From positions 1 to 64,000 of the forward strand of contig NZ_JAEPQA010000022.1 of assembly GCF_017640745.1 (NCBI RefSeq): a stretch of 64,000 bases of DNA, read 5' to 3'. Within the stretch, counting starts at the first letter, position 1, and every line of letters starts with the position of its first letter. The notes below the pieces were generated by a model, which worked only from the letters and a program-made list of their open reading frames with translations, did not search any database and was not told the origin of the DNA. The translations under genes and the position numbers were made by a program. This DNA is from Nisaea sp. Its GTDB lineage: Bacteria > Pseudomonadota > Alphaproteobacteria > Thalassobaculales > Thalassobaculaceae. Below, piece by piece: positions 1 to 64,000 of this stretch.

Positions 1-2
1 CC

Positions 3-824
3 GGCATCATTTACCCGATCCAGGGTTCCTGGACCTGGGGTGGCGGCTGGCTGAGCGAGATGGGCTTCTCCGACTTCGCCGGTTCCACCATCGTGCACTC
101 CGTCGGTGGCTGGGCGGCGCTTGCCGGTGCCATCATCATCGGCGCGCGCAAGGGCAAGTATGGCAGCGACGGTTCCGTGCACCCGATGCCGGGCTCGAAC
201 CTGCCGCTGGCGACCCTCGGCACGTTCATCCTGTGGCTCGGCTGGTTCGGCTTCAATGGCGGCTCGCAGCTCGCCATGGGCTCCGCCGCCGACGTTCGTG
301 ACATCGCGACCATCTACGTGAACACGAACATGGCTGCTGCCGCCGGCGTCGTCGCCGCGGTGATCCTGACGCAGATCATCTACAAGAAGCTGGACCTCAC
401 CATGGCGCTGAACGGTGCCCTCGGCGGTCTCGTTTCCATCACCGCCGAGCCGCTTGCCCCGAGCATCGGTATCGCGGTGCTGAACGGTGCCGTTGGCGGC
501 ATCCTGGTGGTCGTCTGCGTGCCGCTGCTCGACAAGCTGAAGATCGACGACGTCGTCGGTGCGATCCCGGTTCACCTCGTCTGCGGCATCTGGGGCACCA
601 TCGCGGTGGTCCTGTCCAACGGCGATGCGAGCTTCGCGACCCAGATCATCGGCATTGTCGCCATCGGCGCCTTTGTCCTGGTCACCAGCGGCATCGTCTG
701 GATGGTTCTCAAGCTCACGATCGGTCTCCGCGCCAGTGAGGAAGAGGAAGCCCTCGGTCTCGACCGTGCGGAATGCGGCCTCGAAGCCTACCCCGAGTTC
801 GGCGGAGGCTCGCAGCGGGTCTGA
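3..824 (+). CDS. amtB: Ammonium transporter, 3' part (5' end outside window)
   Basis: This is the C-terminal ~273 residues of an Amt/AmtB ammonium channel of the inner membrane; the reading frame is already open at base 3 and the true start lies upstream. The family carries NH4+/NH3 into the cell and is gated by a PII protein. Both pore histidines of the family can be placed: one in the segment VHSVGGW early in the visible part and one in IPVHLVCGIWG near its end. Several hydrophobic helices follow the Amt pattern, and the C-terminus keeps the conserved tail GLDRAECGLEAYPEF, the region that in AmtB contacts GlnK. In that tail the usual His is Cys. A strong terminator follows directly. Family assignment is secure; the partner glnK is not visible here. 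Confidence 0.95.
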   Translation, partial: GIIYPIQGSWTWGGGWLSEMGFSDFAGSTIVHSVGGWAALAGAIIIGARKGKYGSDGSVHPMPGSNLPLATLGTFILWLGWFGFNGGSQLAMGSAADVRDIATIYVNTNMAAAAGVVAAVILTQIIYKKLDLTMALNGALGGLVSITAEPLAPSIGIAVLNGAVGGILVVVCVPLLDKLKIDDVVGAIPVHLVCGIWGTIAVVLSNGDASFATQIIGIVAIGAFVLVTSGIVWMVLKLTIGLRASEEEEALGLDRAECGLEAYPEFGGGSQRV

Positions 825-848
825 TTTCCCGAGAGTACCTGAACTATG

Positions 849-880
849 CGGGCCCGGATGGCGACATCCGGGCCCGTTTT
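849..880 (+). terminator. Rho-independent terminator after amtB
   Basis: A perfect 12-bp stem (849-860 with 865-876) closed by a GCGA tetraloop of GNRA type is followed by TTTT. It lies 24 nt after the amtB stop codon. Confidence 0.9.
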
Positions 881-957
881 CTATTTAAAACAATATTTTA
901 TTTGAAATTCATATGAACTAACCCGAAGACTGCATTATGTGAGGCTTTGCATTAAAG

Positions 958-999
958 TTGCCCCATAACTATCGGGCTTATATTATAGATTCCCGATAG
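958..999 (+). promoter_or_regulatory. Promoter with overlapping inverted repeat upstream of dapC
   Basis: A sigma-70-like promoter TTGCCC (958-963), 17-nt spacer, TATTAT (981-986) precedes the aminotransferase gene in an AT-rich stretch. The -10 box lies between the arms of an 8-bp inverted repeat, CTATCGGG (969-976) and CCCGATAG (992-999), so a repressor bound there would block the promoter. The identity of any regulator is unknown. Confidence 0.55.
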
Positions 1000-1047
1000 A
1001 ATGTAGATGGCCTGGGGGAGGAACCCGGCCGAACAGGGCAGCAATCG

Positions 1048-2238
1048 ATGATTAACCCGGCGCTTCAACCGCTTAGCGACTATACCTTCGCGCGCCTGAA
1101 CAGAATGCTGGAGGGCATCGAGCCCGCCGCCGGCAAGCGGCCGATCATGCTCTCCGTCGGTGAGCCGCAAATCCAGCCGCCCGCTTTCGTGAACGAGATC
1201 ATCGCGGCCAGCGGCCATCTCTGGAACAAGTATCCGCCACCGAAGGGCGATCTTGCCTTCCGTGAGGCGGTCACAGCCTGGCTTGGCCGGCGCTATGGCC
1301 TGCCCACCGGCCTGCTCGATCCGGAGCGCCATGTCACCTCGATCTCGGGCACGCGTGAGGCGCTTTACCAGCTCGGTTTCCTCGCGGTGCCGGAGCGCAA
1401 GAACGGGCAGCAGCCGGTCATTCTGATGCCGAACCCGCTCTATCACTCCTATCGCGGCGCGGCGATGCTCGGCCGGGCCGAGCCGGTCTACATGAACGCG
1501 ACCGAGGAGAACGGCTTTCTGCCGCATCTGGAGAATGTCGCCCCGGAGATCCTGGAGCGGACCGCGCTCTGCTTCCTCTGCACGCCGAGCAATCCGCAGG
1601 GCCGGGTGGCGACGCTGGATTACCTGAAGCGGGCGATCGAGCTCGCGCGAAAGTACGATTTCATGCTCGCCGTCGACGAATGCTACGCCGAGATCTATCG
1701 CGGCGATCCGCCGCCGGGCGGGCTCGAGGCCGCGGCGGCACTCGGCGACAGCCTGGAGAACATCGTCGTTCTGCATTCGCTCTCGAAGCGCTCCAGCGCG
1801 CCGGGGATGCGTTCGGGTTTCCTCGCGGGAGATCCGGAACTGGTGAAGCGCTACGGCGAATACATCATGTTCGGCAGCGCCTCGACGCCGCTGCCGATCC
1901 TGCATGCGGCGACGGCGCTCTGGAAGGACGAGGCCCATGTCGAGGCCAACCGCGCGCATTATGCCGAGAACTGGCGCATCGCCAGCCGTGTTCTGGGCAA
2001 CAAGAAAGGCTATCACGAGGCGGAAGCCGGCTTCTTCGTCTGCATGCCGTCCGACGATGCCGAGGGCCTGACCAAGACCCTCTGGCGCGAAGAGGCGGTG
2101 AAGATCGTGCCGGTCGGTCTCATGGCCCGCGAGGATACGGCCGGGGTCAATCCGGGCGATCCCTTCGTCCGCATCGCCCTCGTCTACGACACGGAAACCA
2201 CGGAGGAAGGTCTGCGTCGCATCGCGCCCTATTTCTGA
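1048..2238 (+). CDS. dapC: Class I/II aminotransferase, probable succinyldiaminopimelate transaminase
   Basis: A 396-residue PLP-dependent aminotransferase of fold type I. The PLP-binding lysine is K247 in [16 protein letters not shown]182 (SNPQG), D210 and Y213 ([10 protein letters not shown]) and R255 are the other expected cofactor and carboxylate contacts. The N-terminal motif LSVGEPQ and the overall sequence resemble the alphaproteobacterial DapC group, which converts N-succinyl-2-amino-6-oxopimelate to N-succinyl-LL-diaminopimelate with glutamate in lysine and peptidoglycan synthesis. It could also act on other amino acids; the specificity is inferred from family resemblance only. dapF lies elsewhere in the window (30569). 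The gene has its own promoter, and ftsK starts 31 nt after its stop. Confidence 0.8.
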
Positions 2239-2269
2239 GGTGGCGTCGCGACCTGCGGGGAAAGAGCAT

Positions 2270-4726
2270 ATGAGCGCATCGACCAAGAGTGCCGGAAACG
2301 ACATGTCGGGCGGAGGCTTCCTGCCCGAGAGCGCGCGTCTCTATCTGAGGCGCCGGGCGGCCGAGTTTTCCGGCCTTGCCCTGCTCGTCCTTGCCGGTCT
2401 CGGGGCCGCACTGCTGCTGAGCTATGCGCCGGACGACCCGTCCTTCAATGCCGCCGGTTCCGGGGATGTACAGAACCTGCTCGGCCCGATCGGAGCGATC
2501 GTTGCCGACGTCATGTTGCAGACCGTCGGTCTGGTCAGCGCCGTTCCGGTGCTTCTGTTCGCGGTCTGGGGCTGGCGCCTGATGACCCATCGGCCGGTGG
2601 AGCGGGTCGCGCTCCGTATCGCGCTGCTGCCCTTCGCCCTGATCGCCGGTTGCCTCGCGCTGGCGGTTTTGCCGGTGCCGGAAGGCTGGCCGCTCAGGGC
2701 CGGTCTCGGCGGCGCGGTCGGCACTCTGGTGCTGACCAAGATCTCCGCCCTCGGCTTGCTGGCGGCGCTGGACGCGCTCTGGATCGGTGCTGCCGCCGGC
2801 CTCCTTGCCGTCTCCCTCCTGCTCTGGACCTTCGGCGCCTCCTGGCGCGAGTGGCTGGCGCTGGCCCGCGGGGCGGGCCGCGGCGTCGGCACCGCGGCCG
2901 CGCTGGGCGCCAAGGGCGGTGCGCTTGGCGGACGGGCGCTCGGCAGCGGCCTCGAAGCCACGGCCAACCTTGCCCGCAAGGGTTTCGATTCCGTCGGCCG
3001 CCGGGAGCCTTCTCTCAGCGGGAAACGCGAGGAAGAGAAGCCGCGCCTGAGTTCCACGCCGCGCAAGGCTCCCGAAGTGGAATCTTCCGCCCCGGTCCTG
3101 AAGGCGATGCCGGAAGAGGCTGCCGCGCCGCGCAAGGCGGCGCCGGCGAAGAAACCGGCCAAGGCCAGTGTCGCGCAGGCCAGCCTCGATCTGCCCAACG
3201 CCGGCGATTACGAACTCCCCGCGATGGATCTCCTCGCCGAGGCGCAGGAAGGCGCCGCCGGCCCCGAGCCGGAAGCGCTGCAGGAGAACGCCCGGATGCT
3301 GGAATCCGTGCTCGGTGATTTCGGCGTGAAGGGCGAGATCGGCAAGATCCGCCACGGTCCGGTGGTGACGCTCTACGAACTGGAGCCGGCGCCTGGCACA
3401 AAATCCTCCCGTGTGATCGGCCTCTCCGACGACATCGCCCGCTCGATGAGCGCGGTCTCCGTCCGTGTCGCCGTGGTCCCGGGCCGCAACGTGATCGGCA
3501 TCGAGCTGCCGAACGCGCGGCGCGACACGGTCTATCTGCGCGAGATCCTCGAATCGGACATTTACGAGCGCTCAGGCGCCAAGCTCGGCATCGCGCTCGG
3601 CAAGGATATCGGTGGCACCCCGGTGGTGACCGATCTCGCCCGCATGCCCCACCTGCTGATCGCCGGCACCACCGGCTCGGGCAAGTCGGTGGCGGTCAAC
3701 ACCATGATCCTCTCGCTGCTCTACCGGCATTCGCCGGAAAGCTGCCGAATGATCATGATCGACCCGAAAATGCTCGAACTCTCGATCTATGACGGCATTC
3801 CGCACCTGCTTTCCCCGGTCGTGACCGACCCGAAGAAGGCGGTGGTGGCGCTGAAATGGACCGTGCGCGAGATGGAAAGCCGCTACCGCGCCATGTCCAA
3901 ACTCGGCGTGCGCAATATCGACGGCTACAACGCTCGCCTTGCCGAGGCTCGGAAGAAGGGCGAGGTGCTGAAGCGCCGCGTCCAGACCGGTTTCGACAGC
4001 GAAACGGGCAAGCCGGTCTTCGAGGAAGAACCGCTCGACCTGACGCCGCTGCCCTATATCGTCGTGGTGATCGACGAGGTCGCCGACCTCATGCTGGTCG
4101 CCGGCAAGGACATCGAGGGCGCGGTGCAGCGCCTCGCCCAGATGGCCCGCGCCGCCGGCATCCATGTCATCATGGCGACCCAGCGCCCGTCCGTCGACGT
4201 CATCACCGGCACCATCAAGGCCAACTTCCCGACCCGGATCAGCTTCCAGGTCACCTCCAAGATCGACAGCCGCACCATTCTCGGCGAGCAGGGCGCGGAA
4301 CAGCTGCTCGGCCAGGGCGACATGCTCTACATGGCCGGCGGCGGCCGCATCACCCGCGTGCACGGCCCGTTCGTTTCCGACGAGGAGGTCGAGGACGTGG
4401 TCCGCCATCTCCGCGCCCAGGGCGAGCCGGAATACAATGACAGCGTCACCGAGGACGACGGCGAGGGCGGCGACGGCGGTTTCGGCGATCTCTCGGGCCT
4501 GACCGGCGGCAACACGGACAGCGGCGACGCGCTCTACGACCAGGCGGTCGCCATCGTCGCCCGCGAGGGCAAGGCCTCGACCAGTTTCATCCAGCGGCAC
4601 CTGAAGATCGGCTACAACCGCGCCGCGACGCTGATCGAGCGCATGGAAAGCGAAGGTGTGATCAGCCAGGCCAACCATGTCGGCAAGCGCGAGGTCCTGG
4701 TGCGGAACCCGCACGAGGACGAGTGA
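2270..4726 (+). CDS. ftsK: DNA translocase FtsK
   Basis: An 818-residue divisome DNA pump that moves chromosome termini across the septum and activates XerCD recombination at dif. The N-terminus (about residues 30-190) has four to five hydrophobic helices, followed by an Ala/Pro/Lys-rich linker (200-330) and the motor. Walker A is GTTGSGKS (466-473) and Walker B is IVVVIDE (597-603). The C-terminal gamma winged-helix domain (about 750-815), which reads KOPS sites, is present. The ATG at 2270 is chosen because it follows a GGGGAAAG ribosome-binding site; a GTG at 2240 in the same frame has none. It is the usual length for an alphaproteobacterial FtsK with a short linker. Confidence 0.96.
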
Positions 4727-4757
4727 GGGGTTTCTTCGATCGTCGTCCAGTTATGAT

Positions 4758-4844
4758 CGTCATCCCGGCCGCAGAGCCGGGACCTTCGAGGTCGAAGGGC
4801 TGAGAGCAAGCTGCCCGAGGTCCCGGATCAGGTCCGGGATGACG
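4758..4844. repeat. Dispersed palindromic repeat, copy 1
   Basis: An imperfect long palindrome bounded by CGTCATCCCGG (4758-4768) and its exact complement CCGGGATGACG (4834-4844), with further complementary arms GGGACCT and AGGTCCC inside. Related units occur at 8053-8138 and 28149-28225, always between genes. This copy lies between ftsK and lolA. It could fold as a long RNA hairpin and act as an mRNA-stabilising or terminating element. Confidence 0.85.
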
Positions 4845-4930
4845 GTTCGGGATGGATGGCGACCTATGGGAATGCTTTGCCCCAGAAATGCCGCTTGCAA
4901 CGGCGCATCCCGCCTGCCATTTGAAACCCC

Positions 4931-5554
4931 ATGAAAAAGCTCCTCGCCCTCGCCGCTCTGGCGCTCTGCCTCCTCCTCCCGCAGCCGTCCGACGCGGCGC
5001 CGCTCAGCGCCGAGGACAAGCAGGTACTGGCGCGGATCGAGTCCTATTTCAACGGGTTGACCACGCTGCAGGCCCGCTTTCTGCAGGTCTCGAACCAGGG
5101 CGCGACGGCGCAGGGCATTCTCTCGCTGAAGCGGCCCGGCCTGATGCGGTTCGAATATGACGAGCCCTCGCCGGTGCTGCTGGTCTCGGACGGGACCTGG
5201 CTGATCTTTCAGGACAACGAGCTGCAGCAGACCACCCACGTGCCGCTCGGCAGCACACCGCTCGCGGTGCTGGTCGAGGACCCGGTGGACCTGACCGAAA
5301 ACCTTGAAGTGCTCGAAGTGGCCCGGAATCCGGGTGTCATCCGTCTCCTGATGCGGATGCGCGACGATCCGGAAGCCGGTTTCATCCAAATGGTGTTCTC
5401 GGACTCTCCGCTGGAACTCCGGCAATGGACCATCACCGATGCCCAGGGCGTCGAGGTGAAGGTCGCCCTGCTGGAAACCCGCAAGGGCATGGAGCTGCAA
5501 GACTCGCTCTTCAAGCCCAGGGACTTCGCGACCGGGAAGTTCAACGAGAAATAG
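4931..5554 (+). CDS. lolA: Outer-membrane lipoprotein carrier protein LolA
   Basis: A 207-residue periplasmic chaperone that takes lipoproteins from LolCDE and hands them to the outer membrane. It starts with a clear Sec signal peptide (MKKLL, hydrophobic core of Leu/Ala, cleavage probably after SDA near residue 22). The mature part begins with a helix and shows the LolA pattern: LQARFLQVSNQG, the GILSLKRPGLMRFEYDEP strand pair and VSDGTWLIFQD. Length fits the family. It follows ftsK, as is common in alphaproteobacteria and gammaproteobacteria, separated here by a repeat. Confidence 0.92.
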   Translation: MKKLLALAALALCLLLPQPSDAAPLSAEDKQVLARIESYFNGLTTLQARFLQVSNQGATAQGILSLKRPGLMRFEYDEPSPVLLVSDGTWLIFQDNELQQTTHVPLGSTPLAVLVEDPVDLTENLEVLEVARNPGVIRLLMRMRDDPEAGFIQMVFSDSPLELRQWTITDAQGVEVKVALLETRKGMELQDSLFKPRDFATGKFNEK

Positions 5555-5555
5555 G

Positions 5556-6326
5556 CTAACGCCGTCCGCGGAACGGCAGGGCGATCAGCGGCAGTGTTTC
5601 CTCGTCGTGCCGTTTTTCCACCCCGATCTTCATCTCCGGCGTGCGCGCTGTCCGGCTGCGGGAACGGAACACAAGATCCCACCAGCTGAAGATCGTCGCG
5701 TAGTTCGAATCCGTGTCCCGGCGGATCGCGTGGTGATGGATCCAGTGGATCGACGGGGTGACGATCACGCGGGAGAGCGCGCTTTCGAGACGCGGTGGCA
5801 GCTTCAGGTTCGAATGGTGGAAGATCGCCGAGAAGAGAACCAGCACTTCAAACAGGATCACCGAGGTGAAGGGAATCCCGAGCAGGATGATCACCGCCGC
5901 CCGGGCCCCGGCACTCAGCAGCACCTCGCCGAAATGAAAGCGCACGGCGGAGGTGACGTCGAGGAACTCGTCGAGATGATGGACCTCGTGGAAGCGCCAG
6001 AGGAACGGGATCTCGTGGTTCAGCCGGTGCCACCAGTAGATCAGCATGTCCAGTAGCAGAATATCGACGAGCAGCCCCGGCCAGCCGGCGAGCCAGTCCG
6101 GCCGCCAGCCGAGCGCGTGGGACGAGGCCCAGAGCGAGACGGGCACCACGATCAGCGGTGAGAGGGCGCCGTTCAGCAGCCAGAGTACGGCGTTGCGCAG
6201 CACCCGGGTCCAGCCGCCCTGGCGCGGCACCGCCGGCGCCAGGCGTTCGGCGGCGAAGAGCAGGGCGATCCATGCAAGGATCAGCAGACCCTTATGCTGG
6301 AGTAGCTGTTGCGTGGAGAGGTCCAT
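5556..6326 (-). CDS. Sterol desaturase / fatty acid hydroxylase family membrane protein
   Basis: A 256-residue integral membrane di-iron enzyme of the fatty acid hydroxylase superfamily. The three histidine boxes expected to bind the metal pair are visible: WHRLNH, HEVHH (in FHEVHHLDE) and HWIHHH. Four or so hydrophobic segments surround them. These proteins hydroxylate or desaturate lipids or sterol-like substrates; the substrate here is unknown. The start at 6326 (MDLSTQQLL) is preferred over an upstream in-frame ATG at 6377 whose extra residues look non-native. It is convergent with lolA, with only one base between the stops. Confidence 0.85.
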   Translation of the reverse strand: MDLSTQQLLQHKGLLILAWIALLFAAERLAPAVPRQGGWTRVLRNAVLWLLNGALSPLIVVPVSLWASSHALGWRPDWLAGWPGLLVDILLLDMLIYWWHRLNHEIPFLWRFHEVHHLDEFLDVTSAVRFHFGEVLLSAGARAAVIILLGIPFTSVILFEVLVLFSAIFHHSNLKLPPRLESALSRVIVTPSIHWIHHHAIRRDTDSNYATIFSWWDLVFRSRSRTARTPEMKIGVEKRHDEETLPLIALPFRGRR

Positions 6327-6421
6327 CTGAGGGAATATGGCAGCGGTTTCGCAGGCCTGCCAGCGGCACGCTGTCACGGCCCCGAGAGCGAGATGTCAGC
6401 CCCTGAGCCGAGGAGCCTTCC

Positions 6422-7210
6422 ATGCTGTCCGTTCCGTCGCTGCCCCTGATCGGTGTCACCGCCTGTCATCAGCAAGGGCAGGATCACTCGGTGCAGCGGG
6501 TTTCCGAGAAATACGTCACCTGCGTTCCGGAGGCGGCCGGCGGTCTTCCGCTCATGATTCCGGCGCTGGAAGCGGGGCAGCTCGATCTCGACAGCCTGGT
6601 CGCCCATCTCGATGGATTGCTCCTTACCGGCAGCCCCTCCAATGTCGAGCCGCATCACTTCAACGGCCCGGCGAGCGTCGAGGGCACCGAACACGATCCG
6701 CGCCGCGACGGCGTCACCCTGCCGCTGATCCGCAAGGCGATCGAGGCCGGCGTTCCGGTGCTCGGCATCTGCCGCGGCATCCAGGAGATGAACGTCGCGC
6801 TCGGCGGCACGCTGCATCAGCGCATCTTCGATTTCGACGACAAGTTCGATCACCGCATGCGCCGTGACGTCGATTTCGACATGAAATACCGGCCCGCGCA
6901 CGAGATCCGCATGACACCGGGCGGCGTGCTCGCCCGCATCGCCGGCAGCGAGACGGCGCTGGTCAACTCGCTCCACGCCCAAGGCATCGACAAGCCGGGC
7001 AAGAATGTCGTGGTCGAGGCGGTGGCGCCGGACGGGATCGTCGAGGCGATCAGCGTCTCGGGCAGCAAGGCCTTCGTCCTCGGCGTGCAGTGGCATCCGG
7101 AATGGCCGCGGCCGATCGCCGGGATCAACCGGAAGATCTTCGAGGCCTTCGGCGAGGCTTGCCGCGCCCATCTGCGTGCCCGCCTCGGTCTGGCCGACGC
7201 CGCCGAATAG
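6422..7210 (+). CDS. Class I glutamine amidotransferase-like hydrolase (peptidase C26)
   Basis: A 262-residue gamma-glutamyl hydrolase of the PuuD type. The nucleophile cysteine lies in the elbow LGICRGIQEMNVALGG, and the catalytic His-x-Glu pair is in VQWHPEW. The family cleaves gamma-glutamyl bonds, for example gamma-glutamyl-GABA in putrescine breakdown. No other putrescine genes are nearby, so the real substrate is open. The start ATG at 6422 is the first of the frame. exonuclease III follows after 39 nt on the same strand. Confidence 0.88.
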   Translation: MLSVPSLPLIGVTACHQQGQDHSVQRVSEKYVTCVPEAAGGLPLMIPALEAGQLDLDSLVAHLDGLLLTGSPSNVEPHHFNGPASVEGTEHDPRRDGVTLPLIRKAIEAGVPVLGICRGIQEMNVALGGTLHQRIFDFDDKFDHRMRRDVDFDMKYRPAHEIRMTPGGVLARIAGSETALVNSLHAQGIDKPGKNVVVEAVAPDGIVEAISVSGSKAFVLGVQWHPEWPRPIAGINRKIFEAFGEACRAHLRARLGLADAAE

Positions 7211-7249
7211 CGTTTTTCCTTTTCCTCCGACCGAGAGAGTTTTCGATCC

Positions 7250-8038
7250 ATGCGGATTGCCACCTGGAACATCAATTCCGTGCGCCTGCGCCTGCCGACC
7301 GTTCTCAGTTTCCTGCAGGACCATGCACCGGACGTGCTCTGTCTCCAGGAGACAAAGACGGAGGACCAGCATTTCCCGGCCGAGGCGCTGGCGGAGGCCG
7401 GCTATGCGCACCAGGCGATCCGCGGCCAGAAGAGCTATAACGGCGTCGCCGTGGTCTCCCGGCTGCCGTTCGAGGAGAGCGACAGCCGCGACTGGTGTGG
7501 CAAGAATGACTGCCGCCATCAGGCGGTCCGCCTCGACGGCGGGATGGAACTGCATAATTTCTACGTGCCCGCCGGCGGCGATGAGCCGGATCCGGCGGTG
7601 AACGACAAATTCGCCCACAAACTCGCCTTCCTCGACGAAATGGTCGAGTGGTTCGGCTCCGCGCGCAGCGGGAAGGATCCCATGGTGCTGGTTGGCGACC
7701 TCAATATCGCGCCGCTCGAGCACGATGTCTGGTCGCACAAGCAGCTCCTGAAGGTCGTCAGCCACACCCCGGTCGAGGTCGAGGCCCTGGCCAAGGTGCA
7801 GGGCGGGCTCGGCTGGGTCGATGCGGTACGCCATTTCGTTCCCGAAACGGAAAAACTCTATTCCTGGTGGAGCTACCGCTCGCGCGACTGGGAAGCGGCC
7901 GACAAGGGCCGCCGTCTGGACCATGTCTGGGTGACCGAGCCGCTGAAGCCCCGGCTGAAATCGGCTGCGGTCGTGAAAGCCATGCGCGGCGGCGAGAAGC
8001 CGTCTGACCACGCGCCGGTGATCGTCGATCTGGGTTGA
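7250..8038 (+). CDS. xth: Exodeoxyribonuclease III
   Basis: A 262-residue AP endonuclease / 3' exonuclease of the EEP superfamily that acts in base excision repair. The family signature blocks are all present: RIATWNINSVRLRL with the metal-ligand Asn, LCLQETKTED with the catalytic Glu, LVGDLNIAP (Asp and Asn of the active site), and the C-terminal SDHAPV with the catalytic Asp-His pair. The protein is cytoplasmic and full length. It probably shares a transcript with the upstream amidotransferase. Repeat copy 2 follows its stop. Confidence 0.93.
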   Translation: MRIATWNINSVRLRLPTVLSFLQDHAPDVLCLQETKTEDQHFPAEALAEAGYAHQAIRGQKSYNGVAVVSRLPFEESDSRDWCGKNDCRHQAVRLDGGMELHNFYVPAGGDEPDPAVNDKFAHKLAFLDEMVEWFGSARSGKDPMVLVGDLNIAPLEHDVWSHKQLLKVVSHTPVEVEALAKVQGGLGWVDAVRHFVPETEKLYSWWSYRSRDWEAADKGRRLDHVWVTEPLKPRLKSAAVVKAMRGGEKPSDHAPVIVDLG

Positions 8039-8052
8039 GGTCCTTCGCTAAT

Positions 8053-8138
8053 CGTCATCCCGGCCGAAGAGCCGGGACCTTGTCGAACGAATAGCGTCAA
8101 CCGGCCGCCTGAGGTCCCGGATCAAGTCCGGGATGACG
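8053..8138. repeat. Dispersed palindromic repeat, copy 2
   Basis: Same family as 4758-4844. The ends CGTCATCCCGG (8053-8063) and CCGGGATGACG (8128-8138) are identical to copy 1 and exactly complementary, with inner arms GGGACCT and AGGTCCC; the centre differs. It lies between the convergent xth and the DUF457 gene, where it may serve as a bidirectional terminator. Confidence 0.85.
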
Positions 8139-8155
8139 CTCCTTTTCTTGGAGAA

Positions 8156-9241
8156 TTAGCCGCAAGTCGGCGCGTCGGGAAGCGCGGCCAGTGCGGTTGT
8201 CCCCGGCTCGAAAAGGCTCGCGGCCTCGGCCGGACGCACCGCGTTATCGCCGAACATCGCACCGACCAGCCATTCCACATCCCCTTCGGCGGAGCGCGGC
8301 GCGCGTACCCGCTCGGGATGGATCTCCTTCCAGGCTTCCCCGTCCGGGGCCGCAACGCGGAAATCAAACACGAAGCTCGGTGTCACGCCCATGCGGAGGT
8401 CGGCGATCCTGAGGCCTTCTTCGTCCTTCAGGGTCCGATAATAGCCCTTGGAGAAGGCCGCGACCGTCGCAGCGGGCAGCAGAGTATCGAGGCACGGACC
8501 GCCCGGCTCGAGGCGCGGATGTGCGTGGATTCGTGCGCTGTCCGCGTCGCCGAAGACCGACTGGTAGATGTTGTAATAGACCGGCCCGTCCACCGCGATT
8601 GTGCGCCAGAGCAGGGTGTTGAACGGCATCGGGGTCGCCAGAACCCGCTCCGCTGAAAGACCCGCCGCCGCCATCGCCGCTCGCGCTTTGCCGTCGGCGA
8701 TCTGCTGCGCCACAAGAGACCAGCCGAGATAGAGCGTCGAGAGCGCCAGGGCCCCGGTCGTGACCCGTTTGAGCCGCGTGCTCCATTCCGGCACCGCCAG
8801 GGCCCAGAGCGTCGCCGCGAGCAGCGGAAGGGTATAGAGCGGATCGATGATGAAGACGGACCCGACCCCGAAGGGCGTGTCGACCAGCGGCCAGAGCAGG
8901 CGCGTGCCGTAGACCGTCATGGCATCGAGCAGGGCATGCGTCGTCAGGCAGAGGAAGACCGTCAGATAGGCTGTCACGCGCTCCTGCCTCAGGCCCCTGA
9001 AAAGCCGCATCGCGCCCTCACCGATAAGAGGCGTAAGGGCGGCATGGACCAGCAGGGAATGGCTCCAGCCCCGGTGCAGCACGAAGTCGCTGACCGGATC
9101 GCCGTGTTTGTAGAGCACGTCGAGATCGGGAAGCGTGCCGAGAACGGCACCGGCGAGCGCCGCCTTTCGCGGTCCGATCTTCGGTCCGGCGACGGCAACG
9201 GCGACGGTGGCGCCGAGGACGGCCTGGGTCAGTGAATCCAA
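8156..9241 (-). CDS. Metal-dependent membrane hydrolase, YdjM/DUF457 family
   Basis: A 361-residue inner-membrane protein. Its start, MDSLTQAVLGATVAVA, the segment LGTLPDLDVLY and the motif HRGWSHSLL are typical of the YdjM/YbcI family of predicted membrane-bound, metal-dependent hydrolases (conserved Asp and His residues on the membrane face). A run of hydrophobic helices fills the first 200 residues; the C-terminal half is soluble. Function in this family is poorly known. It is the last gene of the minus-strand arm of the glycoconjugate locus, 67 nt after the methyltransferase start, so co-transcription is possible but not certain. Confidence 0.8.
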   Translation of the reverse strand: MDSLTQAVLGATVAVAVAGPKIGPRKAALAGAVLGTLPDLDVLYKHGDPVSDFVLHRGWSHSLLVHAALTPLIGEGAMRLFRGLRQERVTAYLTVFLCLTTHALLDAMTVYGTRLLWPLVDTPFGVGSVFIIDPLYTLPLLAATLWALAVPEWSTRLKRVTTGALALSTLYLGWSLVAQQIADGKARAAMAAAGLSAERVLATPMPFNTLLWRTIAVDGPVYYNIYQSVFGDADSARIHAHPRLEPGGPCLDTLLPAATVAAFSKGYYRTLKDEEGLRIADLRMGVTPSFVFDFRVAAPDGEAWKEIHPERVRAPRSAEGDVEWLVGAMFGDNAVRPAEAASLFEPGTTALAALPDAPTCG

Positions 9242-9308
9242 AAGAGTTCCCCCATCGGTTCCGGATCGACCTGCATGACATGCTGCCGGACGGCGGCCGG
9301 TTCAAGCG

Positions 9309-9803
9309 TCAGGTGGCGGCGATCCGGTAGAGATGGATCCGTCCGGGGCTGATCCCGTCGGGAAGCGGGGCATCCTTCCAGCGCGGCAGCTCGACCGGCT
9401 GGTCGCTCACCACGACCGCGCCGTCCGCCAGGAGGGCGTCGACCAGAGGCGCGATCTCGGCCGCGAGTGCGATGCTCGTCTGTTTCTCTCCGGTGCCGAT
9501 GTCGAGATGCGCCAGGAGGACGGTCGGACCAAGCTGGTCACGCGCCTGCACAAGGGTTTCGCGGAAATCGCCGAGAAAGATCCGGTCCTTCGCCGGGATG
9601 CAATCCGGATGCGCGGCAACCTGTCTGTCGAACACGTAGAACGGCCGGTCCGGCATGAGGGAGCGCAGGTGATCGAAGGTGCGGCCATTGCCGAGCCCAA
9701 GTTCTATTGCGTTTCCGGAACGGTCGCCGATGGCGGAGACGGCCCATTCCAGACTCAGCTTCTGCGCCTGGAGGCGGCGGATGGCGCTGTCGAGACGGCT
9801 CAC
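9309..9803 (-). CDS. Small class I SAM-dependent methyltransferase-like protein
   Basis: A 164-residue protein with a Rossmann-like methyltransferase core. The glycine-rich motif I is seen as AIELGLGNGRTFDHL (about residues 32-46), followed by the acidic end of strand 2 in FYVFDRQ. Later strands read LLAHLDIGTG and AVVVSD. It is short for the superfamily, so it may use a partner or act on a small substrate. It sits 9 nt behind the cyclic-nucleotide-binding gene in an apparent operon with the ABC exporter, which suggests methylation of the exported glycoconjugate or its precursor. That role is an inference from position only. Confidence 0.65.
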   Translation of the reverse strand: MSRLDSAIRRLQAQKLSLEWAVSAIGDRSGNAIELGLGNGRTFDHLRSLMPDRPFYVFDRQVAAHPDCIPAKDRIFLGDFRETLVQARDQLGPTVLLAHLDIGTGEKQTSIALAAEIAPLVDALLADGAVVVSDQPVELPRWKDAPLPDGISPGRIHLYRIAAT

Positions 9804-9812
9804 GGTCCGGGT

Positions 9813-10268
9813 TTACCCGTCCTTGTCGGAAAGCGCGGCACGCAGGCGCATATTGGTCTGCTCCAGGCGCGCGGCCAGTTCGCGCATGATCTCGACCGCG
9901 ATCTGAGGGAAGTCGGTGACGAGGCGGAAGAAGGCCTCCTTGGCGATCTTCAGCGTCGTCAGCGATTGCTTTGCCTGGACCGTTGCGGTCCGGGGCACGT
10001 CGCAGAGAATGGCGATCTCGCCGACGATGTCGCCCTTGCTGAGCTGTGCCACTTCAATCTTGCCGTCGTCGGTATCGATCAGGACGGAGGCCGTACCGTC
10101 GATGATGATATAGGCGGCGTCGCCGGAATCGCCCTGATTGAACAGGACCTGACCGTCCGCGTAGTTCAGCCGCTCGGAGGTGAAGGCAAGCAGCTTCAGC
10201 TTCGACGGCTCGATCTTGGCGAAGATCGGAATGTTTTTCAGCAGCTCGACTTCTTCGTTCAGGCTCAT
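9813..10268 (-). CDS. Stand-alone cyclic-nucleotide-binding domain protein
   Basis: A 151-residue single-domain protein of the Crp/Fnr cNMP-binding fold. The beta roll spans about residues 10-115, and the phosphate-binding cassette is intact: GDIVGEIAIL followed by PRTATVQ, with the Glu and Arg that bind the cyclic nucleotide. There is no DNA-binding helix-turn-helix; the C-terminus is a long amphipathic helix (about 118-145). It therefore looks like a cyclic nucleotide sensor that works by protein contact. It lies 30 nt downstream of the degenerate ABC exporter gene and 9 nt upstream of the methyltransferase, so the ABC protein is a plausible partner. Confidence 0.85.
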   Translation of the reverse strand: MSLNEEVELLKNIPIFAKIEPSKLKLLAFTSERLNYADGQVLFNQGDSGDAAYIIIDGTASVLIDTDDGKIEVAQLSKGDIVGEIAILCDVPRTATVQAKQSLTTLKIAKEAFFRLVTDFPQIAVEIMRELAARLEQTNMRLRAALSDKDG

Positions 10269-10298
10269 GGGTGCAATCCTCGGGTTTCGGGCGCTGTC

Positions 10299-12935
10299 CT
10301 ATTCCTCATTCAGCAGTCCCCGGAACATCGTGCCTTCCTGGTTCAGACTATCAAACGTGCCGTCTTCGATCACGCGTCCGCCGGACATAACAAGAATCCT
10401 GTTGAACGGCTGGGCGAGACGCGCGCGGTGGGCGATGAATATGACTGTTCGGCCTTCCGCTTCGGCGCAGATCCTGGACAGGATCGGGGCCTGCAGGCCG
10501 GAATCGAGCACGGCAATTGCTTCGTTCAGGACGATCACATCCGGGCGCCGCAGCAGGATACGCGCGATCGCGACCTTCTGACGCTGCGCCGCCGTCAGCC
10601 GGGATCCAGCGATGCCGGCTTCCGCATCGAGGCCGACCTCGATCACGATGGCCCTGAGGCCTTCGGATTCGACGACCTCGGCAACCACCTTGCCGACCTG
10701 ATTACCGGCATCCGCCTGACCGTAGGCGATCTTGCCGAAAAGAATATTGTCCTGCACCGAGGCGGCAAGGTTGAAGCGGTCGACCGAGAAGAACTCGAGC
10801 GCCGCCTGCCTCTCGGCGGGCAGCTCCTCCCGGAACACCTTCCGGGCTTCGAGGATACGGGCCTGCAGCTCCTCCGAGATCATTCCGAGGCGGTGGCGTG
10901 CCGGGATCAGCTTGAACGGCAATTCGAGGAAACGGGTCTTGTCCTCGGCTTCCATCCCGTCGAGGCCGACCCGGTCCGCGCGCTGCAGCAGGGTCTGGAA
11001 CTCCGGCAGGTCGTCGGCGGAGATGAAGGAATACTGCGCGAAGAACTCGTGATCCGGCGGCAGGTCCTTGAACAGCTCGACCATCGTCGCCGCGACGTCG
11101 CGGCCGATATGCACGAAATCCCCGGTGAGACCGACCTTGTCGAGCACGGAGCGGACATAGGGGTCGGAGGCGAGGTGGTCGAGTGCGAAATCGTCGCCGA
11201 CGGGGGTTCCGAACAGGAGGTTTTCCGCCACGCTGGCATTGGTGTTGAATTTTTCGGCGTCGAAAGGCTCGACCAGGCCGGCGAGGCCGAGTTCCTCCAG
11301 CCGCGCGCGCAGACGGACCCGCGCGCCGAGAATCCGGTTGGCGATCTCCGCTTCGCTTTCGGCCCGGAGCGAGCCGCGCAATCCGATGGCGTAAACCTCG
11401 TCCTCCAGCCCGACCACTTTCAGCAGTTCGGCGATCCGGTCCTTCAGGCCGTTCTCGTCTGCGCCGATGGACTGGTAGTCGATCCAGTTGGCGGAAATCG
11501 GATCCAGGGAATTGCCGGAGGCCTCCGCGTCGGCGCGCTGCTCCGGGGAATCCGGAAAGACGCTCGGGTCCGGTTCACCGAAGGGGAGGTGACGCGCTCC
11601 CATCAGAATATTGTCGCGGATCGTGCTGGAGAACACGAAAGCGCCGGGCCCGACATATCCGATGCGCCTTCCGGTGACGGATTCCGGCAACGGGGCGATA
11701 TCCACGCCGTTGATTGTCACGCTGCCCGAGGTCGGCAGCACAAGCCGGGCGATGACTGTCGCCAGCAGATCCTTGCCGCCGCCGCCGGGGCCGGCGATCG
11801 CGACATGCTCGCCTTGCGCGATCTCGAAGGAAACGCCCTCGAGCAGGACCTCGCCTTCATCGTCGGTCAGGCCGACATTTCTGAGCGCCACGGGTCCGTT
11901 GAAAGAAACCGGCGTTTCCGGCTCGTCCAGCTGCTGTGCCTCGGTCAGGCTTCCGGCGGGATCGAACTGTTCGACCACCTGATCGTACTTGATCCGGGAA
12001 TCTTCCTTGCGCTGGTAGTAGGTCAGCAGCTCCTTCCAGGGTGCCGAGAGATCCTTGTAGGCCGCGAGGATGGCGACCAGTGCACCGAAGGTGAGGTCGC
12101 CCTTGATCACCAGGACGCCGCCGATCGAATAGAAGAAGAACGGTGTCAGCTGGGCGATGAAATTGTTGAGGAACTTGATGAAGAACTTGCGGCGGTAGAT
12201 CTCGAACCGGATCGTGTAGATCTCGCCCAGCATGGTGGTGAAATTCGCCAGCGCGAAGCGGGAGGAATCGTTCGCGTGGATTTCCTGGACGCCGGAAATG
12301 CTCTCCCCGATCCGGTCCGAAAGCTTGCGGACGGTCCTGACCCGTTCCTTGCCGAGCTCGTTCACCCGCTTCTGCAGCCTTGGAATGAGATAGGCCTGCA
12401 CCGGATAGAGGGCGATCGCGGCGGTTCCGAGGATCGGATCCTGCACGAACATGAAGATGAGGATGGTCAGCAGGGTCCCGCCCTGGAACGCGGGCAGCGA
12501 GAACGCATCTCCGATGAAACCGCCGAGCGGCTCCACCTCCGAGGTGATCATCGGGATCACCTCGCCCTGGCTGACACGGCGGAAATGCGGCAGCGGGAAG
12601 CGCAGCACACGGGCATAGAGATCGTAGCGCAGCCGCCGCAGCATCCGTTCGCCGAGCTGGCCGCGATAAACGTTGATGTAGTATTTGAACCCGCCATTGA
12701 TGCAGACGAGCGCGAGGAAAATGCCGCTCAGCAGCATCAGATAGGGGATCTGGTCGATCTGATAGCCGAAGATGTCCTGCGGAAGGTTCTTGCCGGCGAT
12801 TGCCTGGTTGATGATGGTTTTCGGCAGGTCGAGCGAATAGTAAAGGAACGGAAAGGACAGGCCGGTCAGCACGAGGAGAAAGATCTGTTCTTTCTTGCTG
12901 TGCCGGAAAATGAACCGGAAAATCGTGGGTTCCAT
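10299..12935 (-). CDS. ABC exporter-like protein with degenerate, insert-containing ATPase domain
   Basis: An 878-residue fusion of an exporter-type membrane domain (about residues 10-300, five to six helices) and an ATPase domain (345-875) about 300 residues longer than normal. Key motifs are altered: Walker A reads GPGGGGKD (382-389), with Asp in place of Ser/Thr; the Q-loop region reads YVGPGAFVF, without Gln; the signature is LTAAQ (780-784); Walker B ends LNE (803-805), with Asn for Asp. H836 of the switch is kept. The extra sequence lies between the Q-loop and signature and repeats the after-Q-loop motif: STIRDNILMG (437-446), ASVAENLLFG (567-576), ASVQDNILFG (725-734). The start at 12935 (MEPTIFRF) is chosen over upstream codons, which encode an atypical leader. 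It heads an operon with the cNMP-binding protein and methyltransferase and is divergent from the glycosyltransferase operon. Confidence 0.85.
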   Translation of the reverse strand: MEPTIFRFIFRHSKKEQIFLLVLTGLSFPFLYYSLDLPKTIINQAIAGKNLPQDIFGYQIDQIPYLMLLSGIFLALVCINGGFKYYINVYRGQLGERMLRRLRYDLYARVLRFPLPHFRRVSQGEVIPMITSEVEPLGGFIGDAFSLPAFQGGTLLTILIFMFVQDPILGTAAIALYPVQAYLIPRLQKRVNELGKERVRTVRKLSDRIGESISGVQEIHANDSSRFALANFTTMLGEIYTIRFEIYRRKFFIKFLNNFIAQLTPFFFYSIGGVLVIKGDLTFGALVAILAAYKDLSAPWKELLTYYQRKEDSRIKYDQVVEQFDPAGSLTEAQQLDEPETPVSFNGPVALRNVGLTDDEGEVLLEGVSFEIAQGEHVAIAGPGGGGKDLLATVIARLVLPTSGSVTINGVDIAPLPESVTGRRIGYVGPGAFVFSSTIRDNILMGARHLPFGEPDPSVFPDSPEQRADAEASGNSLDPISANWIDYQSIGADENGLKDRIAELLKVVGLEDEVYAIGLRGSLRAESEAEIANRILGARVRLRARLEELGLAGLVEPFDAEKFNTNASVAENLLFGTPVGDDFALDHLASDPYVRSVLDKVGLTGDFVHIGRDVAATMVELFKDLPPDHEFFAQYSFISADDLPEFQTLLQRADRVGLDGMEAEDKTRFLELPFKLIPARHRLGMISEELQARILEARKVFREELPAERQAALEFFSVDRFNLAASVQDNILFGKIAYGQADAGNQVGKVVAEVVESEGLRAIVIEVGLDAEAGIAGSRLTAAQRQKVAIARILLRRPDVIVLNEAIAVLDSGLQAPILSRICAEAEGRTVIFIAHRARLAQPFNRILVMSGGRVIEDGTFDSLNQEGTMFRGLLNEE

Positions 12936-13160
12936 GCGGAGGGTCAGCCCGTACCGAGTGGCGAGGTTGGCAAAAACCGTTTTCTGACAGAACAGTAACC
13001 GAAGGATACCGCAAGGTAAATGTGCCGCGGGCCAAACTGGTTTTGCCGCACCGTGCGCTGTGGCATAGTGCACTCCTAAGGGGATATGGTGGGGGTCGAA
13101 CCTGCGGGTTCAGCAGGGCTTTCCATTCAATTCAAGGCCGATAACAACGTGGACGGGCGT

Positions 13161-14390
13161 ATGACGTACGCTAGCAACAAGCGCGGCCAGAAGCGTGTCC
13201 TGATGTACAGTCACGACACGATGGGGCTCGGCCACTTGCGCCGTTGCCGGGCGATCGCGCATTCGCTCGTCGAGCAGCAGTCGGATCTGACGGTCCTGAT
13301 CCTGTCCGGCTCGCCGATCATCGGAAGCTTCGATTTCCGCACGCGGGTGGATTTCGTTCGGATCCCTGGCGTGATCAAGCTGCGTAACGGCGACTACACC
13401 TCGCTCAACCTGCATCTCGACATCGAGGAGACGCTCAACCTCCGCTCCTCGATCATCAAGCACACGGCGGATGCCTTCGACCCTGACCTGTTCATCGTCG
13501 ACAAGGAGCCCTGGGGCCTGCGCGGCGAGGTGCGTCCGACGCTGGAGATGCTGAAGGACCGCGGCACGCCGCTCGTGCTCGGCCTGCGCGACGTCATGGA
13601 CGAGCCGGAAAAGCTGTTGCCCGAATGGGAGCGCAAGAACGCGGTCGAGGCCCTTCGCGACGTCTATGACGAGATCTGGGTCTACGGCCTGCAGTCGGTC
13701 TGCGATCCCTATTCCGGCATGCCGATGCCGCAGTCGGTCCATGCCAAGACGCACTATACGGGGTACCTGAAGCGCAAGGTCCCAAGCCACACCCACCCGA
13801 TCTCGACGACCGATCTCGAGGATCCGTTCATTCTGGTAACGGCCGGTGGCGGCGGCGACGGCGACGGGCTCATGGACTGGGTCCTGAAGGCCTACGAGTC
13901 CGACAATCATCTGCCTTACAGGGCCCTGCTGGTGCTCGGCCCGTTCATGCCGGCGGAGCTGCAGAACGATTTCATGGAGCGCGCTGCCGAACTCGACCGC
14001 GTCGAGGCGATCACCTTCGACGCGCGGATCGAGAGCATGATGGCCCGCGCCGCCGGGATCGTGGCGATGGGCGGCTACAATACCTTCTGCGAGATCCTTT
14101 CCTTCGACAAACGCGGCCTTATCGTGCCCCGGACCGAGCCGAGGCTGGAGCAGTTTATCCGTGCGTCGCGGGCCGAGGAACTGGGCATGACGGCGATGCT
14201 GGTCGACGACGGCAGCCGCGAGCCCGAGGTCATGGCGGATGCGCTCCGCCGTCTGCCGAGCCAGCCGCGTCCCTCGGAAATCATGGCGGCGTCCCTGCTG
14301 GACGGCCTTGACGAAGTAAACCGTCTCACCCATCGATGGCTCTACGAGCGTCCCGGGTCCAACATCTCGGTGCTCCGCCGCGAGGCGTGA
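13161..14390 (+). CDS. MurG-like glycosyltransferase, first gene of glycoconjugate operon
   Basis: A protein of about 409 residues with GT-B architecture. The N-terminal domain starts with a strand and the glycine-rich turn HDTMGLGHLRRCRA (GxGHxxR), as in MurG-type enzymes. The C-terminal domain carries VTAGGGGDGDG and the donor-binding segment GYNTFCEILSFDKRGLIVPR, comparable to the GGxTxxE region of family 28. Such enzymes transfer a sugar from a nucleotide-sugar to a lipid or glycan acceptor at the inner membrane face. The start is uncertain: ATG 13161 precedes the conserved strand, and an in-frame ATG lies at 13086 with AAGGGG just two bases before it. It is divergent from the ABC exporter gene and 36 nt ahead of the next glycosyltransferase. 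Confidence 0.82.
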   Translation: MTYASNKRGQKRVLMYSHDTMGLGHLRRCRAIAHSLVEQQSDLTVLILSGSPIIGSFDFRTRVDFVRIPGVIKLRNGDYTSLNLHLDIEETLNLRSSIIKHTADAFDPDLFIVDKEPWGLRGEVRPTLEMLKDRGTPLVLGLRDVMDEPEKLLPEWERKNAVEALRDVYDEIWVYGLQSVCDPYSGMPMPQSVHAKTHYTGYLKRKVPSHTHPISTTDLEDPFILVTAGGGGDGDGLMDWVLKAYESDNHLPYRALLVLGPFMPAELQNDFMERAAELDRVEAITFDARIESMMARAAGIVAMGGYNTFCEILSFDKRGLIVPRTEPRLEQFIRASRAEELGMTAMLVDDGSREPEVMADALRRLPSQPRPSEIMAASLLDGLDEVNRLTHRWLYERPGSNISVLRREA

Positions 14391-14426
14391 GCACGGCGGT
14401 CCCGCCGCGGCGTCCGGACCGAGAGC

Positions 14427-15704
14427 ATGCGAGACGGTATGACAGAGCCAGCTTCCAGCGTTCCGACGGCAATCGTGCTGAAAGGCTATCCGCGTCTGTC
14501 GGAAACCTTCATCGCACAGGAAATCCTCGAACTTCAGCGGCGCGGGCTGGATTACACGATCGTTTCCCTGCGCCACCCGACCGACAAGGCCACGCATCCC
14601 GTGCACGGGCAGATCGCCTCCGCGGTCAACTACCTGCCGGAATATCTTTACCAGGCGCCGCTCCGGGTTCTCAAAGCCTGGTGGAAGGTCCGGCGGATGC
14701 CCGGTTACAAGGCGGTCTTCCGCCTCTGGCTGAAGGATCTCCGGCGCGATCCCACACCCAACCGGGGGCGCCGTTTCGGTCAGGCAATGGTCTTGGCGGC
14801 AGAGCTCGATCCGCACTACCGGCACATCTACGCGCATTTCCTCCACACGCCTTCCTCGGTCGCGCGCTACGCCGCGCTGATGACCGGGCGCAGCTGGTCG
14901 GCCTCCGCGCACGCTAAGGACATCTGGCTCAGCCCGGAATGGGAGAAACGGGAGAAGCTTCAGGATGCCGCCTGGGCGGTGACCTGCACGCGCTACGGCC
15001 ACCAGCATCTCGACGCCCTCGTGCCGGGCCGGACCCGGCTGGTCTATCACGGTCTCGATCTTTCGAGTTTTGCGCCGGTCGGCCCGAAGCCGCCCGGCGG
15101 AGACGGATCGGCGGCGCCGGTGCAACTGCTCTCCGTTGGCCGCGCGGTGCCGAAAAAGGGCTTCGACCGGCTGCTGGACGCGCTCGCGCGCCTGCCGGAG
15201 GGACTGTCCTGGCACTGGACCCATATCGGCGGCGGCAAGGAGCTGAAGGCGCTGAGGGACCAGGCCGCGCGTCTCGGGATCGCCGGACGTGTCACCTGGC
15301 GCGGTGCGGCGGCGCAGAGCGCGGTGATCGAGGCCTATCGCGCATCCGATCTCTTCATCCTGCCGAGCCGGGTGGCCGAGGACGGCGACCGGGACGGCCT
15401 GCCGAATGTACTCATGGAAGCGCAGAGCCAGCGCCTCTGCTGTCTCGCGACCGCCGTTGCGGCCATTCCCGAACTGATCGAGAGCGGTGTGACCGGCGAG
15501 CTTGTTCCGCCGGACGATTGCGCGGCACTGACGGCGGCGCTTGAGGGGCTGATCGGGGACCCCGAACGGAGGGCACGGCTCGCGGCTGCCGGGGAAGAGC
15601 GTGTGCGGAGCCGGTTCGACCATCATTCCGCAATCTCCGTTCTCGCCGGGCTGCTCGGCCTCGATGCGGCAAAATCCGAACCCGGGACGGACGCTGCAGC
15701 GTGA
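14427..15704 (+). CDS. Family 4-type glycosyltransferase
   Basis: A 425-residue GT-B retaining glycosyltransferase. The N-terminus has LKGYPRLSETFI, typical of GT4 enzymes of exopolysaccharide loci (the SETF motif), followed by an acceptor domain. The C-terminal nucleotide-sugar domain shows LLSVGRAVPKKGFDRLLDALARL, the strand HIGGGKELKAL, ASDLFILPS and the donor-binding Glu in GLPNVLMEAQ. A second possible start is ATG 14439. Its stop codon overlaps the GTG start of the next gene by four bases, so the two are translationally coupled. Sugar and linkage cannot be told from sequence. Confidence 0.88.
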   Translation: MRDGMTEPASSVPTAIVLKGYPRLSETFIAQEILELQRRGLDYTIVSLRHPTDKATHPVHGQIASAVNYLPEYLYQAPLRVLKAWWKVRRMPGYKAVFRLWLKDLRRDPTPNRGRRFGQAMVLAAELDPHYRHIYAHFLHTPSSVARYAALMTGRSWSASAHAKDIWLSPEWEKREKLQDAAWAVTCTRYGHQHLDALVPGRTRLVYHGLDLSSFAPVGPKPPGGDGSAAPVQLLSVGRAVPKKGFDRLLDALARLPEGLSWHWTHIGGGKELKALRDQAARLGIAGRVTWRGAAAQSAVIEAYRASDLFILPSRVAEDGDRDGLPNVLMEAQSQRLCCLATAVAAIPELIESGVTGELVPPDDCAALTAALEGLIGDPERRARLAAAGEERVRSRFDHHSAISVLAGLLGLDAAKSEPGTDAAA

Positions 15705-16843
15705 GAATTGCTTTCTACGCCCCCTTGAAGGCCCCTGACGCGCCGACTCCTTCCGGCGACCGGCGCATGGCGCGCCTGCTGATGGCCGCGCTCCGGGCGG
15801 GCGGGCACGAGGTGTTCCTCGCCTCGCGCCTGCGCAGCCGCGACGGCGAGGGCGATCCCGCCCGTCAGGGACGCATCGCATCTTGTGGAGCGCGTTACGC
15901 CGAACGCTTCGTCGCTTGTTGTGAAAGCGGAAGGATCGCGGCGCCGGATCTCTGGTTCACCTATCACCTCTATTACAAGGCGCCGGACCATATCGGTCCC
16001 CGCGTGGCGGAACGGCTCGGCATTCCCTATGTCGCCGCCGAGGCCTCGAACGCGCCGAAACGGGCCGAGGGCCCCTGGGCGGCGTCCCACCGGCGGGTGG
16101 TCGACGCGCTTGGCCGCGCGGATCTCGTCGTCGGATTCAACAGCCGGGACAAGGCCTGTCTCCTGCCGGTCCTGAAGCCCGGGAGCACTTATCTCGACCT
16201 GAAGCCCTTCGTCGACGGGCTGCCCTATCCGGAGCGGCGGGCCGCGTCCGTGCTTCGCTCCGAACTCGGGGTCGGGAACGGGATCCCCGTGCTTCTGGCG
16301 GTGGGCATGATGCGTCCCGGGGTGAAAATCGCCTCCTACAGGCTCCTTGCCGAGGCTTTGTCCGCGCTTCCCCCGGCGCGTCGCTGGACACTCGCGATCG
16401 CGGGAGACGGTCCGGCTCGAGCCGAGGTCGAGCAGGCATTCAAAGCGCATGGCGACCGCGTGCGGTTCCTTGGCGCGGTCGGGCCCGAGCGGCTGATGGA
16501 GCTCTATCTCGGCGCAGACATTCTGGCATGGCCGGCGATCAACGAAGCCTACGGAATGGCCCTGCTGGAGGCGCAGGCAGCTGGGCTGCCTGTGGTTGCG
16601 GGCGATACCGGCGGCGTTCCGGACATCGTGGCGGACGGTGAGACGGGCCTGCTTTCCCCCGAAGGCGACGTGGCAGGGTTCGCCGCCAATCTCGACCGCC
16701 TGCTTGAAGACCCGGGGCTGGTCCGATGCATGGGAGAGGCGGCCCGAACCAAGGCAAACCGGCTCCATAGTCTCGAAGCCGCCGCGGTCCGCCTGGATGC
16801 GGCGCTCGGCGACCTTCTGCGGCCCGAAAGGATGCGGCCGTGA
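15701..16843 (+). CDS. Family 4-type glycosyltransferase
   Basis: A 380-residue GT-B enzyme starting with GTG at 15701, inside the upstream stop codon (GTGA overlap). The N-terminus, RIAFYAPLKAPDAPTPSGD, is the usual first strand and loop of GT4 proteins. The donor domain has PVLLAVGMMRPGVK, AIAGDGPARAEVE, ADILAWPAINEAYGMALLEAQAAG (the ExxGxxxxE-like donor loop) and GGVPDIVADGETGLL. It is cytoplasmic or peripheral to the membrane. It is followed by another 4-nt overlap with the phosphatase gene. Family assignment is firm; substrate unknown. Confidence 0.9.
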   Translation: MRIAFYAPLKAPDAPTPSGDRRMARLLMAALRAGGHEVFLASRLRSRDGEGDPARQGRIASCGARYAERFVACCESGRIAAPDLWFTYHLYYKAPDHIGPRVAERLGIPYVAAEASNAPKRAEGPWAASHRRVVDALGRADLVVGFNSRDKACLLPVLKPGSTYLDLKPFVDGLPYPERRAASVLRSELGVGNGIPVLLAVGMMRPGVKIASYRLLAEALSALPPARRWTLAIAGDGPARAEVEQAFKAHGDRVRFLGAVGPERLMELYLGADILAWPAINEAYGMALLEAQAAGLPVVAGDTGGVPDIVADGETGLLSPEGDVAGFAANLDRLLEDPGLVRCMGEAARTKANRLHSLEAAAVRLDAALGDLLRPERMRP

Positions 16844-17433
16844 GGATCGGGTTCCTGCGCCATGGCCCGACGGCATGGAACGCGGAAAAGCGTCTCCAGG
16901 GCCATACCGACATCCCGCTCTCCGAAGCAGGTCGAGTGATGGCCGCGGGATATAGCCTTCCGGAAGCGTTTCGCGGTGTTCCCGCCTTCGTCTCGCCGCT
17001 CGAGAGGGCGCGCGAAACGGCTGAACTCGCGGGGATTGAGAACGCGACCGTGGATCCTCTGCTCATAGAGATGAACTGGGGGGACTGGGAAGGTGAACGG
17101 CTTCCCGACCTGCGCAAACGTTACGGAAAAGAAATGGAAACGAACGAGGCACGTGGCCTCGACTTCCGCCCCGCCGGTGGAGAGAGCCCGCGCGAGGTTC
17201 AGGCCCGGCTGCAAACCGTCTTCGCACGGCTGAACGACCTGAGGCCACGGCCGGAGCGTTGCCTTCTGGTGACCCATAAGGGGGTGATCCGAGCGGCGCT
17301 CGCACTGGCTTTCTGCTGGGACATGACCGGAAAACCGCCGGTCCGGCTTGACTGGTCGGCGCTCCATGTGGTCCGTCTCGACGCCGATGGGACGCTTGAG
17401 CCCGATGCCATGAATGTGAGCCTGCTTCCATGA
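16840..17433 (+). CDS. Histidine phosphatase family protein (phosphoglycerate-mutase-like)
   Basis: A 197-residue branch-1 histidine phosphatase. The catalytic phospho-histidine lies in the RHG motif of GFLRHGPTAWN at the N-terminus; the second histidine is in LLVTHKGVIRA; the conserved Arg and Glu are in SPLERARETAE and EMNWGDWEG. Members remove phosphate from small phosphorylated metabolites. It starts with GTG at 16840, overlapping the upstream stop by four bases, and ends overlapping the next ATG by four bases. Being locked inside a glycosyltransferase operon, it may dephosphorylate a sugar- or polyol-phosphate precursor; this is inferred. Confidence 0.9.
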   Translation: MRIGFLRHGPTAWNAEKRLQGHTDIPLSEAGRVMAAGYSLPEAFRGVPAFVSPLERARETAELAGIENATVDPLLIEMNWGDWEGERLPDLRKRYGKEMETNEARGLDFRPAGGESPREVQARLQTVFARLNDLRPRPERCLLVTHKGVIRAALALAFCWDMTGKPPVRLDWSALHVVRLDADGTLEPDAMNVSLLP

Positions 17434-18590
17434 CGGATCCCCGGTCGAATTCGCTCTTCCTCTATGTCCAGAACCTGCTCGGGATCGGGCATCTGCGCCG
17501 CGCGGCGGCGGTCGCCCAGGCTGCCGCGGCGGCGGGTTTCGAAGTGCATTTCGTCTCCGGCGGCATGCCGGTGCCGCATCTCGATATCGGCGCGGCGAAG
17601 CTGCATCAGCTGCCGCCGGTCAGGGCGGCGGACACGCTCTTCAAGGTGCTCGAGGACGAGAACGGGCGGCAGATCGACGACGCCTGGAAGGCGGAGCGCC
17701 GCGACCGGCTGCTCGCACTGTTCGAGGAGATCCGCCCGTCGATCCTCTTCACCGAGCTGTTTCCCTTCGGCCGCCGGCAGATGCGCTTCGAATTGCTGCC
17801 GCTTCTGGACCTTGCGAAGGAGGCGTCCTGGAAACCGAAGATCGTCTCCTCGATGCGGGACATCCTGGTCACCAAGCCCCGGCCCGACAGGAACCGGGAA
17901 ATCGTCGAGACCGTCGACCGGTACTACGATCTGGTTCTCGTGCATGGCGACGAGGGCGTCATCAGCCTGGCCGACACCTTTCCGATGTATGACGAGCTGA
18001 CGCCGCCTGTGCGCTATACCGGCTATGTGCTGAACCCGATCGATACCGGCAACGGGAAGGGCGACGGCGAGGGCGAGATCGTGGTTTCCGCTGGCGGCGG
18101 TGCCGTCGGCGGCAGCTTTATGGCCGAACTGGCGCGCCTCCGCCCGGACCTGCCGTTCGCCGACCGCACCTGGCGCTTCGTCACCGGCCCGCACATGCCG
18201 GAGGAGGCCGCGCGGGAGATCGAAAGCCATGCCGGCCCGGGCGTCATCGTGGAACGGAGCCGCCCGGATCTCGCCGCGCTCATTGCGCGTGCGTATCTTT
18301 CGATTTCCCAGGCCGGCTACAACACGCTCGCCGAGATCCTGACCGCCGGGACCGCCTCCGTCGTGATTCCGTTCGAGGGCGGTGTCGAGACCGAGCAGCG
18401 TGTCCGTGCCGATCTCCTCGCCCGGCGCGGCCGCCTTGCGGTCGTTCCGGAGGAGGCGTTGTCCCTCGACACGCTATGCACCGCCATGCATACGGCCGTA
18501 GCGGCTCGGGACAACAGCATTGCGGGCGTCGACCTCGACGGCGCGGCCGGAACCGCCCGGATGCTGACCGAACTGCTGGAGCAGGCATGA
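17430..18590 (+). CDS. MurG-like glycosyltransferase (second in the operon)
   Basis: A 386-residue GT-B protein related in layout to the first gene of this operon. The N-terminal turn is NLLGIGHLRRAAAVAQ (GxGHxxR); the middle contains VSSMRDILVTKP and a central VSAGGGAVGG strand; the donor side has SQAGYNTLAEILTAGTASVVIPF and the nearby ETEQRVRADLL. These match the family 28 C-terminal domain, which binds a UDP-sugar. It probably adds a sugar to a membrane-linked acceptor. The ATG overlaps the upstream stop (ATGA) and the gene ends in a further ATGA overlap with the deacetylase-like gene. Confidence 0.84.
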   Translation: MTDPRSNSLFLYVQNLLGIGHLRRAAAVAQAAAAAGFEVHFVSGGMPVPHLDIGAAKLHQLPPVRAADTLFKVLEDENGRQIDDAWKAERRDRLLALFEEIRPSILFTELFPFGRRQMRFELLPLLDLAKEASWKPKIVSSMRDILVTKPRPDRNREIVETVDRYYDLVLVHGDEGVISLADTFPMYDELTPPVRYTGYVLNPIDTGNGKGDGEGEIVVSAGGGAVGGSFMAELARLRPDLPFADRTWRFVTGPHMPEEAAREIESHAGPGVIVERSRPDLAALIARAYLSISQAGYNTLAEILTAGTASVVIPFEGGVETEQRVRADLLARRGRLAVVPEEALSLDTLCTAMHTAVAARDNSIAGVDLDGAAGTARMLTELLEQA

Positions 18591-19360
18591 GCGAAAGCGC
18601 CGCATCGCCGGACGAGCTCAGGCGGGCGCTCGACGCTTCGGCGCAGGCCGGCCGGCCTTTGGATTTCTGGTGGCGGGATGACGATCTGCAGCGGCCGGAT
18701 GCGGAGCTTGAGCCGTTGCTCGCTCTCGCCGGGTCGACCGGCTGGGTTCCGGGCCTCGCGGTCGTGCCGGACGGTATGGATACGGAGGGGCTCAAGGCAC
18801 GGCTGGCGGGGACCGACGCCGAACTGCTCGTCCACGGTTTTGCCCACCGGAACCACGCGGGTGCCGGAGAGAAGAAATGCGAGTTCCCGGGGACCCGGCC
18901 GATGGACGGCATGTGCCGGGACGCCGCCGAAGGCTTTCGCCGCCTGAATGCCGCTTTCGGGCGCGCCTGTCTGCCCTGTTTCGTTCCGCCATGGAATCGA
19001 ATTGCACCTGAGCTGATCGCCGAGCTGACGGCCTGCGGTTTCACGTCCCTCTCGACTTTCGGTCCGCGCCGCGCGGCGGAGCCAGCCCCGGGGTTGAAAT
19101 GTGTGAACACGCATATTGACGTCATCGACTGGCGTGGTACCCGTCGCTTTGTCGGCATCGGGGCGGCGCGGGCGGCGATCATACGCCATCTCGCGGCGGT
19201 CCGGGCTGGCGCGGCGCAGGCGGAGGAGCCGTGCGGACTCCTGACCCATCATCTGATAATGGTGGAGCAGGACTGGCGCGAACTCGGTACTCTTGCGGCG
19301 GAACTGGATGCCCATGAAGCGGTTCGCCTCTGTGCGCCAAGCGACTGTTTTTGCTCATGA
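18587..19360 (+). CDS. Polysaccharide-deacetylase-like protein
   Basis: A 257-residue protein of the NodB/polysaccharide deacetylase fold. The N-terminal strand ends in WWRDDDLQRP, which supplies the metal-binding Asp pair, and the second metal motif appears as LLVHGFAHRNHAG (H-x3-H). A later segment PCFVPPWNRIAPE resembles the arginine-containing motif 3 (RxPY-like), and LLTHHLIM supplies a C-terminal His. No signal peptide is seen, so it may act in the cytoplasm on a lipid-linked or nucleotide-linked sugar, or be a divergent relative. The ATG at 18587 is fixed by the ATGA overlap with the upstream gene. Confidence 0.78.
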   Translation: MSESAASPDELRRALDASAQAGRPLDFWWRDDDLQRPDAELEPLLALAGSTGWVPGLAVVPDGMDTEGLKARLAGTDAELLVHGFAHRNHAGAGEKKCEFPGTRPMDGMCRDAAEGFRRLNAAFGRACLPCFVPPWNRIAPELIAELTACGFTSLSTFGPRRAAEPAPGLKCVNTHIDVIDWRGTRRFVGIGAARAAIIRHLAAVRAGAAQAEEPCGLLTHHLIMVEQDWRELGTLAAELDAHEAVRLCAPSDCFCS

Positions 19361-19370
19361 AGGATGATGG

Positions 19371-19871
19371 ATGAGCCTGCACGCCTATCAGAAAAACTCT
19401 CTTATCGCGGACTATCTGCGCGGCGGGATCGGCTTCGCGGTCACCGCCTTTCCGGTTGTGTTCGCTCCGATGATGGGCACCTTTCAGATCATCTTCGCGC
19501 TGATCTCCCTGGTTTTCGCCGGGTTCCTGCTGAAGACATGGCTGCGCGCCCAGACCCGGGTCGAAGTCGCCGACGAGGGCATCAGGACGCTTGGACCCTT
19601 CGGAAAGTCGATCGCCTGGCCGGACCTGACGGCGATGGAGCTGCGCTATTACTCGACCCAGAAAGACAAGGCGAAGGGCTGGATGCATCTGGTCCTAAAG
19701 GGCGGCGACGGCGCGAAAATTACCATCGAATCGACACTTGACGGTTTCGATACGGTGCTTGAGCATGCCGCTGCGGCCGCTGGTCGGAACGGCGTCGCTC
19801 TCAACCAGACGACAACGGAAAACCTAGCAGCCGCAGGGGTATCGATGGGGCTTGCCGCGGGGGATCGCTAG
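19371..19871 (+). CDS. Hypothetical membrane protein with PH-like domain
   Basis: A 166-residue protein I do not recognise by name. Two hydrophobic segments (about residues 20-36 and 38-55) form a short hairpin, followed by VEVADEGIRTLGPFGKSIAWPDLTAMEL, which is split here only for illustration and has the alternating pattern of a bacterial PH-like domain (up to about residue 130). The C-terminal 30 residues are Ala/Thr-rich and probably disordered. It begins 10 nt after the deacetylase-like gene and closes the operon, so a role in the same envelope process is likely. Confidence 0.7.
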   Translation: MSLHAYQKNSLIADYLRGGIGFAVTAFPVVFAPMMGTFQIIFALISLVFAGFLLKTWLRAQTRVEVADEGIRTLGPFGKSIAWPDLTAMELRYYSTQKDKAKGWMHLVLKGGDGAKITIESTLDGFDTVLEHAAAAAGRNGVALNQTTTENLAAAGVSMGLAAGDR

Positions 19872-19900
19872 GATGCCGGCGGCGACGGGGAGATGAGGGC

Positions 19901-21796
19901 ATGGTCGACCAGCTGACACCGCTTCTGCGGGTCAGGGATCTGCAGGTCGCGTTCGACCTGCCGGGCGGCGAGTTGCTTGCCGTCAACAAGGTTTCCTTCC
20001 AGGTTCGCGCCGGCTCGACGGTCGCCCTCGTCGGCGAGTCCGGCTCCGGCAAGAGCGTCGTCAGTCAGGCCATCATGGGTCTGTTGCCCTCCATCGCGGA
20101 GATCCGCGGCGGGTCCATCCTGTTCGCCGACGACCGGGCCAAGGGTACGATCACCGATATCGCGAGGCTGAAGCGCAACAGCCGCGAGATGCGCCAGATC
20201 CGCGGTGGCCGGATCTCGCTGATCTTCCAGGAGCCGATGACCTCGCTCTCGCCGCTGCACACGGTGGGTAACCAGATCCGCGAGGCGCTGGAGCTGCATC
20301 GAAGCGTCTCCGGGCGCGAGGCGAACGAGCTGACCGAGGAAATGCTGCGTATGGTCGGCTTCCCGGATCCGGCGCGCGCCATGCGGACCTATCCTTTCGA
20401 GCTTTCCGGCGGTCTCCGTCAGCGCGCGATGATCTCCATGGCGCTGATCTGCCGTCCTTCGCTGCTGATCGCCGACGAGCCGACGACCGCCCTCGACGTC
20501 ACGATCCAGGCGCAGATCCTGAAGCTGATCAAGGACCTGCAGGCCGAACTCGGCATGGCCGTCCTGATGATCACCCACGATCTCGGGGTCGTCGCCAACA
20601 TGGCCGACGACGTGGTCGTGATGTACCGCGGCCGGATCATGGAAAGCGGCACCCGTGACGAGCTCTACCGCAATCCGCAGCATCCCTACCTGAAGGCGCT
20701 GATGGCGGCAGTGCCGCGCTTCAACATGGAGCCGGGCGAGCGGCTGGTGCCGATCCGCGAGATCAAGAGCGAGACCGGCCATCTGCTGGCGCCGACCTGC
20801 GAGGAGAAGAAGGCGCCCCAGCACAAGCCGATCCTCAAGGTCGATAACCTTTCGAAATGTTTTACCATTCGGAAGGGGGCCTGGCTCTCGAGCGAGGAAT
20901 CGAAGGTCTATGCGCTCGACGATGTCAGCTTTGAAGTGAAGCCCGGCGAGTGTCTCGGCCTCGTCGGCGAGTCCGGCTGCGGCAAGACCACGCTCAGCAA
21001 GACCATCATGCGGGCGCTGTCCCCCGATCAGGGCTCCGTCACCTATTGCGATCAGGACGGCGAGATCGACGTGCTCGGGCTTTCCGGCGACGCGCTGACC
21101 GGTTTCCGCCAGAAGCTGCAGTTCGTCTTCCAGGATCCGTTCAGCTCTCTCAACCCCCGCATGACCGTGTTCGATATCGTCAGCGAGCCGCTGGTGATCC
21201 ACGGGATCGGCGACGATGCCTACCGGCGCGAGATGGTGTCCGAACTGATGAAGCTGGTCGGTCTCGACGCGCGGCATCTCAACCGCTATCCGCACAGCTT
21301 CTCCGGCGGCCAGCGCCAGCGTATCGGCATCGCCCGCGCGCTTGCCCTGAAGCCGCGCATGCTGATCTGCGACGAGCCGGTTTCGGCGCTCGACGTCTCG
21401 ATCCAGGCACAGGTGCTGAACCTGCTGAAGGATCTGCAGGAACAGCTGAACCTGACCTATCTCTTCATTTCGCATAACCTTGCGGTGGTGGATTACATCG
21501 CCGACCGGATCGCGGTGATGTGCGCCGGACGGCTGGTCGAGCTGGCGCCGCGCGAGGAGCTGTTCCGCAACCCGGTGCATCCCTACACCAAGGCGCTCTT
21601 GCGCGCGGTTCCGGATCCGAGCCTCGACAACCCGCTTGATTTCGAAGCCGTAATGGATCAGCGCTGCTCGGTTCCTTCCGAATGGCCGGCGCCCTTCACA
21701 GTGAGCGAGCAGACCCATCCGCGCCTGATCGATCTCGGTGGCGGGCATTTCGTGCGCGCCGACGAATCCGCTCTGACCTTGAGGTTGGCATCGTGA
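19901..21796 (+). CDS. Oligopeptide/dipeptide-type ABC importer, fused dual ATPase subunit
   Basis: A 631-residue protein with two complete ATPase domains, a natural fusion of DppD- and DppF-like subunits. Domain 1 (about 5-280) has GESGSGKS, the signature LSGGLRQR and [12 protein letters not shown]; domain 2 (about 305-600) has [17 protein letters not shown] and [11 protein letters not shown]. Each domain ends with the HPYxKAL segment typical of peptide transporters. All catalytic residues are intact. It powers uptake through the two permeases encoded 1.9 kb downstream. Its stop overlaps the GTG start of the binding protein by four bases. Confidence 0.93.
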
Positions 21797-23706
21797 AGCT
21801 GCGCGCCCTCCTTTCTGCAATCGTGTTTGCGGCCGTCGCGGCGACAGCCTCCGCCGGGGAAGTTCCATATCTTGCCAAGGATGTCGCGAGCGGCGTGCTT
21901 CCGCCGGTGACGGAGCGTCTGCCGCAGCCGCCCCTGACCGTCGATTTCGCGGCGCGCGGGCAGACGCTCGGCAAATATGGCGGCACGATGCGGATGCTGA
22001 TGGCGCGCAGCAAGGACACGCGGCAGATGACGGTCTACGGCTATGCCCGTCTGGTGAGCCACCGTCCCGGAGATTTCGAACTCTTCGCCGACATCCTCGA
22101 GAGCTTCGAGGTCGAGGACGAGAGGGTCTTCACCTTCACGCTGCGCCGGAACCATCGCTGGTCCGACGGCCATCCCTTCACGACAGAGGATTTCCGCTAC
22201 TTCTGGGAAGACGTCGCGAACAACGAGGAGCTTTCGCCGGCCGGTCCGCCCAACCTGATGCTGGTGGATGGCGAGGCGCCGCTCTTCCAGGTGCTCGACG
22301 AGCGCACGGTGCGCTACAGCTGGTCGAAACCGAACCCGGATTTCCTGCCGTCGCTCGCCAAGGCGAGTCCGCTCTACCTCTACCGCCCGGCGCATTATCT
22401 GAAGCCGTTCCATGCCGCCTACGCGCCGGCGGAGGAGCTGGCGAAGCGGGTCGAGGAGGCGCACCAGCGCAACTGGGCGGCGCTGCACAACAAGATGGAC
22501 AACCTCTATCGGATGGATAATCCGGACCTGCCGGTGCTGCAGCCCTGGAAGGTCACGGGCAGCGCGACCTCGACCCGGTTCCGGTTCGAGCGCAATCCGT
22601 ACTTCCACCGGGTCGATCCCGAGGGCCGTCAGCTGCCCTATATCGACGAGGTCATTTTCGACGTGGCGAGCCCTGGCCTGATCCCGGCCAAGGTCGGCTC
22701 CGGCGATGCGGATCTTCAGGCGCGCTATCTTTCCTTCGACGATTACACCTTCCTGAAGCAGGCCGAGGACCGGTTCCCGTTCGAGACCCGGCTCTGGCGG
22801 ACCGCCAAGGGCTCTCAGGTGGCGCTTTATCCCAACCTCAATGCGGCCGACCCTGTCTGGCGCGAGCTGTTCCGCGACGTGCGCTTCCGCCGCGCGCTCT
22901 CGCTGGCGATCAACCGGCACGAGATCAACCAGGTGATCTATTACGGGCTCGCCTATGAGGGGAATGACACGGTTCTTCCCGCCTCGCCGCTCTACGAGAA
23001 GGACTATCAGACCCGCTGGGCCCGGTTCGACCTGAAGCAGGCGAACCGGCTGCTCGACGAAATCGGCCTCCCGCGCGACGAGGACGGGATCCGGCACCTG
23101 CCGGACGGCCGGCCGCTGGAACTGATCGTCGAGACCGCCGGCGAGAGCACCAAGCAGACCGATATCCTGTCGCTGATCCACGATTCCTGGCTCGATGCGG
23201 GGATCAAGCTCTTCACCCGCCCGTCCCAGCGCAACGTCTTCCGCAACCGGGTGTTCGCCGGCGAGACGCTGGTCTCCGTCTGGTCCGGGGTCGAGAACGG
23301 GCTCGCCACCGCGGACACAAGTCCCGCCGACTTCGTGCCCTACTCCCAGCAGCAGCTGCAATGGCCGAAATGGGGCCAGTATATCGAAACCGGCGGACAG
23401 TCCGGCGAGGAGATCGAGCTCGAGCCGGCGCAGCGCCTCCGGGAACTTTATTACCGCTGGCGCGACGCCAGTACGAAGGCGGCGAAGCGCGCGGCCTGGA
23501 AGGAGATTCTGGAGATCAATGCGGACCAGGTCTTCAGCATCGGCCTCGTCTCCGGCGTTCTGCAGCCTGTCGTGGTGCATTCCAACCTGCAGAACGTGCC
23601 GAAGGAAGCGATCTACAACTGGGATCCGGGAGCGCATTTCGGCGTCTATCTGCCCGATACCTTCTGGTTCGGCGAAACGCCGGCCAAGAACGCAAGCGCG
23701 GACTAG
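21793..23706 (+). CDS. ABC importer substrate-binding protein, family 5
   Basis: A 637-residue periplasmic solute-binding protein of SBP family 5 (peptides, some oligosaccharides and opines). The GTG at 21793 overlaps the upstream stop and gives a good signal peptide ([20 protein letters not shown]). Family hallmarks are visible: FTFTLRRNHRWSDGHPFTTEDF, then ALSLAINRHEINQVIYYG and the C-terminal lobe. It is longer than DppA, like the sub-group found with oligosaccharide or unusual peptide importers. An upstream in-frame ATG at 21682 would remove the signal peptide context and is rejected. Confidence 0.92.
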   Translation: MKLRALLSAIVFAAVAATASAGEVPYLAKDVASGVLPPVTERLPQPPLTVDFAARGQTLGKYGGTMRMLMARSKDTRQMTVYGYARLVSHRPGDFELFADILESFEVEDERVFTFTLRRNHRWSDGHPFTTEDFRYFWEDVANNEELSPAGPPNLMLVDGEAPLFQVLDERTVRYSWSKPNPDFLPSLAKASPLYLYRPAHYLKPFHAAYAPAEELAKRVEEAHQRNWAALHNKMDNLYRMDNPDLPVLQPWKVTGSATSTRFRFERNPYFHRVDPEGRQLPYIDEVIFDVASPGLIPAKVGSGDADLQARYLSFDDYTFLKQAEDRFPFETRLWRTAKGSQVALYPNLNAADPVWRELFRDVRFRRALSLAINRHEINQVIYYGLAYEGNDTVLPASPLYEKDYQTRWARFDLKQANRLLDEIGLPRDEDGIRHLPDGRPLELIVETAGESTKQTDILSLIHDSWLDAGIKLFTRPSQRNVFRNRVFAGETLVSVWSGVENGLATADTSPADFVPYSQQQLQWPKWGQYIETGGQSGEEIELEPAQRLRELYYRWRDASTKAAKRAAWKEILEINADQVFSIGLVSGVLQPVVVHSNLQNVPKEAIYNWDPGAHFGVYLPDTFWFGETPAKNASAD

Positions 23707-23718
23707 GGGAGAGAAGAC

Positions 23719-24717
23719 GTGCTGACCTACCTGATCCGCCGCATCCTGATCATGATCCCGACGCTGATCGCCATCAGCATCATCACCTTCGTCATCATCC
23801 AGCTCCCGCCCGGCGATTATCTGACCACGATGATCAACGAGATGCAGAGCCAGGGCGAGAATGTCGACCAGTCGAAGATCGAGGCGCTCCGGGCGCAGTA
23901 CGGTCTCGACCGGCCGATGTACGAGCAGTATTTCCTCTGGGCGACCGGGCTGCTCCGGGGCGACTACGGCTATTCCTTCGAGTACCAGCTTCCGGTGGCG
24001 GACGTGGTCGGGGACCGGGTGTTCCTGACCTTCGTGCTCAATTTCGCGACCATCCTTTTCATCTGGGCGGTCGCCTTCCCGATCGGCATCTATTCCGCCT
24101 GCAACCAGTACAGCCTCACCGATTACGGCCTGACCTTCGTCGGTTTCATCGGTCTGGCGACGCCAAACTTCCTGCTCGCGCTGATCCTGCTCTATCTCGC
24201 CAATATCTGGTTCGGCACCTCGATCGGCGGGCTGATGGATCCGCAATATCTCGACCAGCCCTGGAGCATGGCCAAGGCGCTGTCGGTGCTTGAGCATCTC
24301 TGGGTCCCGGTCGTCGTCATCGGCACCTCGGGCACCGCGGCGATGATCCGGCGGCTGCGTGCCAACCTGCTGGACGAGCTGCAGAAACAGTATGTGATCA
24401 CCGCCCGCGCCAAGGGCCTGCCGCCGTTCCGCGCGCTGATGAAATATCCGCTCCGGATGTCGCTGAACCCCTTCATTGCCGATATCGGCAACATGCTGCC
24501 GCAGGTCATCTCCGGCTCCGCCGTGGTCTCCATGGTGCTGTCGCTGCCGACCACCGGGCCGATGCTGATCGGCGCACTGCAGAGCCAGGACATGTATCTC
24601 GCGGGCTCCTTCCTGATGTTCCTCGCGCTGCTCACGGTGATCGGGATGTTCGTCTCCGACCTGCTGCTTGCGCTGCTCGATCCGCGGATCCGGCTCGGCG
24701 GGGGGGCCAATCGATGA
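23719..24717 (+). CDS. ABC importer permease, DppB/OppB type
   Basis: A 332-residue inner-membrane permease. The N-terminus LIRRILIMIPTLIAISIITF is the canonical first helix of DppB-like proteins; the EAA-loop region reads IRRLRANLLDELQKQYVITARAKGLP in two halves around the coupling helix, and the LPTTGPMLIGAL stretch follows. It starts with GTG at 23719, preceded by GGGGAGAG. Its end overlaps the next permease by four bases (ATGA). It pairs with the downstream DppC-like protein to form the channel. Confidence 0.93.
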   Translation: MLTYLIRRILIMIPTLIAISIITFVIIQLPPGDYLTTMINEMQSQGENVDQSKIEALRAQYGLDRPMYEQYFLWATGLLRGDYGYSFEYQLPVADVVGDRVFLTFVLNFATILFIWAVAFPIGIYSACNQYSLTDYGLTFVGFIGLATPNFLLALILLYLANIWFGTSIGGLMDPQYLDQPWSMAKALSVLEHLWVPVVVIGTSGTAAMIRRLRANLLDELQKQYVITARAKGLPPFRALMKYPLRMSLNPFIADIGNMLPQVISGSAVVSMVLSLPTTGPMLIGALQSQDMYLAGSFLMFLALLTVIGMFVSDLLLALLDPRIRLGGGANR

Positions 24718-25886
24718 GCATCTCCTCGAGCGAAGGCCCGCGCACCGACCATTACGTCAACCGGGAGCCGTTCAACCCCGATACGGACACGGTCCTGACG
24801 CCGGAGCAGGAACGCTACTACATGGCGTCCCAGTGGCAGATGATGTGGTGGAAGCTGAAGCGCCACCGCGTCGCGGTCATTTCGGGTCTCTTCCTGGTCC
24901 TGCTCTATCTCTCGACCATCATCAGCGAGATGATCGCGCCCTATGGGCTGGCCACGCGGCACACGGATTCGATCTACGCGCCGCCGCAGCGGGTCCACCT
25001 GTTCCACGAGGGCAGCTTCGTCGGTCCGTTCGTCTACGGGCTCGACTACAGCCTGAACATGCGCAACCTGAAGCGCGAATACACGCCGAACCCGGAAAAG
25101 GTCCAGAAACTCCGCTTCTTCTGCAGCGGCGATCCCTACAAGTTCTGGGGCATGGCGGAGATGGACTTCCATCTTGTCTGTCCGGCGGAAGGTGGCACCT
25201 TCTTCCTGCTCGGCACCGACCGGCTCGGGCGCGACATGTTCTCGCGCATCATCTACGGCACCCGGATCTCGCTCACCGTCGGCCTGATCGGCATCGCCGT
25301 CAGCTTCGTGCTCGGCATCGTCATCGGCGGCATGGCTGGATATTACGGCGGCTGGGTCGACAGCCTGACCCAGCGCGTCATCGAGGTGATCCGCTCGTTC
25401 CCGGAACTGCCGCTCTGGATGGCGCTCTCGGCGGCCCTGCCGGTCACCTGGAGCCCGATCCTGATCTATTTCGGCATCACGATCATCCTCGGCCTCCTAG
25501 ACTGGACCGGCCTTGCGCGGGCGGTGCGCTCGAAGCTCCTGGCCCTGCGGGAGGAGGATTTCGCGGTCGCCGCCCAGCTGATGGGCGCGAAGCCGAAACG
25601 GATCATCGGCCGTCACCTGCTGCCGAGCTTCATGAGCCACCTGATCGCTTCGGCGACGCTCTCGATCCCGTCGATGATCCTCGGCGAGACGGCGCTGAGC
25701 TTCCTCGGGCTCGGGCTGCGTCCTCCGATCACCTCCTGGGGCGTGCTGCTGACCGAGGCGCAGAACATCAATGCGGTCGAACTCTACCCCTGGATCATGG
25801 CGCCTGTGGTGCCGGTGATCCTGGTCGTGCTTGCCTTCAATTTCTTCGGTGACGGGCTGCGCGACGCAGCGGATCCCTACAAGTAA
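24714..25886 (+). CDS. ABC importer permease, DppC/OppC type, with extended periplasmic loop
   Basis: A 390-residue permease. After the first helix (about 55-75) there is an insertion of about 100 residues (76-175) before the conserved LLGTDRLGRDMFSRI, much longer than in ordinary DppC. The core with MGAKPKRIIGRHLLPS (EAA loop) and the final FNFFGDGLRDAADP are standard. The insert would face the periplasm and could contact the large binding protein. It is the last gene of the transporter operon; pgk follows after 80 nt. Confidence 0.92.
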   Translation: MSISSSEGPRTDHYVNREPFNPDTDTVLTPEQERYYMASQWQMMWWKLKRHRVAVISGLFLVLLYLSTIISEMIAPYGLATRHTDSIYAPPQRVHLFHEGSFVGPFVYGLDYSLNMRNLKREYTPNPEKVQKLRFFCSGDPYKFWGMAEMDFHLVCPAEGGTFFLLGTDRLGRDMFSRIIYGTRISLTVGLIGIAVSFVLGIVIGGMAGYYGGWVDSLTQRVIEVIRSFPELPLWMALSAALPVTWSPILIYFGITIILGLLDWTGLARAVRSKLLALREEDFAVAAQLMGAKPKRIIGRHLLPSFMSHLIASATLSIPSMILGETALSFLGLGLRPPITSWGVLLTEAQNINAVELYPWIMAPVVPVILVVLAFNFFGDGLRDAADPYK

Positions 25887-25966
25887 GTACCGGCCGGAAC
25901 GAGTGTGCTTGAAACGCCGGGCCGTCTGTGTTTGAAAGCGCCGGAAATCCGCGGGGAGCAAGAAAC

Positions 25967-27169
25967 ATGTCAGCCTATCGCACTCTCGATACCCTCGATG
26001 CCAACGGCCGCACGGTTCTGCTGCGCGTGGATCTGAACGTTCCGATGAAGGACGGCAAGGTGACGGACGCGACGCGCATCGAACGCGCCGCCCCGACCAT
26101 TCTCGCGCTGAGCAAGAAGGGTGCGAAGGTCGTCGTGCTGTCGCATTTCGGCCGGCCCAAGGGCGAGCGGGTCGCGGACATGTCGCTCGCGCCGATCGCG
26201 CAGCCGCTTTCGGACGCGCTGGGCGGCGTGCCGGTCGGCTTTGCCGAGGACTGCATCGGTGCCCCCGCGGAAAAGGCGGTCACGGCGATGAATGCCGGCG
26301 ATGTGCTGATCCTCGAGAACCTCCGCTTCCACAAGGGCGAGGAAAAGAACGACGCGGCCTTCACCAAGGCGCTGGCGAAGCTCGGCGACATCTATGTGAA
26401 CGACGCCTTCGCGACGGCGCACCGCGCCCATGCCTCGACCGAGGGGCTCGCCCACCATCTGCCGGCCTTTGCCGGGTTGCTGATGCAGGCGGAGCTGGAA
26501 GCGCTCGGCAACGCACTCGAATCTCCGGAGCGTCCCGTCGTCGCGGTGGTCGGCGGTGCCAAGGTCTCCACCAAACTGGAGCTGCTCGGCAACCTGCTGC
26601 CCAAGGTCGACTATCTGATCATCGGTGGCGGCATGGCCAATACCTTCCTCTTTGCGCAGGGGCACGAGGTCGGCAAGTCACTGGCCGAGCGCGATCTCGC
26701 CGATACCGCGCGGGCAATCATTGCGAAAGCGGAACAGGAAGGCTGCACGATCTGCCTGCAGACGGACTGTGTTGTCGCCGCTGAATTCGCAGCCGGCGCG
26801 CCGTCCGAAGTCGTGCCCGTATCCGCCGTTCCCGGCGACAAGATGATCCTCGATGCAGGCCCGGAAAGCGTGGCGGCCTTCGCCGAGGTGCTGCGCGACA
26901 GCGAGACGCTGGTCTGGAACGGCCCGCTCGGTGCTTTCGAGATCCCGCCGTTCGACGCGGGCACCGTCGCGCTCGCCAAGACGGCGGCCGAACTGACCGA
27001 TCAGGGGGCGCTGCTCAGCGTCGCCGGCGGTGGCGATACCGTTGCCGCGCTCGTCCATGCGGGTGTCGCCGGGCGCTTCAGCTACGTGTCGACGGCAGGC
27101 GGCGCCTTCCTCGAATGGCTTGAGGGCAAGACGCTTCCCGGGGTCGCCGCGCTGATGACGGACAAGTAG
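25967..27169 (+). CDS. pgk: Phosphoglycerate kinase
   Basis: A 400-residue cytoplasmic glycolytic enzyme that transfers phosphate between 1,3-bisphosphoglycerate and ADP. The N-terminal substrate site is [15 protein letters not shown] and the basic residues in SHFGRPKG; the hinge and nucleotide side have [23 protein letters not shown] and the C-terminal [12 protein letters not shown]. The ATG at 25967 follows GGGGAGCAAG; an earlier in-frame ATG at 25928 adds 13 residues without support. Length is normal. Confidence 0.97.
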
Positions 27170-27204
27170 TCCCGGTCAGCGAATCGCCGGAAACCAAGGG
27201 TTTG

Positions 27205-27233
27205 TTGACATTTTACCTGCTCCACTCCATATT
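27205..27233 (+). promoter_or_regulatory. Sigma-70-like promoter of the small gene at 27255
   Basis: A perfect -35 box TTGACA (27205-27210) is followed by a 17-nt spacer and CATATT (27228-27233). The predicted start of transcription near 27240 gives a leader of about 15 nt that contains GGAGAAGG just ahead of the ATG. Confidence 0.65.
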
Positions 27234-27254
27234 TGGGTGTGCTGGAGAAGGTAA

Positions 27255-27491
27255 ATGATACCCGCTGTACCTGTCACAGTTCCGCTGAATGCGACGCTCC
27301 CGACACTGGTTGTCCCCCGGCCGGTGGAGCAGGAGCGTGACCGGAACAATGCGCTGACGGCAGCGGCGGTCGCCAGTTCCGACGAAAACAGTGAAATTCA
27401 GGGCGATAACGAGCGTGCGACCGCACTGCGCAATTCCGCCCGCAGGGAGACACGGCGCGAACGCGGCGATGCCATAGACATCCTCGTGTGA
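27255..27491 (+). CDS. Small hypothetical protein, 78 residues
   Basis: I do not recognise this protein. It has a Pro/Val-rich N-terminus (MIPAVPVTVPLNATLPTL), then a charged, Arg/Glu-rich C-terminal half (QERDRNNAL, RRETRRERGDAIDILV) that is likely helical; there is no signal peptide, membrane helix or cysteine. The case for a real gene is the context: a good promoter at 27205-27233, a GGAGAAGG ribosome-binding site four to five bases before the ATG, and a terminator at 27517-27548 shortly after its stop. It is monocistronic between pgk and the Nudix gene. Confidence 0.6.
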   Translation: MIPAVPVTVPLNATLPTLVVPRPVEQERDRNNALTAAAVASSDENSEIQGDNERATALRNSARRETRRERGDAIDILV

Positions 27492-27516
27492 GTTCGGAAA
27501 CGGTCCAGGAATTCGA

Positions 27517-27548
27517 GCGCGGCCTGCAACAGGGCCGCGCTTTCTTTT
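27517..27548 (+). terminator. Rho-independent terminator after the small gene
   Basis: An 8-bp GC-only stem GCGCGGCC (27517-27524) pairs with GGCCGCGC (27533-27540) around an 8-nt loop and is followed by TTTCTTTT. Confidence 0.85.
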
Positions 27549-27598
27549 GCCCGCGGCTCTGCTAGGGTTTTCGCGCGAGGTCTGGAACGGGGAGCGTG

Positions 27599-28135
27599 AT
27601 GACCGGAGAGCAAGGCAAGCCAAAGGGACCGGTGACGAAACTGGTGCCGGAGGGCGACGAGCGTGAGCGCCTGGTCTGCACCGATTGCGGCTTCATCAAC
27701 TATATCAATCCGAAAATCGTGGTCGGCGCGGTGGTGACCTGGGAGGACAGGTTCCTGCTCTGCAAGCGCGCGATTCCGCCGCGCCTCGGCTACTGGACGC
27801 TTCCGGCCGGTTTCATGGAGGAGGGCGAGTCGACCCAGGACGGCGCCGCCCGTGAGGCCTGGGAGGAAGCGCGGGCCCGGATCGAGATCGGCCCGCTGCT
27901 CGGCGTCTACAATATTCCCCGGATCAGCCAGGTGCAGATGATCTACCGCGCCCGCCTGCTCTCGGAGGAGATCGCGCCGGGGCCGGAAAGCCAGGATGTC
28001 GGGCTCTTCACCTGGGACGAGATCCCGTGGGACGAGATCGCCTTCCCGAGCGTCCACTGGGCCTTCGCGCATTACCGGGAGACGCTGGGGCAGGACGAGT
28101 TCGCCCCCCGTTCCGAAATGCCGATGGGGGTGTGA
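27599..28135 (+). CDS. Nudix hydrolase (ADP-ribose pyrophosphatase-like)
   Basis: A 178-residue Nudix enzyme. The Nudix box runs from GFMEEGES to REAWEEARA and keeps the REUxEE core that binds Mg2+; the glycine near its end is replaced (EEARA). A short N-terminal CTDCGF resembles half of the zinc ribbon of NudC-like and related proteins; a second cysteine pair is not seen. The family hydrolyses nucleoside diphosphates linked to another moiety, and the substrate here is unknown. GTG 27596 is an alternative start; ATG 27599 fits the GGGGAG site slightly better. Confidence 0.9.
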
Positions 28136-28148
28136 GCGTTCTATATGT

Positions 28149-28225
28149 CGTTATCCCGGACTTGATCCGGGACCTCGTCGAACCCCAGGGCTCAGAAAGG
28201 TCCCGGCTCGGTGGCCGGAATGACG
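28149..28225. repeat. Dispersed palindromic repeat, copy 3 (diverged)
   Basis: Same family as copies at 4758 and 8053 but in the opposite orientation of its inner arms: it begins CGTTATCCCGG (28149-28159), continues with a GATCCGGGACCTC-like arm and ends CCGGAATGACG (28215-28225). Ends carry one change each relative to the other copies, so pairing is imperfect. It sits between the convergent Nudix gene and ftsY. Confidence 0.8.
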
Positions 28226-28238
28226 GCAAGAGAAGGAG

Positions 28239-29186
28239 TTAATCCAGCCCCATCAGATCGCGGGCGAAACGATCGGCCTCGAAGGGCTGCAGATCGTCCG
28301 CGCTCTCGCCGACGCCGACGGCATGGACCGGCAGGCCGAGCCGGTCCGCCAGCGCCACCACGACGCCGCCCCGGGTGCTGCCGTCGAGCTTGGTAATCAC
28401 GAGGCCGCTGACCTCGACCATTTCCTTGAAAGCCTTCACCTGGCTATGCGCGTTCTGGCCGACGGTGCCGTCGAGCACCAGCACGCAATCGTGTGGCGCC
28501 GTCTCGTCCTGCTTGCGGATGACGCGGATCACCTTGGCGAGCTCGTCCATCAGCTCGGCCCGGTTCTGCAGCCGGCCGGCGGTGTCGATCAGCAGCACGT
28601 CGGTGCCCGCGGCCTTGGCTTCACCGATGGCGTCGAAGGCCAGCGCCGCCGCGTCCGATCCTTGCGGTTTCGCAATGACCCGCGTGCCGGTGCGCTCGCC
28701 CCAGACTTGGAGCTGCTCGATGGCGGCGGCACGGAAAGTATCGCCGGCGGCCATCATCACCGAGAGGCCGCGATCCCGGAACTGCTTGGCGAGCTTGCCG
28801 ATGGTGGTGGTCTTGCCGCTGCCGTTGACCCCGACCATCAGCACGATGTGCGGCTTGCGGCCTGTGGCGACGTCGAGCGGCCTCGCGACCGGGCGCAGGA
28901 TCTCGGCGATATCCTCGGCGAAGGCGGTGCGGACCTCCTCGTCCGTCACGTCCTTGCCGAACTTCTCCTTCGAGAGGTTCGCGATCAGCCGGGCCGAGGT
29001 CTCGACCCCGAGATCGGCCGTGATCAGCACCTCTTCCAGCTCTTCCAGACTCTCGTCGTCGAGCCGCTTCTTGGTGAAGACGCCGGAGATCCCGCCGACG
29101 ATCTTGCCGGAGGATTTGGCAAGCCCGTCTTTCAGGCGCCGGAACCAGCCCCGGCGCTCTTGCGTTTCCGCTTGTTCTTCGCTCAT
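28239..29186 (-). CDS. ftsY: Signal recognition particle receptor FtsY
   Basis: A 315-residue SRP GTPase that docks ribosome-nascent chain complexes at the membrane. The acidic A domain is very short, as in many alphaproteobacteria, and begins MSEEQAETQERRGWFRRL with an amphipathic membrane-targeting helix. The N domain spans about 35-110, and the G domain shows GVNGSGKTTT, DTFRAAA, LIDTAGRLQ, TKLDGS and the final GVGESADDLQPF. The start at 29186 overlaps the mtaB stop by four bases, so the two genes are coupled. The partner Ffh is encoded at 34085. Confidence 0.96.
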   Translation of the reverse strand: MSEEQAETQERRGWFRRLKDGLAKSSGKIVGGISGVFTKKRLDDESLEELEEVLITADLGVETSARLIANLSKEKFGKDVTDEEVRTAFAEDIAEILRPVARPLDVATGRKPHIVLMVGVNGSGKTTTIGKLAKQFRDRGLSVMMAAGDTFRAAAIEQLQVWGERTGTRVIAKPQGSDAAALAFDAIGEAKAAGTDVLLIDTAGRLQNRAELMDELAKVIRVIRKQDETAPHDCVLVLDGTVGQNAHSQVKAFKEMVEVSGLVITKLDGSTRGGVVVALADRLGLPVHAVGVGESADDLQPFEADRFARDLMGLD

Positions 29187-30484
29187 GCGGCGGATTTCCG
29201 TTCTATCTGGCCGATCAGGTGGGTGCCGTCGCTGCCGGTGATGCGGACAGGGACGATCTCGCCGGGAATGCCGCCTTCGAGGCGGACCGGCGCGAAATTC
29301 TCCGCGCGCCCGAGATCCGGTTTCTCGACCAGCACGGATTGCAGGCTGCCGGTGAGGCTTTCGAGGAAGCGCGCGAGGTTCGCTTCGCCGGCCGCGCGCA
29401 GCTTCGCCGCCCGTTCCTTGCGCAGCGGGCCCGGGACCTGCGGCATCTTCGCCGCCGGCGTGCCCGGACGGGCGGAATAGGGGAAGACGTGGAGATAGGA
29501 GAGACCGCATTCCTCGACCAGAGCGAGGCTGTTGGCGAACATCTCTTCGGTCTCGGTCGGGAAGCCGGCGATGATGTCGCCACCGAAGGCGATGTCGGGG
29601 CGTGCCGCCCGCATCTCGCGGCAGAACGTTATGATATCGGAACGGTTATGCCGCCGCTTCATGCGCTTCAAGATCATGTCGTCGCCCGCCTGCAGGCTGA
29701 CATGAAGATGCGGCATCAGGCGTGGCTCGTCGCGGACCAGAGTGAGAAGGTCACCGTCGATCTCGACCGCGTCGATCGAGGAAAGGCGGAGGCGCGGCAG
29801 TTCCGGTACCAGCGCGAGCAGACGGCGCACCATCTGCCCGAGTTCCGGCTTGCCCGGCAGGTCTGCCCCGTAGGAGGTGATGTCGACCCCGGTCAGCACG
29901 ATCTCGCGATAGCCGTTCGCCACCAGCTCGCGCACCTGGCGCACGATCTCGCCCATCGGCACCGAGCGGCTGTTGCCGCGGCCGAAGGGGATGATGCAGA
30001 AGGTGCAGCGGTGGTCGCAGCCCTGCTGGACCTGCACGAAGGCCCGGGCGCGCCCCTCGAGACCGGCGACGAGGTGCGACGCCGTCTCCTTCACGCTCAT
30101 GATGTCGTTGACGAGGATCTTCGCCTCGCCCGGCGTGTCTCCGGACTGGGCCCAGGTCTCGGCCTTCAGCTTCTCCTCGTTGCCGACCACCCGGTCGACC
30201 TCTTCCATCGCGGCGTAGGCGGCGGGATCGATCTGCGCGGCGCAGCCGGTGACCACGATCTCGGCCGCCGGATTGGCGCGGCGGGCCTTGCGGATCGCCT
30301 GGCGCGCCTGGCGCTCGGCCTCCTTGGTGACGGCACAGGTATTGATGACGACGACATCCTCGCGCCCGGCGCGGGCGAGATGGTCGCGGATGACCTCGGA
30401 CTCATAGGCGTTGAGGCGGCAGCCGAAAGTCTCGACCGGCCGGCCCGTGGTGCGCCCGTCCGTGTTGTCGTCAGTCTGGTTCAT
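29183..30484 (-). CDS. mtaB: tRNA (t6A37) methylthiotransferase MtaB
   Basis: A 433-residue radical-SAM enzyme that adds a methylthio group to t6A37 of tRNAs reading ANN codons. The N-terminal UPF0004 domain holds three cluster cysteines (TFGCRLNAYES, VINTCAV, VTGCAAQ); the radical-SAM CxxxCxxC is in GCDHRCTFCIIPFGRG; a C-terminal TRAM-like region lies in the last 60 residues. The GCRLNxYES start separates MtaB from MiaB. ATG 30484 is preferred over an upstream in-frame start that adds a non-conserved leader. It lies between dapF and ftsY on the minus strand. Confidence 0.93.
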   Translation of the reverse strand: MNQTDDNTDGRTTGRPVETFGCRLNAYESEVIRDHLARAGREDVVVINTCAVTKEAERQARQAIRKARRANPAAEIVVTGCAAQIDPAAYAAMEEVDRVVGNEEKLKAETWAQSGDTPGEAKILVNDIMSVKETASHLVAGLEGRARAFVQVQQGCDHRCTFCIIPFGRGNSRSVPMGEIVRQVRELVANGYREIVLTGVDITSYGADLPGKPELGQMVRRLLALVPELPRLRLSSIDAVEIDGDLLTLVRDEPRLMPHLHVSLQAGDDMILKRMKRRHNRSDIITFCREMRAARPDIAFGGDIIAGFPTETEEMFANSLALVEECGLSYLHVFPYSARPGTPAAKMPQVPGPLRKERAAKLRAAGEANLARFLESLTGSLQSVLVEKPDLGRAENFAPVRLEGGIPGEIVPVRITGSDGTHLIGQIERKSAA

Positions 30485-30568
30485 GGGGCGAGAAATGGCC
30501 GGAAACGGCCCCGAATGCAAGCGTTCCGGGCAGCGGGGTGCCATGCGCGCGCCGCATGGTGCGCGTAC

Positions 30569-31399
30569 TCAGCCGAGCGCGTCGAGGTCGAGCGTGCCCT
30601 TGAAGCTGAGCGCGACCGGGCCGGTCATCAGCACATGGCCGTCCTCGCGCCACTCGATGGTGAGCACGCCGCCGTCGAGCTCCACGTCCGCCTTCCGGCC
30701 TGTCAGGCCGCGCCGCGCCGCCGCAACCAGCACCGCGCAGGCACCGGAGCCGCAGGCCTCGGTGATGCCCGCGCCGCGTTCCCAGACCCGCATGCGGATA
30801 TCCTCCGGGCCGCGCACGGTGGCGAACTCGATATTGGCGCGGTCGGGGAAGAGCGGGCTGGTTTCCAGCTTCGGCCCGATCTCGGAAAGCGGGACCGCCT
30901 CCGCATCCTCGACGAAGATCACGGCGTGCGGGTTGCCCATATTGACGCAGCAGGCGGAACCGAACGGATTGCCGGGGATCTCGACATTCAGCGTGTCGAC
31001 GCTCTCCGCCAGCGGGATCTCCGCCGCGTCGAGCCGGGCCGGGCCCATATCGACCCGGACCTTGCCGCCGTTCACGCGCTCGCAGACCAGCGTGCCGGCA
31101 ACTGTTTCGAGATCGATACGGCGCTTGCCGAGTTCGGTCATCACCAGATCCGCGACGCAGCGCGTGCCGTTGCCGCAGGCGCGGGCCTCGCTGCCGTCCG
31201 GATTGTGGATCCGCATGAAGGCGTCCCCGCCGTTCCTCGGCATCTCGATCGTGAGGAACTGGTCGTAACCGACGCCGCGCCGCCGGTTGCCCACGGCACG
31301 GTAATCCCGCTCCGTCAGGGTCGGGCCGGCAGTGCGGCCGTCCAGCACGACGAAGTCGTTGCCGAGGCCGTTCATCTTGAGGAACGCGATCTGTCTCAT
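30569..31399 (-). CDS. dapF: Diaminopimelate epimerase
   Basis: A 276-residue PLP-independent racemase that converts LL- to meso-diaminopimelate for lysine and peptidoglycan. Both active-site cysteines are in their motifs: EARACGNGTRC (about residue 75) and TEACGSGACA in the C-terminal half. The start MRQIAFLKMNGLGNDF is the family N-terminus. It heads the dapF-mtaB-ftsY group, a common alphaproteobacterial order, and is divergent from the Ldh2-type gene. Confidence 0.96.
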   Translation of the reverse strand: MRQIAFLKMNGLGNDFVVLDGRTAGPTLTERDYRAVGNRRRGVGYDQFLTIEMPRNGGDAFMRIHNPDGSEARACGNGTRCVADLVMTELGKRRIDLETVAGTLVCERVNGGKVRVDMGPARLDAAEIPLAESVDTLNVEIPGNPFGSACCVNMGNPHAVIFVEDAEAVPLSEIGPKLETSPLFPDRANIEFATVRGPEDIRMRVWERGAGITEACGSGACAVLVAAARRGLTGRKADVELDGGVLTIEWREDGHVLMTGPVALSFKGTLDLDALG

Positions 31400-31492
31400 G
31401 GCGGCATATATATCGGCTGTTAACGGCAATTCCAATACGGCCTTGGCGCCGTTACCGTGTCCGCCGAAAACCGATGCCATGGGAGCGGAACA

Positions 31493-32563
31493 ATGATCAC
31501 GGTCGCGCATGAGGCGCTCGAGAAACTGGTCACGGAGATGATCGGCCGGGCGGGCAGCAATCCGGAAGAGGCGCGCACGGTCGCGCGCAATCTGGTCGAG
31601 GCCAACCTGCTCGGGCATGACAGCCACGGCATCGGTCTCGTCGGGCAGTACATGCGCCACGCGCAGACCGGTACGCTGACCGTGAACGGGCATGTCAGCC
31701 ACGTCTCCGACAACGGGGTCTATCTCCTGCTCGACGGCAATATGGCCTATGGCCAGGTGACCGGCGCCGAGGCGATGCATCTCGGGCTCGACCGGGCGCG
31801 CACCGCGGGCGCCGCGATCGTCGGGTTGCGCAACTCGCACCATCTCGGCCGGATCGGCGCCTGGGGCGAGATCTGCGCCAGGGAAGGCTTCATCTCGATC
31901 CATTTCGTCAACGTGGTCGGCCACCGCCCGATCGTAGCCCCCTGGGGCGGGGCCGAGGCGCGTTACTCGACCAACCCCTATTGCACGGCCATTCCGGCAA
32001 CCGGCAAGAACCCGATGTTCGTGCTCGACATGGCGACCAGCCGGGTCGCGCTCGGCAAGGTCCGGGTCGCCTACAATGCCGGCAAGGAAGTGGTCGAGGG
32101 CGCGCTGATCGACCATAACGGCCAGCCGACCCGCAACGCGGCGGTGATGTACGAGGAGCCGAACGGGGCCCTGCAGGCCTTCGGCCAGCACAAGGGCTAC
32201 GGCCTCGCCCTGCTCGGCGAAATCCTCGGCGCGGCGCTGCTCGGCGGTCCGGTGACCGATCCGGCGCACCAGAAGCGCGACACGATCTGCAACTCCATGC
32301 TGACGGTCATCATCGATCCGAAGGGCTTCGGCAGGGATATCCCGTTCGGCGACCTGATCGATTCCATGCTCGCCTATGTTACCAGCGCACGGCCGGCCGA
32401 GGGTATGGACAAGGTCCGCGTCGCGGGCGAGCCGGAGCGCGAGACCGCGGCCGACCGCAAGGCGAATGGCATCCCGGTGGATCCCGGGACCTGGTCGGGC
32501 CTGGTCGAGGCGGGCGTCAATGCCGGCATGGACCGGCATCGGTTCGACGGGATCGCGAGGTAG
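31493..32563 (+). CDS. Ldh2-type malate/L-lactate/ureidoglycolate dehydrogenase
   Basis: A 356-residue NAD(P)-dependent 2-hydroxyacid oxidoreductase of the malate/L-lactate dehydrogenase (type 2) family. Typical features are ANLLGHDSHGIGL with the catalytic His, the NAD site region around LRNSHHLGRIG, NPYCTAIPATG and QHKGYGLALLGEIL. It oxidises a hydroxy acid such as malate, lactate or a sugar acid; the exact substrate cannot be read from sequence. The ATG at 31493 follows GGAGCGG; a GTG at 31457 would add 12 atypical residues. The enolase-superfamily gene is convergent with one base between the stops, which hints at a shared sugar-acid theme. Confidence 0.88.
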   Translation: MITVAHEALEKLVTEMIGRAGSNPEEARTVARNLVEANLLGHDSHGIGLVGQYMRHAQTGTLTVNGHVSHVSDNGVYLLLDGNMAYGQVTGAEAMHLGLDRARTAGAAIVGLRNSHHLGRIGAWGEICAREGFISIHFVNVVGHRPIVAPWGGAEARYSTNPYCTAIPATGKNPMFVLDMATSRVALGKVRVAYNAGKEVVEGALIDHNGQPTRNAAVMYEEPNGALQAFGQHKGYGLALLGEILGAALLGGPVTDPAHQKRDTICNSMLTVIIDPKGFGRDIPFGDLIDSMLAYVTSARPAEGMDKVRVAGEPERETAADRKANGIPVDPGTWSGLVEAGVNAGMDRHRFDGIAR

Positions 32564-32564
32564 C

Positions 32565-33782
32565 TTACCCGCCCGCGAAAGGCTCTCCCGCGACCTCGAA
32601 CGGGTCCTGGCTCATCTGTAGATGCAGCTGGTCGCCTTCATAGGGATGCGCCAGCGCTACTTCCTCGTTCAGCTCCACGCCGAGGCCCGGCGTCTTCGGC
32701 GGGATGACATAGCCCTCCTCCCAGCGCATGGGCGTCTTCAGGATATCGGCGTGGAAGCCGTCCCATTTGCGGATGCTCTCCAGCACCAGGAAGTTCGGGA
32801 TGCAGGCGGCGAGCTGGACGTTGGCGGCGCCGACCACCGGGCCGCAATAGAGATGCGGCGCGACCTGGGCGTAGAAGGCCTCCGCCATGCCGGCGATCTT
32901 CTTGCCCTCGAGCAACCCGCCGACCCGGCCCATGTTCATCTGCAGGATCGAGGCGGCGCCGGTCTCCAGCACGCGGCGGAACTCCCACTTGGTGGTCAGC
33001 CGCTCGCCGGTCGCGACCGGGATCGAGGTCGCCGCCGCCACCTTCGCCATCTCCTCCGGCATGTCCGGCGGGGTGGGCTCCTCGAACCAGAGCGGGTCGT
33101 AGGGCTCAAGGCGCCGGGCGAGGCGCTTGGCGCCCGAGGCGGTGAACTGGCCGTGCGTGCCGAAGAGCAGGTCCGCCTTGCCGCCGACCGCTTCCCTTAT
33201 CAGCCGGCAGAAGGCTTCCGAACGGTCGAGGATCTCCATGTCGGGCTGGTGCCCGCCGAAGGCGGTATAGGGGCCGGCCGGATCGAACTTCACTGCGGTG
33301 AAGCCTTCGGCGACGCAGGCGGCGGCAGCCTCCGCGCTCTTTTCGGGGCTGTTGTAGAAGGTGGCCGGATCGTCCTCCGGGCGTGGATAGAGATAGGTGT
33401 AGGTGCGCAGGCGCTCGTTCACCATGCCGCCGAGCAGCTCGTAGACCGGTTTTCCCGCCGCCTTGCCGATAATGTCCCAGCAGGCCATCTCCAGCCCGCT
33501 GACCACGCCCATCATCGAGGGATCCGGGCGCTGGGTGAAGCCGGAGCCGTGGGCGCGGCGCCAGAAACGCTCGACATGGTGCGGGTCGTTTCCCTGGAGA
33601 TAGCGCGCGAAGACATCCTCCACCATCGCCGCGACGACCTTCGGCCCAAAGGAGGCGGCATAGACCTCGCCGACACCCTCGATGCCGCAGGCGGTGCGCA
33701 GTTTCAGAAAGAGGAAATAGCGCCCGCCGAAGCCCGGCGGCGGGTTCCCGACGATGAAGGTCTTTAGGCTTTCGAGCTTCAT
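32565..33782 (-). CDS. Mandelate racemase/muconate lactonizing (enolase superfamily) protein
   Basis: A 405-residue enolase-superfamily protein of the sugar-acid dehydratase type. The N-terminal capping domain (1-125) is followed by the TIM barrel with the KxD motif VKFDPAG (K165, D167), WFEEP (E234, E235) and ATGERL (E260), and VAPHLYCGP (H310) as in galactonate-type dehydratases. The expected first metal ligand Asp before the barrel-strand His appears as Gly: the segment reads FGTHGQF (207-213). That either marks a special subgroup or altered metal binding. Start at 33782 (MKLESLKTF) fits the family. Substrate unknown. Confidence 0.85.
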   Translation of the reverse strand: MKLESLKTFIVGNPPPGFGGRYFLFLKLRTACGIEGVGEVYAASFGPKVVAAMVEDVFARYLQGNDPHHVERFWRRAHGSGFTQRPDPSMMGVVSGLEMACWDIIGKAAGKPVYELLGGMVNERLRTYTYLYPRPEDDPATFYNSPEKSAEAAAACVAEGFTAVKFDPAGPYTAFGGHQPDMEILDRSEAFCRLIREAVGGKADLLFGTHGQFTASGAKRLARRLEPYDPLWFEEPTPPDMPEEMAKVAAATSIPVATGERLTTKWEFRRVLETGAASILQMNMGRVGGLLEGKKIAGMAEAFYAQVAPHLYCGPVVGAANVQLAACIPNFLVLESIRKWDGFHADILKTPMRWEEGYVIPPKTPGLGVELNEEVALAHPYEGDQLHLQMSQDPFEVAGEPFAGG

Positions 33783-33918
33783 GGGGTGTCTCCGGGTTGC
33801 GGGTGAGCAGCCTAGCGACCACATGCAGCGTTGCTAAGGCAAAAGCGACGGTTGGACGCCGTCCCGTGTCCGGATCGGGCGAGATTTCCCCGCACGGCCC
33901 GGAACGCCGCAGGAATGC

Positions 33919-33947
33919 TTGACTCGCGCGCGCGGCGCCCATATGTT
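33919..33947 (+). promoter_or_regulatory. Promoter for the ffh operon
   Basis: TTGACT (33919-33924), 17-nt spacer and TATGTT (33942-33947) form a near-consensus promoter in the 302-nt divergent gap 33783-34084. It gives an ffh leader of roughly 130 nt. I see no further gene in that gap. Confidence 0.65.
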
Positions 33948-34084
33948 CCGGCCCTCTCGGCAAAAACCAGTCTGCTGAGACCTTCACGGGTTCCGTCCGT
34001 CCTCGAGTGTTCGAGCACGGGCGCGCAACTGCTTTGGGCCTTTTCGGGCTGGTGAAACCGGGTGGAATTGGAGTTTACGGACGC

Positions 34085-35542
34085 ATGTTCGACAGTTTGC
34101 AGAACCGGCTCGGCGAGGTTTTCGATCGCCTGAAGAAACGCGGCGCGCTGAAAGAAGCCGACGTGACGGCTGCGCTGCGCGAAGTGCGCGTGGCCCTGCT
34201 CGAGGCCGATGTCGCGCTGCCGGTGGTGAAGGACTTCATCGATCGCGTGCGTGAGCGCGCGGTCGGCCAGGAAGTCATCAAGTCCGTCTCCCCCGGCCAG
34301 CAGGTGATCAAGATCGTCCACGACAATCTCGTGGAGATGCTCGGCACCGAGGCCGGCACGATCAATCTGAATGCCGTTCCGCCGGTCCCGATCCTGATGG
34401 TCGGCCTGCAGGGCGGCGGTAAAACGACGAGCACCGCCAAGCTGGCGAAGCGGCTGAAGGAAAAGGACCGCAAGAAGGTCCTGATGGCCTCGCTCGACAT
34501 CTACCGTCCGGCGGCGCGCGAACAGCTGCGCGTGCTGGGCGAGCAGATCGAGGTCGCGACCCTGCCGATCGCCGAGAACGAGACGCCTGTTTCGATTGCG
34601 AAACGGGCGATGGCCGCGGGCAAGCTGCAGGGCTTCGACGTGGTCATGCTGGATACTGCCGGCCGGCTCTCCATCGACGAGTCGATGATGAACGAGGTGA
34701 TCCAGGTCCGCGACGCGGTGAAGCCGGTCGAGACCATCCTCGTCGCCGATGCGATGACCGGTCAGGACGCCGTCACCACGGCGCGCAATTTCCACGAGCG
34801 GGTCGGGCTGACCGGCATCGTTCTGACCCGGATGGACGGCGATGCGCGCGGCGGCGCGGCGCTTTCCATGCGCGCGGTCACCGGGGTGCCGATCAAGGGC
34901 GTCGGTGTCGGCGAGCGGGCCGACGCGCTGGAGGATTTCCATCCCGAACGTGTCGCCGGCCGGATCCTCGGCATGGGCGACGTGGTCAGCCTGGTCGAGA
35001 AGGCTGCCGAGACCATCGAGATCGAGGAAGCCGAGCGCATCGCGAAGAAGATGCAGAAGGGCATGTTCGACCTCGAGGACATGCTCTCCCAGCTCCGGCA
35101 GGTGAAGAAGTTGGGCGGCCTCGGCGGCGTCATGTCAATGCTTCCGGGCATCGGCAAGCTGCAGAAACAGATGGCCGGCGCCAATATCGACGAGAACGTC
35201 ATCAAGAAGCAGGAAGCGATCATCCTCTCCATGACCAAGGCGGAGCGGAAGAACGCGAAACTGATGAATGCCTCGCGCCGGCGCCGCATCGCGGCCGGTT
35301 CGGGCACCAGCGTTCAGGAGGTGAACAAGCTCCTGAAACAGCACCAGGACATGACCCGGGTCATGAAACAGATGGGCAAGATGGGCGGCATGAAGGGCCT
35401 CGGGGCCCTGCTCGGCGGCGGTGGCGGCGGAGGCATGCCCGGCATGCCCGGTGCCGGCCAGCTCCCGCCCGGCCTCTCTGGCAAAGGCATGCCGAAGCTT
35501 CCGGGAGGCATGCTGCCGCCCGGTTTCCCCGGCAAGAAGTAA
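34085..35542 (+). CDS. ffh: Signal recognition particle protein Ffh
   Basis: A 485-residue SRP GTPase that binds signal sequences on the ribosome. N domain about 1-90; G domain with the P-loop GLQGGGKTTS, LDIYRPAA, DTAGRLS and TRMDGDARGG; the Met-rich M domain (about 300-440) with the RNA-binding SRRRRIAAGSG. The C-terminal 50 residues are a Gly/Pro/Met-rich tail. ATG 34085 starts the conserved MFDSLQNRLGEVF. It is the first gene of ffh-rpsP-rimM-trmD-rplS. Confidence 0.97.
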   Translation: MFDSLQNRLGEVFDRLKKRGALKEADVTAALREVRVALLEADVALPVVKDFIDRVRERAVGQEVIKSVSPGQQVIKIVHDNLVEMLGTEAGTINLNAVPPVPILMVGLQGGGKTTSTAKLAKRLKEKDRKKVLMASLDIYRPAAREQLRVLGEQIEVATLPIAENETPVSIAKRAMAAGKLQGFDVVMLDTAGRLSIDESMMNEVIQVRDAVKPVETILVADAMTGQDAVTTARNFHERVGLTGIVLTRMDGDARGGAALSMRAVTGVPIKGVGVGERADALEDFHPERVAGRILGMGDVVSLVEKAAETIEIEEAERIAKKMQKGMFDLEDMLSQLRQVKKLGGLGGVMSMLPGIGKLQKQMAGANIDENVIKKQEAIILSMTKAERKNAKLMNASRRRRIAAGSGTSVQEVNKLLKQHQDMTRVMKQMGKMGGMKGLGALLGGGGGGGMPGMPGAGQLPPGLSGKGMPKLPGGMLPPGFPGKK

Positions 35543-35589
35543 TTCGGAACCAAGTGAACAGCTAAACGCGTACCTGAAAGGAAATATCA

Positions 35590-36042
35590 ATGGCACTTCG
35601 CATTCGTCTGTCGCGCGGCGGCGCCAAGAAGCGTCCGTTCTACCGCATCGTCGTCGCCGAGGGCACGTCCCCGCGTGACGGTCTCTTCATCGAGAAGCTC
35701 GGCACCTACAACCCGATGCTGCCGAAGGAGCATGCGGACCGGCTCGTGGTGAACGCCGAGCGGATCAAGCACTGGATCTCCGTTGGCGCGAAGCCGACCG
35801 ACCGGGTCCACAAGATGCTCGCGTCCCTCGACCTGATCGGCAAGTTCGAGTATCGCGACCAGCCGAAGAAGTCCGCCCCGGGCCGCAAGCGCCAGGAGCG
35901 TGAAGAGGAAGAGGCCGCGAAGGCTGCCGAGGCCGCCGAAGCCGCTGCCGCCGAGGCTGCTGCCGCTGCCGAGGCCGCTGCTGCCGAAGCCGCCGCCCCG
36001 GCCGAGGAAGCTCCGGCCGAGGAAGAGAAGTCCGAGGGCTAA
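35590..36042 (+). CDS. rpsP: 30S ribosomal protein S16 with long Ala/Glu tail
   Basis: A 150-residue protein; residues 1-95 are the S16 core ([20 protein letters not shown], then the IEKLGTYNP strand), and the remaining 55 or so are an acidic Ala/Glu-rich extension, probably a single helix or disordered. S16 is an early assembly protein of the small subunit. Tails of this kind occur in several alphaproteobacteria, though this one is long compared with the ~80-residue core in E. coli. rimM starts six bases after its stop. Confidence 0.97.
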
Positions 36043-36048
36043 GCTCCG

Positions 36049-36594
36049 ATGGCCGAGCCGGTCACTCTTGGCGTCATCGTCGGCGTCCATGGCGTGCGCG
36101 GCCTGCTCCGGGTGAAGAGTTTCACCGAGCAGCCGGAAGACATCGCCGCCTATGGCCCGCTGAAGGATGCCGCCGGGAAGAGCTACAAGCTCGAGGTGAC
36201 CGGCCAGGCGAAAGGCGTGCTGCTGGTGCGTATCGCCGGGATCGGCGACCGGAACGCGGCGGAGGCCCTGAAGGGCACCGAGCTTCTGATCGACCGGGAC
36301 CGGCTGCCCGAGACGGACGCGGACGAGTTCTACCATGCGGACCTGATCGGCCTTCGGGCGGATCTGGTCGCGGGCGAGACCCTCGGCACGGTGGTCGCGG
36401 TGCAGAATTTCGGCGCCGGGGATCTCCTGGAGATCCGCCTGCCGGACAGCCGCAAGACCGTGCTGGTCCCGTTCGACGGGGCCTCGGTTCCGGAGATCGA
36501 CCTCGCGGCCGGACGGCTTCTGGTCGATCCGCCGGCGGGGTTGCTGGACGAGGCGTCGGACGAGGACCGCAAGGCCGAAGCGGACCATGGCTGA
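36049..36594 (+). CDS. rimM: Ribosome maturation factor RimM
   Basis: A 181-residue assembly factor for the 30S head that binds S19. The N-terminal barrel begins [21 protein letters not shown], the family signature, and the PRC-barrel half contains [10 protein letters not shown] and the end [16 protein letters not shown]. It ends in an acidic tail whose last eight bases overlap the trmD start, so translation is probably coupled. Confidence 0.95.
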
Positions 36595-37297
36595 CGCACC
36601 CGCACCCTGGCAGGCGACGGTGCTCAGCCTGTTCCCGGAAATGTTCCCGGGACCGCTCGGGCACTCGATCGCCGAAAAGGCCCGTCTGGCGGGGCGCTGG
36701 TCCCTGAAAACGCTGGACATCAGGGACTTTGCGAGCGATAAGCACCGCTCCGTGGACGACACCCCCTTCGGGGGCGGTTCCGGAATGGTGATGCGGCCCG
36801 ATGTGGTCGACGCGGCTCTGGCCGCTGTCGAGGACGTTCCGGGCCGCAGAATTTATTTGAGCCCGCGCGGCGTCAGGTTCGACCAGACGATGGCGCGGGA
36901 GCTTGCGGACGGCCCGGGCGTGGTGCTGCTCTGCGGGCGCTACGAGGGACTGGACCAGCGGGTGATCGACGCCCGCGGCCTCGAAGAGGTCAGTCTCGGG
37001 GATTTCGTGCTTTCGGGCGGCGAGATCCCGGCCCTGGCGCTGCTGGATGCCTGCATCCGTCTGCTGCCGGGCGTGCTCGGTACGGCGGCGACGCTGGACG
37101 AGGAGAGTTTCGAGGAGGGGCTGCTGGAGTATCCCCTCTACACGCAGCCTCGGGAGTGGAACGGACTGTCCGTGCCCGAGGTGCTGCTGTCCGGCCACCA
37201 CGCGAAGATCGCGAAATGGCGGCGGGAACAGTCGGAAGAGATCACGCGCGAGCGGCGCCCGGACCTCTGGGAACGCTATCGCGGGTCGGACAAGTGA
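36587..37297 (+). CDS. trmD: tRNA (guanine-N1)-methyltransferase TrmD
   Basis: A 236-residue SPOUT methyltransferase that makes m1G37 in tRNAs with G36. The trefoil-knot SAM site is visible in [15 protein letters not shown] and [28 protein letters not shown] is the family block near residue 55. It is slightly compact but complete. It overlaps rimM by eight bases and is followed by the 166-nt rplS leader. Confidence 0.96.
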
Positions 37298-37403
37298 GCG
37301 GAGCGGACGGCGCGTCTGTCCAGTCTCGGCTTTTTGGAATGCGGCATGCCGCTCCTCTGCGGCCCGGTGGTCGGGCAGGTCATGAGCTGCATGTGTTTCG
37401 AGC

Positions 37404-37445
37404 GCCGGTATTCACCGGTCCCCTGTTGGACCGGTCGCCACCGGC
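37404..37445 (+). promoter_or_regulatory. Structured leader upstream of rplS (candidate cis-regulatory RNA)
   Basis: Two nested stems: an outer GCCGGT (37404-37409) with ACCGGC (37440-37445), symmetric 4-nt internal loops, and an inner perfect 8-bp stem ACCGGTCC (37414-37421) with GGACCGGT (37428-37435) around a 6-nt loop. It lies 18 nt before the L19 start codon and has no U-run, so it is unlike a terminator. A binding site for L19 or a processing signal are both possible. Confidence 0.5.
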
Positions 37446-37463
37446 AAGACCTGGAGAAGAAGA

Positions 37464-37874
37464 ATGAACATCGTACAACAGCTCGAAAAAGAGCAGCTTG
37501 ATAAGCTCGTTGCCGAACGTCCGGTTCCGGATTTCGGCCCGGGCGACACCGTGAAGGTCAACGTCCGCGTCGTCGAAGGCACCCGCGAGCGTGTGCAGGC
37601 CTATGAAGGCGTCTGCATCGCGCGCAAGAACGACGGCCTGAACTCCTCATTCACCGTCCGCAAGATCTCCTACGGCGAAGGCGTCGAGCGCGTGTTTCCG
37701 CTCTACTCCCCGCGCCTCGACAGCATCGAGGTGACCCGCCGCGGTAAGGTCCGCCGGGCGAAGCTCTACTACCTGCGTGGCCGTCGCGGCAAAGCGGCGC
37801 GTATCGCCGAGAAGGTGACCAACCGCAGCAAGGCGAGCGTCGCCGTTCCGGAAACCGGTTCGGCCGAAGCGTAA
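37464..37874 (+). CDS. rplS: 50S ribosomal protein L19
   Basis: A 136-residue ribosomal protein at the 30S-50S interface. It has the usual [11 protein letters not shown] start, the block [40 protein letters not shown] and the basic [10 protein letters not shown], followed by a short alphaproteobacterial tail. It ends the operon and is followed by a strong terminator. Confidence 0.97.
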
Positions 37875-37898
37875 GCTTCAGGACATGGAATTTTTGAG

Positions 37899-37927
37899 CG
37901 GGAGCGCCTTGGCGCTCCCGTTTTCTT
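37899..37927. terminator. Terminator between convergent rplS and the TauE-like gene
   Basis: A 10-bp complementary pair CGGGAGCGCC (37899-37908) and GGCGCTCCCG (37911-37920) with a small loop, followed by TTTTCTTT. It lies 25 nt after the rplS stop and 14 nt before the stop of the opposing gene, so it may serve both. Confidence 0.88.
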
Positions 37928-37933
37928 TCGGGC

Positions 37934-38692
37934 CTATCCGAGCAGCGTGCCGGCGCCGATCACCGAGAGCAGCAGATAGGCGATGCGCCGGAAGGTTCGC
38001 TCGCTGGCGAGATGGAACAGCTTCCCGCCGCCCCAGATCCCGGCCATGTAGAACGGCGCCATGAGGGCGCCGAGCAGCATCCGCTCCGGCGTCAGCACGC
38101 CGAACCAGACATAGCTCGCAACCACGAAGACGAAGCCGATCTGGAAGAAGGCGGTGATGTTGGCGCGCACGGCCGTCGGCGCATAGGGCCCTGAAAGAAG
38201 GTAGAAGATGATCGGCGGTCCGCCGAGCCCGGTGGAGCCGTTGAGGAAGCCCGCGACGCCGCCGACGGCGATGTCGAGGCCGAGGCGGCGGGGAACGGTG
38301 TGCCGGTATCCGCTGGCGAGCAGCGCCACGAGCAGGAGCACGATCGCCGAGATCGCCTGGCGCAGCAGGTCCTGGTCGATCGAGACCAGGATCCAGGTCC
38401 CGAGCGGCAGCGCGGCGATCCCGCCGAGCGCCATCGGTGCCGCCTGTTTCCAGTCCGCCTCCCGGCGCGACATGCGCAGCAGCTGGAGCTGCGCCGGCAT
38501 TTCCATGGTGGTGAGGGTGGCGAGCGCGACCTGCGGCCCGAACAGCAGGCTGAGCAGCGGAATGGAGATCATCGCCGCGCCGAAGCCGGAGAAGCCGCGC
38601 ACCAGTCCCGCGAGACCGACCGTTCCGGCGGACAAAGCGAGGTTCCACAGGCCAAATCCTTCCAATGCGGAAGCAATCGCGTTCAGATCCAT
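37934..38692 (-). CDS. TSUP family (TauE/SafE) membrane permease
   Basis: A 252-residue inner-membrane protein of the sulfite exporter TauE/SafE family with seven to eight hydrophobic helices. The two half-repeats show the family pattern LVRGFSGFGAAMISIPLLSLLF near the N-terminus (given in parts: VRGFSGFGAAM) and FLNGSTGLGGPPIIFYLL in the middle. Members export sulfite, sulfonates or other small anions; the substrate is unknown. It is divergent from leuC and convergent with rplS. Confidence 0.88.
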   Translation of the reverse strand: MDLNAIASALEGFGLWNLALSAGTVGLAGLVRGFSGFGAAMISIPLLSLLFGPQVALATLTTMEMPAQLQLLRMSRREADWKQAAPMALGGIAALPLGTWILVSIDQDLLRQAISAIVLLLVALLASGYRHTVPRRLGLDIAVGGVAGFLNGSTGLGGPPIIFYLLSGPYAPTAVRANITAFFQIGFVFVVASYVWFGVLTPERMLLGALMAPFYMAGIWGGGKLFHLASERTFRRIAYLLLSVIGAGTLLG

Positions 38693-38893
38693 TCGGGTTT
38701 GGCCTTTATCGGTTCGTAAATTTCGGAAAACCCCGGTTTCCCCGCAAGATTCAGCTTTTTTCCGCAGGATCGACTCGTTATGCTCCGGGCCCGTCTCGGG
38801 ACGAGAGATATGTTGCGCCTCAAGAAGAAGAGCGGTTGGCCCAATCGTGGCCGATCGGAACCGGCGCTCAAGATGAGAGGAAGCATAGCAGCG

Positions 38894-40303
38894 ATGTCAA
38901 AGCCGCGTACGCTGTTCGATAAGATCTGGCAGGATCATCTGGTCGACGTTCAGGACGACGGAACCTGTCTCATTTATATCGACCGTCACCTGGTGCATGA
39001 AGTCACCAGCCCGCAGGCCTTCGAGGGACTCCGGAATGCCGGCCGCAAGGTGCGCCGCCCGGATTTCACCCTCGCGGTCGCCGATCACAACGTCCCGACG
39101 AAGGATCTCGACAAGGGCATTCTCGACGAGGATTCGCGGATCCAGGTCGCCACGCTTGAAAAGAACGTCGCCGACTTCGGCGTGCCGTATTTCGACATGA
39201 AGGACCAGCGGCGCGGCATCGTGCACATCATCGGTCCGGAACAGGGCTTCACCCTGCCGGGCACGACGATCGTCTGCGGCGACAGCCACACCTCGACCCA
39301 CGGCGCCTTCGGCGCGCTGGCCTTTGGCATCGGCACCTCCGAGGTCGAGCATGTGCTCGCGACCCAGACGCTGGTGCAGAAGCCGGCGAAGAACATGCGC
39401 ATCACGGTCAAGGGCAAGCTGCCCAAGGGCGTGAATTCCAAGGACATCGTGCTCGCCATCATCGGCAAGATCGGCACCGCAGGCGGCACCGGCCACGTGA
39501 TCGAATTCGCCGGCGAGGCGGTCCGCGGTCTCTCCATGGAAGCGCGGATGACGATCTGCAACATGTCGATCGAGGCGGGCGCCCGCGCCGGTCTGATCGC
39601 GCCGGACGAGACCACGTTCGAGTATCTGAAGGGCCGCCCGTTCGCCCCGAAGGCCGGCGCCTGGGAACAGGCGGTCGCCTACTGGAAGACGCTGCCGTCC
39701 GACGAGGGCGCGGTCTACGATACCGAGGTCGAGCTGGATGCGGCCGAGATCGTCCCGCAGGTCACCTGGGGCACCAACCCGGAAGAGGTGATCCCGATCA
39801 CCGCGAACATTCCGGATCCGGAACAGATTGCCGACCCGGTGCGCAAGGCGAAGATCGCCCGCTCGCTCGAATATATGGGTCTCACCGCCGGTACGCCGAT
39901 CAACGAGGTGAAGATCGACAAGATCTTCATCGGTTCCTGCACCAACGGCCGCCTCGAGGATCTCCGGATCGCCGCGGGCGTGCTGAAGGGCCGCAAGATC
40001 GCCGACAATGTGAACGCGATCATCGTCCCGGGCTCCGGTCTGGTGAAGGAAAAGGCGGAGGAAGAGGGTCTGGACAAGATCTTCCTCGAGGCGGGCTGCG
40101 AATGGCGCGAGCCGGGCTGCTCGATGTGCGTGGCGATGAACGCCGACCGGCTGGAGCCGGGCGAGCGCTGCGCCTCGACCTCCAACCGCAACTTCGAAGG
40201 CCGTCAGGGCCGTGGCGGACGCACCCATCTGGTGAGCCCGGCGATGGCGGCGGCGGCGGCGGTGGCCGGTCACCTGACCGACGTCCGCGACCTGCTGAAC
40301 TAA
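38894..40303 (+). CDS. leuC: 3-isopropylmalate dehydratase large subunit
   Basis: A 469-residue aconitase-family enzyme that isomerises 2- to 3-isopropylmalate in leucine synthesis together with LeuD. It starts [17 protein letters not shown] and keeps the three cluster cysteines: GSCTNGR and the pair in CSMCVAMN, plus the substrate-contact blocks [19 protein letters not shown] and [12 protein letters not shown]. It appears intact. Normally leuD follows immediately in alphaproteobacteria, but here the downstream DNA holds no gene, so the small subunit must be encoded elsewhere. ATG 38894 chosen by homology; earlier in-frame ATGs are not conserved. Confidence 0.96.
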
Positions 40304-40771
40304 GGGAGGAGAGAGACAATCGAAATGCGGAGTAGCCGGACACTCGCAAGCTCCCGGTTCTTCTAGAAAGTCTGCGTGTAGCTATCTTAGGAGGTGAGAT
40401 GCCGGGCTTTGAGCCGTCACCGTGGCCACGACTTTGTCTCCCTCTCTGCTTTGCCCCACAATCGTACGCATCGCGCTTGGGTCAGCAGGAGATTGAGTCT
40501 TCCCCGAGAATGGCCTCCAGCCGTCCGCCTTGGCTCCGGTGAAGTGGTCCTGGAAATTCGGACAGGTTACTAAGGTGTAACCCGCAGCTATGAGAGGGAT
40601 ACGAGATGGCGAAGCGCTGATCATTTACGGATCAATTCAAGGCCAAGGTCGCATCATCTGACGTCACTGCCAAGACGGCTCCTCTCAGCCGGTCGTGAGC
40701 AGCAAGCCACAGCCGCGAAGGGATCGAGCGAAGAAGAACTCCAGGTCACGGCACACTCGGCAACAACCTTG
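40304..40771. other. Gene-free breakpoint region after leuC
   Basis: A 468-nt stretch of lower GC content without a convincing gene. The first 20 bases still resemble a ribosome-binding leader (GGGAGGAGAGAGA) such as would precede leuD, but no leuD follows. The only recognisable item is a decayed IS3-type OrfA start at 40606-40698. A minus-strand open frame at 40382-40624 encodes nothing I recognise. The region marks the left edge of the signalling block. Confidence 0.6.
40606..40698 (+). mobile_element. Remnant of an IS3-type transposase OrfA
   Basis: The reading frame gives MAKR, a stop (40618-40620), then SFTDQFKAKVA and soon a second stop. MxKRxxFTxxFKAKVA is the usual N-terminus of IS3-family OrfA proteins. 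Only about 15 residues match; the rest is absent or unrecognisable, so this is a dead fragment. Confidence 0.5.
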
Positions 40772-43700
40772 TTAGACTTTAATATCACGTTCACCCGAGA
40801 TACTATCTTCGATCGCAGCCTGAAGTTCCAACCGGCCGACGGGCTTCTGTATCAGCCTGTCATGTGGCGCTATCTTCCGGGTGATCTCATCACCGCCGGG
40901 ATAACCGGACATAAAGAGGGCTTTGGCATCTGGGTCGATCTCGCGGATCAATTGGACCGTTTCGGGACCGCTCAACGGACCGGCGAGCGACACATCGCAG
41001 AGCAGCAGATCGTAAGGAACGTGGTTGCGGACCATGGAGAGGGCCTCGCTGCCGTCTTTCGCACCGACCGGTTGCATGCCGAGGCTTTTCAGAACCTCGC
41101 ACACGATTTCCCGCACGGCATCCTCGTCTTCCAGAACGAGGACCTTGAGGCTCCTCATGGCGGGTTTCTTGATTGCCCCCGATTGGAGACATGGATTGAT
41201 TGCCGATTTGGTCTTCGATACCGCCAAAAACAGCTGCACCGAGGTTCCCATGCCTGGGTCGCTGTGGATTACTGCGCTGCCGCCGGATTGTTTCAGGAAA
41301 CCATAGACCATCGAAAGCCCGAGACCTGACCCTCGTCCGTTGGGCTTTGTCGTGAAGAAAGGTTCGAAGACGCGGGAAAGGATCGCGGAATCCATGCCAC
41401 ATCCAACATCCTTGACCCCGATAACGATATAGCCGCCAGGATTCAGATCTAAAGACCGTGATGCCGCAAATTTCTGGTCAATCACCATCAGCTGGGTAGT
41501 GATGGTCAGAACACCTCCATCTGACATCGCGTCCCGCCCATTGATGGCCAGATTGATGATGGCGTTTTCAAGCTGGCTTTTGTCGACGAGAACCGGTGTC
41601 GGGCCGGTGCAAAGCTCCTGCTTGATCTTGACGCCGCTACCGAGCGTGCGCTGAAGGAGCGGGCACAGTTCCTCGACAAGGTTATTGATATCTATCTCTT
41701 CAGGTTTCAGCGGCGCCCGGCGACCAAATGCAAGGAGCTGAGATGTCAGGTCTGCTCCCCTGGCAGTGGCCTTGACGGCTGTCGACAGGAGACTCTTGTT
41801 TACCGGGTCCGCGATGGTTTCTTCCATGAGCTCCAGATTGCCGAGGATAATCGCGAGAATGTTGTTGAAATCATGGGCGATCCCTGCAGTCAGCTGGCCG
41901 ATCGCCTCCATCTTCCGGGATTGGTGTAGAGCCTCTTCGGTGCCACGGATCTCGGTGATGTCGGAGGTGATGCCGAGCATGCGCGTCGGCTTTCCGGAAG
42001 CCCCGAATTCCATGCTGCCCTGTGAGAGGATCCAGCGATAGCTGCCATCCCGGTGCCTGAGCCGATACTCGGCCCGGTAAGGCGGGAACGGATGCGTAAC
42101 GGAGCGCTGGAAGGCGGCACTCACCGCCGCGAAGTCGTCCGGATGGACCTGCTCCCGCCAAGCCAGACGGGAGGTGGGGAACTCCGTGCCTTCGTAGCCG
42201 ATCTGTTTCCGCCAGATATCGGAATAGATGGTGGTGTTGCTGTCCGGATCATATTCCCAGAGGCCGAGATTCGAAGATTCGACGGCCAGCCGGAGGCGCT
42301 GGTGGTTCTTGTCCCGCTCGCGCTCCGCTGCATTGCGTGCGAGACGGTCGTTGATCCCGGAGATGATCAGCCCGACGGTCTGGGTGAAATTGCCGAGCCG
42401 CTCGGCAAGCTCCGCGTTGTAGCCTCCGGCCCGATTGCCGAGGCCGAACATGCCGATCATCTTCCCGCCCACACGGATCGGCAGCCCGAGGAAGGCATTC
42501 AGCGGCGGGTGGCCCTCGGGCAGGCCGCCGGATCTGGGGTGCGCGGCCGGAGCGTTGGAAATCAGGGTCTCGCCCGTCGCGATGACATGTCCGAAAAGCG
42601 TGTCCAGATTCCGGTAGACGATCGGGTCAGTGATGATCTCTCCGGGCGTGTAAGATGTTCCGCTGGCCCAGCTGAGGTCGGAGATTGCATTGCAGCGCAG
42701 GTAGGGCTTACAGTCCTCGTCACGGTAGAGATCGCCGACGAAGCCGAACTCGCTTTCGGTGAGCGCGAGCACCGCGCGTAGGATCCGCTCATATAGGACT
42801 TTCGACTCCTCGCCGGCCATGTAGGCGGTCGAGATATCGCGAATGGCCGAGAGCTGCGCTTCCGTGTCCCGTTTCCGGCGCTCTTGGGCGCGCAGCGCGG
42901 TCACATCCTCCACGGTCCTGACGAACCCGCCTTCCGGCAATGGGAAGCTCTTGACGCGCAGCACGGTGCCGTTCGGCCGGGTGCGCTCATACTCGGTCAG
43001 GGTGCCGCGATCGAGCTGGGCCATGAGGCTCGACTCGTCGCCGACGATGTTGTCCTCGACATAGTCTCCCCGACTCTTGTTGAAGGCAAGGAAGTCGAAG
43101 TGGCTTGATCCCAGGGGAAAGCGCTCCTTTGGAAGCTCCAGCATCTCGTAGAAGCGGTCGTTTGTGGCGGTGACCCTGAAATTCCGGTCCAGCACGAAAA
43201 TCGCGTCCGGAAAGTTCTCGAATGCGCCCTTGAGGATGGCAAGCTGTTCGCTCGCCTCGGCTCTGGCCTGCTCGGTCTGCTGCTTGTCCCGGCGCAGATC
43301 ATAGAATTCCTGGAGAAGCCATCCCAACAGGCCGGTCGAGATAGTGTTGAAACCGAACATGATGGGGCCGATCTGCAACGTGATCGCGCTGCCGAGCATG
43401 GCCCAGAAGAGGAGCAGGGTCGCCCCGTTGACCGCGACGCCCAACAGAAGGTAACCGAGAAACGACCGGCCCTTGTTCTTCTTCGATATCAAATAGTAGA
43501 AAAGCGTTCCGCCGCCGATCGCGAACCAGATTGCGATCGTGCCGGTGACCGCTCCGCCGCCGCCGATATAGAGCCGGGTTGCCGATCCCATGAGGCCGGC
43601 CGCGATGCCGCCTGCGGGGCCGCCAAAGACGGGGGCGAGCGCGAGAATGGCAGAGCGCGCGTCAAAGATGATCCCGTTCCCGAGATGGAAGGGCACGAGC

Positions 43701-43855
43701 ATCACCAGGCACGCCGTTGCACCGAACAGAATGCCCGAAAAGACACCCTTGAACCTTCCGAGTTTGTCGGAATTGGTCTCCACGACGGCCTGGAGTATGA
43801 CCAGGATCACCAAGACCGAAAGGTCGCCGAGGAGGGAGTCGACCATGGGCATCAT
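40772..43855 (-). CDS. Membrane hybrid histidine kinase (5TM-LYT, PAS, GAF, PAS, kinase, receiver)
   Basis: A 1027-residue sensor. Residues 1-185 form a LytS-like membrane module (5TM-5TMR type, with PVFGGPAGGIAAGLMGSATR). Then come a PAS domain (about 205-320), a GAF domain (335-505), a PAS_3 domain (520-640, with HPDDFAAV and the DGSYRWIL strand), the HisKA helix with phospho-acceptor H661 in GIAHDFNNILA, the ATPase domain (N-box NLAINGRDAM, DVGCGMD, GRGSGLGLSMVYG) and a C-terminal receiver (905-1022) with D954. All phosphotransfer residues are intact. The membrane module type is known from sensors of cell-wall or small-molecule signals; the ligand is unknown. It lies 87 nt downstream of the next kinase on the same strand. 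Confidence 0.92.
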   Translation of the reverse strand: MMPMVDSLLGDLSVLVILVILQAVVETNSDKLGRFKGVFSGILFGATACLVMLVPFHLGNGIIFDARSAILALAPVFGGPAGGIAAGLMGSATRLYIGGGGAVTGTIAIWFAIGGGTLFYYLISKKNKGRSFLGYLLLGVAVNGATLLLFWAMLGSAITLQIGPIMFGFNTISTGLLGWLLQEFYDLRRDKQQTEQARAEASEQLAILKGAFENFPDAIFVLDRNFRVTATNDRFYEMLELPKERFPLGSSHFDFLAFNKSRGDYVEDNIVGDESSLMAQLDRGTLTEYERTRPNGTVLRVKSFPLPEGGFVRTVEDVTALRAQERRKRDTEAQLSAIRDISTAYMAGEESKVLYERILRAVLALTESEFGFVGDLYRDEDCKPYLRCNAISDLSWASGTSYTPGEIITDPIVYRNLDTLFGHVIATGETLISNAPAAHPRSGGLPEGHPPLNAFLGLPIRVGGKMIGMFGLGNRAGGYNAELAERLGNFTQTVGLIISGINDRLARNAAERERDKNHQRLRLAVESSNLGLWEYDPDSNTTIYSDIWRKQIGYEGTEFPTSRLAWREQVHPDDFAAVSAAFQRSVTHPFPPYRAEYRLRHRDGSYRWILSQGSMEFGASGKPTRMLGITSDITEIRGTEEALHQSRKMEAIGQLTAGIAHDFNNILAIILGNLELMEETIADPVNKSLLSTAVKATARGADLTSQLLAFGRRAPLKPEEIDINNLVEELCPLLQRTLGSGVKIKQELCTGPTPVLVDKSQLENAIINLAINGRDAMSDGGVLTITTQLMVIDQKFAASRSLDLNPGGYIVIGVKDVGCGMDSAILSRVFEPFFTTKPNGRGSGLGLSMVYGFLKQSGGSAVIHSDPGMGTSVQLFLAVSKTKSAINPCLQSGAIKKPAMRSLKVLVLEDEDAVREIVCEVLKSLGMQPVGAKDGSEALSMVRNHVPYDLLLCDVSLAGPLSGPETVQLIREIDPDAKALFMSGYPGGDEITRKIAPHDRLIQKPVGRLELQAAIEDSISGERDIKV

Positions 43856-43942
43856 TCTAGATGTCTCCGTTCCAAGTATAGCCTTGGAAAATATGAGAGA
43901 AGGACGGCGTACTGCCGGTTCGCCGGCGCACAGTCGGCGCGC

Positions 43943-45532
43943 TTATCGCTGCGTCCGGGGCCGGTCGTCCTGCTCGATTACTTTCATCAGGTCGTCCTTT
44001 CGGAAAGGCTTCCAGAGGATGCGGTCGAAACTCGAGGCCTGCCAGTTCCTGACCGACCGTCCGCGGATCGAGCCGGTGACGGCGATGATCTTCATGTCCG
44101 GATGAGACCGGCGGGCATATTCGGCGAGCTGGAACCCGTCGATCTCGCCGCTCATCTGAATGTCGGTGATCAGGAGGTCGTAGGATTTGCTGTCGGGGCC
44201 AAGTTCACTCATTGCCTGCCGCGCATCGCTCAGAACCGTTGTCTGATAGCCGGCCTTCGAGAGCACGCTCCCGGCGAAATTGCCGATGTCGGTTTCGTCG
44301 TCGACGATCAGGGCGCGCGCACCGGTCGCCAGAGGCAAGGAATCCCGCTTTTGCATTTCCCTGGGCTGAGGCCGGGGATTTGCTCTCGGTAGGAACAGTG
44401 CGATGGTCGTTCCCTTCATCACGGTCGACTCCACCGCGACGTAGCCTTGAGAACGGGTGACGAAGCCGAAGACGTTGGAAAGTCCGAGACCTGCTGCCTT
44501 CCTGTTCTGCTTTGTCGTGAAGAAAGGCTCGAAGATGCTTTCCCGTATATGGTCCGGAATGCCTGTTCCTCGGTCGTGAATGCTGATCTGGACATAGTCT
44601 CCAGCCGGAATCATCGCCTGTTCGGCCGAAATCGGAGTTTTCACCGTGGTGTTCTCCGCTTCGAGGAGAATCCGGCCGCCGGCCGGCATGGCTTCGATCG
44701 CGTTGTTGGCGAGCGAGACCAGGGCGCTCTCGAACTCCTCCCTGTTGACCTTGCAGGGCCAAAGGTTGTCCGGGAGTTCGATCGTCAGTTCGACCCGGGT
44801 CGCGTTGTTGCGCGGCAGCTGGGCGTCGAGATGGTCGACGATTTCGCTGACCTGGACGAAATCCTCGGAGGCGGACACCGGGCGGGAAAAGGACAGCAGC
44901 CGTTGCGTCAGGCTGGCGGCCCGGCTCGCCGTTCGCTCGATCACTTCCAGGGACTCGCGTGCCGGACGCGAGGTGAATTCCTCGGAGAGCAGGTCGAGAT
45001 GGCCCATCATGATGCCGAGCAGGTTGTTGTATTCATGGGCGAGGCCGGTAGTGAGCTGGCCGAGGGAGTCCATCTTCTGCCGCTGCCGGAGCAGGCGCTC
45101 GGCGTTCACGCGCTCCGTGATGTCACGGAATATCCCGACATAGCGCCGGCTGGAGCCGGCGCCCAGCGGAGCGACGTTCACTTCGACCGGGAAAACCTCG
45201 CCGGATCGGCGCAATCCCTTGAGCGTGCGGTTGTGGTTGACGATCCGCGGCGTTTCGATCGACGAGCCGTGGACCATTCTGTCATGGTATTGCCTGTGTT
45301 CGGGGGGAAGCAGGATCGAGAAATTTTCCCCGATCAGATCCTCAGGCGCGAAGCCGAAGACCTCGCAGCCAGCGCGGTTGACGGCAAGGATACGGCTGTC
45401 GGTATCAAGTATGATCACGCCTTCCGTGGTGATCTCGAAAATGGCCCTGTAGTCCTCGTCCGCTAAGATCGGATCGTGCGGCCATGGCGCGAGCGCGGAA
45501 GATTTTGTCGTGTCATGCGGATGTGCAGTCAT
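43943..45532 (-). CDS. Cytoplasmic PAS hybrid histidine kinase with receiver
   Basis: A 529-residue protein without membrane segments: a PAS domain (about 25-145, EGVIILDTDSRILAVN), HisKA with H166 in GLAHEYNNLLG, an ATPase domain (N-box SLANNAIEAMPAGG, DRGTGIPD, AGLGLSNVFG) and a C-terminal receiver (about 405-520; acidic pocket VDDET and acceptor Asp in LLITDIQMSGEIDG). The start at 45532 lies 4 nt after the stop of the REC-EAL gene, so the two form an operon. It looks active in autokinase and phosphorelay. Confidence 0.92.
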   Translation of the reverse strand: MTAHPHDTTKSSALAPWPHDPILADEDYRAIFEITTEGVIILDTDSRILAVNRAGCEVFGFAPEDLIGENFSILLPPEHRQYHDRMVHGSSIETPRIVNHNRTLKGLRRSGEVFPVEVNVAPLGAGSSRRYVGIFRDITERVNAERLLRQRQKMDSLGQLTTGLAHEYNNLLGIMMGHLDLLSEEFTSRPARESLEVIERTASRAASLTQRLLSFSRPVSASEDFVQVSEIVDHLDAQLPRNNATRVELTIELPDNLWPCKVNREEFESALVSLANNAIEAMPAGGRILLEAENTTVKTPISAEQAMIPAGDYVQISIHDRGTGIPDHIRESIFEPFFTTKQNRKAAGLGLSNVFGFVTRSQGYVAVESTVMKGTTIALFLPRANPRPQPREMQKRDSLPLATGARALIVDDETDIGNFAGSVLSKAGYQTTVLSDARQAMSELGPDSKSYDLLITDIQMSGEIDGFQLAEYARRSHPDMKIIAVTGSIRGRSVRNWQASSFDRILWKPFRKDDLMKVIEQDDRPRTQR

Positions 45533-45536
45533 CTGA

Positions 45537-46772
45537 TCATCCCGCTGCCAGACTGGCCAGGGGAGGTTCGTTCGTAGCCTCCTGGTGATTGCCGCTCGGC
45601 GCGGACCAGTCCTCCCACCAGTCGAGAATATTCGCTCCGTCCATGGGTTTCGCGATCCAGTATCCTTGGGCCGTATCGCAGCCAAGGTCGGCAAGTGCCT
45701 GCCAGGTTGCCTCGTCTTCGACCCCCTCTGCGACCGCGGTCATGCCGATCTCGTGCGCAAGCTTGATTGATGCGCTGACGACGGAGCGCAAATTGGAATC
45801 GAGCGCCATAGAGCCGACGAACGCCCGGTCGACCTTGAGTTCGGTGAAGGGCGCCTCGACAAGCTGGAGCATGGAGGAGTAACCGGTCCCGAAATCGTCG
45901 ATCGAGAGGACGAACCCCTTGATCCGCAGCCGGGTCAGGATGTCGAGGGACGTGCGAAGATCATGCGCGACACTGGTTTCCGTAATCTCGATCGTGATTT
46001 GATGTGCGCGGAGGCCATACTCCGCGACCTGGCGCTCAAGTTTTTCCGGGAGTTCAAGATCCTGCAGCGTTCTTGCCGATACGTTTACGGACATCTCCGG
46101 GAAATGGCCGAGATCGGCCCAACGCCGGCATTGGGAGAGCGCTTCGTCGAAGACATACTCGGTGATCCTGTCTATCAGGCCGAATTCCTCGGCGAGGGGA
46201 ATGAAATAGTCCGGCGAGATCGGCCCGTGGAGGGAATGTTGCCAGCGCAGCAGGGCCTCCACGCCGCACCAGGAACGGTCGTGGAGCCTGACCTGGGGTT
46301 GGAAAACAAGCCGGAATTCCTTCTCGGCAATCGCCTGTTCCAAGGCCGCGACATCAAGACTGCCGCGGGTCTTATGCGCGTATCTGGGTGTCGCCACGGC
46401 GTGGTTCGTCAGCGCTTCCTGAAGCTCCGATTTACGGAACGGCTTGCCGAGAGCGGCGATGACGTTGAGTCCGCTTTCGGCGGCCAGTTTTTCCGCCGAG
46501 GTCAGGATGGAGCGGTCCACGCCGCTCATCAGGATCAATTTGGCGCGCGACTTGTTCTCGGCAAGAAAGCGGATGATCTCGATACCGTCCATTTCCGGCA
46601 TGAAGAGATCGAGCACGATGATGTCGACGCCGGAGGTATATTCCCGCGCGAAATCGCTTGCTGTTTCGGCCGCGGCAGCATCGAAACCGATACGCCGGGC
46701 GACGTTGGCGACAAAATCCGCCATTTCCCGTTCGTCATCGACGACGAGGAGCCGCTTTTTCTGAGTGGACAT
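45537..46772 (-). CDS. Response regulator with EAL domain (c-di-GMP phosphodiesterase)
   Basis: A 411-residue REC-EAL protein. The receiver (6-125) has the DDE pocket at residues 12-14, phospho-acceptor D55 and K110. The EAL domain (140-390) keeps the metal and catalytic residues: E172 in GVEALLRW, the Asn in MSVNVSA, the Glu in IEITE, the DDFGTGYSS loop, LKVDRAF and AEGVED. It should hydrolyse c-di-GMP to pGpG under control of phosphorylation, probably by the kinase encoded next to it. Residues upstream of the ATG at 46772 are not conserved in style. Confidence 0.93.
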   Translation of the reverse strand: MSTQKKRLLVVDDEREMADFVANVARRIGFDAAAAETASDFAREYTSGVDIIVLDLFMPEMDGIEIIRFLAENKSRAKLILMSGVDRSILTSAEKLAAESGLNVIAALGKPFRKSELQEALTNHAVATPRYAHKTRGSLDVAALEQAIAEKEFRLVFQPQVRLHDRSWCGVEALLRWQHSLHGPISPDYFIPLAEEFGLIDRITEYVFDEALSQCRRWADLGHFPEMSVNVSARTLQDLELPEKLERQVAEYGLRAHQITIEITETSVAHDLRTSLDILTRLRIKGFVLSIDDFGTGYSSMLQLVEAPFTELKVDRAFVGSMALDSNLRSVVSASIKLAHEIGMTAVAEGVEDEATWQALADLGCDTAQGYWIAKPMDGANILDWWEDWSAPSGNHQEATNEPPLASLAAG

Positions 46773-46840
46773 GATCTTCCTGAGTTTCAGTATCGGCCGC
46801 GCGCCCGCTTGCTCAGCGGACCCGCGGTTTGGCAATCTGG

Positions 46841-48001
46841 TCAAACGACTCTGTTGACCTCTTCGATGAACTCGCGCACCTCGTCGCTGAGATTGTTCGC
46901 CTGAACCGAGAGCTCGGTCGCCGCTCCAAGGACCTGGGTGGCCGCGCTGCCGGTTTCCGAAGCCCCCTGGGAGACGGCCTCGATATTCTCCGAGACTTCC
47001 GTGGTGCCGGCCGAGGCCTGTTCGACATTCATTGCGATTTCCCGGGTCGCCGTGCCCTGTTCCTCGACCGCGGCGGCGACGGCGGAGGAGATCTCGTTGA
47101 TCTTCTGCACGGTGACGCCGACTTGGCGGATCTTCTCGACCGCGCCGAAGGTGGTGCTCTGGATTCCCTCGATCTTGCCGGCGATCTCGTCCGTCGCCTT
47201 CGTGGTCTGGCTGGCCAGGGTCTTGACCTCGTTGGCGACGACCGCGAACCCCTTGCCGGCTTCCCCGGCACGGGCGGCCTCGATGGTAGCATTGAGCGCG
47301 AGCAGGTTGGTCTGCGACGCGATGTCGTTGATCAGCTTGACCACGTCGCCGATCTCTTCGGTCGCACGTTTCAACTCGGAAATCTGCTCGTTGGCCGCGT
47401 CGGAGTCGGACGTAGCGGCCGAGGCGATCTCCGCCTGCTGGGCAACGAGACTGCTGATCTCCTGGATCGAGGCGGAGAGTTGCTCTGCGGCAGAAGCGAC
47501 CGTCTGCACGTTGGTGGAGGCTTCCTGGGACGCGGCGGCGACGCTGGCGGCACGCTGCGTCGTCGCCGACGCGGTTCCGGTCATCGCCTGGGCCGCTGCC
47601 TCGAGTTCGGTCGCGGCCGCTGCCACGGCGTCGACCACATTCTTCATCTTCCGGTCGAACTCGCCGGCAACCGCCTTGAAGTTGGCGACGCGTTCCTCGA
47701 TGGAGGCGGAGGCGTCGTTGATGGTGCCGCTCGCCTGGGCAAAGCTCCCCACCATGCCTTTCATTTGGATGCGGCGGAAGTATTTGTTCTTGCTGACATA
47801 TTCAAGAGATGCCTTCGATTCCCGTACATAGGCGTCCGAGCGGTCGATCATCTCGTTGATCGCGTTCAGAAGCTCCGCATGCTCGGAGCGTTTGTTGATG
47901 CCGATGATACGGGCGGAGAAATCGCCGTGTGCAACGGCTTTGCAAACCTTGAGCGCCTTGCTCAAATCGTCCGAACTCGTGCGGATGAAACCGAAAAGCA
48001 T
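46841..48001 (-). CDS. Soluble methyl-accepting chemotaxis protein
   Basis: A 386-residue MCP without transmembrane segments. The first ~100 residues contain a HAMP-like stretch ([11 protein letters not shown]), followed by the long coiled-coil signalling domain; the hairpin tip is [37 protein letters not shown] in the genome, quoted here only as [20 protein letters not shown]. It signals to CheA/CheW. The C-terminus lacks a CheR-docking pentapeptide. It starts 18 nt after the Aer-like PAS gene on the same strand, so the two probably act together as a split aerotaxis receptor. ATG 48001 is preferred over TTG 48013. Confidence 0.93.
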
Positions 48002-48019
48002 TTTTCTACTCAACTTCCG

Positions 48020-48580
48020 TCAGGCTGCGGTCTTGAAATGGCTGTCACGACCATTGGTCAGGGCAGCGATGAATTGGTCATAGTCGACACCCTGCTGCTC
48101 AAGCAGCCCTGTCAACATCAGGTAGCCGGCTTGGAGGCCCGCCTTGCGGTCATGATGCCGCTCCTCCTCCGCGAGGATTTTCGCGTAGAGCGGCTTGATG
48201 GTTCCGTCGATGATCTGACGGTCCGGAACACGGCGGTTCGAGTGATAGCCGTCGATTTTGCCGTCGGCGTCGAAACTCGGCGTCACATGCGCCAGGACCC
48301 AGTAATGATCGCCGTTCTTGGTGCGGTTTACGACATAGGCGAAGATCTCATGGCCACTCTGGATGGTGTCCCAGAGAAGCTTGAAGACCGAACGCGGCAT
48401 GTGCGGATGACGAATCATGGCGTGCGGTTGACCGAGGACTTCTTCCTCGGTGTAGTCTGCGATTTCGAGGAACACCCGGTTGGCATAGGTGATCCGGCCC
48501 TTCAGGTCGGTCTTGCTGACGATGATATCGTCCTCGTCGAAAAATCGCTCTTTTCCGGTGATTTGATTCGATTTGTTCAT
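48020..48580 (-). CDS. Aer-like PAS domain protein
   Basis: A 186-residue cytosolic protein with one PAS domain (about 15-130) of the Aer type: GQPHAMIRHPHMP, NRTKNGDHYWVLAHVTP and the HSNRRVPDR segment are the regions that bind FAD in aerotaxis receptors. The C-terminal 55 residues form a helical, charged tail. It probably senses redox state or oxygen and passes the signal to the MCP encoded immediately downstream. FAD binding is inferred from family resemblance. Confidence 0.88.
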   Translation of the reverse strand: MNKSNQITGKERFFDEDDIIVSKTDLKGRITYANRVFLEIADYTEEEVLGQPHAMIRHPHMPRSVFKLLWDTIQSGHEIFAYVVNRTKNGDHYWVLAHVTPSFDADGKIDGYHSNRRVPDRQIIDGTIKPLYAKILAEEERHHDRKAGLQAGYLMLTGLLEQQGVDYDQFIAALTNGRDSHFKTAA

Positions 48581-48670
48581 AGTTACTTTACCCTATTGCG
48601 TCACGAATGTGTCGGAGCCTGCGGGCCCCCGGAAGCAAGAGACCGGGGCGCTACTCGGATCGATCAACGA

Positions 48671-48698
48671 GGGTGACTATGATGGATACAAGTCACCC
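48671..48698. promoter_or_regulatory. Inverted repeat in the divergent PAS / regulator region
   Basis: Perfect 8-bp arms GGGTGACT (48671-48678) and AGTCACCC (48691-48698) with a 12-nt spacer lie in the 253-nt gap between the PAS gene and the OmpR-type regulator. It may be an operator; no cognate protein can be named. Confidence 0.4.
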
Positions 48699-48732
48699 GG
48701 GTATGATCGAAGGGTGAAGAAATGTGTTGAAT

Positions 48733-48748
48733 TGTAACCGGATGTAAC
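48733..48748 (+). promoter_or_regulatory. Direct repeat TGTAAC, candidate OmpR-family site
   Basis: TGTAAC at 48733-48738 and again at 48743-48748, spaced exactly 10 bp, about 85 nt before the regulator gene. OmpR/PhoB-type proteins bind such direct half-sites on one face of the helix, so this may be an autoregulatory site. Confidence 0.4.
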
Positions 48749-48833
48749 TTTTTGATCGTGCGTCTGGAAATGGCCATTCTGAAGTATTGGGCCGTGACAG
48801 GTTTGCCGAGTCAGAGTTTTTGGAAGCAAATAG

Positions 48834-49571
48834 GTGAATTTGCCTGAGACAAGACAGATTCTCGTTGTCGATGACGATCCCGACATGCGGACAACCTTGC
48901 GTGCGATCTTCGAGAGAGAATCCTACCGCGTGGTTGATGTAGCCACCGGGACGGAGATGCATGAAGAGCTTTCACGTGGGCGGACCGACCTCGTGGTCCT
49001 GGACCTGATGCTGGATTACGAGAATGGGCTTTCGCTCGCGAAGGAAATCCGTGAGGTATCCGATATCCCGATCATGATCGTGACGGGCAAGGACGACGTG
49101 ATCGAGAAGATCGTAGGGCTGGAGATTGGCGCGGACGACTACGTGACCAAGCCGTTCCACCCACGCGAGCTGACGGCTCGGGTCCGCAGCCTTCTGCGTC
49201 GTTGCGTTAAGGAGGAGGAGGACCTCGCGAACGATTCTGCGAGCGCCGGCAGCAGCATCGCGAAGTTTGACGGCTGGTCCTTCAACCTTGATAGCGGCGA
49301 ACTCCTTAGTAACTCCGGTGAAAGCGTCGTACTGACCTCGCTGGAAGCGAAGTTCCTCGAGATCTTTGTGAAGAATTCCGGCCAGAACCTGACCCGCGAT
49401 AGGATCATGACCCTGGTGTCTGACCGTGACTGGAACCCGTTTGACCGGAGCATCGACGTCACGATCGCGAAACTCCGAAAGAAGCTCGGCGACGACGTTA
49501 AGAACCCACACTACATCCGGACGCAGCGGGGTATTGGCTACCGCTTCATCGCCCGGACAATTTGGAATTGA
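48834..49571 (+). CDS. OmpR-family response regulator
   Basis: A 245-residue DNA-binding regulator. The receiver (about 8-122) has VVDDDPDM, phospho-acceptor Asp in VVLDLMLDYENG and Lys in DDYVTKPFHPREL. The winged-helix domain (150-242) ends LGDDVKNPHYIRTQRGIGYRF (quoted in part: RTQRGIGYRF). It starts with GTG at 48834 after TGGAAG; TTG 48840 is possible. No kinase is on the same strand; the frameshifted kinase at 49852-51357 or the intact hybrid kinases are candidate partners. Confidence 0.93.
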   Translation: MNLPETRQILVVDDDPDMRTTLRAIFERESYRVVDVATGTEMHEELSRGRTDLVVLDLMLDYENGLSLAKEIREVSDIPIMIVTGKDDVIEKIVGLEIGADDYVTKPFHPRELTARVRSLLRRCVKEEEDLANDSASAGSSIAKFDGWSFNLDSGELLSNSGESVVLTSLEAKFLEIFVKNSGQNLTRDRIMTLVSDRDWNPFDRSIDVTIAKLRKKLGDDVKNPHYIRTQRGIGYRFIARTIWN

Positions 49572-49591
49572 GGTAGGGAGAAGCAAATACC

Positions 49592-49762
49592 TCATTTAAT
49601 GGAAAAAGTTTTTTTCGATCCTGCTTTTCGACCCGCCATCGAATTCTGTCCTTGGACAAGGTGAATTCGATCCTCGTTCTTGAACCATTCGCCGGGAAGG
49701 CGCTTGGATAACTGTTCGCCATCTTTGGTGGGGATACCGTCGTAACGCTCGGAGACGGCCAT
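49592..49762 (-). CDS. Possible small ORF of 56 residues (weak)
   Basis: An open frame begins MAVSERYDGIPTKDGEQL and ends in a Lys-rich tail. Its ATG follows an AGAGG sequence by about eight bases, but that sequence is itself part of the truncated receiver remnant. I do not recognise the product. It may be chance, or the remains of the gene that replaced the rest of the receiver. Confidence 0.25.
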   Translation of the reverse strand: MAVSERYDGIPTKDGEQLSKRLPGEWFKNEDRIHLVQGQNSMAGRKAGSKKTFSIK

Positions 49763-49763
49763 T

Positions 49764-49880
49764 CACCGCCTCTTCGCCGCTTGACGCCGACAAGACTCGG
49801 TAGCCTAGGTCTCTAAGATGAGCACAAGCAAGGTCGACGAGGTCCGCCTCATCATCCACGACGAGTACGGTCTCCGATCC
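49764..49880 (-). pseudogene. Truncated receiver domain fragment, frameshifted from the upstream kinase
   Basis: Read in the frame shifted by one base from the kinase gene, the sequence gives GSETVLVVDDEADLVDLA followed by HLRDLGYRVLSASSGEEA, the first ~38 residues of a receiver as found at the end of hybrid kinases. The shift falls at a run of six G (49883-49888). The acceptor Asp and all later receiver elements are missing. Confidence 0.8.
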
Positions 49881-51357
49881 GCGGGGGGAGTTCTTCTACG
49901 CCTGAAATCGGCATCATGCCAGAGCTGGCTCCGGTAGCTCGTGGAAGGTAGATATTGAACGTCACGCCGCGGTCTTCTTCCGAATTGATACTCATCAGGC
50001 CGCCAGAGCGCTGGACAAAGCCGTAGACCATCGTCAGTCCAAGTCCGGTGCCTCCGGTCTTAGATTTCGTGGTGAAGAACGGCTCGAGGATCCGGTCCTG
50101 CAGGTCCTTGGGAATCCCGGTCCCGGTGTCCGTGACGGATAGCAGAACGAAATCTCCGGTCCTCGCCTGCGGGTGCAGCCTGACATACTCTTCGTCAAGG
50201 ACCCTATTGCTCGTCTCGAACAACAGGACTCCGCCTCTCGGCATCGCATCGAAGGCATTAAGTGCCAGATTGATCATGGAATCCTGCATATCGCCGCGAT
50301 TGACAGTAACCGGCCATAGATCGTCGGCAAGATTTTGGCGGATGTCATAGGTCGCCGTCAGCGCTCGGGGCAACAGCTGCATCACATCACGGACAATGTC
50401 ATTGACCGACAGATCCTCGACGCTGGTCTGGCCCCGGCGCGCAAAGGAAAGCAGCTTCCGTGTCAGATCAGCACCGCGATCGATCGCCCGATTTGCAATA
50501 TCGACATGCTTCAGAGCCGCCTGGTCGTCAAAGTAGAATTTCTGGAGCAGATCGAAGTTTCCCTTGATGATAGCGAGCAGGTTGTTGAAATCGTGGGCAA
50601 TGCTCCCCGCCAGCTGACCGATCGCTTCCATCTTCTGCACACGGCGCAATTGACTCTCGAATTCGGCGCGTTCCGAGAGGGTTCGGTTTATGTTGCCGAT
50701 CAGCTCACCAAACTCGTCATCGGCGTGGTTTGGCGGAACCCTGAGTGGCTTCGGGATCCCGCTGGTGTCCGAAAGCGCGGCGAAATTGCGGCTAAGCCTG
50801 ATGAGCGGCGTACCGATGAACCAGTTGAATGCAAACAGCGAGGCGAGCGCCAGGATGATATTTCGGGCCACTTCGAAAGTGAGGATATTGATGGCACGGA
50901 ACAGAATTTCTTCGCCGAGCAGCTGCCGGTCGATGGTCAGGGTTAGAATGCCGACATTCTGGTCGAGAAACCTGGATTTCAGCGCAACCGTGAAAGAATC
51001 CATATCTGAGTAAATGTACCGGTAGATAGGGTGGACCTCCGTTACCCCGTTCTGGCGCAAGGTTTCCGCGAGAACGTCTCCCCGGTCATCCAGAATCGTG
51101 ACGGACAATATCGAAGGGAACGCCATCGCGCCGGAGAGAATCTCTGTGGCGGACTGCTCGCTCATTTCGTACGCAGCCTGGGAAGCCAGCGGCGTAAGCG
51201 CCTCGATCAGCATGTTGATCGAGGTGGATTGCTGCTCTTTCTGGTGAATGACGTCGAGCACGATCTGGAAAAGACCAAAGATCAGGCCGATCCCTATGGA
51301 CAGGGACAGGATAATTTTGGTCAACTTTGCGCTAATATACGAAGTTTTCTTACTCAA
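49852..51357 (-). CDS. Membrane sensor histidine kinase (damaged hybrid kinase)
   Basis: A 501-residue kinase: TM1 about 12-35, a periplasmic sensor part (36-160), TM2 about 163-182, HAMP-like linker (183-235), HisKA with H255 in GSIAHDFNNLLA, and an ATPase domain (N-box NLALNAFDAMPRGG, DTGTGIPK, GTGLGLTMVYG). The kinase core is intact, but the frame ends in an odd tail (PRIGDRTRRG) because of a one-base shift that cuts off a C-terminal receiver. The start is uncertain; TTG 51357 is preceded by GAGGA. It lies 17 nt downstream of a truncated binding-protein gene, suggesting an original ligand-binding-protein/kinase operon. Confidence 0.85.
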   Translation of the reverse strand: MSKKTSYISAKLTKIILSLSIGIGLIFGLFQIVLDVIHQKEQQSTSINMLIEALTPLASQAAYEMSEQSATEILSGAMAFPSILSVTILDDRGDVLAETLRQNGVTEVHPIYRYIYSDMDSFTVALKSRFLDQNVGILTLTIDRQLLGEEILFRAINILTFEVARNIILALASLFAFNWFIGTPLIRLSRNFAALSDTSGIPKPLRVPPNHADDEFGELIGNINRTLSERAEFESQLRRVQKMEAIGQLAGSIAHDFNNLLAIIKGNFDLLQKFYFDDQAALKHVDIANRAIDRGADLTRKLLSFARRGQTSVEDLSVNDIVRDVMQLLPRALTATYDIRQNLADDLWPVTVNRGDMQDSMINLALNAFDAMPRGGVLLFETSNRVLDEEYVRLHPQARTGDFVLLSVTDTGTGIPKDLQDRILEPFFTTKSKTGGTGLGLTMVYGFVQRSGGLMSINSEEDRGVTFNIYLPRATGASSGMMPISGVEELPPRIGDRTRRG

Positions 51358-51374
51358 CTGACTGGGTCCTCGAT

Positions 51375-51989
51375 CTAGCGCTGGGCCAACGGCAGCCCGT
51401 ATCGGTCAGCTATCGCCCGGAATTCGGATGTCGAGCGCAGCGTTCTGATGGCCGCGTCAGCCTGGTTTAGGAAGAGACGGGTTCCAAGACCCGGATGACA
51501 GACGAACCTGATGTCGCTTGCTCTCATTATATAGGGAGAAACGACTATGGCATCCGGATCAAAAGCCAGCGCCGCGATCGTGGCATAGATATCGAGCTCC
51601 CAGGCGGTGATCGCGTCGAGGCGGCCGCGATATAGCATCTCGACTTTCGTCGTCTGCGACGACAGCGGCACGATGACGGCTGAAACCGACTCGAGTTCCG
51701 GGATAATGCTGGACCCGTTGAGTATACCGACGGTTCGACCGTTCAGATCCTCTAGGCCCTCGGTGCCTACCTTGCCCTTTAGCGTATAAACCCGTTGCGT
51801 GCTCGTCAGGACATTCAGGCTTTGAAGAAGTCCTTCAGACCTCACCCCAAATTTATGCAGTAACGGCAGATCGAGCGCCCAAATGCAGTCGGCACGGCCC
51901 TCATCGAAATCTCTAAGCGCACGTCTCAGTGGATCGATTTGGAAAGCGAAATTAGTACCCGAGAGTTTGAGGATGGTCTCCGCCAAGTC
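51375..51989 (-). pseudogene. 5'-truncated periplasmic solute-binding protein (SBP family 3-like)
   Basis: About 204 residues of the C-terminal two thirds of an amino-acid-type binding protein: the hinge region RALRDFDEGRADCIWA, EDLNGRTVGILNGSS, the segment KVEMLYRGRLDAITAWE and the end FRAIADRYGLPLAQR. The signal peptide and first lobe are missing. A stop lies directly upstream in frame (51990-51992), and the homologous part ends within about ten bases of the tRNA fragment at 51999. The only start available is a TTG. It was probably the sensory partner of the adjacent kinase. Confidence 0.75.
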
Positions 51990-51998
51990 TTAATAAAA

Positions 51999-52043
51999 CT
52001 CATAACCTGAAGGTCGCAGATTCAAATCCTGCCCCCGCAACCA
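51999..52043 (+). other. 3' fragment of initiator tRNA-fMet gene, probable attachment/recombination site
   Basis: 45 bases match the 3' half of an alphaproteobacterial initiator tRNA: anticodon loop CTCATAA (51999-52005), 3' anticodon stem CCTGA, variable loop AGGTC, T arm with loop TTCAAAT, acceptor strand CCCCGCA, discriminator A and CCA. The 5' half is absent. The T stem carries one mismatch (A at 52020 where G is expected). Integrative elements often use tRNA 3' ends as attB and leave such a copy at one end. Confidence 0.8.
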
Positions 52044-52051
52044 GCATTATC

Positions 52052-52084
52052 AAGGCCTTAGCGCAAAACTCGCTAAGGCCTTTT
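52052..52084 (+). terminator. Terminator hairpin after the tRNA fragment
   Basis: Perfect 12-bp stem AAGGCCTTAGCG (52052-52063) with CGCTAAGGCCTT (52071-52082), loop CAAAACT, then TT. It probably served the original tRNA gene and marks native flanking DNA on this side of the junction. Confidence 0.75.
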
Positions 52085-52112
52085 CCATGTCCGGAAGCAG
52101 GGTGGAAGACCT

Positions 52113-52301
52113 TCAGCTAGATCCAACGCTGTGCCGGCGAGCCAGATGGATCGCCGCCAGGTAGCCGAAGACGAGCGCCGGGCCGAGGGTGATACCGGGG
52201 CCGGGATAGCAGCCGGCCATGACCGAGTTCAGGTCGTTGCCGCAGGCATAGAGGCCCGGAACCGGGCGGCCGTCCATGTCCAGGGGATCCGTGATTTTTC
52301 G
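52113..52301 (-). pseudogene. C-terminal remnant of an FAD-dependent dehydrogenase
   Basis: The frame reads DPLDMDGRPVPGLYACGNDL, continues NSVMAGCYPGPGITLGPALV and ends GYLAAIHLARRHSVGSS before a stop at 52113. This is the final FAD-binding segment of fumarate-reductase/ketosteroid-dehydrogenase-like flavoproteins. Nothing upstream in this frame continues the protein (a stop is met shortly after 52301), so only about 60 of some 500 residues remain. It abuts the CoA-transferase gene. Confidence 0.75.
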
Positions 52302-52316
52302 GCAATGTCCAGCCGA

Positions 52317-53525
52317 TCAAACAACACCTTCATCTTTCAGAATCCGCAGTTCGGCGACGGAAAGCCCCATTTCGCTGCAGAATACATCCTCGTTGTGCTG
52401 TCCTTTTCGCGCCCCCGCATGACGAATGCTTCCGGGCGTCGCCGACATGTAAGGGAAGGCGTTGGTCATACGGACCGTACCGAGATCTTCATCCTCGACC
52501 TCGACGATATCGCCGCGTGCCTGATAGTGCGGGTCTTCGAAGATCTGGTCGATGGTGTAGGCCGGCCCGATGGCGGCCTCGACCCTTTCGAACTCGTTCA
52601 GCACCGTATCGAGGTCGTGCCCGGCGATCCAGGACGCGACAATTCCATCCACTTCGTCGATATGCTCGACACGGCCTTGCGGCGTCTGGAAGCGCGGGTC
52701 TTCGGCGATCTCCGGCCCGCCGCATAGCGTCAGCACCCGTTTGACGATATTGGGGGCGTTGGTGGAAACCGCGACCCAGTGGCCGTCCCTGGTCTGGTAG
52801 GTATTGCGCGGCGCGTTGTTCTTGGAGCGATTTCCGTAACGTCGCTGCACGACACCAAGTTGGTCGAACTGTAGCGGCTGGGGGCCCATGACCTGGAACA
52901 GCGGCTCGTAGATCGAGAGGTCAATGTATTGCCCCTCTCCGGTCTGATGCGCGTCGCGGTGATAGAGCGCGAACATCGCGGCGAAGGTGCCGTATGCGGC
53001 TGCGATCCCATCGGCGAGACCGAAGTTCGGCAACGTGGGCGGGCCGTCCGGCGTCCCGGTGAGCGCGGCAAAACCGGAAAATGCTTCGGCGATGGTGCCG
53101 AAGCCCGGCCGGTTCTTGTAGGGACCGGTCTGCCCGTAGCCAGTCACCCGTACCATGACGAGGCGTGGATTGATTGCCTTCAGATCCTCCCAGCCGAGCC
53201 CCCATTTCTCCATCGTGCCGGTGCGGAAGTTCTCGATAAGGACGTCCGTTGTCTCGATCATCTTCCTGAACAGGATCTGGCCCTTCTCGGACCCGAGGTT
53301 GAGGGTCACGCAGCGCTTGTTACGGTTCGCCATCTTGAACCAGAGGCCGACCCCCGCCTTTTGATGTCCCGTCGCGCGCAGCACGTCGCCGCGCGGGTGC
53401 TCGACCTTGATCACGTCGGCGCCGAAGTCTCCCATGATCATACCGATGGTCGGCCCGGCAATGACCGTCGCGGCATCGATGACGCGCAGGCCCTGAAGCG
53501 GGCCGGCTCCCTGGCCGTCGGTCAT
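52317..53525 (-). CDS. Family III CoA-transferase (CaiB/BaiF)
   Basis: A 402-residue CoA-transferase that moves CoA between carboxylic acids in the cytoplasm. The N-terminal Rossmann part shows LRVIDAATVIAGPTIGMIMGDFGADVIKVE (key blocks DFGADVIKVEHP and NRNKRCVTLNL), and the catalytic Asp region is in YGNRSKNNAPRNTYQT / LIENFRTGTMEKWGLG. Its start overlaps the stop of the dioxygenase gene (ATGA). With the dioxygenase and CitE-like lyase it forms an operon read from 55381 down. Substrate unknown. Confidence 0.92.
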   Translation of the reverse strand: MTDGQGAGPLQGLRVIDAATVIAGPTIGMIMGDFGADVIKVEHPRGDVLRATGHQKAGVGLWFKMANRNKRCVTLNLGSEKGQILFRKMIETTDVLIENFRTGTMEKWGLGWEDLKAINPRLVMVRVTGYGQTGPYKNRPGFGTIAEAFSGFAALTGTPDGPPTLPNFGLADGIAAAYGTFAAMFALYHRDAHQTGEGQYIDLSIYEPLFQVMGPQPLQFDQLGVVQRRYGNRSKNNAPRNTYQTRDGHWVAVSTNAPNIVKRVLTLCGGPEIAEDPRFQTPQGRVEHIDEVDGIVASWIAGHDLDTVLNEFERVEAAIGPAYTIDQIFEDPHYQARGDIVEVEDEDLGTVRMTNAFPYMSATPGSIRHAGARKGQHNEDVFCSEMGLSVAELRILKDEGVV

Positions 53526-54424
53526 TCCGCGGCGCCTCGCGCCAAATCTGGTTCCGGAACCGCGAAGTCGTCGGGGCGCAGGAAGATCGTGGTGCGCCGG
53601 GCGAAGCGCGGCTTTGTGGCGTCGAACTGCTCGCGGCGGTGCCAGACGCGGGCATTGTCCCACATCACCACATCGCCGTTGCGCCAGTTGTGGCTGTAAA
53701 TGAGTTCGTCCTGCTGCAACATGAACTGATAGACGGTGTCGATCAGTTCCTTGCTCTCTTGCTCGCTTACGCCCTCAATGCGGAGCGTCTTGTTCGGATC
53801 GAGGTAGAATGACTTCTGGCCCGTCGCCGGGTTCTCGAGGACGATGTCGTGCGTCGCCGGCGGCGTCTTCTCGTTGATCTTCTTCATGGCCTCAGGGTCC
53901 TTGCCGAGATCGCGCTGGGTTGTCGATTCCGCCTTGAGGCCGTATTTCGCCGTCGCGCGACGGCCTTCCAGCTGCTTGCGGAGGTTGTCCGGCATGCGCT
54001 CCAGTCCGAGACTGGTGTTGCAGAACGATGTCTGGCCTTCACCCTCGGGCATCTCGACGGCGTAGAACACGGAACCGCTGGCCGGGCGCTGGCGGTAGAT
54101 CTGGTCATGGTGCCAATAGATCTCCTGCGTGCCGAGACCGCCGAGCGGCGTACCGTCTGGGCGCCTCAGCGCCGTGATGTAGATAATCTCCGGATGCTGC
54201 GGTGAAATCATGTCGTCGCGCACCAGGATGTCCAACTCGCCGAAGCGCTTGGAGTACTCGACCTGCTGGCGCTCGCTGAAGCTCTGTCGCCGGAACAGCA
54301 GCACCGGGTCCTGTTGCCAGAGCTTGTAGATTTCATCGAACGTCGCATCGTCGAGATCGGAAAGGTCGACGTCGAGCACTTCCTGGCCGAAGGTGTCCGT
54401 GAGAGGGCGTGTCTTGAGCGGCAT
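53522..54424 (-). CDS. TauD/TfdA-family 2-oxoglutarate-dependent dioxygenase
   Basis: A 300-residue non-heme Fe(II) dioxygenase. Iron ligands are H105 and D107 in YWHHDQIYR and a distal His in MWDNARVWHRREQF; the 2-oxoglutarate-binding Arg is in the C-terminal RFARRTTIFL. Family members hydroxylate small acids such as taurine, aryloxyacetates or carnitine-like compounds. The operon with a CoA-transferase and a lyase suggests oxygenation of an organic acid that is then activated and cleaved. Start 54424 is chosen because the upstream in-frame residues are not family-like. Confidence 0.92.
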   Translation of the reverse strand: MPLKTRPLTDTFGQEVLDVDLSDLDDATFDEIYKLWQQDPVLLFRRQSFSERQQVEYSKRFGELDILVRDDMISPQHPEIIYITALRRPDGTPLGGLGTQEIYWHHDQIYRQRPASGSVFYAVEMPEGEGQTSFCNTSLGLERMPDNLRKQLEGRRATAKYGLKAESTTQRDLGKDPEAMKKINEKTPPATHDIVLENPATGQKSFYLDPNKTLRIEGVSEQESKELIDTVYQFMLQQDELIYSHNWRNGDVVMWDNARVWHRREQFDATKPRFARRTTIFLRPDDFAVPEPDLARGAAE

Positions 54425-54490
54425 AGGCGTTTCCTTGTTATCGCTGGAGATGAGAGGCATGAATGGTCGCGTGGGGGCGCTGAAGGAGCG

Positions 54491-55381
54491 TCACGCCGTC
54501 TTGGCCCTGATCGCTTCATACCGGCGGATCAGTTTCTGAGCGCGAAGCGCCACCGGCACGTCGATCATCATGCCGTCGACCTTGATGGCGCCGACGGCGC
54601 TTTTTGTCGCCTCGTCGTAAGCGGCGACGATGGCGCGTGCTTTCTCGACGTCCACTTCGGTCGGGGTGAATTCCTCGTTGAGGATCGGCACGCCGGAGGG
54701 ATGGATGACGGACGCTGCCTCGAACCCGAATTTGCGCGAGCGGCGCACAGTGGCGCGGAAGGCCCGGGTATCCGAATAATCGGCGACGGTGCCCATGAAG
54801 CCCATCGCCATGATGCCCGCAGCCTTGGCGGCAAAGACCAGGGTCTGCTTTGGCAGCGCCAGTGTTTCCGTATCGGGGACCATGCCGACGTCGAGGGCGA
54901 AATCCTCACCGCCCAGATTGACGCCGACATTGCGGCGGCTGGCACGGGCAATGTCCTGCGCCAGGAAATAGGCAGCGGCGCTTTCGATCATCGGGATCAG
55001 CCGGACTGAGCCCTCGGGGCGCCCCGCCTCGCGCTCGACCTCGCCGACCAGTTCGTCGACGAGTTTCAGGTGCTGCGGGCTATCGACCTTGGTCACGAAC
55101 AGTGCCTTGGCACCGGCGCGCACCGCAGCCTCGACGTCCTTCACCATATGCCGGAGGGGGCGGTTGATGCGGACCGTCGCATCGGCGCCCGATTGGGTCA
55201 CCGAGGTCACGGCATCGGCAAGCATGTCGCGTGCGGTCTGACGCTGGTCCTCGGGGACGCTGTCTTCCAGATCCAGGATCAGCGCGTCGGCCCCGCGCGT
55301 ATGCGCTCTGGAGATGAATTTCTCGTTGTTGGCCGGCACGTACAGAAGTGAGCGCCAAACGATGTCGGTATGGATGGTCAT
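54491..55381 (-). CDS. HpcH/HpaI aldolase / citrate lyase beta subunit-like protein
   Basis: A 296-residue CitE-like lyase. Conserved blocks: SLLYVPANNEKFI, ADALILDLEDSVPEDQ (metal and phosphate contacts), VRINRP, LFVTKVDSP, LIPMIESA with the metal-ligand Glu and LGGEDFALDVG. Such stand-alone proteins cleave or form acyl-CoA or keto-acid C-C bonds (malyl-CoA, citramalyl-CoA and relatives). It is the first gene of the operon, 66 nt upstream of the dioxygenase and divergent from the LysR regulator. Confidence 0.92.
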   Translation of the reverse strand: MTIHTDIVWRSLLYVPANNEKFISRAHTRGADALILDLEDSVPEDQRQTARDMLADAVTSVTQSGADATVRINRPLRHMVKDVEAAVRAGAKALFVTKVDSPQHLKLVDELVGEVEREAGRPEGSVRLIPMIESAAAYFLAQDIARASRRNVGVNLGGEDFALDVGMVPDTETLALPKQTLVFAAKAAGIMAMGFMGTVADYSDTRAFRATVRRSRKFGFEAASVIHPSGVPILNEEFTPTEVDVEKARAIVAAYDEATKSAVGAIKVDGMMIDVPVALRAQKLIRRYEAIRAKTA

Positions 55382-55534
55382 CCGTGCTTCCTCAATTCGG
55401 CGGGTCGGCCCGGATCGAGCGCTTGTACCCCGGCCGCGCCGTATTCTGGAAATGACATTTCCCGAATGCTCCCGCAGCCCACGGAGCAACATTAGCGAGA
55501 TTATTATTGAGAAAAAATGCAGATGATTATATCG

Positions 55535-55544
55535 ATTGATCAAT
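55535..55544. promoter_or_regulatory. Palindrome in the divergent lyase/LysR promoter
   Basis: A perfect 10-bp palindrome ATTGATCAAT lies immediately before the LysR start codon within the AT-rich 164-nt divergent region. LysR proteins commonly autoregulate from such sites, but this position and size are only suggestive. Confidence 0.35.
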
Positions 55545-55545
55545 A

Positions 55546-56448
55546 ATGATGATTAATCTTTCGCCCGCCGACCTCGACGCCTTTATCTCCGTGGCAGAAA
55601 CGGGAAGTTTCCGTCAGAGCGCGGAACAATTGCGGGTATCTCAACCCACCGTCTCGTCACGCATCCGCCACCTTGAAGATATTCTGATGGTGAAGCTTTT
55701 TCACCGCACCACCCGGCGCGTCGTCATCACCGAAGCCGGAGAACGGCTGCGCGCCCGTGTCGAGCGAATGGTGCTGGAGACCCGGGCGTTGCTCACCGAG
55801 TTCCGCGAGGAAGCGCAATTGCAACGCGGCCGTCTGACCGTCGGCGCGTCGCCGTCGGTCGCGTCGAGCTACCTTCCTGCCGTCATCGGCGACTACCGCC
55901 GCCGCTGGCCCGATATCGAGATCGCCCTGATCGATGACTTCTATGGCCAGGCCCTGGACCGCTTGCAGAACGGTCAGGTCGACCTTGTTGTCGCACCTCT
56001 CGCCTCCGGCGCCGAGGCGTATATCTGCGAGCCGCTTCTGGACGACGTGTTCAAACTGGCGGTCCCGGACCATCACCGGCTCGCCTCACGTGACGAGGTA
56101 GCGCTGGCCGACTTCGCTGACGAGCCGCAGATCACCATGCCCCCGGAATCGGCGGCCTGGGCGACGCTGCGTTCGGCCTTCGCCAAGGCGGGCCAGGACC
56201 TGACGCCCGCCTACATGACGCGCTTTTCGCTGACCCTGGTGTCCATGGTCCGCGAAGGATTGGGCGTCGGTCTGGTTTCGGGGCTGCTGTCGCGCACATT
56301 GGACATGCGGGGCGTCACCTTGCTGCCGGTCGCGGACGCCGATCTGACGCGGCATATCGGTATCGTGCGGGCCCGGGATCGGGCTCCTAACCCTGCTTCT
56401 GATGCCTTCCGAGAGCTGCTGTTCAAGCACGCCAAGACGCTTCAATAG
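55546..56448 (+). CDS. LysR-family transcriptional regulator
   Basis: A 300-residue LTTR. The N-terminal winged helix-turn-helix reads LDAFISVAETGSFRQSAEQL then VSQPTVSSRIRHLED, and the effector domain covers about 92-295. It is divergently transcribed from the lyase-dioxygenase-CoA-transferase operon and probably controls it in response to a pathway acid. ATG 55549 is an equally good start. Confidence 0.94.
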   Translation: MMINLSPADLDAFISVAETGSFRQSAEQLRVSQPTVSSRIRHLEDILMVKLFHRTTRRVVITEAGERLRARVERMVLETRALLTEFREEAQLQRGRLTVGASPSVASSYLPAVIGDYRRRWPDIEIALIDDFYGQALDRLQNGQVDLVVAPLASGAEAYICEPLLDDVFKLAVPDHHRLASRDEVALADFADEPQITMPPESAAWATLRSAFAKAGQDLTPAYMTRFSLTLVSMVREGLGVGLVSGLLSRTLDMRGVTLLPVADADLTRHIGIVRARDRAPNPASDAFRELLFKHAKTLQ

Positions 56449-56500
56449 TCCTCAGATTAGAGACCGGGAGGCGCGAAGCGGTTCCGCCAGGCTACTTCGA

Positions 56501-57508
56501 TCAGCCTGCACGGTTGTGGCGATCGTTATCCGACGTTTTCTCGGAGACCGGCGGTTCCTGCGCGGACTCCGCGATTGATCCCCCTGGCACGGTTGGTGGG
56601 ACATCGCGGACTCGCTCGCGGTACCAGACATAGAGTCCGGCGCCAACCAGCACGGCCGCGCCTGCGAGCGTTGCGGCATCCGGCACCGAGTTGAAGACAA
56701 GCAGCCCGATGAGGGTCGCCCAGACCATCGTACTGTAGGAGAACGGCGCCAGCATGGAGGCCCTAGCCTGCATGAAGGCACGGATCGTCAGGTACTGCCC
56801 TGTCGCATGGCAGGCGCCGATTGCGGCAAGCAGACCGGCTTGAGCGGGAGGTGGCGTCTCCCAATCGGCAACGCCAAGGGGGAAGATAACGACAAAGCCG
56901 CTCACAGTTGACCAGATGAGGATGGTGAGCGGACTCTCCCGACCGCGCATGGCCCGCGTGATGATCAGGCCGACCGCCCAGCACAAGCTGGAGACCAGCG
57001 GGATCAACATTGCCGCCTGGAACTCCCCGGTCCCGGGCCGCAGGATAATCAGCACGCCGCCGAACCCGACGACGACCGCCACCCATCGCCGGAGACCGAC
57101 TTTCTCACCAAGGAATGGGATGGACAGGGCGGTGACGTAGAGCGGCGACACGAAACCGATGGCTGTGGCGGTCTCCAGCGGCAGGGAACGCATGGCGTAG
57201 ACGAACAGCGTGGCGGACGCGATCAGCATCATACCCCTGAGGATATGGAGGACTGGGCGCGTCGTGCGGTAGGGGCGGGCGCCCCAGTGCCTGACCAATG
57301 CCGGAACCAGAAGCGCCATGACCATGGCATAGCGGAGCAGGATGATCCGCTCCGGTGGCATGCCTTGCTGCGCCAGGATTTTCGCCATGCCATCCATGAC
57401 AGTGAACACGAACATCGCCCCAAGCAGCATGGCGATGGCCAGAGATGGCCGATCCGGGCTGTCATCGGTCGTCGTCGGGTTCGAAGAGTTCGCGCCGGCG
57501 GTAGTCAT
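56501..57508 (-). CDS. DMT-superfamily transporter (EamA, two repeats)
   Basis: A 335-residue membrane protein with ten predicted helices in two EamA repeats (about 25-160 and 170-305; for example FVFTVMDGMAKILAQQG in the first and GLIITRAMRGRE at the second). The C-terminal 35 residues are polar and rich in Pro/Ser. DMT carriers export or exchange metabolites; the neighbours suggest an organic acid. Start 57508 (MTTAGANSS) is used; an upstream in-frame codon adds atypical sequence. A 204-nt gap (57509-57712) before the next gene shows no further feature I can name. Confidence 0.9.
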   Translation of the reverse strand: MTTAGANSSNPTTTDDSPDRPSLAIAMLLGAMFVFTVMDGMAKILAQQGMPPERIILLRYAMVMALLVPALVRHWGARPYRTTRPVLHILRGMMLIASATLFVYAMRSLPLETATAIGFVSPLYVTALSIPFLGEKVGLRRWVAVVVGFGGVLIILRPGTGEFQAAMLIPLVSSLCWAVGLIITRAMRGRESPLTILIWSTVSGFVVIFPLGVADWETPPPAQAGLLAAIGACHATGQYLTIRAFMQARASMLAPFSYSTMVWATLIGLLVFNSVPDAATLAGAAVLVGAGLYVWYRERVRDVPPTVPGGSIAESAQEPPVSEKTSDNDRHNRAG

Positions 57509-57712
57509 GACGGGAATCCCTCGCAGGGTCGGCCCCGACGCGAGATCGGTTCTTGAGGCCGGCAAATCTAGCGCAGATCCGCAGCAGACGTAATCCCTGT
57601 ATGTGGCCCCATTCACCGCTGTCGAATCCCGGTGGATTTTTCAATCCAGAGCTTGGAAATACGGACTTCGTAAATGTAAAAAACCCGGTTCGTTCTGCCG
57701 GTCACGCCACTT

Positions 57713-58669
57713 CTACGCAATAACCCGGACCGGCGCGCCTTCCAGCCAGGCGAGGACGGCTTCGAGGCTCTGCCGGTAGCGCAGGGCGAAATTGTCGGTC
57801 GTCCGGCCGCCGATATGCGCGGTCGCGAGCACATTGTCGAGACGGCGGTAGACATGGTCCGCCGGCAAGGGCTCGGTATCGAACACGTCGAAACCGGCGC
57901 CTGCGATTTTTCCGGAGGCGAGGGCCTCGATCATGGCCGCCTCATCGACGATCTCGCCACGTGCCGTGTTGACGAGGAAGGCTGTCGGCTTCATCAGCGA
58001 CAGCTCGCGCGCTCCGACCGCTCCCACGGAGCGTTCTCCGAGCCGGAGGTGGACCGAGAGCACGTCAGAACGGGAAAACAACTCGTCCTTGCCCGCCGCC
58101 AGCGTGACGCCGATCTCCTCGCACCGGGTGCGGGTGAGATTCTCGCTCCACGCGATGACCTCCATGTCGAGGGCGAGACCGACCCTGGCAACGCCGGCGC
58201 CGAGTTCTCCCAGACCGAGAATGCCCAGCGTCTTCCCGGTCAGGCCCATCGGCAAGCCGGCCCCCCAGCCTCCGCTCCGGATGGTGTGCGCTTCCTGGTA
58301 AAGGTTCTTGTGGAGCCCGAGGATCAGGGCCCAGGTCGTTTCCACGGTCGCGTTCGTGAAGCCAAGCTCCGTGCCGCTTACTGTGACGCCATGTGCTTTA
58401 AGGGCCTGGAGATCGAGCGCCTTGTTGTTGAGGCCGTGGGTCACCAGCAGCTTCAGGTTGGGCAGTTGCGCGACAATATCCGCGGAGAACCTTGTTTCCT
58501 CGCGGGCCGTGAGGACGATCTCGAAAGGCAGCAACCGCCGGACGGTTTCCTCGGGATCGCCGAGCCTGTCGGTGAAGACCGTTGCCTCGATCTCGTCGGG
58601 CAGTTGGCTCCAGTCCGCGGCCGTCTGCGAAATCGCCTGATAGTCGTTGATGATTGCGAGCCGCATCAT
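57713..58669 (-). CDS. D-2-hydroxyacid dehydrogenase family protein
   Basis: A 318-residue NAD-dependent dehydrogenase. The Rossmann motif is TLGILGLGELGAGVA; the catalytic Arg is in VNTARGEIVDE, Glu in FDVFDTEPLP and His in TAHIGG. It interconverts a D-2-hydroxy acid and its keto acid. It lies 36 nt downstream of a second enzyme of the same superfamily that differs clearly in sequence, so the pair may use different substrates. Two adjacent ATG codons (58669, 58666) are possible starts. Confidence 0.92.
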   Translation of the reverse strand: MMRLAIINDYQAISQTAADWSQLPDEIEATVFTDRLGDPEETVRRLLPFEIVLTAREETRFSADIVAQLPNLKLLVTHGLNNKALDLQALKAHGVTVSGTELGFTNATVETTWALILGLHKNLYQEAHTIRSGGWGAGLPMGLTGKTLGILGLGELGAGVARVGLALDMEVIAWSENLTRTRCEEIGVTLAAGKDELFSRSDVLSVHLRLGERSVGAVGARELSLMKPTAFLVNTARGEIVDEAAMIEALASGKIAGAGFDVFDTEPLPADHVYRRLDNVLATAHIGGRTTDNFALRYRQSLEAVLAWLEGAPVRVIA

Positions 58670-58705
58670 TGCCTCATGAAATCAACATTGTGTAACCGGT
58701 CCCGG

Positions 58706-59668
58706 TCAGCTCCGGCCGATCTCCACGACATTCTTCAGGTCCCGGCCTTCCAGAAAGCGCGTGAGATTCTCGGAGAACAGTTCCGCGAAACGGAGTCCGG
58801 CCGGGCCGCCTGTGCCGGCGACATGCGGCGAGAGGATGAGGTTGGGCAGCTGCCAGAGCGCATCGCCCGCCGGCAGAGGTTCCTCCCCGAACACGTCGAG
58901 ACAGGCGCCGGCGATGGACCTGGAACGCAATGCGTCAACCAGCGCGCCATGATCGACGGTCGATCCGCGCCCGACATTCAGGAGAATCGCGCCCGGCTTC
59001 ATTGCCGCCAGCCGGTCCGCGCCGATCAGGCTGTCGGTGCCGGGTGTCGCCGGCAATGCGCAGGCGACGAAATCGGCCTCGGGCAGCCATCTGTCCAAGC
59101 CTGCAATCGAGGCGACGATATCGGCCGCACCGTCCCCCTCGCCGGAGCTGTTGAGCGCCACGACATGCATGTCGAAGGCCTTTGCCTTGCGGGCGATCTC
59201 CTTGCCGATCGATCCGTATCCGAGAACCAGCAGGGTCTGGCCCTCCAGGGAGGAGATTTCGGAGCGGAGGTCGTCGCGGGCCCAATGCGCTGCGCTCCGG
59301 TAGCGTTCCATCTGCGGCAGGGCGTGAACGAATCCGAGCATGAGCGCCATGGCGTGTTCTGCGACGGTCCGGCCTTTCAGGCCCGCGGCATTGGTGAGGG
59401 TAATGCCTGCCGGGACGCCGCCTTTCTCGAACTTGTCGGTGCCGATGGACGAGGACTGGATCCAGCGCAGCTTAGGGGCCTTCGCGTTCACCGCGGCGGC
59501 AACCTCGCCGGCATAGTAGGGGCCGGCGACGACGAAGGCGTCGGCATCGGCAAGTTCCTTCACCGCGTCCGCCGTGGAGCTTGCCGTCACGAACTGCACG
59601 CCCTCGAACCGGGGCGCGAGAGCGGTCAGCGCCGGACCTTCCCATTGCAGGTAATGTACGAGCTTCAT
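58706..59668 (-). CDS. D-2-hydroxyacid dehydrogenase family protein (second copy type)
   Basis: A 320-residue NAD-dependent dehydrogenase with TLLVLGYGSIGKEIA as the cofactor motif, Arg in LNVGRGSTVDH, Glu in LDVFGEEPLP and His in LSPHVAGTGG. The N-terminal substrate domain is unlike that of the neighbour. It lies 16 nt downstream of the enolase-superfamily gene, within one operon. ATG 59668 gives the standard N-terminus (MKLVHYLQWEG). Confidence 0.92.
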   Translation of the reverse strand: MKLVHYLQWEGPALTALAPRFEGVQFVTASSTADAVKELADADAFVVAGPYYAGEVAAAVNAKAPKLRWIQSSSIGTDKFEKGGVPAGITLTNAAGLKGRTVAEHAMALMLGFVHALPQMERYRSAAHWARDDLRSEISSLEGQTLLVLGYGSIGKEIARKAKAFDMHVVALNSSGEGDGAADIVASIAGLDRWLPEADFVACALPATPGTDSLIGADRLAAMKPGAILLNVGRGSTVDHGALVDALRSRSIAGACLDVFGEEPLPAGDALWQLPNLILSPHVAGTGGPAGLRFAELFSENLTRFLEGRDLKNVVEIGRS

Positions 59669-59684
59669 CTCCGGGTCCTCGCGG

Positions 59685-60839
59685 TCATAGATTTTCCTGC
59701 ATAAGCCTGATGAAATTGGCTTTCCCCTCGAAGCCGAGACCGGGGGTCTCCGGCAGGCCGACGAGCCCGTTCTCGACCTTGAGGCCGTCGGTGAAGCCGC
59801 CCATCGGCTGATGGGTATAGGGATAGTTTTCGGTTCCGCCGAGGCCAAGGCCTGCTGTGATGTGGAGGGACAGTAGGTGCCCGCCATGCGGATAGAGGCT
59901 GCTGCGTGACCAGCCGAACTCTTCCATCACGGCGATGGTCCGGATGTATTCGCAGATGCCGTAGCTCAAGGCGCAATCGAATTGCAGCAGGTCGCGGTCG
60001 GGACGCAGGCCGCCATAGCGCAGCAGGTTCTTTGCGTCCCAGGTCGAAAGGAGGCACTCGCCGGTCGCCAGCGACCCGTCATAGGTCTCCGCGATTTCCG
60101 CCTGAAGATGATAGTCGAGAGGATATCCCGGCTCCTCGAACCAGCGGAGGCCGTATTCCTGGAGTGCCTTGCCGCATTCGAGCGCCTGCTCGAGGCTGTA
60201 ATTGCCGTTGGCGTCGACCGCGAGCTGGCCGGCAGGCAGGACCTCGAGCACCGCCTCGATGCGTTTGCGGTCCTCGGCGAGCGGCGCGCCGGCGATCTTC
60301 ATCTTGATCGTCGTGAAGCCGTCGTCCAGATAGCGGCGGATCTCGTCCTGCAGTTCGGCGTGTGTCTTGCCGTAATAGCCGCCGCCGACATAGACGGGAA
60401 TCCGCTCCGGCACGGTGCCGTTGCCGTAGCGCGTCGCGAGGAAATGGCAGAGCGGCTCGTCGGCGATCTTCGCCGCCGCGTCCCAGATCGCCATGTCGAG
60501 GGTGGCGACGGCGATGGCCCGGTCGCCGTGCCCGCCGGGTTTCTCGTTCCGCATCATGCAATCCCAGGCCTTGAACGGATCCAGATTGTCGCCTGCATCG
60601 TTCAGCAGGCTCTCCGGATCCGCTGCGAGCAGACGGGGGATCAGCCGCTCCCGGCAGATCGCATTCTGGCTGTAGCGGCCAGTCCCGCTGAAGCCGTAGC
60701 CGACGACCGGTTTGCCGTTCCGTATGACGTCCGTCACTACCGCGACGAAGCCGGTCGTCATGCCGCTGAAATCCATGATCGCGTTCGAGCGCTTCTCGCC
60801 CGTGCCGGCGGAAAACTCCCGGATCTCGACGATGCGCAC
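59685..60839 (-). CDS. Enolase-superfamily dehydratase/racemase (mandelate racemase group)
   Basis: A 384-residue protein with a full MR-type active site: KMK (K179, K181), metal ligands D209 (VDANGN), E235 (WFEEP) and E261 (ATGEC), the D288 in LLQFDCA and His in YPHGGHLL. This pattern fits sugar-acid dehydratases or racemases that abstract a proton next to a carboxylate. The start is GTG 60839, two bases after the enoyl-CoA hydratase stop, so the genes are coupled. The substrate is likely a hydroxy acid that the adjoining dehydrogenases also use. Confidence 0.9.
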   Translation of the reverse strand: MRIVEIREFSAGTGEKRSNAIMDFSGMTTGFVAVVTDVIRNGKPVVGYGFSGTGRYSQNAICRERLIPRLLAADPESLLNDAGDNLDPFKAWDCMMRNEKPGGHGDRAIAVATLDMAIWDAAAKIADEPLCHFLATRYGNGTVPERIPVYVGGGYYGKTHAELQDEIRRYLDDGFTTIKMKIAGAPLAEDRKRIEAVLEVLPAGQLAVDANGNYSLEQALECGKALQEYGLRWFEEPGYPLDYHLQAEIAETYDGSLATGECLLSTWDAKNLLRYGGLRPDRDLLQFDCALSYGICEYIRTIAVMEEFGWSRSSLYPHGGHLLSLHITAGLGLGGTENYPYTHQPMGGFTDGLKVENGLVGLPETPGLGFEGKANFIRLMQENL

Positions 60840-60841
60840 GC

Positions 60842-61669
60842 TTACTTGCCCTTGAAGACCGGCGACCGCTTGGTGAGGAAGGCATCCATGCCCTCGCGGA
60901 AATCCTCGCTCATGTAGCACATCAGCATCATGTCCTTGCCGCCGCCCGGCGGGAGCTCGGTGCGCAGGCGCCGCAGCGTCACTTTCGCCGCCAGCAGCGT
61001 GAGCGGGGCGTAGGTCGCGACCTCGCGGGCGATTTCCTCGGCGCGCGGCAGGACGTCTTCTGGAGCGTCGACCACTTCGCTGATGAAGCCGTATTCAAGC
61101 GCCTTCGGGGCCTCGATCATCTTGGCGAGAAAGATCAGTTCCTTGGCCCGCGCGCTGCCGATCAGGTCGGCGAGGCGGGCGAAGTTCATCATCGAGAGGC
61201 AATTGCCGAGGGTGCGGGCGATGGGGAAGCCGAACTTCGAGGAGCGCGCGGCGATCCGAAGGTCGCAGCAGGCGGCGATGCCTGCGCCGCCGCCGGCGCA
61301 GGCGCCGCGGATCGCGGCGATCGTCGGGACCTTGCAGCGTTCGAGCGCGCCGAGCACGCGGTCGATCCGGGCCTCGTAGCCGAGGGCGTCCTCTTCCTTG
61401 TCGAAGACGCGGAACTGCGACATGTCGGTGCCCGCCGCGAAGGCCTTGTCGCCGGCGCCGGTCAGGACGAGGGCGCGGATGTCGCGCTTCTCGCTGACCT
61501 CGACGCAGATCTGGGCCATGCGCTCGTACATCTCGAACGTCATGGAATTGCGCTTTTCCGGGCGGTTGAAGGTCAGGAAGCCGATGCCGTCCCGGACTTC
61601 GTAGAGAATATCGTCGCCGGCGCCTGCCGCGAGATCGGCGTCGATGATGGTTTCGGGCGTGTCTGACAT
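60842..61669 (-). CDS. Enoyl-CoA hydratase/isomerase family protein
   Basis: A 275-residue crotonase-fold enzyme. The oxyanion-hole segments are AFAAGTDMSQFR and RGACAGGGAGIAACCDLRIA; FNRPEKRNSM is the N-terminal signature. One of the usual catalytic glutamates is not evident in the second segment, so hydratase, isomerase or lyase activity cannot be separated. It acts on an acyl-CoA, presumably the product of the CoA-transferase encoded 56 nt upstream. ATG 61669 is chosen over a much longer unrelated upstream frame. Confidence 0.92.
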   Translation of the reverse strand: MSDTPETIIDADLAAGAGDDILYEVRDGIGFLTFNRPEKRNSMTFEMYERMAQICVEVSEKRDIRALVLTGAGDKAFAAGTDMSQFRVFDKEEDALGYEARIDRVLGALERCKVPTIAAIRGACAGGGAGIAACCDLRIAARSSKFGFPIARTLGNCLSMMNFARLADLIGSARAKELIFLAKMIEAPKALEYGFISEVVDAPEDVLPRAEEIAREVATYAPLTLLAAKVTLRRLRTELPPGGGKDMMLMCYMSEDFREGMDAFLTKRSPVFKGK

Positions 61670-61725
61670 AAGCGAAACTCCGCTATCGTTCGGTTGTTGT
61701 CTGATGTTCGGCGGGGCAGGCGTAT

Positions 61726-62919
61726 CTAGACCACGCCACCGGTCCTGAGCTCGGCGATCTCTTCGGAACTGTAGCCGAATTCCCGCAGGATCTCGTCCGA
61801 ATGTTCGCCGCGCTCCGGCGGCGCCAGCTTCATGGAGCTGGGTGTCGCGCTGAGGGTAACGGGCTGCCCCACGAGCGTGATGTCGCCGAGCGATTTCGAT
61901 GTCACGGATTGCGCCAGTCCGAGATGTTTGACCTGCGGGTCGGCGAAAACCTTGTCGATGCTGTTGATTGGGCCGGATGGCACGCCGTCTTCGTTGAACT
62001 TCGCGATCCAGGTGTCGCTGGTTTCCCTGCGCAGCGCCGCGTTGATCTCTTCGCCGAGCGCGTCGCGGTTCTGCGAGCGGAGCGCCGACGTCTTGTAGTC
62101 CGGGTGTTCGATCAACCGTTCCTCGCCTATCGAACGGCAGAACCGTTCCCAGATCACTTGTCCGGTAACGGCGATGTTGATGTGGCCGTCCTTCGTCTCG
62201 TAGACGCCGGTCGGGATCGAGGTCGGGTGGTTGTTCCCCGCCTGCTTCGGAACCTCGCCATCCATGAGCCAACGGGTGGCCTGAAAATCGAGCATGCCGA
62301 TCTGCGCCTGGAGGAGCGAGGTCTGAACCCACTGTCCTTTCCCGGTTTCCTCGCGCGCCAGGAGGGCGACCATGATGCCGAGCGCGCAATAGAGGCCGGC
62401 CGAAAGATCGGCGATCGGAATGCCGACCCGCATGGGACCCTGGCCGGGCGTGCCGGTGATGGACATCAGGCCGCCCATGCCCTGCGCGATCTGGTCGAAT
62501 CCCGGCCGTTTCTCGTAGGGGCCGTCCTGACCGAAGCCCGAAATCGAGCCGTAGACCAGCCCCGGATTGATCGCCTTCAGACTTTCGTAATCGATCCCGA
62601 GCCGGGTCTTCACGTCCGGCCGGAAATTCTCGACCAGAACATCCGCCTTTTCGACGAGGCGCTTCAGGACGGCGATTCCCTCCGGGGATTTCAGGTTCAG
62701 CGTCAGGGCCCGCTTGTTGCGGTGCAGGTTCTGGAAGTCGGAGCCGTTCCTGGGGCCGCCGGGACCTTCGGCCGCGTCGAGCGCTTCCGGCATCTCGATC
62801 TTGATGACGTTCGCCCCCCAGTCGGCAAGCTGCCGGACGCAGGTCGGTCCGGACCTGACGCGGGTCAGGTCGATAACGGTAAAGCGCGACAGCGCGGCCG
62901 AGGCGGGCTGAAAGGGCAT
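61726..62919 (-). CDS. Family III CoA-transferase (CaiB/BaiF)
   Basis: A 397-residue CoA-transferase. Blocks LADWGANVIKIEMPE, NLHRNKRALTLNL, NFRPDVKTRLGIDYE and YGSISGFGQDGPY are diagnostic of the family. It is the first gene of the second catabolic operon and divergent from the GntR/FCD regulator. It would activate the pathway acid with CoA taken from another acyl-CoA. It is a clear paralogue in type of the enzyme at 52317 but not a recent duplicate. Confidence 0.93.
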   Translation of the reverse strand: MPFQPASAALSRFTVIDLTRVRSGPTCVRQLADWGANVIKIEMPEALDAAEGPGGPRNGSDFQNLHRNKRALTLNLKSPEGIAVLKRLVEKADVLVENFRPDVKTRLGIDYESLKAINPGLVYGSISGFGQDGPYEKRPGFDQIAQGMGGLMSITGTPGQGPMRVGIPIADLSAGLYCALGIMVALLAREETGKGQWVQTSLLQAQIGMLDFQATRWLMDGEVPKQAGNNHPTSIPTGVYETKDGHINIAVTGQVIWERFCRSIGEERLIEHPDYKTSALRSQNRDALGEEINAALRRETSDTWIAKFNEDGVPSGPINSIDKVFADPQVKHLGLAQSVTSKSLGDITLVGQPVTLSATPSSMKLAPPERGEHSDEILREFGYSSEEIAELRTGGVV

Positions 62920-62966
62920 GGGGCTTCCTCCGAGTTTTTCGCGAGGCTCGCTCAGAGATCAAATAC

Positions 62967-63009
62967 TGTCAACAATCTCCAATCGGCAAAAAACATATTA
63001 ATGTTGACA
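62967..63009. promoter_or_regulatory. Inverted repeat operator between CoA-transferase and GntR genes
   Basis: TGTCAACA (62967-62974) and its exact complement TGTTGACA (63002-63009) flank a 27-nt AT-rich centre in the 121-nt divergent gap. Each arm contains a TTGACA-like hexamer pointing outward. Such symmetry is typical of sites bound by dimeric FCD-type regulators, here probably the divergent gene product. Confidence 0.5.
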
Positions 63010-63040
63010 ATCGATCCGGTTGCCGACTGAAATCGGCCTC

Positions 63041-63736
63041 ATGAGCGAAGACGTGCAAGACGCGATAGCCCTCAGACGCGCTGAATCCCTGACCGCCATC
63101 GTCCAGCGGGAGCTGGAGCGCATGATCGTCAGCGGCGAGCTGCGTGCCGGGCAGAGGCTTAACGAACTGGCGCTGGCGCAGCGCTTCGGTGTCAGCCGCG
63201 GTCCTGTCCGGGAGGCGATGCGCGCGCTAGAGCACGCTCAGCTGGTCTCCACGAGGATCAACCAGGGTTTCTTCGTTCGCGAAGTATCGGAAGCGGAAAC
63301 GTCAGAGATTTATGATGTGCGCGCCGTCGTCTACGGCTTCATCTGCAAGAGGCTCGCCGAGATCATCGAGCCCGACGAGATCGCGGTTCTCGAGGATAGT
63401 GTTGAGCGCATGGATGCCGCGATCAAGACGAAAGACCCGGCGGAATACTATCGCCTGAATCTGAAATTCCATGACGACAGCATAGAATTCGCACGCCACG
63501 GCCGCGCGCAACAAACCTACCGGTCTCTGATCAACGAGACCCACCTGACCCGTCAGCGTTCTCTCGTCACGCCGGAACACATGCAGGAGTCCAACAACGA
63601 ACACAGAGCGTTGATCGTGGCTTTTCGGGCTCGTGACGAGGCCGAGGCCCGGCGCCTCGGCGAGCAGCATGCCCTGGCCGGGCGCCGGCGCTGGCAGGCC
63701 GTCAATGGCGAAGAGGATATGCCCTCGGAAAGGTGA
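63041..63736 (+). CDS. GntR-family regulator, FCD subfamily
   Basis: A 231-residue regulator. The N-terminal winged helix contains LNELALAQRFGVSRGPVREAMRAL (key helix VSRGPVREAMR); the C-terminal all-helical FCD domain (about 95-220) has the metal- or acid-binding residues in RLNLKFHDD and the His in NNEHRAL. FCD proteins sense small carboxylates. It is divergent from the second catabolic operon and likely represses it. ATG 63041 is preferred to TTG 63020. Confidence 0.93.
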   Translation: MSEDVQDAIALRRAESLTAIVQRELERMIVSGELRAGQRLNELALAQRFGVSRGPVREAMRALEHAQLVSTRINQGFFVREVSEAETSEIYDVRAVVYGFICKRLAEIIEPDEIAVLEDSVERMDAAIKTKDPAEYYRLNLKFHDDSIEFARHGRAQQTYRSLINETHLTRQRSLVTPEHMQESNNEHRALIVAFRARDEAEARRLGEQHALAGRRRWQAVNGEEDMPSER

Positions 63737-63879
63737 TGAAACATTTCTTCCGCTGCCGGGAAACCGGTCCGGCGGCTGAACAACAATAAAGAATGCCTCA
63801 AGGCACGGGAACAAAGGGAAATGGCGTCAGGCCCGGATGGGCATGGGGCCGACAAGAAACGCTAGAGGAGGAACTTCGG

Positions 63880-64000
63880 ATGAGACTTGGAACATCACTT
63901 CGGCAGGCGGTCCGTGGCGCGGCGCTGGCCTGCGCCGTTTCGGTTGCAGCACTGACTGCGGCTCCCGCCATGGCGGAATATCCGAGCGCGAGCGAGCGCC
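63880..64000 (+). CDS. Exported protein, 5' part (possible solute-binding protein)
   Basis: The ATG at 63880 follows GAGGAGGAAC. The first 40 codons give a twin-Arg-free Sec signal peptide (RLGTSLRQAVRGAALACAVS, then Ala-rich with cleavage after AMA) and a mature start EYPSASER. That resembles binding proteins of tripartite tricarboxylate (Bug/TctC) transporters, which often begin with a Tyr-Pro motif, but the window ends too early to be sure. Its place after the regulator suggests uptake of the pathway acid. Confidence 0.6.
   Translation, partial: MRLGTSLRQAVRGAALACAVSVAALTAAPAMAEYPSASER

Follow-up and report, generated by a model that had tools for sequence, protein, structure and literature searches.

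The minus-strand gene at 10299–12935 of the window (the 64,000-nucleotide stretch of DNA analysed here) encodes an ABC-exporter-like protein of 878 aa, starting from an ATG at 12935, with a membrane domain and a degenerate NBD that carries a large insert. We place it in a family that we read, with a probability of roughly 45%, as ATPase-impaired flippases or exporters of a glycan or glycolipid, switched by a cyclic-nucleotide-type signal. The NBD retains its fold and the membrane domain the loops expected to face it, with the ATP-holding residues replaced in most members. A homodimer would flip or export the glycan or glycolipid made by linked glycosyltransferases, its conformations would be set via the NBD by the adjacent or fused cNMP-type protein and not by its own ATP hydrolysis, and substrate movement would be downhill or gradient-driven.

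An ABC exporter with altered ATP motifs

Judged by Pfam and by its predicted structure (mean pLDDT 83.9), the window protein is an ABC exporter by descent and fold. Residues 1–330 (11946–12935, minus strand, as for all parts of this gene) match ABC_membrane (PF00664, E 4e-23; 82.9 bits against a curated cut-off of 28). ABC_tran is split into two separated stretches, and these two families are the only Pfam matches at E up to 1. The N-terminal half of the NBD spans residues 345–448 (11592–11903) by PF00005 and the structure model, and the model contains a complete NBD fold, matching 239/239 residues of 3vx4_A at 1.6 Å (Z 30.5). Read on the plus strand, 10299–12935 is also a long antisense open frame.

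The first-pass annotation had described altered Walker A, Q-loop, signature and Walker B motifs together with a kept H-switch, and this description holds. Walker A reads GPGGGGKD (residues 382–389, 11769–11792), Pro430 occupies the Q-loop position, LTAAQ (780–784, 10584–10598) stands in place of the signature, Walker B is VIVLNE (800–805, 10521–10538), where Asn804-Glu805 puts Asn for Asp, and the H-loop His836 (10428–10430) is present. One change was absent from the earlier list: the A-loop Tyr is replaced by the acidic Asp358 (11862–11864). With 3 of 7 canonical features the window protein falls within the range of its family (0 to 5); control exporters (n=27) have 6 or 7.

Motif loss and selection across the family

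The family was sampled as 73 distinct full-length proteins, the window protein included, selected for scoring highly against an insert-containing profile; the 27 control exporters were picked by a pattern demanding GK[ST]. At the A-loop, Asp or Glu is found in 68/73 family proteins against Tyr in 27/27 controls. An SGG signature occurs in none of the 73 (24/27 in controls), the Walker B Asp in 7/73 (27/27), the Q-loop Gln in 22/73 (27/27) and the Walker A Ser/Thr in 12/73, the 27/27 of the controls being in this last case a product of their selection pattern. The first-pass annotation had raised the question whether altered motifs and insert are conserved among homologues. In the family collected by profile search, motif loss is similar and the insert is present in 73/73. 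Canonical, insert-free relatives would have pointed instead to simple decay of this copy; the best-preserved family proteins (n=2) reach 5/7 features and all 73 have the insert, a partly circular comparison because an insert-containing profile picked them. Canonical exporters lacking the insert are more distant relatives.

Whole or partial matches occur in 132/385 alphaproteobacterial genomes, and Rhizobium, Sinorhizobium and Azospirillum plasmids carry members too; wherever an annotation is given, the name is a generic one for an ABC transporter. Among the literature matches listed, mainly openly accessible papers, none was seen to deal with this degenerate-NBD family. We tentatively regard it, at somewhat short of even odds, as a branch of the type IV ABC exporters, conserved and found mostly in Alphaproteobacteria, whose ATPase has become impaired.

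The pattern of conservation is reversed relative to ordinary exporters. The membrane domain is conserved above the NBD core in 6/6 genomes, whereas in two control exporters the NBD lies above the membrane domain in 11/12 comparisons. Mean pairwise identity in the family is 0.58 for the membrane domain, 0.64 for loop 1, 0.52 for loop 2, and 0.41 and 0.42 for the two NBD halves. All parts of the gene, NBD included, are under purifying selection, with dN/dS of 0.04–0.07 in the membrane domain and 0.10–0.19 elsewhere. A decaying pseudogene would account for several altered catalytic motifs in a single copy; we reject it as having next to no probability, since the frame is open, the window gene has a dN/dS of about 0.12 against its Nisaea relatives, and the insert (73/73) and similar motif loss run through a family with matches in 132 of 385 genomes.

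Is the protein then a slow but real ATP-driven exporter, with an unusual ATP pocket, damped hydrolysis, and the insert and cNMP-type partner as add-on regulators? The residues lost in the family are those that we take to be contacts of adenine, Mg and the signature, and most members have acidic residues at two such positions. Moreover, both sites would be degenerate in a homodimer, and the NBD core is conserved below the membrane domain. On the other side, much of the site persists: Walker A Lys in 44/73, the catalytic Walker B Glu in 45/73, H-loop His in 36/73, D-loop Asp in 69/73. The signature Gln is likewise kept in 69/73. The NBD is under purifying selection, and the two members with 5/7 features indicate that ATP binding or slow hydrolysis may persist. 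Degenerate sites in other exporters, according to the available part of PMC7756269, still hold ATP and join ATP-driven cycles. Taken together, we consider a slow pump rather unlikely, at about one chance in four.

A probably enlarged helical subdomain

A long segment (residues 449–772, 10620–11591) separates the Q-loop motif from the signature; in a comparison with ABCB1 (7zk4), 312 residues stand against 18. Since the 239 NBD residues of 3vx4 are spread over 534 residues of the window protein model, about 295 residues are extra, close to the 300 or so noted at first, and in the predicted structure they lie outside the complete NBD fold. The segment is 300–399 residues long in 73/73 distinct family proteins.

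The motif xSVxxNILFG does occur three times, as had been reported: STIRDNILMG at the normal post-Q-loop position (residues 437–446, 11598–11627), ASVAENLLFG (567–576, 11208–11237) and ASVQDNILFG (725–734, 10734–10763). Its Asn and Gly are both kept in 63/73, 72/73 and 73/73 distinct family proteins for copies 1, 2 and 3. Family profiles of the three segments align with hhalign E-values, each for one comparison, of 7.9e-6 (1–2), 1.2e-6 (1–3) and 1.3e-12 (2–3), and 0/50 column-shuffled controls reach the repeat score for any pair, so the repeats are beyond chance. The helices that precede repeats 2 and 3 also match each other (0/30 shuffles as good); a sequence match to the signature helix is lacking for both, with 5/30 and 7/30 shuffles doing as well.

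Part of the insert model (about 112–255, protein residues 561–704, 10824–11255) aligns with ABC-exporter-type NBDs in 44/50 rows listed. The segment matched there is, by MsbA numbering, presumably the Q-loop-to-signature stretch. Z reaches 5.8, a modest value given that VIA-align scores below 8 can reflect a common arrangement by the tool's own note; a second helical subdomain is thus supported, short of proof. Foldseek with the insert alone gave no confident match (best E 0.55), and a search with the insert profile gave 7qkr as its single PDB chain, with an E-value of only 0.28. Segment profiles and model together support a helical subdomain that appears enlarged by two further repeat-related segments. 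The earlier suggestion of a partly multiplied subdomain thus stands at the level of the repeats and gains modest structural support for one extra unit.

Glycan genes and a cyclic-nucleotide-type partner

The ABC gene is divergent from a glycosyltransferase gene (13086–14390, plus strand; PF04101) that is its phyletic partner: both are found in 125 of 385 genomes, only one in 9 and neither in 251, as raw counts that ignore kinship. Further along the plus strand, Pfam and synteny place two group 1 glycosyltransferases (14427–15704 and 15701–16843), a histidine phosphatase (16840–17433; PF00300, E 1.4e-40, and synteny) and a glycosyltransferase 28-like protein (17430–18590; PF04101, E 1.4e-9, and synteny). 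The protein at 18476–19360 (plus) is a relative (39% over 218 aa, E 3e-42) of a Mesorhizobium protein (L104) annotated as of the polysaccharide deacetylase family; neither has a Pfam match at E up to 0.01. On the minus strand, 9309–9803 encodes a SAM methyltransferase (Methyltransf_17, PF12692, E 2.4e-50), a common neighbour in the family with a match in 50/89 loci.

Between this methyltransferase and the ABC gene lies a 151-aa protein with a cyclic-nucleotide-binding domain (9813–10268, minus; PF00027, E 1.5e-20; cassette GEIAILCDVPRTATV). Across the family such a protein is fused to the ABC protein in 8/79 cases and encoded next to it in 64 of the remaining 71, 72/79 in total; the fusions are also seen by Pfam, and GGDEF fusions were found as well. 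Loci L029, L032 and L038 (two ABC copies) have no cNMP match, nor do L039 and L095, both of which are incomplete. Going by its sequence, the partner's ligand cassette is intact (G in 71/71, E in 70/71, R in 71/71); in the window's own partner protein it includes Glu84 and Arg93. Where PKG has the Thr that favours cGMP, 70/71 partners carry Thr or Ser. We name no ligand, for two reasons. The first is E. coli CRP, which has Ser at the same position and binds cAMP. The second is the domain of HetC, which can bind ppGpp in vitro in the part of PMC10986499 available; by analogy, the partner may have a ligand other than a cyclic nucleotide. The preference for cGMP in PKG is attributed to Thr in the accessible part of PMC3080414. 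Cyclase-like genes are present in just 8/89 loci.

The same associations would suit a membrane scaffold or receptor that transports nothing, positions the glycosyltransferases and passes a cyclic-nucleotide-type signal on to them: the phyletic link to glycosyltransferase 13086 is tight, the ATP residues are lost, and a sensor partner and GGDEF fusions exist. Against it stand the good conservation of the whole membrane domain (mean pairwise identity 0.58) and a search of the family loci that found no alternative exporter-type gene to move the product. We hold this explanation to be unlikely, with perhaps one chance in five.

Another possibility is that the family protein forms one half of a heterodimer, the gene for its canonical partner lying at another place in the genome. 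Some heterodimeric exporters do have degenerate sites (PMC7756269, in the part available), and the source genome carries other exporters. Exporter queries, which recover the membrane part of 88/89 family frames, found no other exporter-type frame in 78 family loci, and no exporter gene with a complementary canonical site lies beside the family gene there, many flanks being short (both at least 4.5 kb in 35/79, both below 2 kb in 29/79). Also, Walker and signature residues are lost from the same chain, so that neither site of a heterodimer would be left whole. A distant partner gene may exist, but we consider this arrangement very improbable.

Cousins without an NBD

Relatives of the family that sit in copper-resistance gene sets, among them one on a Phaeobacter copper plasmid, lack the NBD; their coupling loop 2 is shortened, and they have gained a TM0 segment. 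Loop 2 has 33–44 residues in six of them, against 46 in 88/88 full-length frames, which suggests that the full-length proteins keep the loop because the NBD is still used. In the tree, full-length and NBD-less rows stand together apart from canonical exporters (100/99), and the NBD-less label needs two changes, a count from a tree with long-branch warnings and without SbmA rows, with which either a single NBD loss or two would be compatible. An SbmA/BacA identity for these cousins was considered and dropped, as neither Pfam nor phmmer supports it: they have no phmmer match to the SbmA/YddA set, and among the six scanned for PF05992 one (L074) scores 14.6 bits against a cut-off of 24 and the other five are unlisted. 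PF05992 is not among the window protein's Pfam matches at E up to 1 either; the source genome has a separate PF05992 gene. None of the literature matches listed on copper was seen to treat the NBD-less proteins.

Discussion

Lost ATP parts, an enlarged motor domain, and a linked sensor and sugar-building enzymes together indicate that the transporter may be switched by a signal instead of by ATP. The first-pass annotation had proposed a regulated gate, floppase or scaffold in place of a normal pump. The departure from a normal pump is favoured by the lost ATP residues, the reversed conservation and the cNMP-type partner; between gate, floppase and scaffold these data do not separate. A bolder version of the signal-switched transporter, which we think doubtful, has the lineage giving up ATP as its switch and taking a cyclic-nucleotide-type one instead: the ATP-blind NBD pair, with its multiplied helical subdomains, would be a lever ordered by the cNMP-type protein, the membrane domain a gated glycan or glycolipid path without ATP as its drive, and the NBD-less copper cousins a separate, SbmA-like case.

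If our preferred reading, the signal-switched glycan or glycolipid flippase or exporter, is true, a primary pump has become something else with its motor retained as a regulatory part, and the family may stand midway between ABC exporters and those secondary transporters that, like SbmA, have no NBD. Generic annotation hides a family tied to a glycan locus, and NBD action without ATP becomes a directly testable question.

With type IV ABC exporters (MsbA, Sav1866, TM287/288) the family shares PF00664 and a complete NBD fold, the window protein model giving Z of about 30 to 2hyd, 3qf4 and 5mkk. It differs from them in its replaced ATP-contacting residues, in a helical subdomain longer by about 295 residues and in a membrane domain more conserved than the NBD. 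CFTR and SUR, ATP-gated channels or regulators, are marked by acting as a channel or by controlling a partner channel. Like the family, TAP, CFTR and Pdr5 have changes in Walker B, signature and H-loop (PMC7756269, as far as available), but they keep one canonical site, whereas all chains of the family are degenerate and a partner exporter is not found in the loci.

That an ABC-type membrane domain can work without ATP is described for the SLiPTs SbmA and BacA in the available part of PMC13316013. According to the same part, these proteins lost the NBD and coupling helices and gained TM0, like the NBD-less cousins; the window protein, in contrast, retains its NBD and coupling loops, with a full-length loop 2. 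HetC of Nostoc, in the part of PMC10986499 available, is an ABC exporter with a cyclic-nucleotide-binding-type domain that is required in vivo, and it has a peptidase domain, an N-terminal sensor domain and an essential ATPase residue. A C39 peptidase domain is absent from the window protein's Pfam matches at E up to 1, and unlike in HetC the family's sensor domain is separate or C-terminal and its ATPase is degenerate. As in HetC, a cyclic-nucleotide-binding-type domain is encoded with the family exporter (72/79), and the two may function together.

Motif replacement and a repeat-bearing insert

The ABC-exporter-like gene runs from 12935 to 10299 on the minus strand and, by open reading frame and translation, encodes 878 aa; an earlier GTG start in the ORF list would give 924 aa, and alignments of the relatives begin at the ATG at 12935. 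Pfam places ABC_membrane at residues 49–291 and splits ABC_tran over two stretches. The 25 NCBIfam models listed (MsbA, HepA and others), of 174 at E ≤ 0.01, are all far under their cut-offs, so none of these names the protein. The altered ATPase motifs and the three motif copies at 437–446, 567–576 and 725–734 are correct as described in the first-pass annotation. An antisense open frame of 1221 aa (9333–12998, plus strand) covers the ABC, cyclic-nucleotide-binding (cNMP-type) and methyltransferase genes; it probably reflects the G+C-rich coding sequence on the opposite strand.

Similar alterations are shared across the homologues. From 82 full-length frames (>450 bits, near full coverage) we obtained 73 distinct proteins, this one included, and aligned their nucleotide-binding domain (NBD) cores with those of 27 control exporters from its own and related genomes. 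The Walker A Lys is present in 44/73 family proteins and the Walker A Ser/Thr in 12/73, versus 27/27 controls for both, control values that hold by construction since these were chosen by a pattern requiring canonical Walker A; the Ser/Thr position holds Asp in 28 and Glu in 26 of the 73. Other differences from the controls are the Q-loop Gln (22/73 versus 27/27), signature SGG (0/73 versus 24/27), Walker B Asp (7/73 versus 27/27, replaced mainly by Asn, 48/73), catalytic Glu (45/73 versus 27/27) and H-loop His (36/73 versus 27/27). At the A-loop, where all 27 controls have the aromatic Tyr, 68/73 family proteins carry an acidic residue, Asp in 38 and Glu in 30; the signature Gln and the D-loop Asp are each found in 69/73. 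Of seven canonical features scored, family members keep 0–5 and controls, preselected for Walker A, 6 or 7. Judged from residues, the changes look like a shared replacement and not random decay, and they would argue against normal ATP binding without ruling out binding of ATP. The protein is a type IV ABC exporter by descent and fold, and with 3/7 features (Lys, Glu, His) it fails the motif test for an ATP-driven pump; it is therefore classed as a variant within a known exporter type.

The insert, too, is conserved, being present at 300–399 residues in 73/73 family proteins, a set picked by score and near full coverage. Segment profiles around the three motifs align mutually (E 7.9e-6, 1.2e-6 and 1.3e-12; column shuffles as good in 0/50 each), as do the helices before repeats 2 and 3 (E 5.3e-7, 0/30 shuffles as good), and the signature helix has no sequence match to either helix (5/30 and 7/30 shuffles as good). 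The AlphaFold2 model has mean pLDDT 83.9 and pTM 0.78, with low-confidence stretches at 161–177 and 291–297 in the membrane domain. VIA-align fitted 239/239 residues of the ComA NBD at 1.6 Å (Z 30.5) over model range 343–876, and the 295 residues of this range left unmatched may be read as the insert. Modelled alone (pLDDT 90.1, pTM 0.81), the insert gave no Foldseek match at E ≤ 0.001 and modest VIA-align scores (Z up to 5.8), with an ABC-exporter-type NBD chain in 44 of the 50 matches listed, near insert residues 112–255. The proposal that the helical subdomain has been multiplied thus gains partial support from predicted structure: at these modest scores, residues 561–704 can be read as a second, degenerate helical subdomain.

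The membrane domain is the more constrained part. Against Nisaea relatives its dN/dS is 0.06–0.07 versus 0.10–0.19 for NBD and insert, and between two Nisaea copies 0.04 versus 0.10–0.13. Across six genomes its identity is 66–89%, higher in 6/6 than that of the NBD core (41–77%), whereas two control exporters show the opposite pattern, with NBD identity above that of the membrane domain in 11/12 comparisons.

Distribution, cyclic-nucleotide-type partner and glycan linkage

A pattern scan of GTDB genomes found 42 loci encoding relatives. Counting partial, NBD-less and contig-cut matches, the profile (E ≤ 1e-60) matches 132/385 alphaproteobacterial genomes and, in a phylum draw, 32/398, 31 of these 32 within Alphaproteobacteria. 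Among plasmids 339 records matched, 262 of them with at least 80% of the query covered at one place; the genera include Rhizobium (144) and Sinorhizobium (80). A branch represented by an 863-aa frame (L078:5434–8022) matches the family in NBD and insert only, its membrane domain scoring 27.2 bits against the PF00664 cut-off of 28, and a frame adjoining a YddA-type gene (L154:2–1420) scores 104.7 bits to the family profile.

A cNMP-type domain accompanies most of 79 distinct family proteins (this one included): 8 carry it as a fusion, and for 64 of the remaining 71 an adjacent same-strand gene encodes it. Pfam confirms the fusions (L013, L020, L023, L024, L028, L079, L082, L103), and a GGDEF domain follows in the same open frame at L020:5974–9570 and L024:140–3775 and, below cut-off, at L028:5917–9504. 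Among the seven uncounted proteins, loci L029, L032 and L038 (two ABC copies) have no cNMP match, and L047, L080 and L084 have one outside the distance, strand or score rule. The L038 copies, tandem degenerate genes of an Oceanospirillaceae MAG (2231–4855 and 5965–8586), possibly form a heterodimer. In 71 distinct partner domains scoring >60 bits to the 151-aa protein at 9813–10268 (weaker ones dropped), cassette residues are nearly invariant (Gly 71, Glu 70, Arg 71, Thr/Ser 70); the putative ligand site is thus retained in the partner while the ATP site is lost from the ABC protein. Cyclase-like genes occur in 8/89 loci (duplicates included), two of them in one Mesorhizobium locus (L104:1–18712), which also carries around its ABC and cNMP genes DUF3095, an MBL-fold gene, a nucleotide sugar dehydrogenase and four glycosyltransferase genes.

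The divergent cluster encodes four glycosyltransferases, together with a histidine phosphatase and a protein related to one that is annotated as polysaccharide deacetylase. In raw counts over 385 genomes, kinship ignored, the ABC profile and the glycosyltransferase encoded at 13086–14390 (E ≤ 1e-40) occur together in 125, ABC alone in 7, glycosyltransferase alone in 2 and neither in 251; with kinship left in, the Fisher value for this table overstates the significance. The two are not always neighbours (for example, ~350 kb apart in G131 and ~40 kb in G040). As a rough, hand-counted control, PF05992 (SbmA/BacA, longer YddA-type frames included) is present in 15/58 of these genomes, with an ABC match in 7/15 versus 17/58 overall. 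Past the cluster lie oligopeptide-type ABC importer genes (19901–25886: double ATPase, 674-aa SBP, two permeases). In Rhizobium etli p42e and Azospirillum lipoferum, too, the relatives have importer genes beside them.

Whole control exporters used as queries recovered 89/89 family frames, 88 with the membrane part; in 78 loci no further frame matched an exporter membrane part, a result limited by flanks that are at least 4.5 kb on both sides in 35/79 and under 2 kb on both in 29/79. Judging from anatomy, the protein is most likely a homodimer of ABC-exporter shape, whose NBDs would keep their shape and their contact to the coupling loops yet be scarcely sensitive to ATP. The cyclic-nucleotide-type partner, for which the enlarged helical part may offer a surface, would set the conformation, and a glycan or glycolipid made by the linked pathway might then cross through the membrane domain.

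Relatives without a nucleotide-binding domain

Six partial matches are open frames stopping 6–25 residues past the membrane domain (L073, L074, L075, L076, L146, L101), L145 is a further NBD-less frame, and L077 is cut at a contig end. L101:1414–2484 is a distant paralogue from the genome that encodes the 878-aa protein, on another contig (C4:114253–115134). Loop 2 has 33–44 residues in six NBD-less proteins versus 46 in 88/88 full-length frames. An extra N-terminal hydrophobic segment marks four proteins encoded near copper or metal genes: L145:7773–9077 and L146:6785–7984, among copper genes on plasmids, L073:7543–8817, beside a multicopper oxidase and a copper chaperone, and L074:5868–7091, beside genes for a MerR regulator and for cation efflux. 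Two of these four are on plasmids of Phaeobacter and Thalassospira, and no NBD was found among the ten neighbours scanned at L073 and L074. The seven NBD-less proteins score 141–384 bits to the family profile and have no phmmer match at E ≤ 1 to an SbmA/YddA set. A parallel loss of the NBD and of the coupling helices has been proposed for SbmA (PMC13316013).
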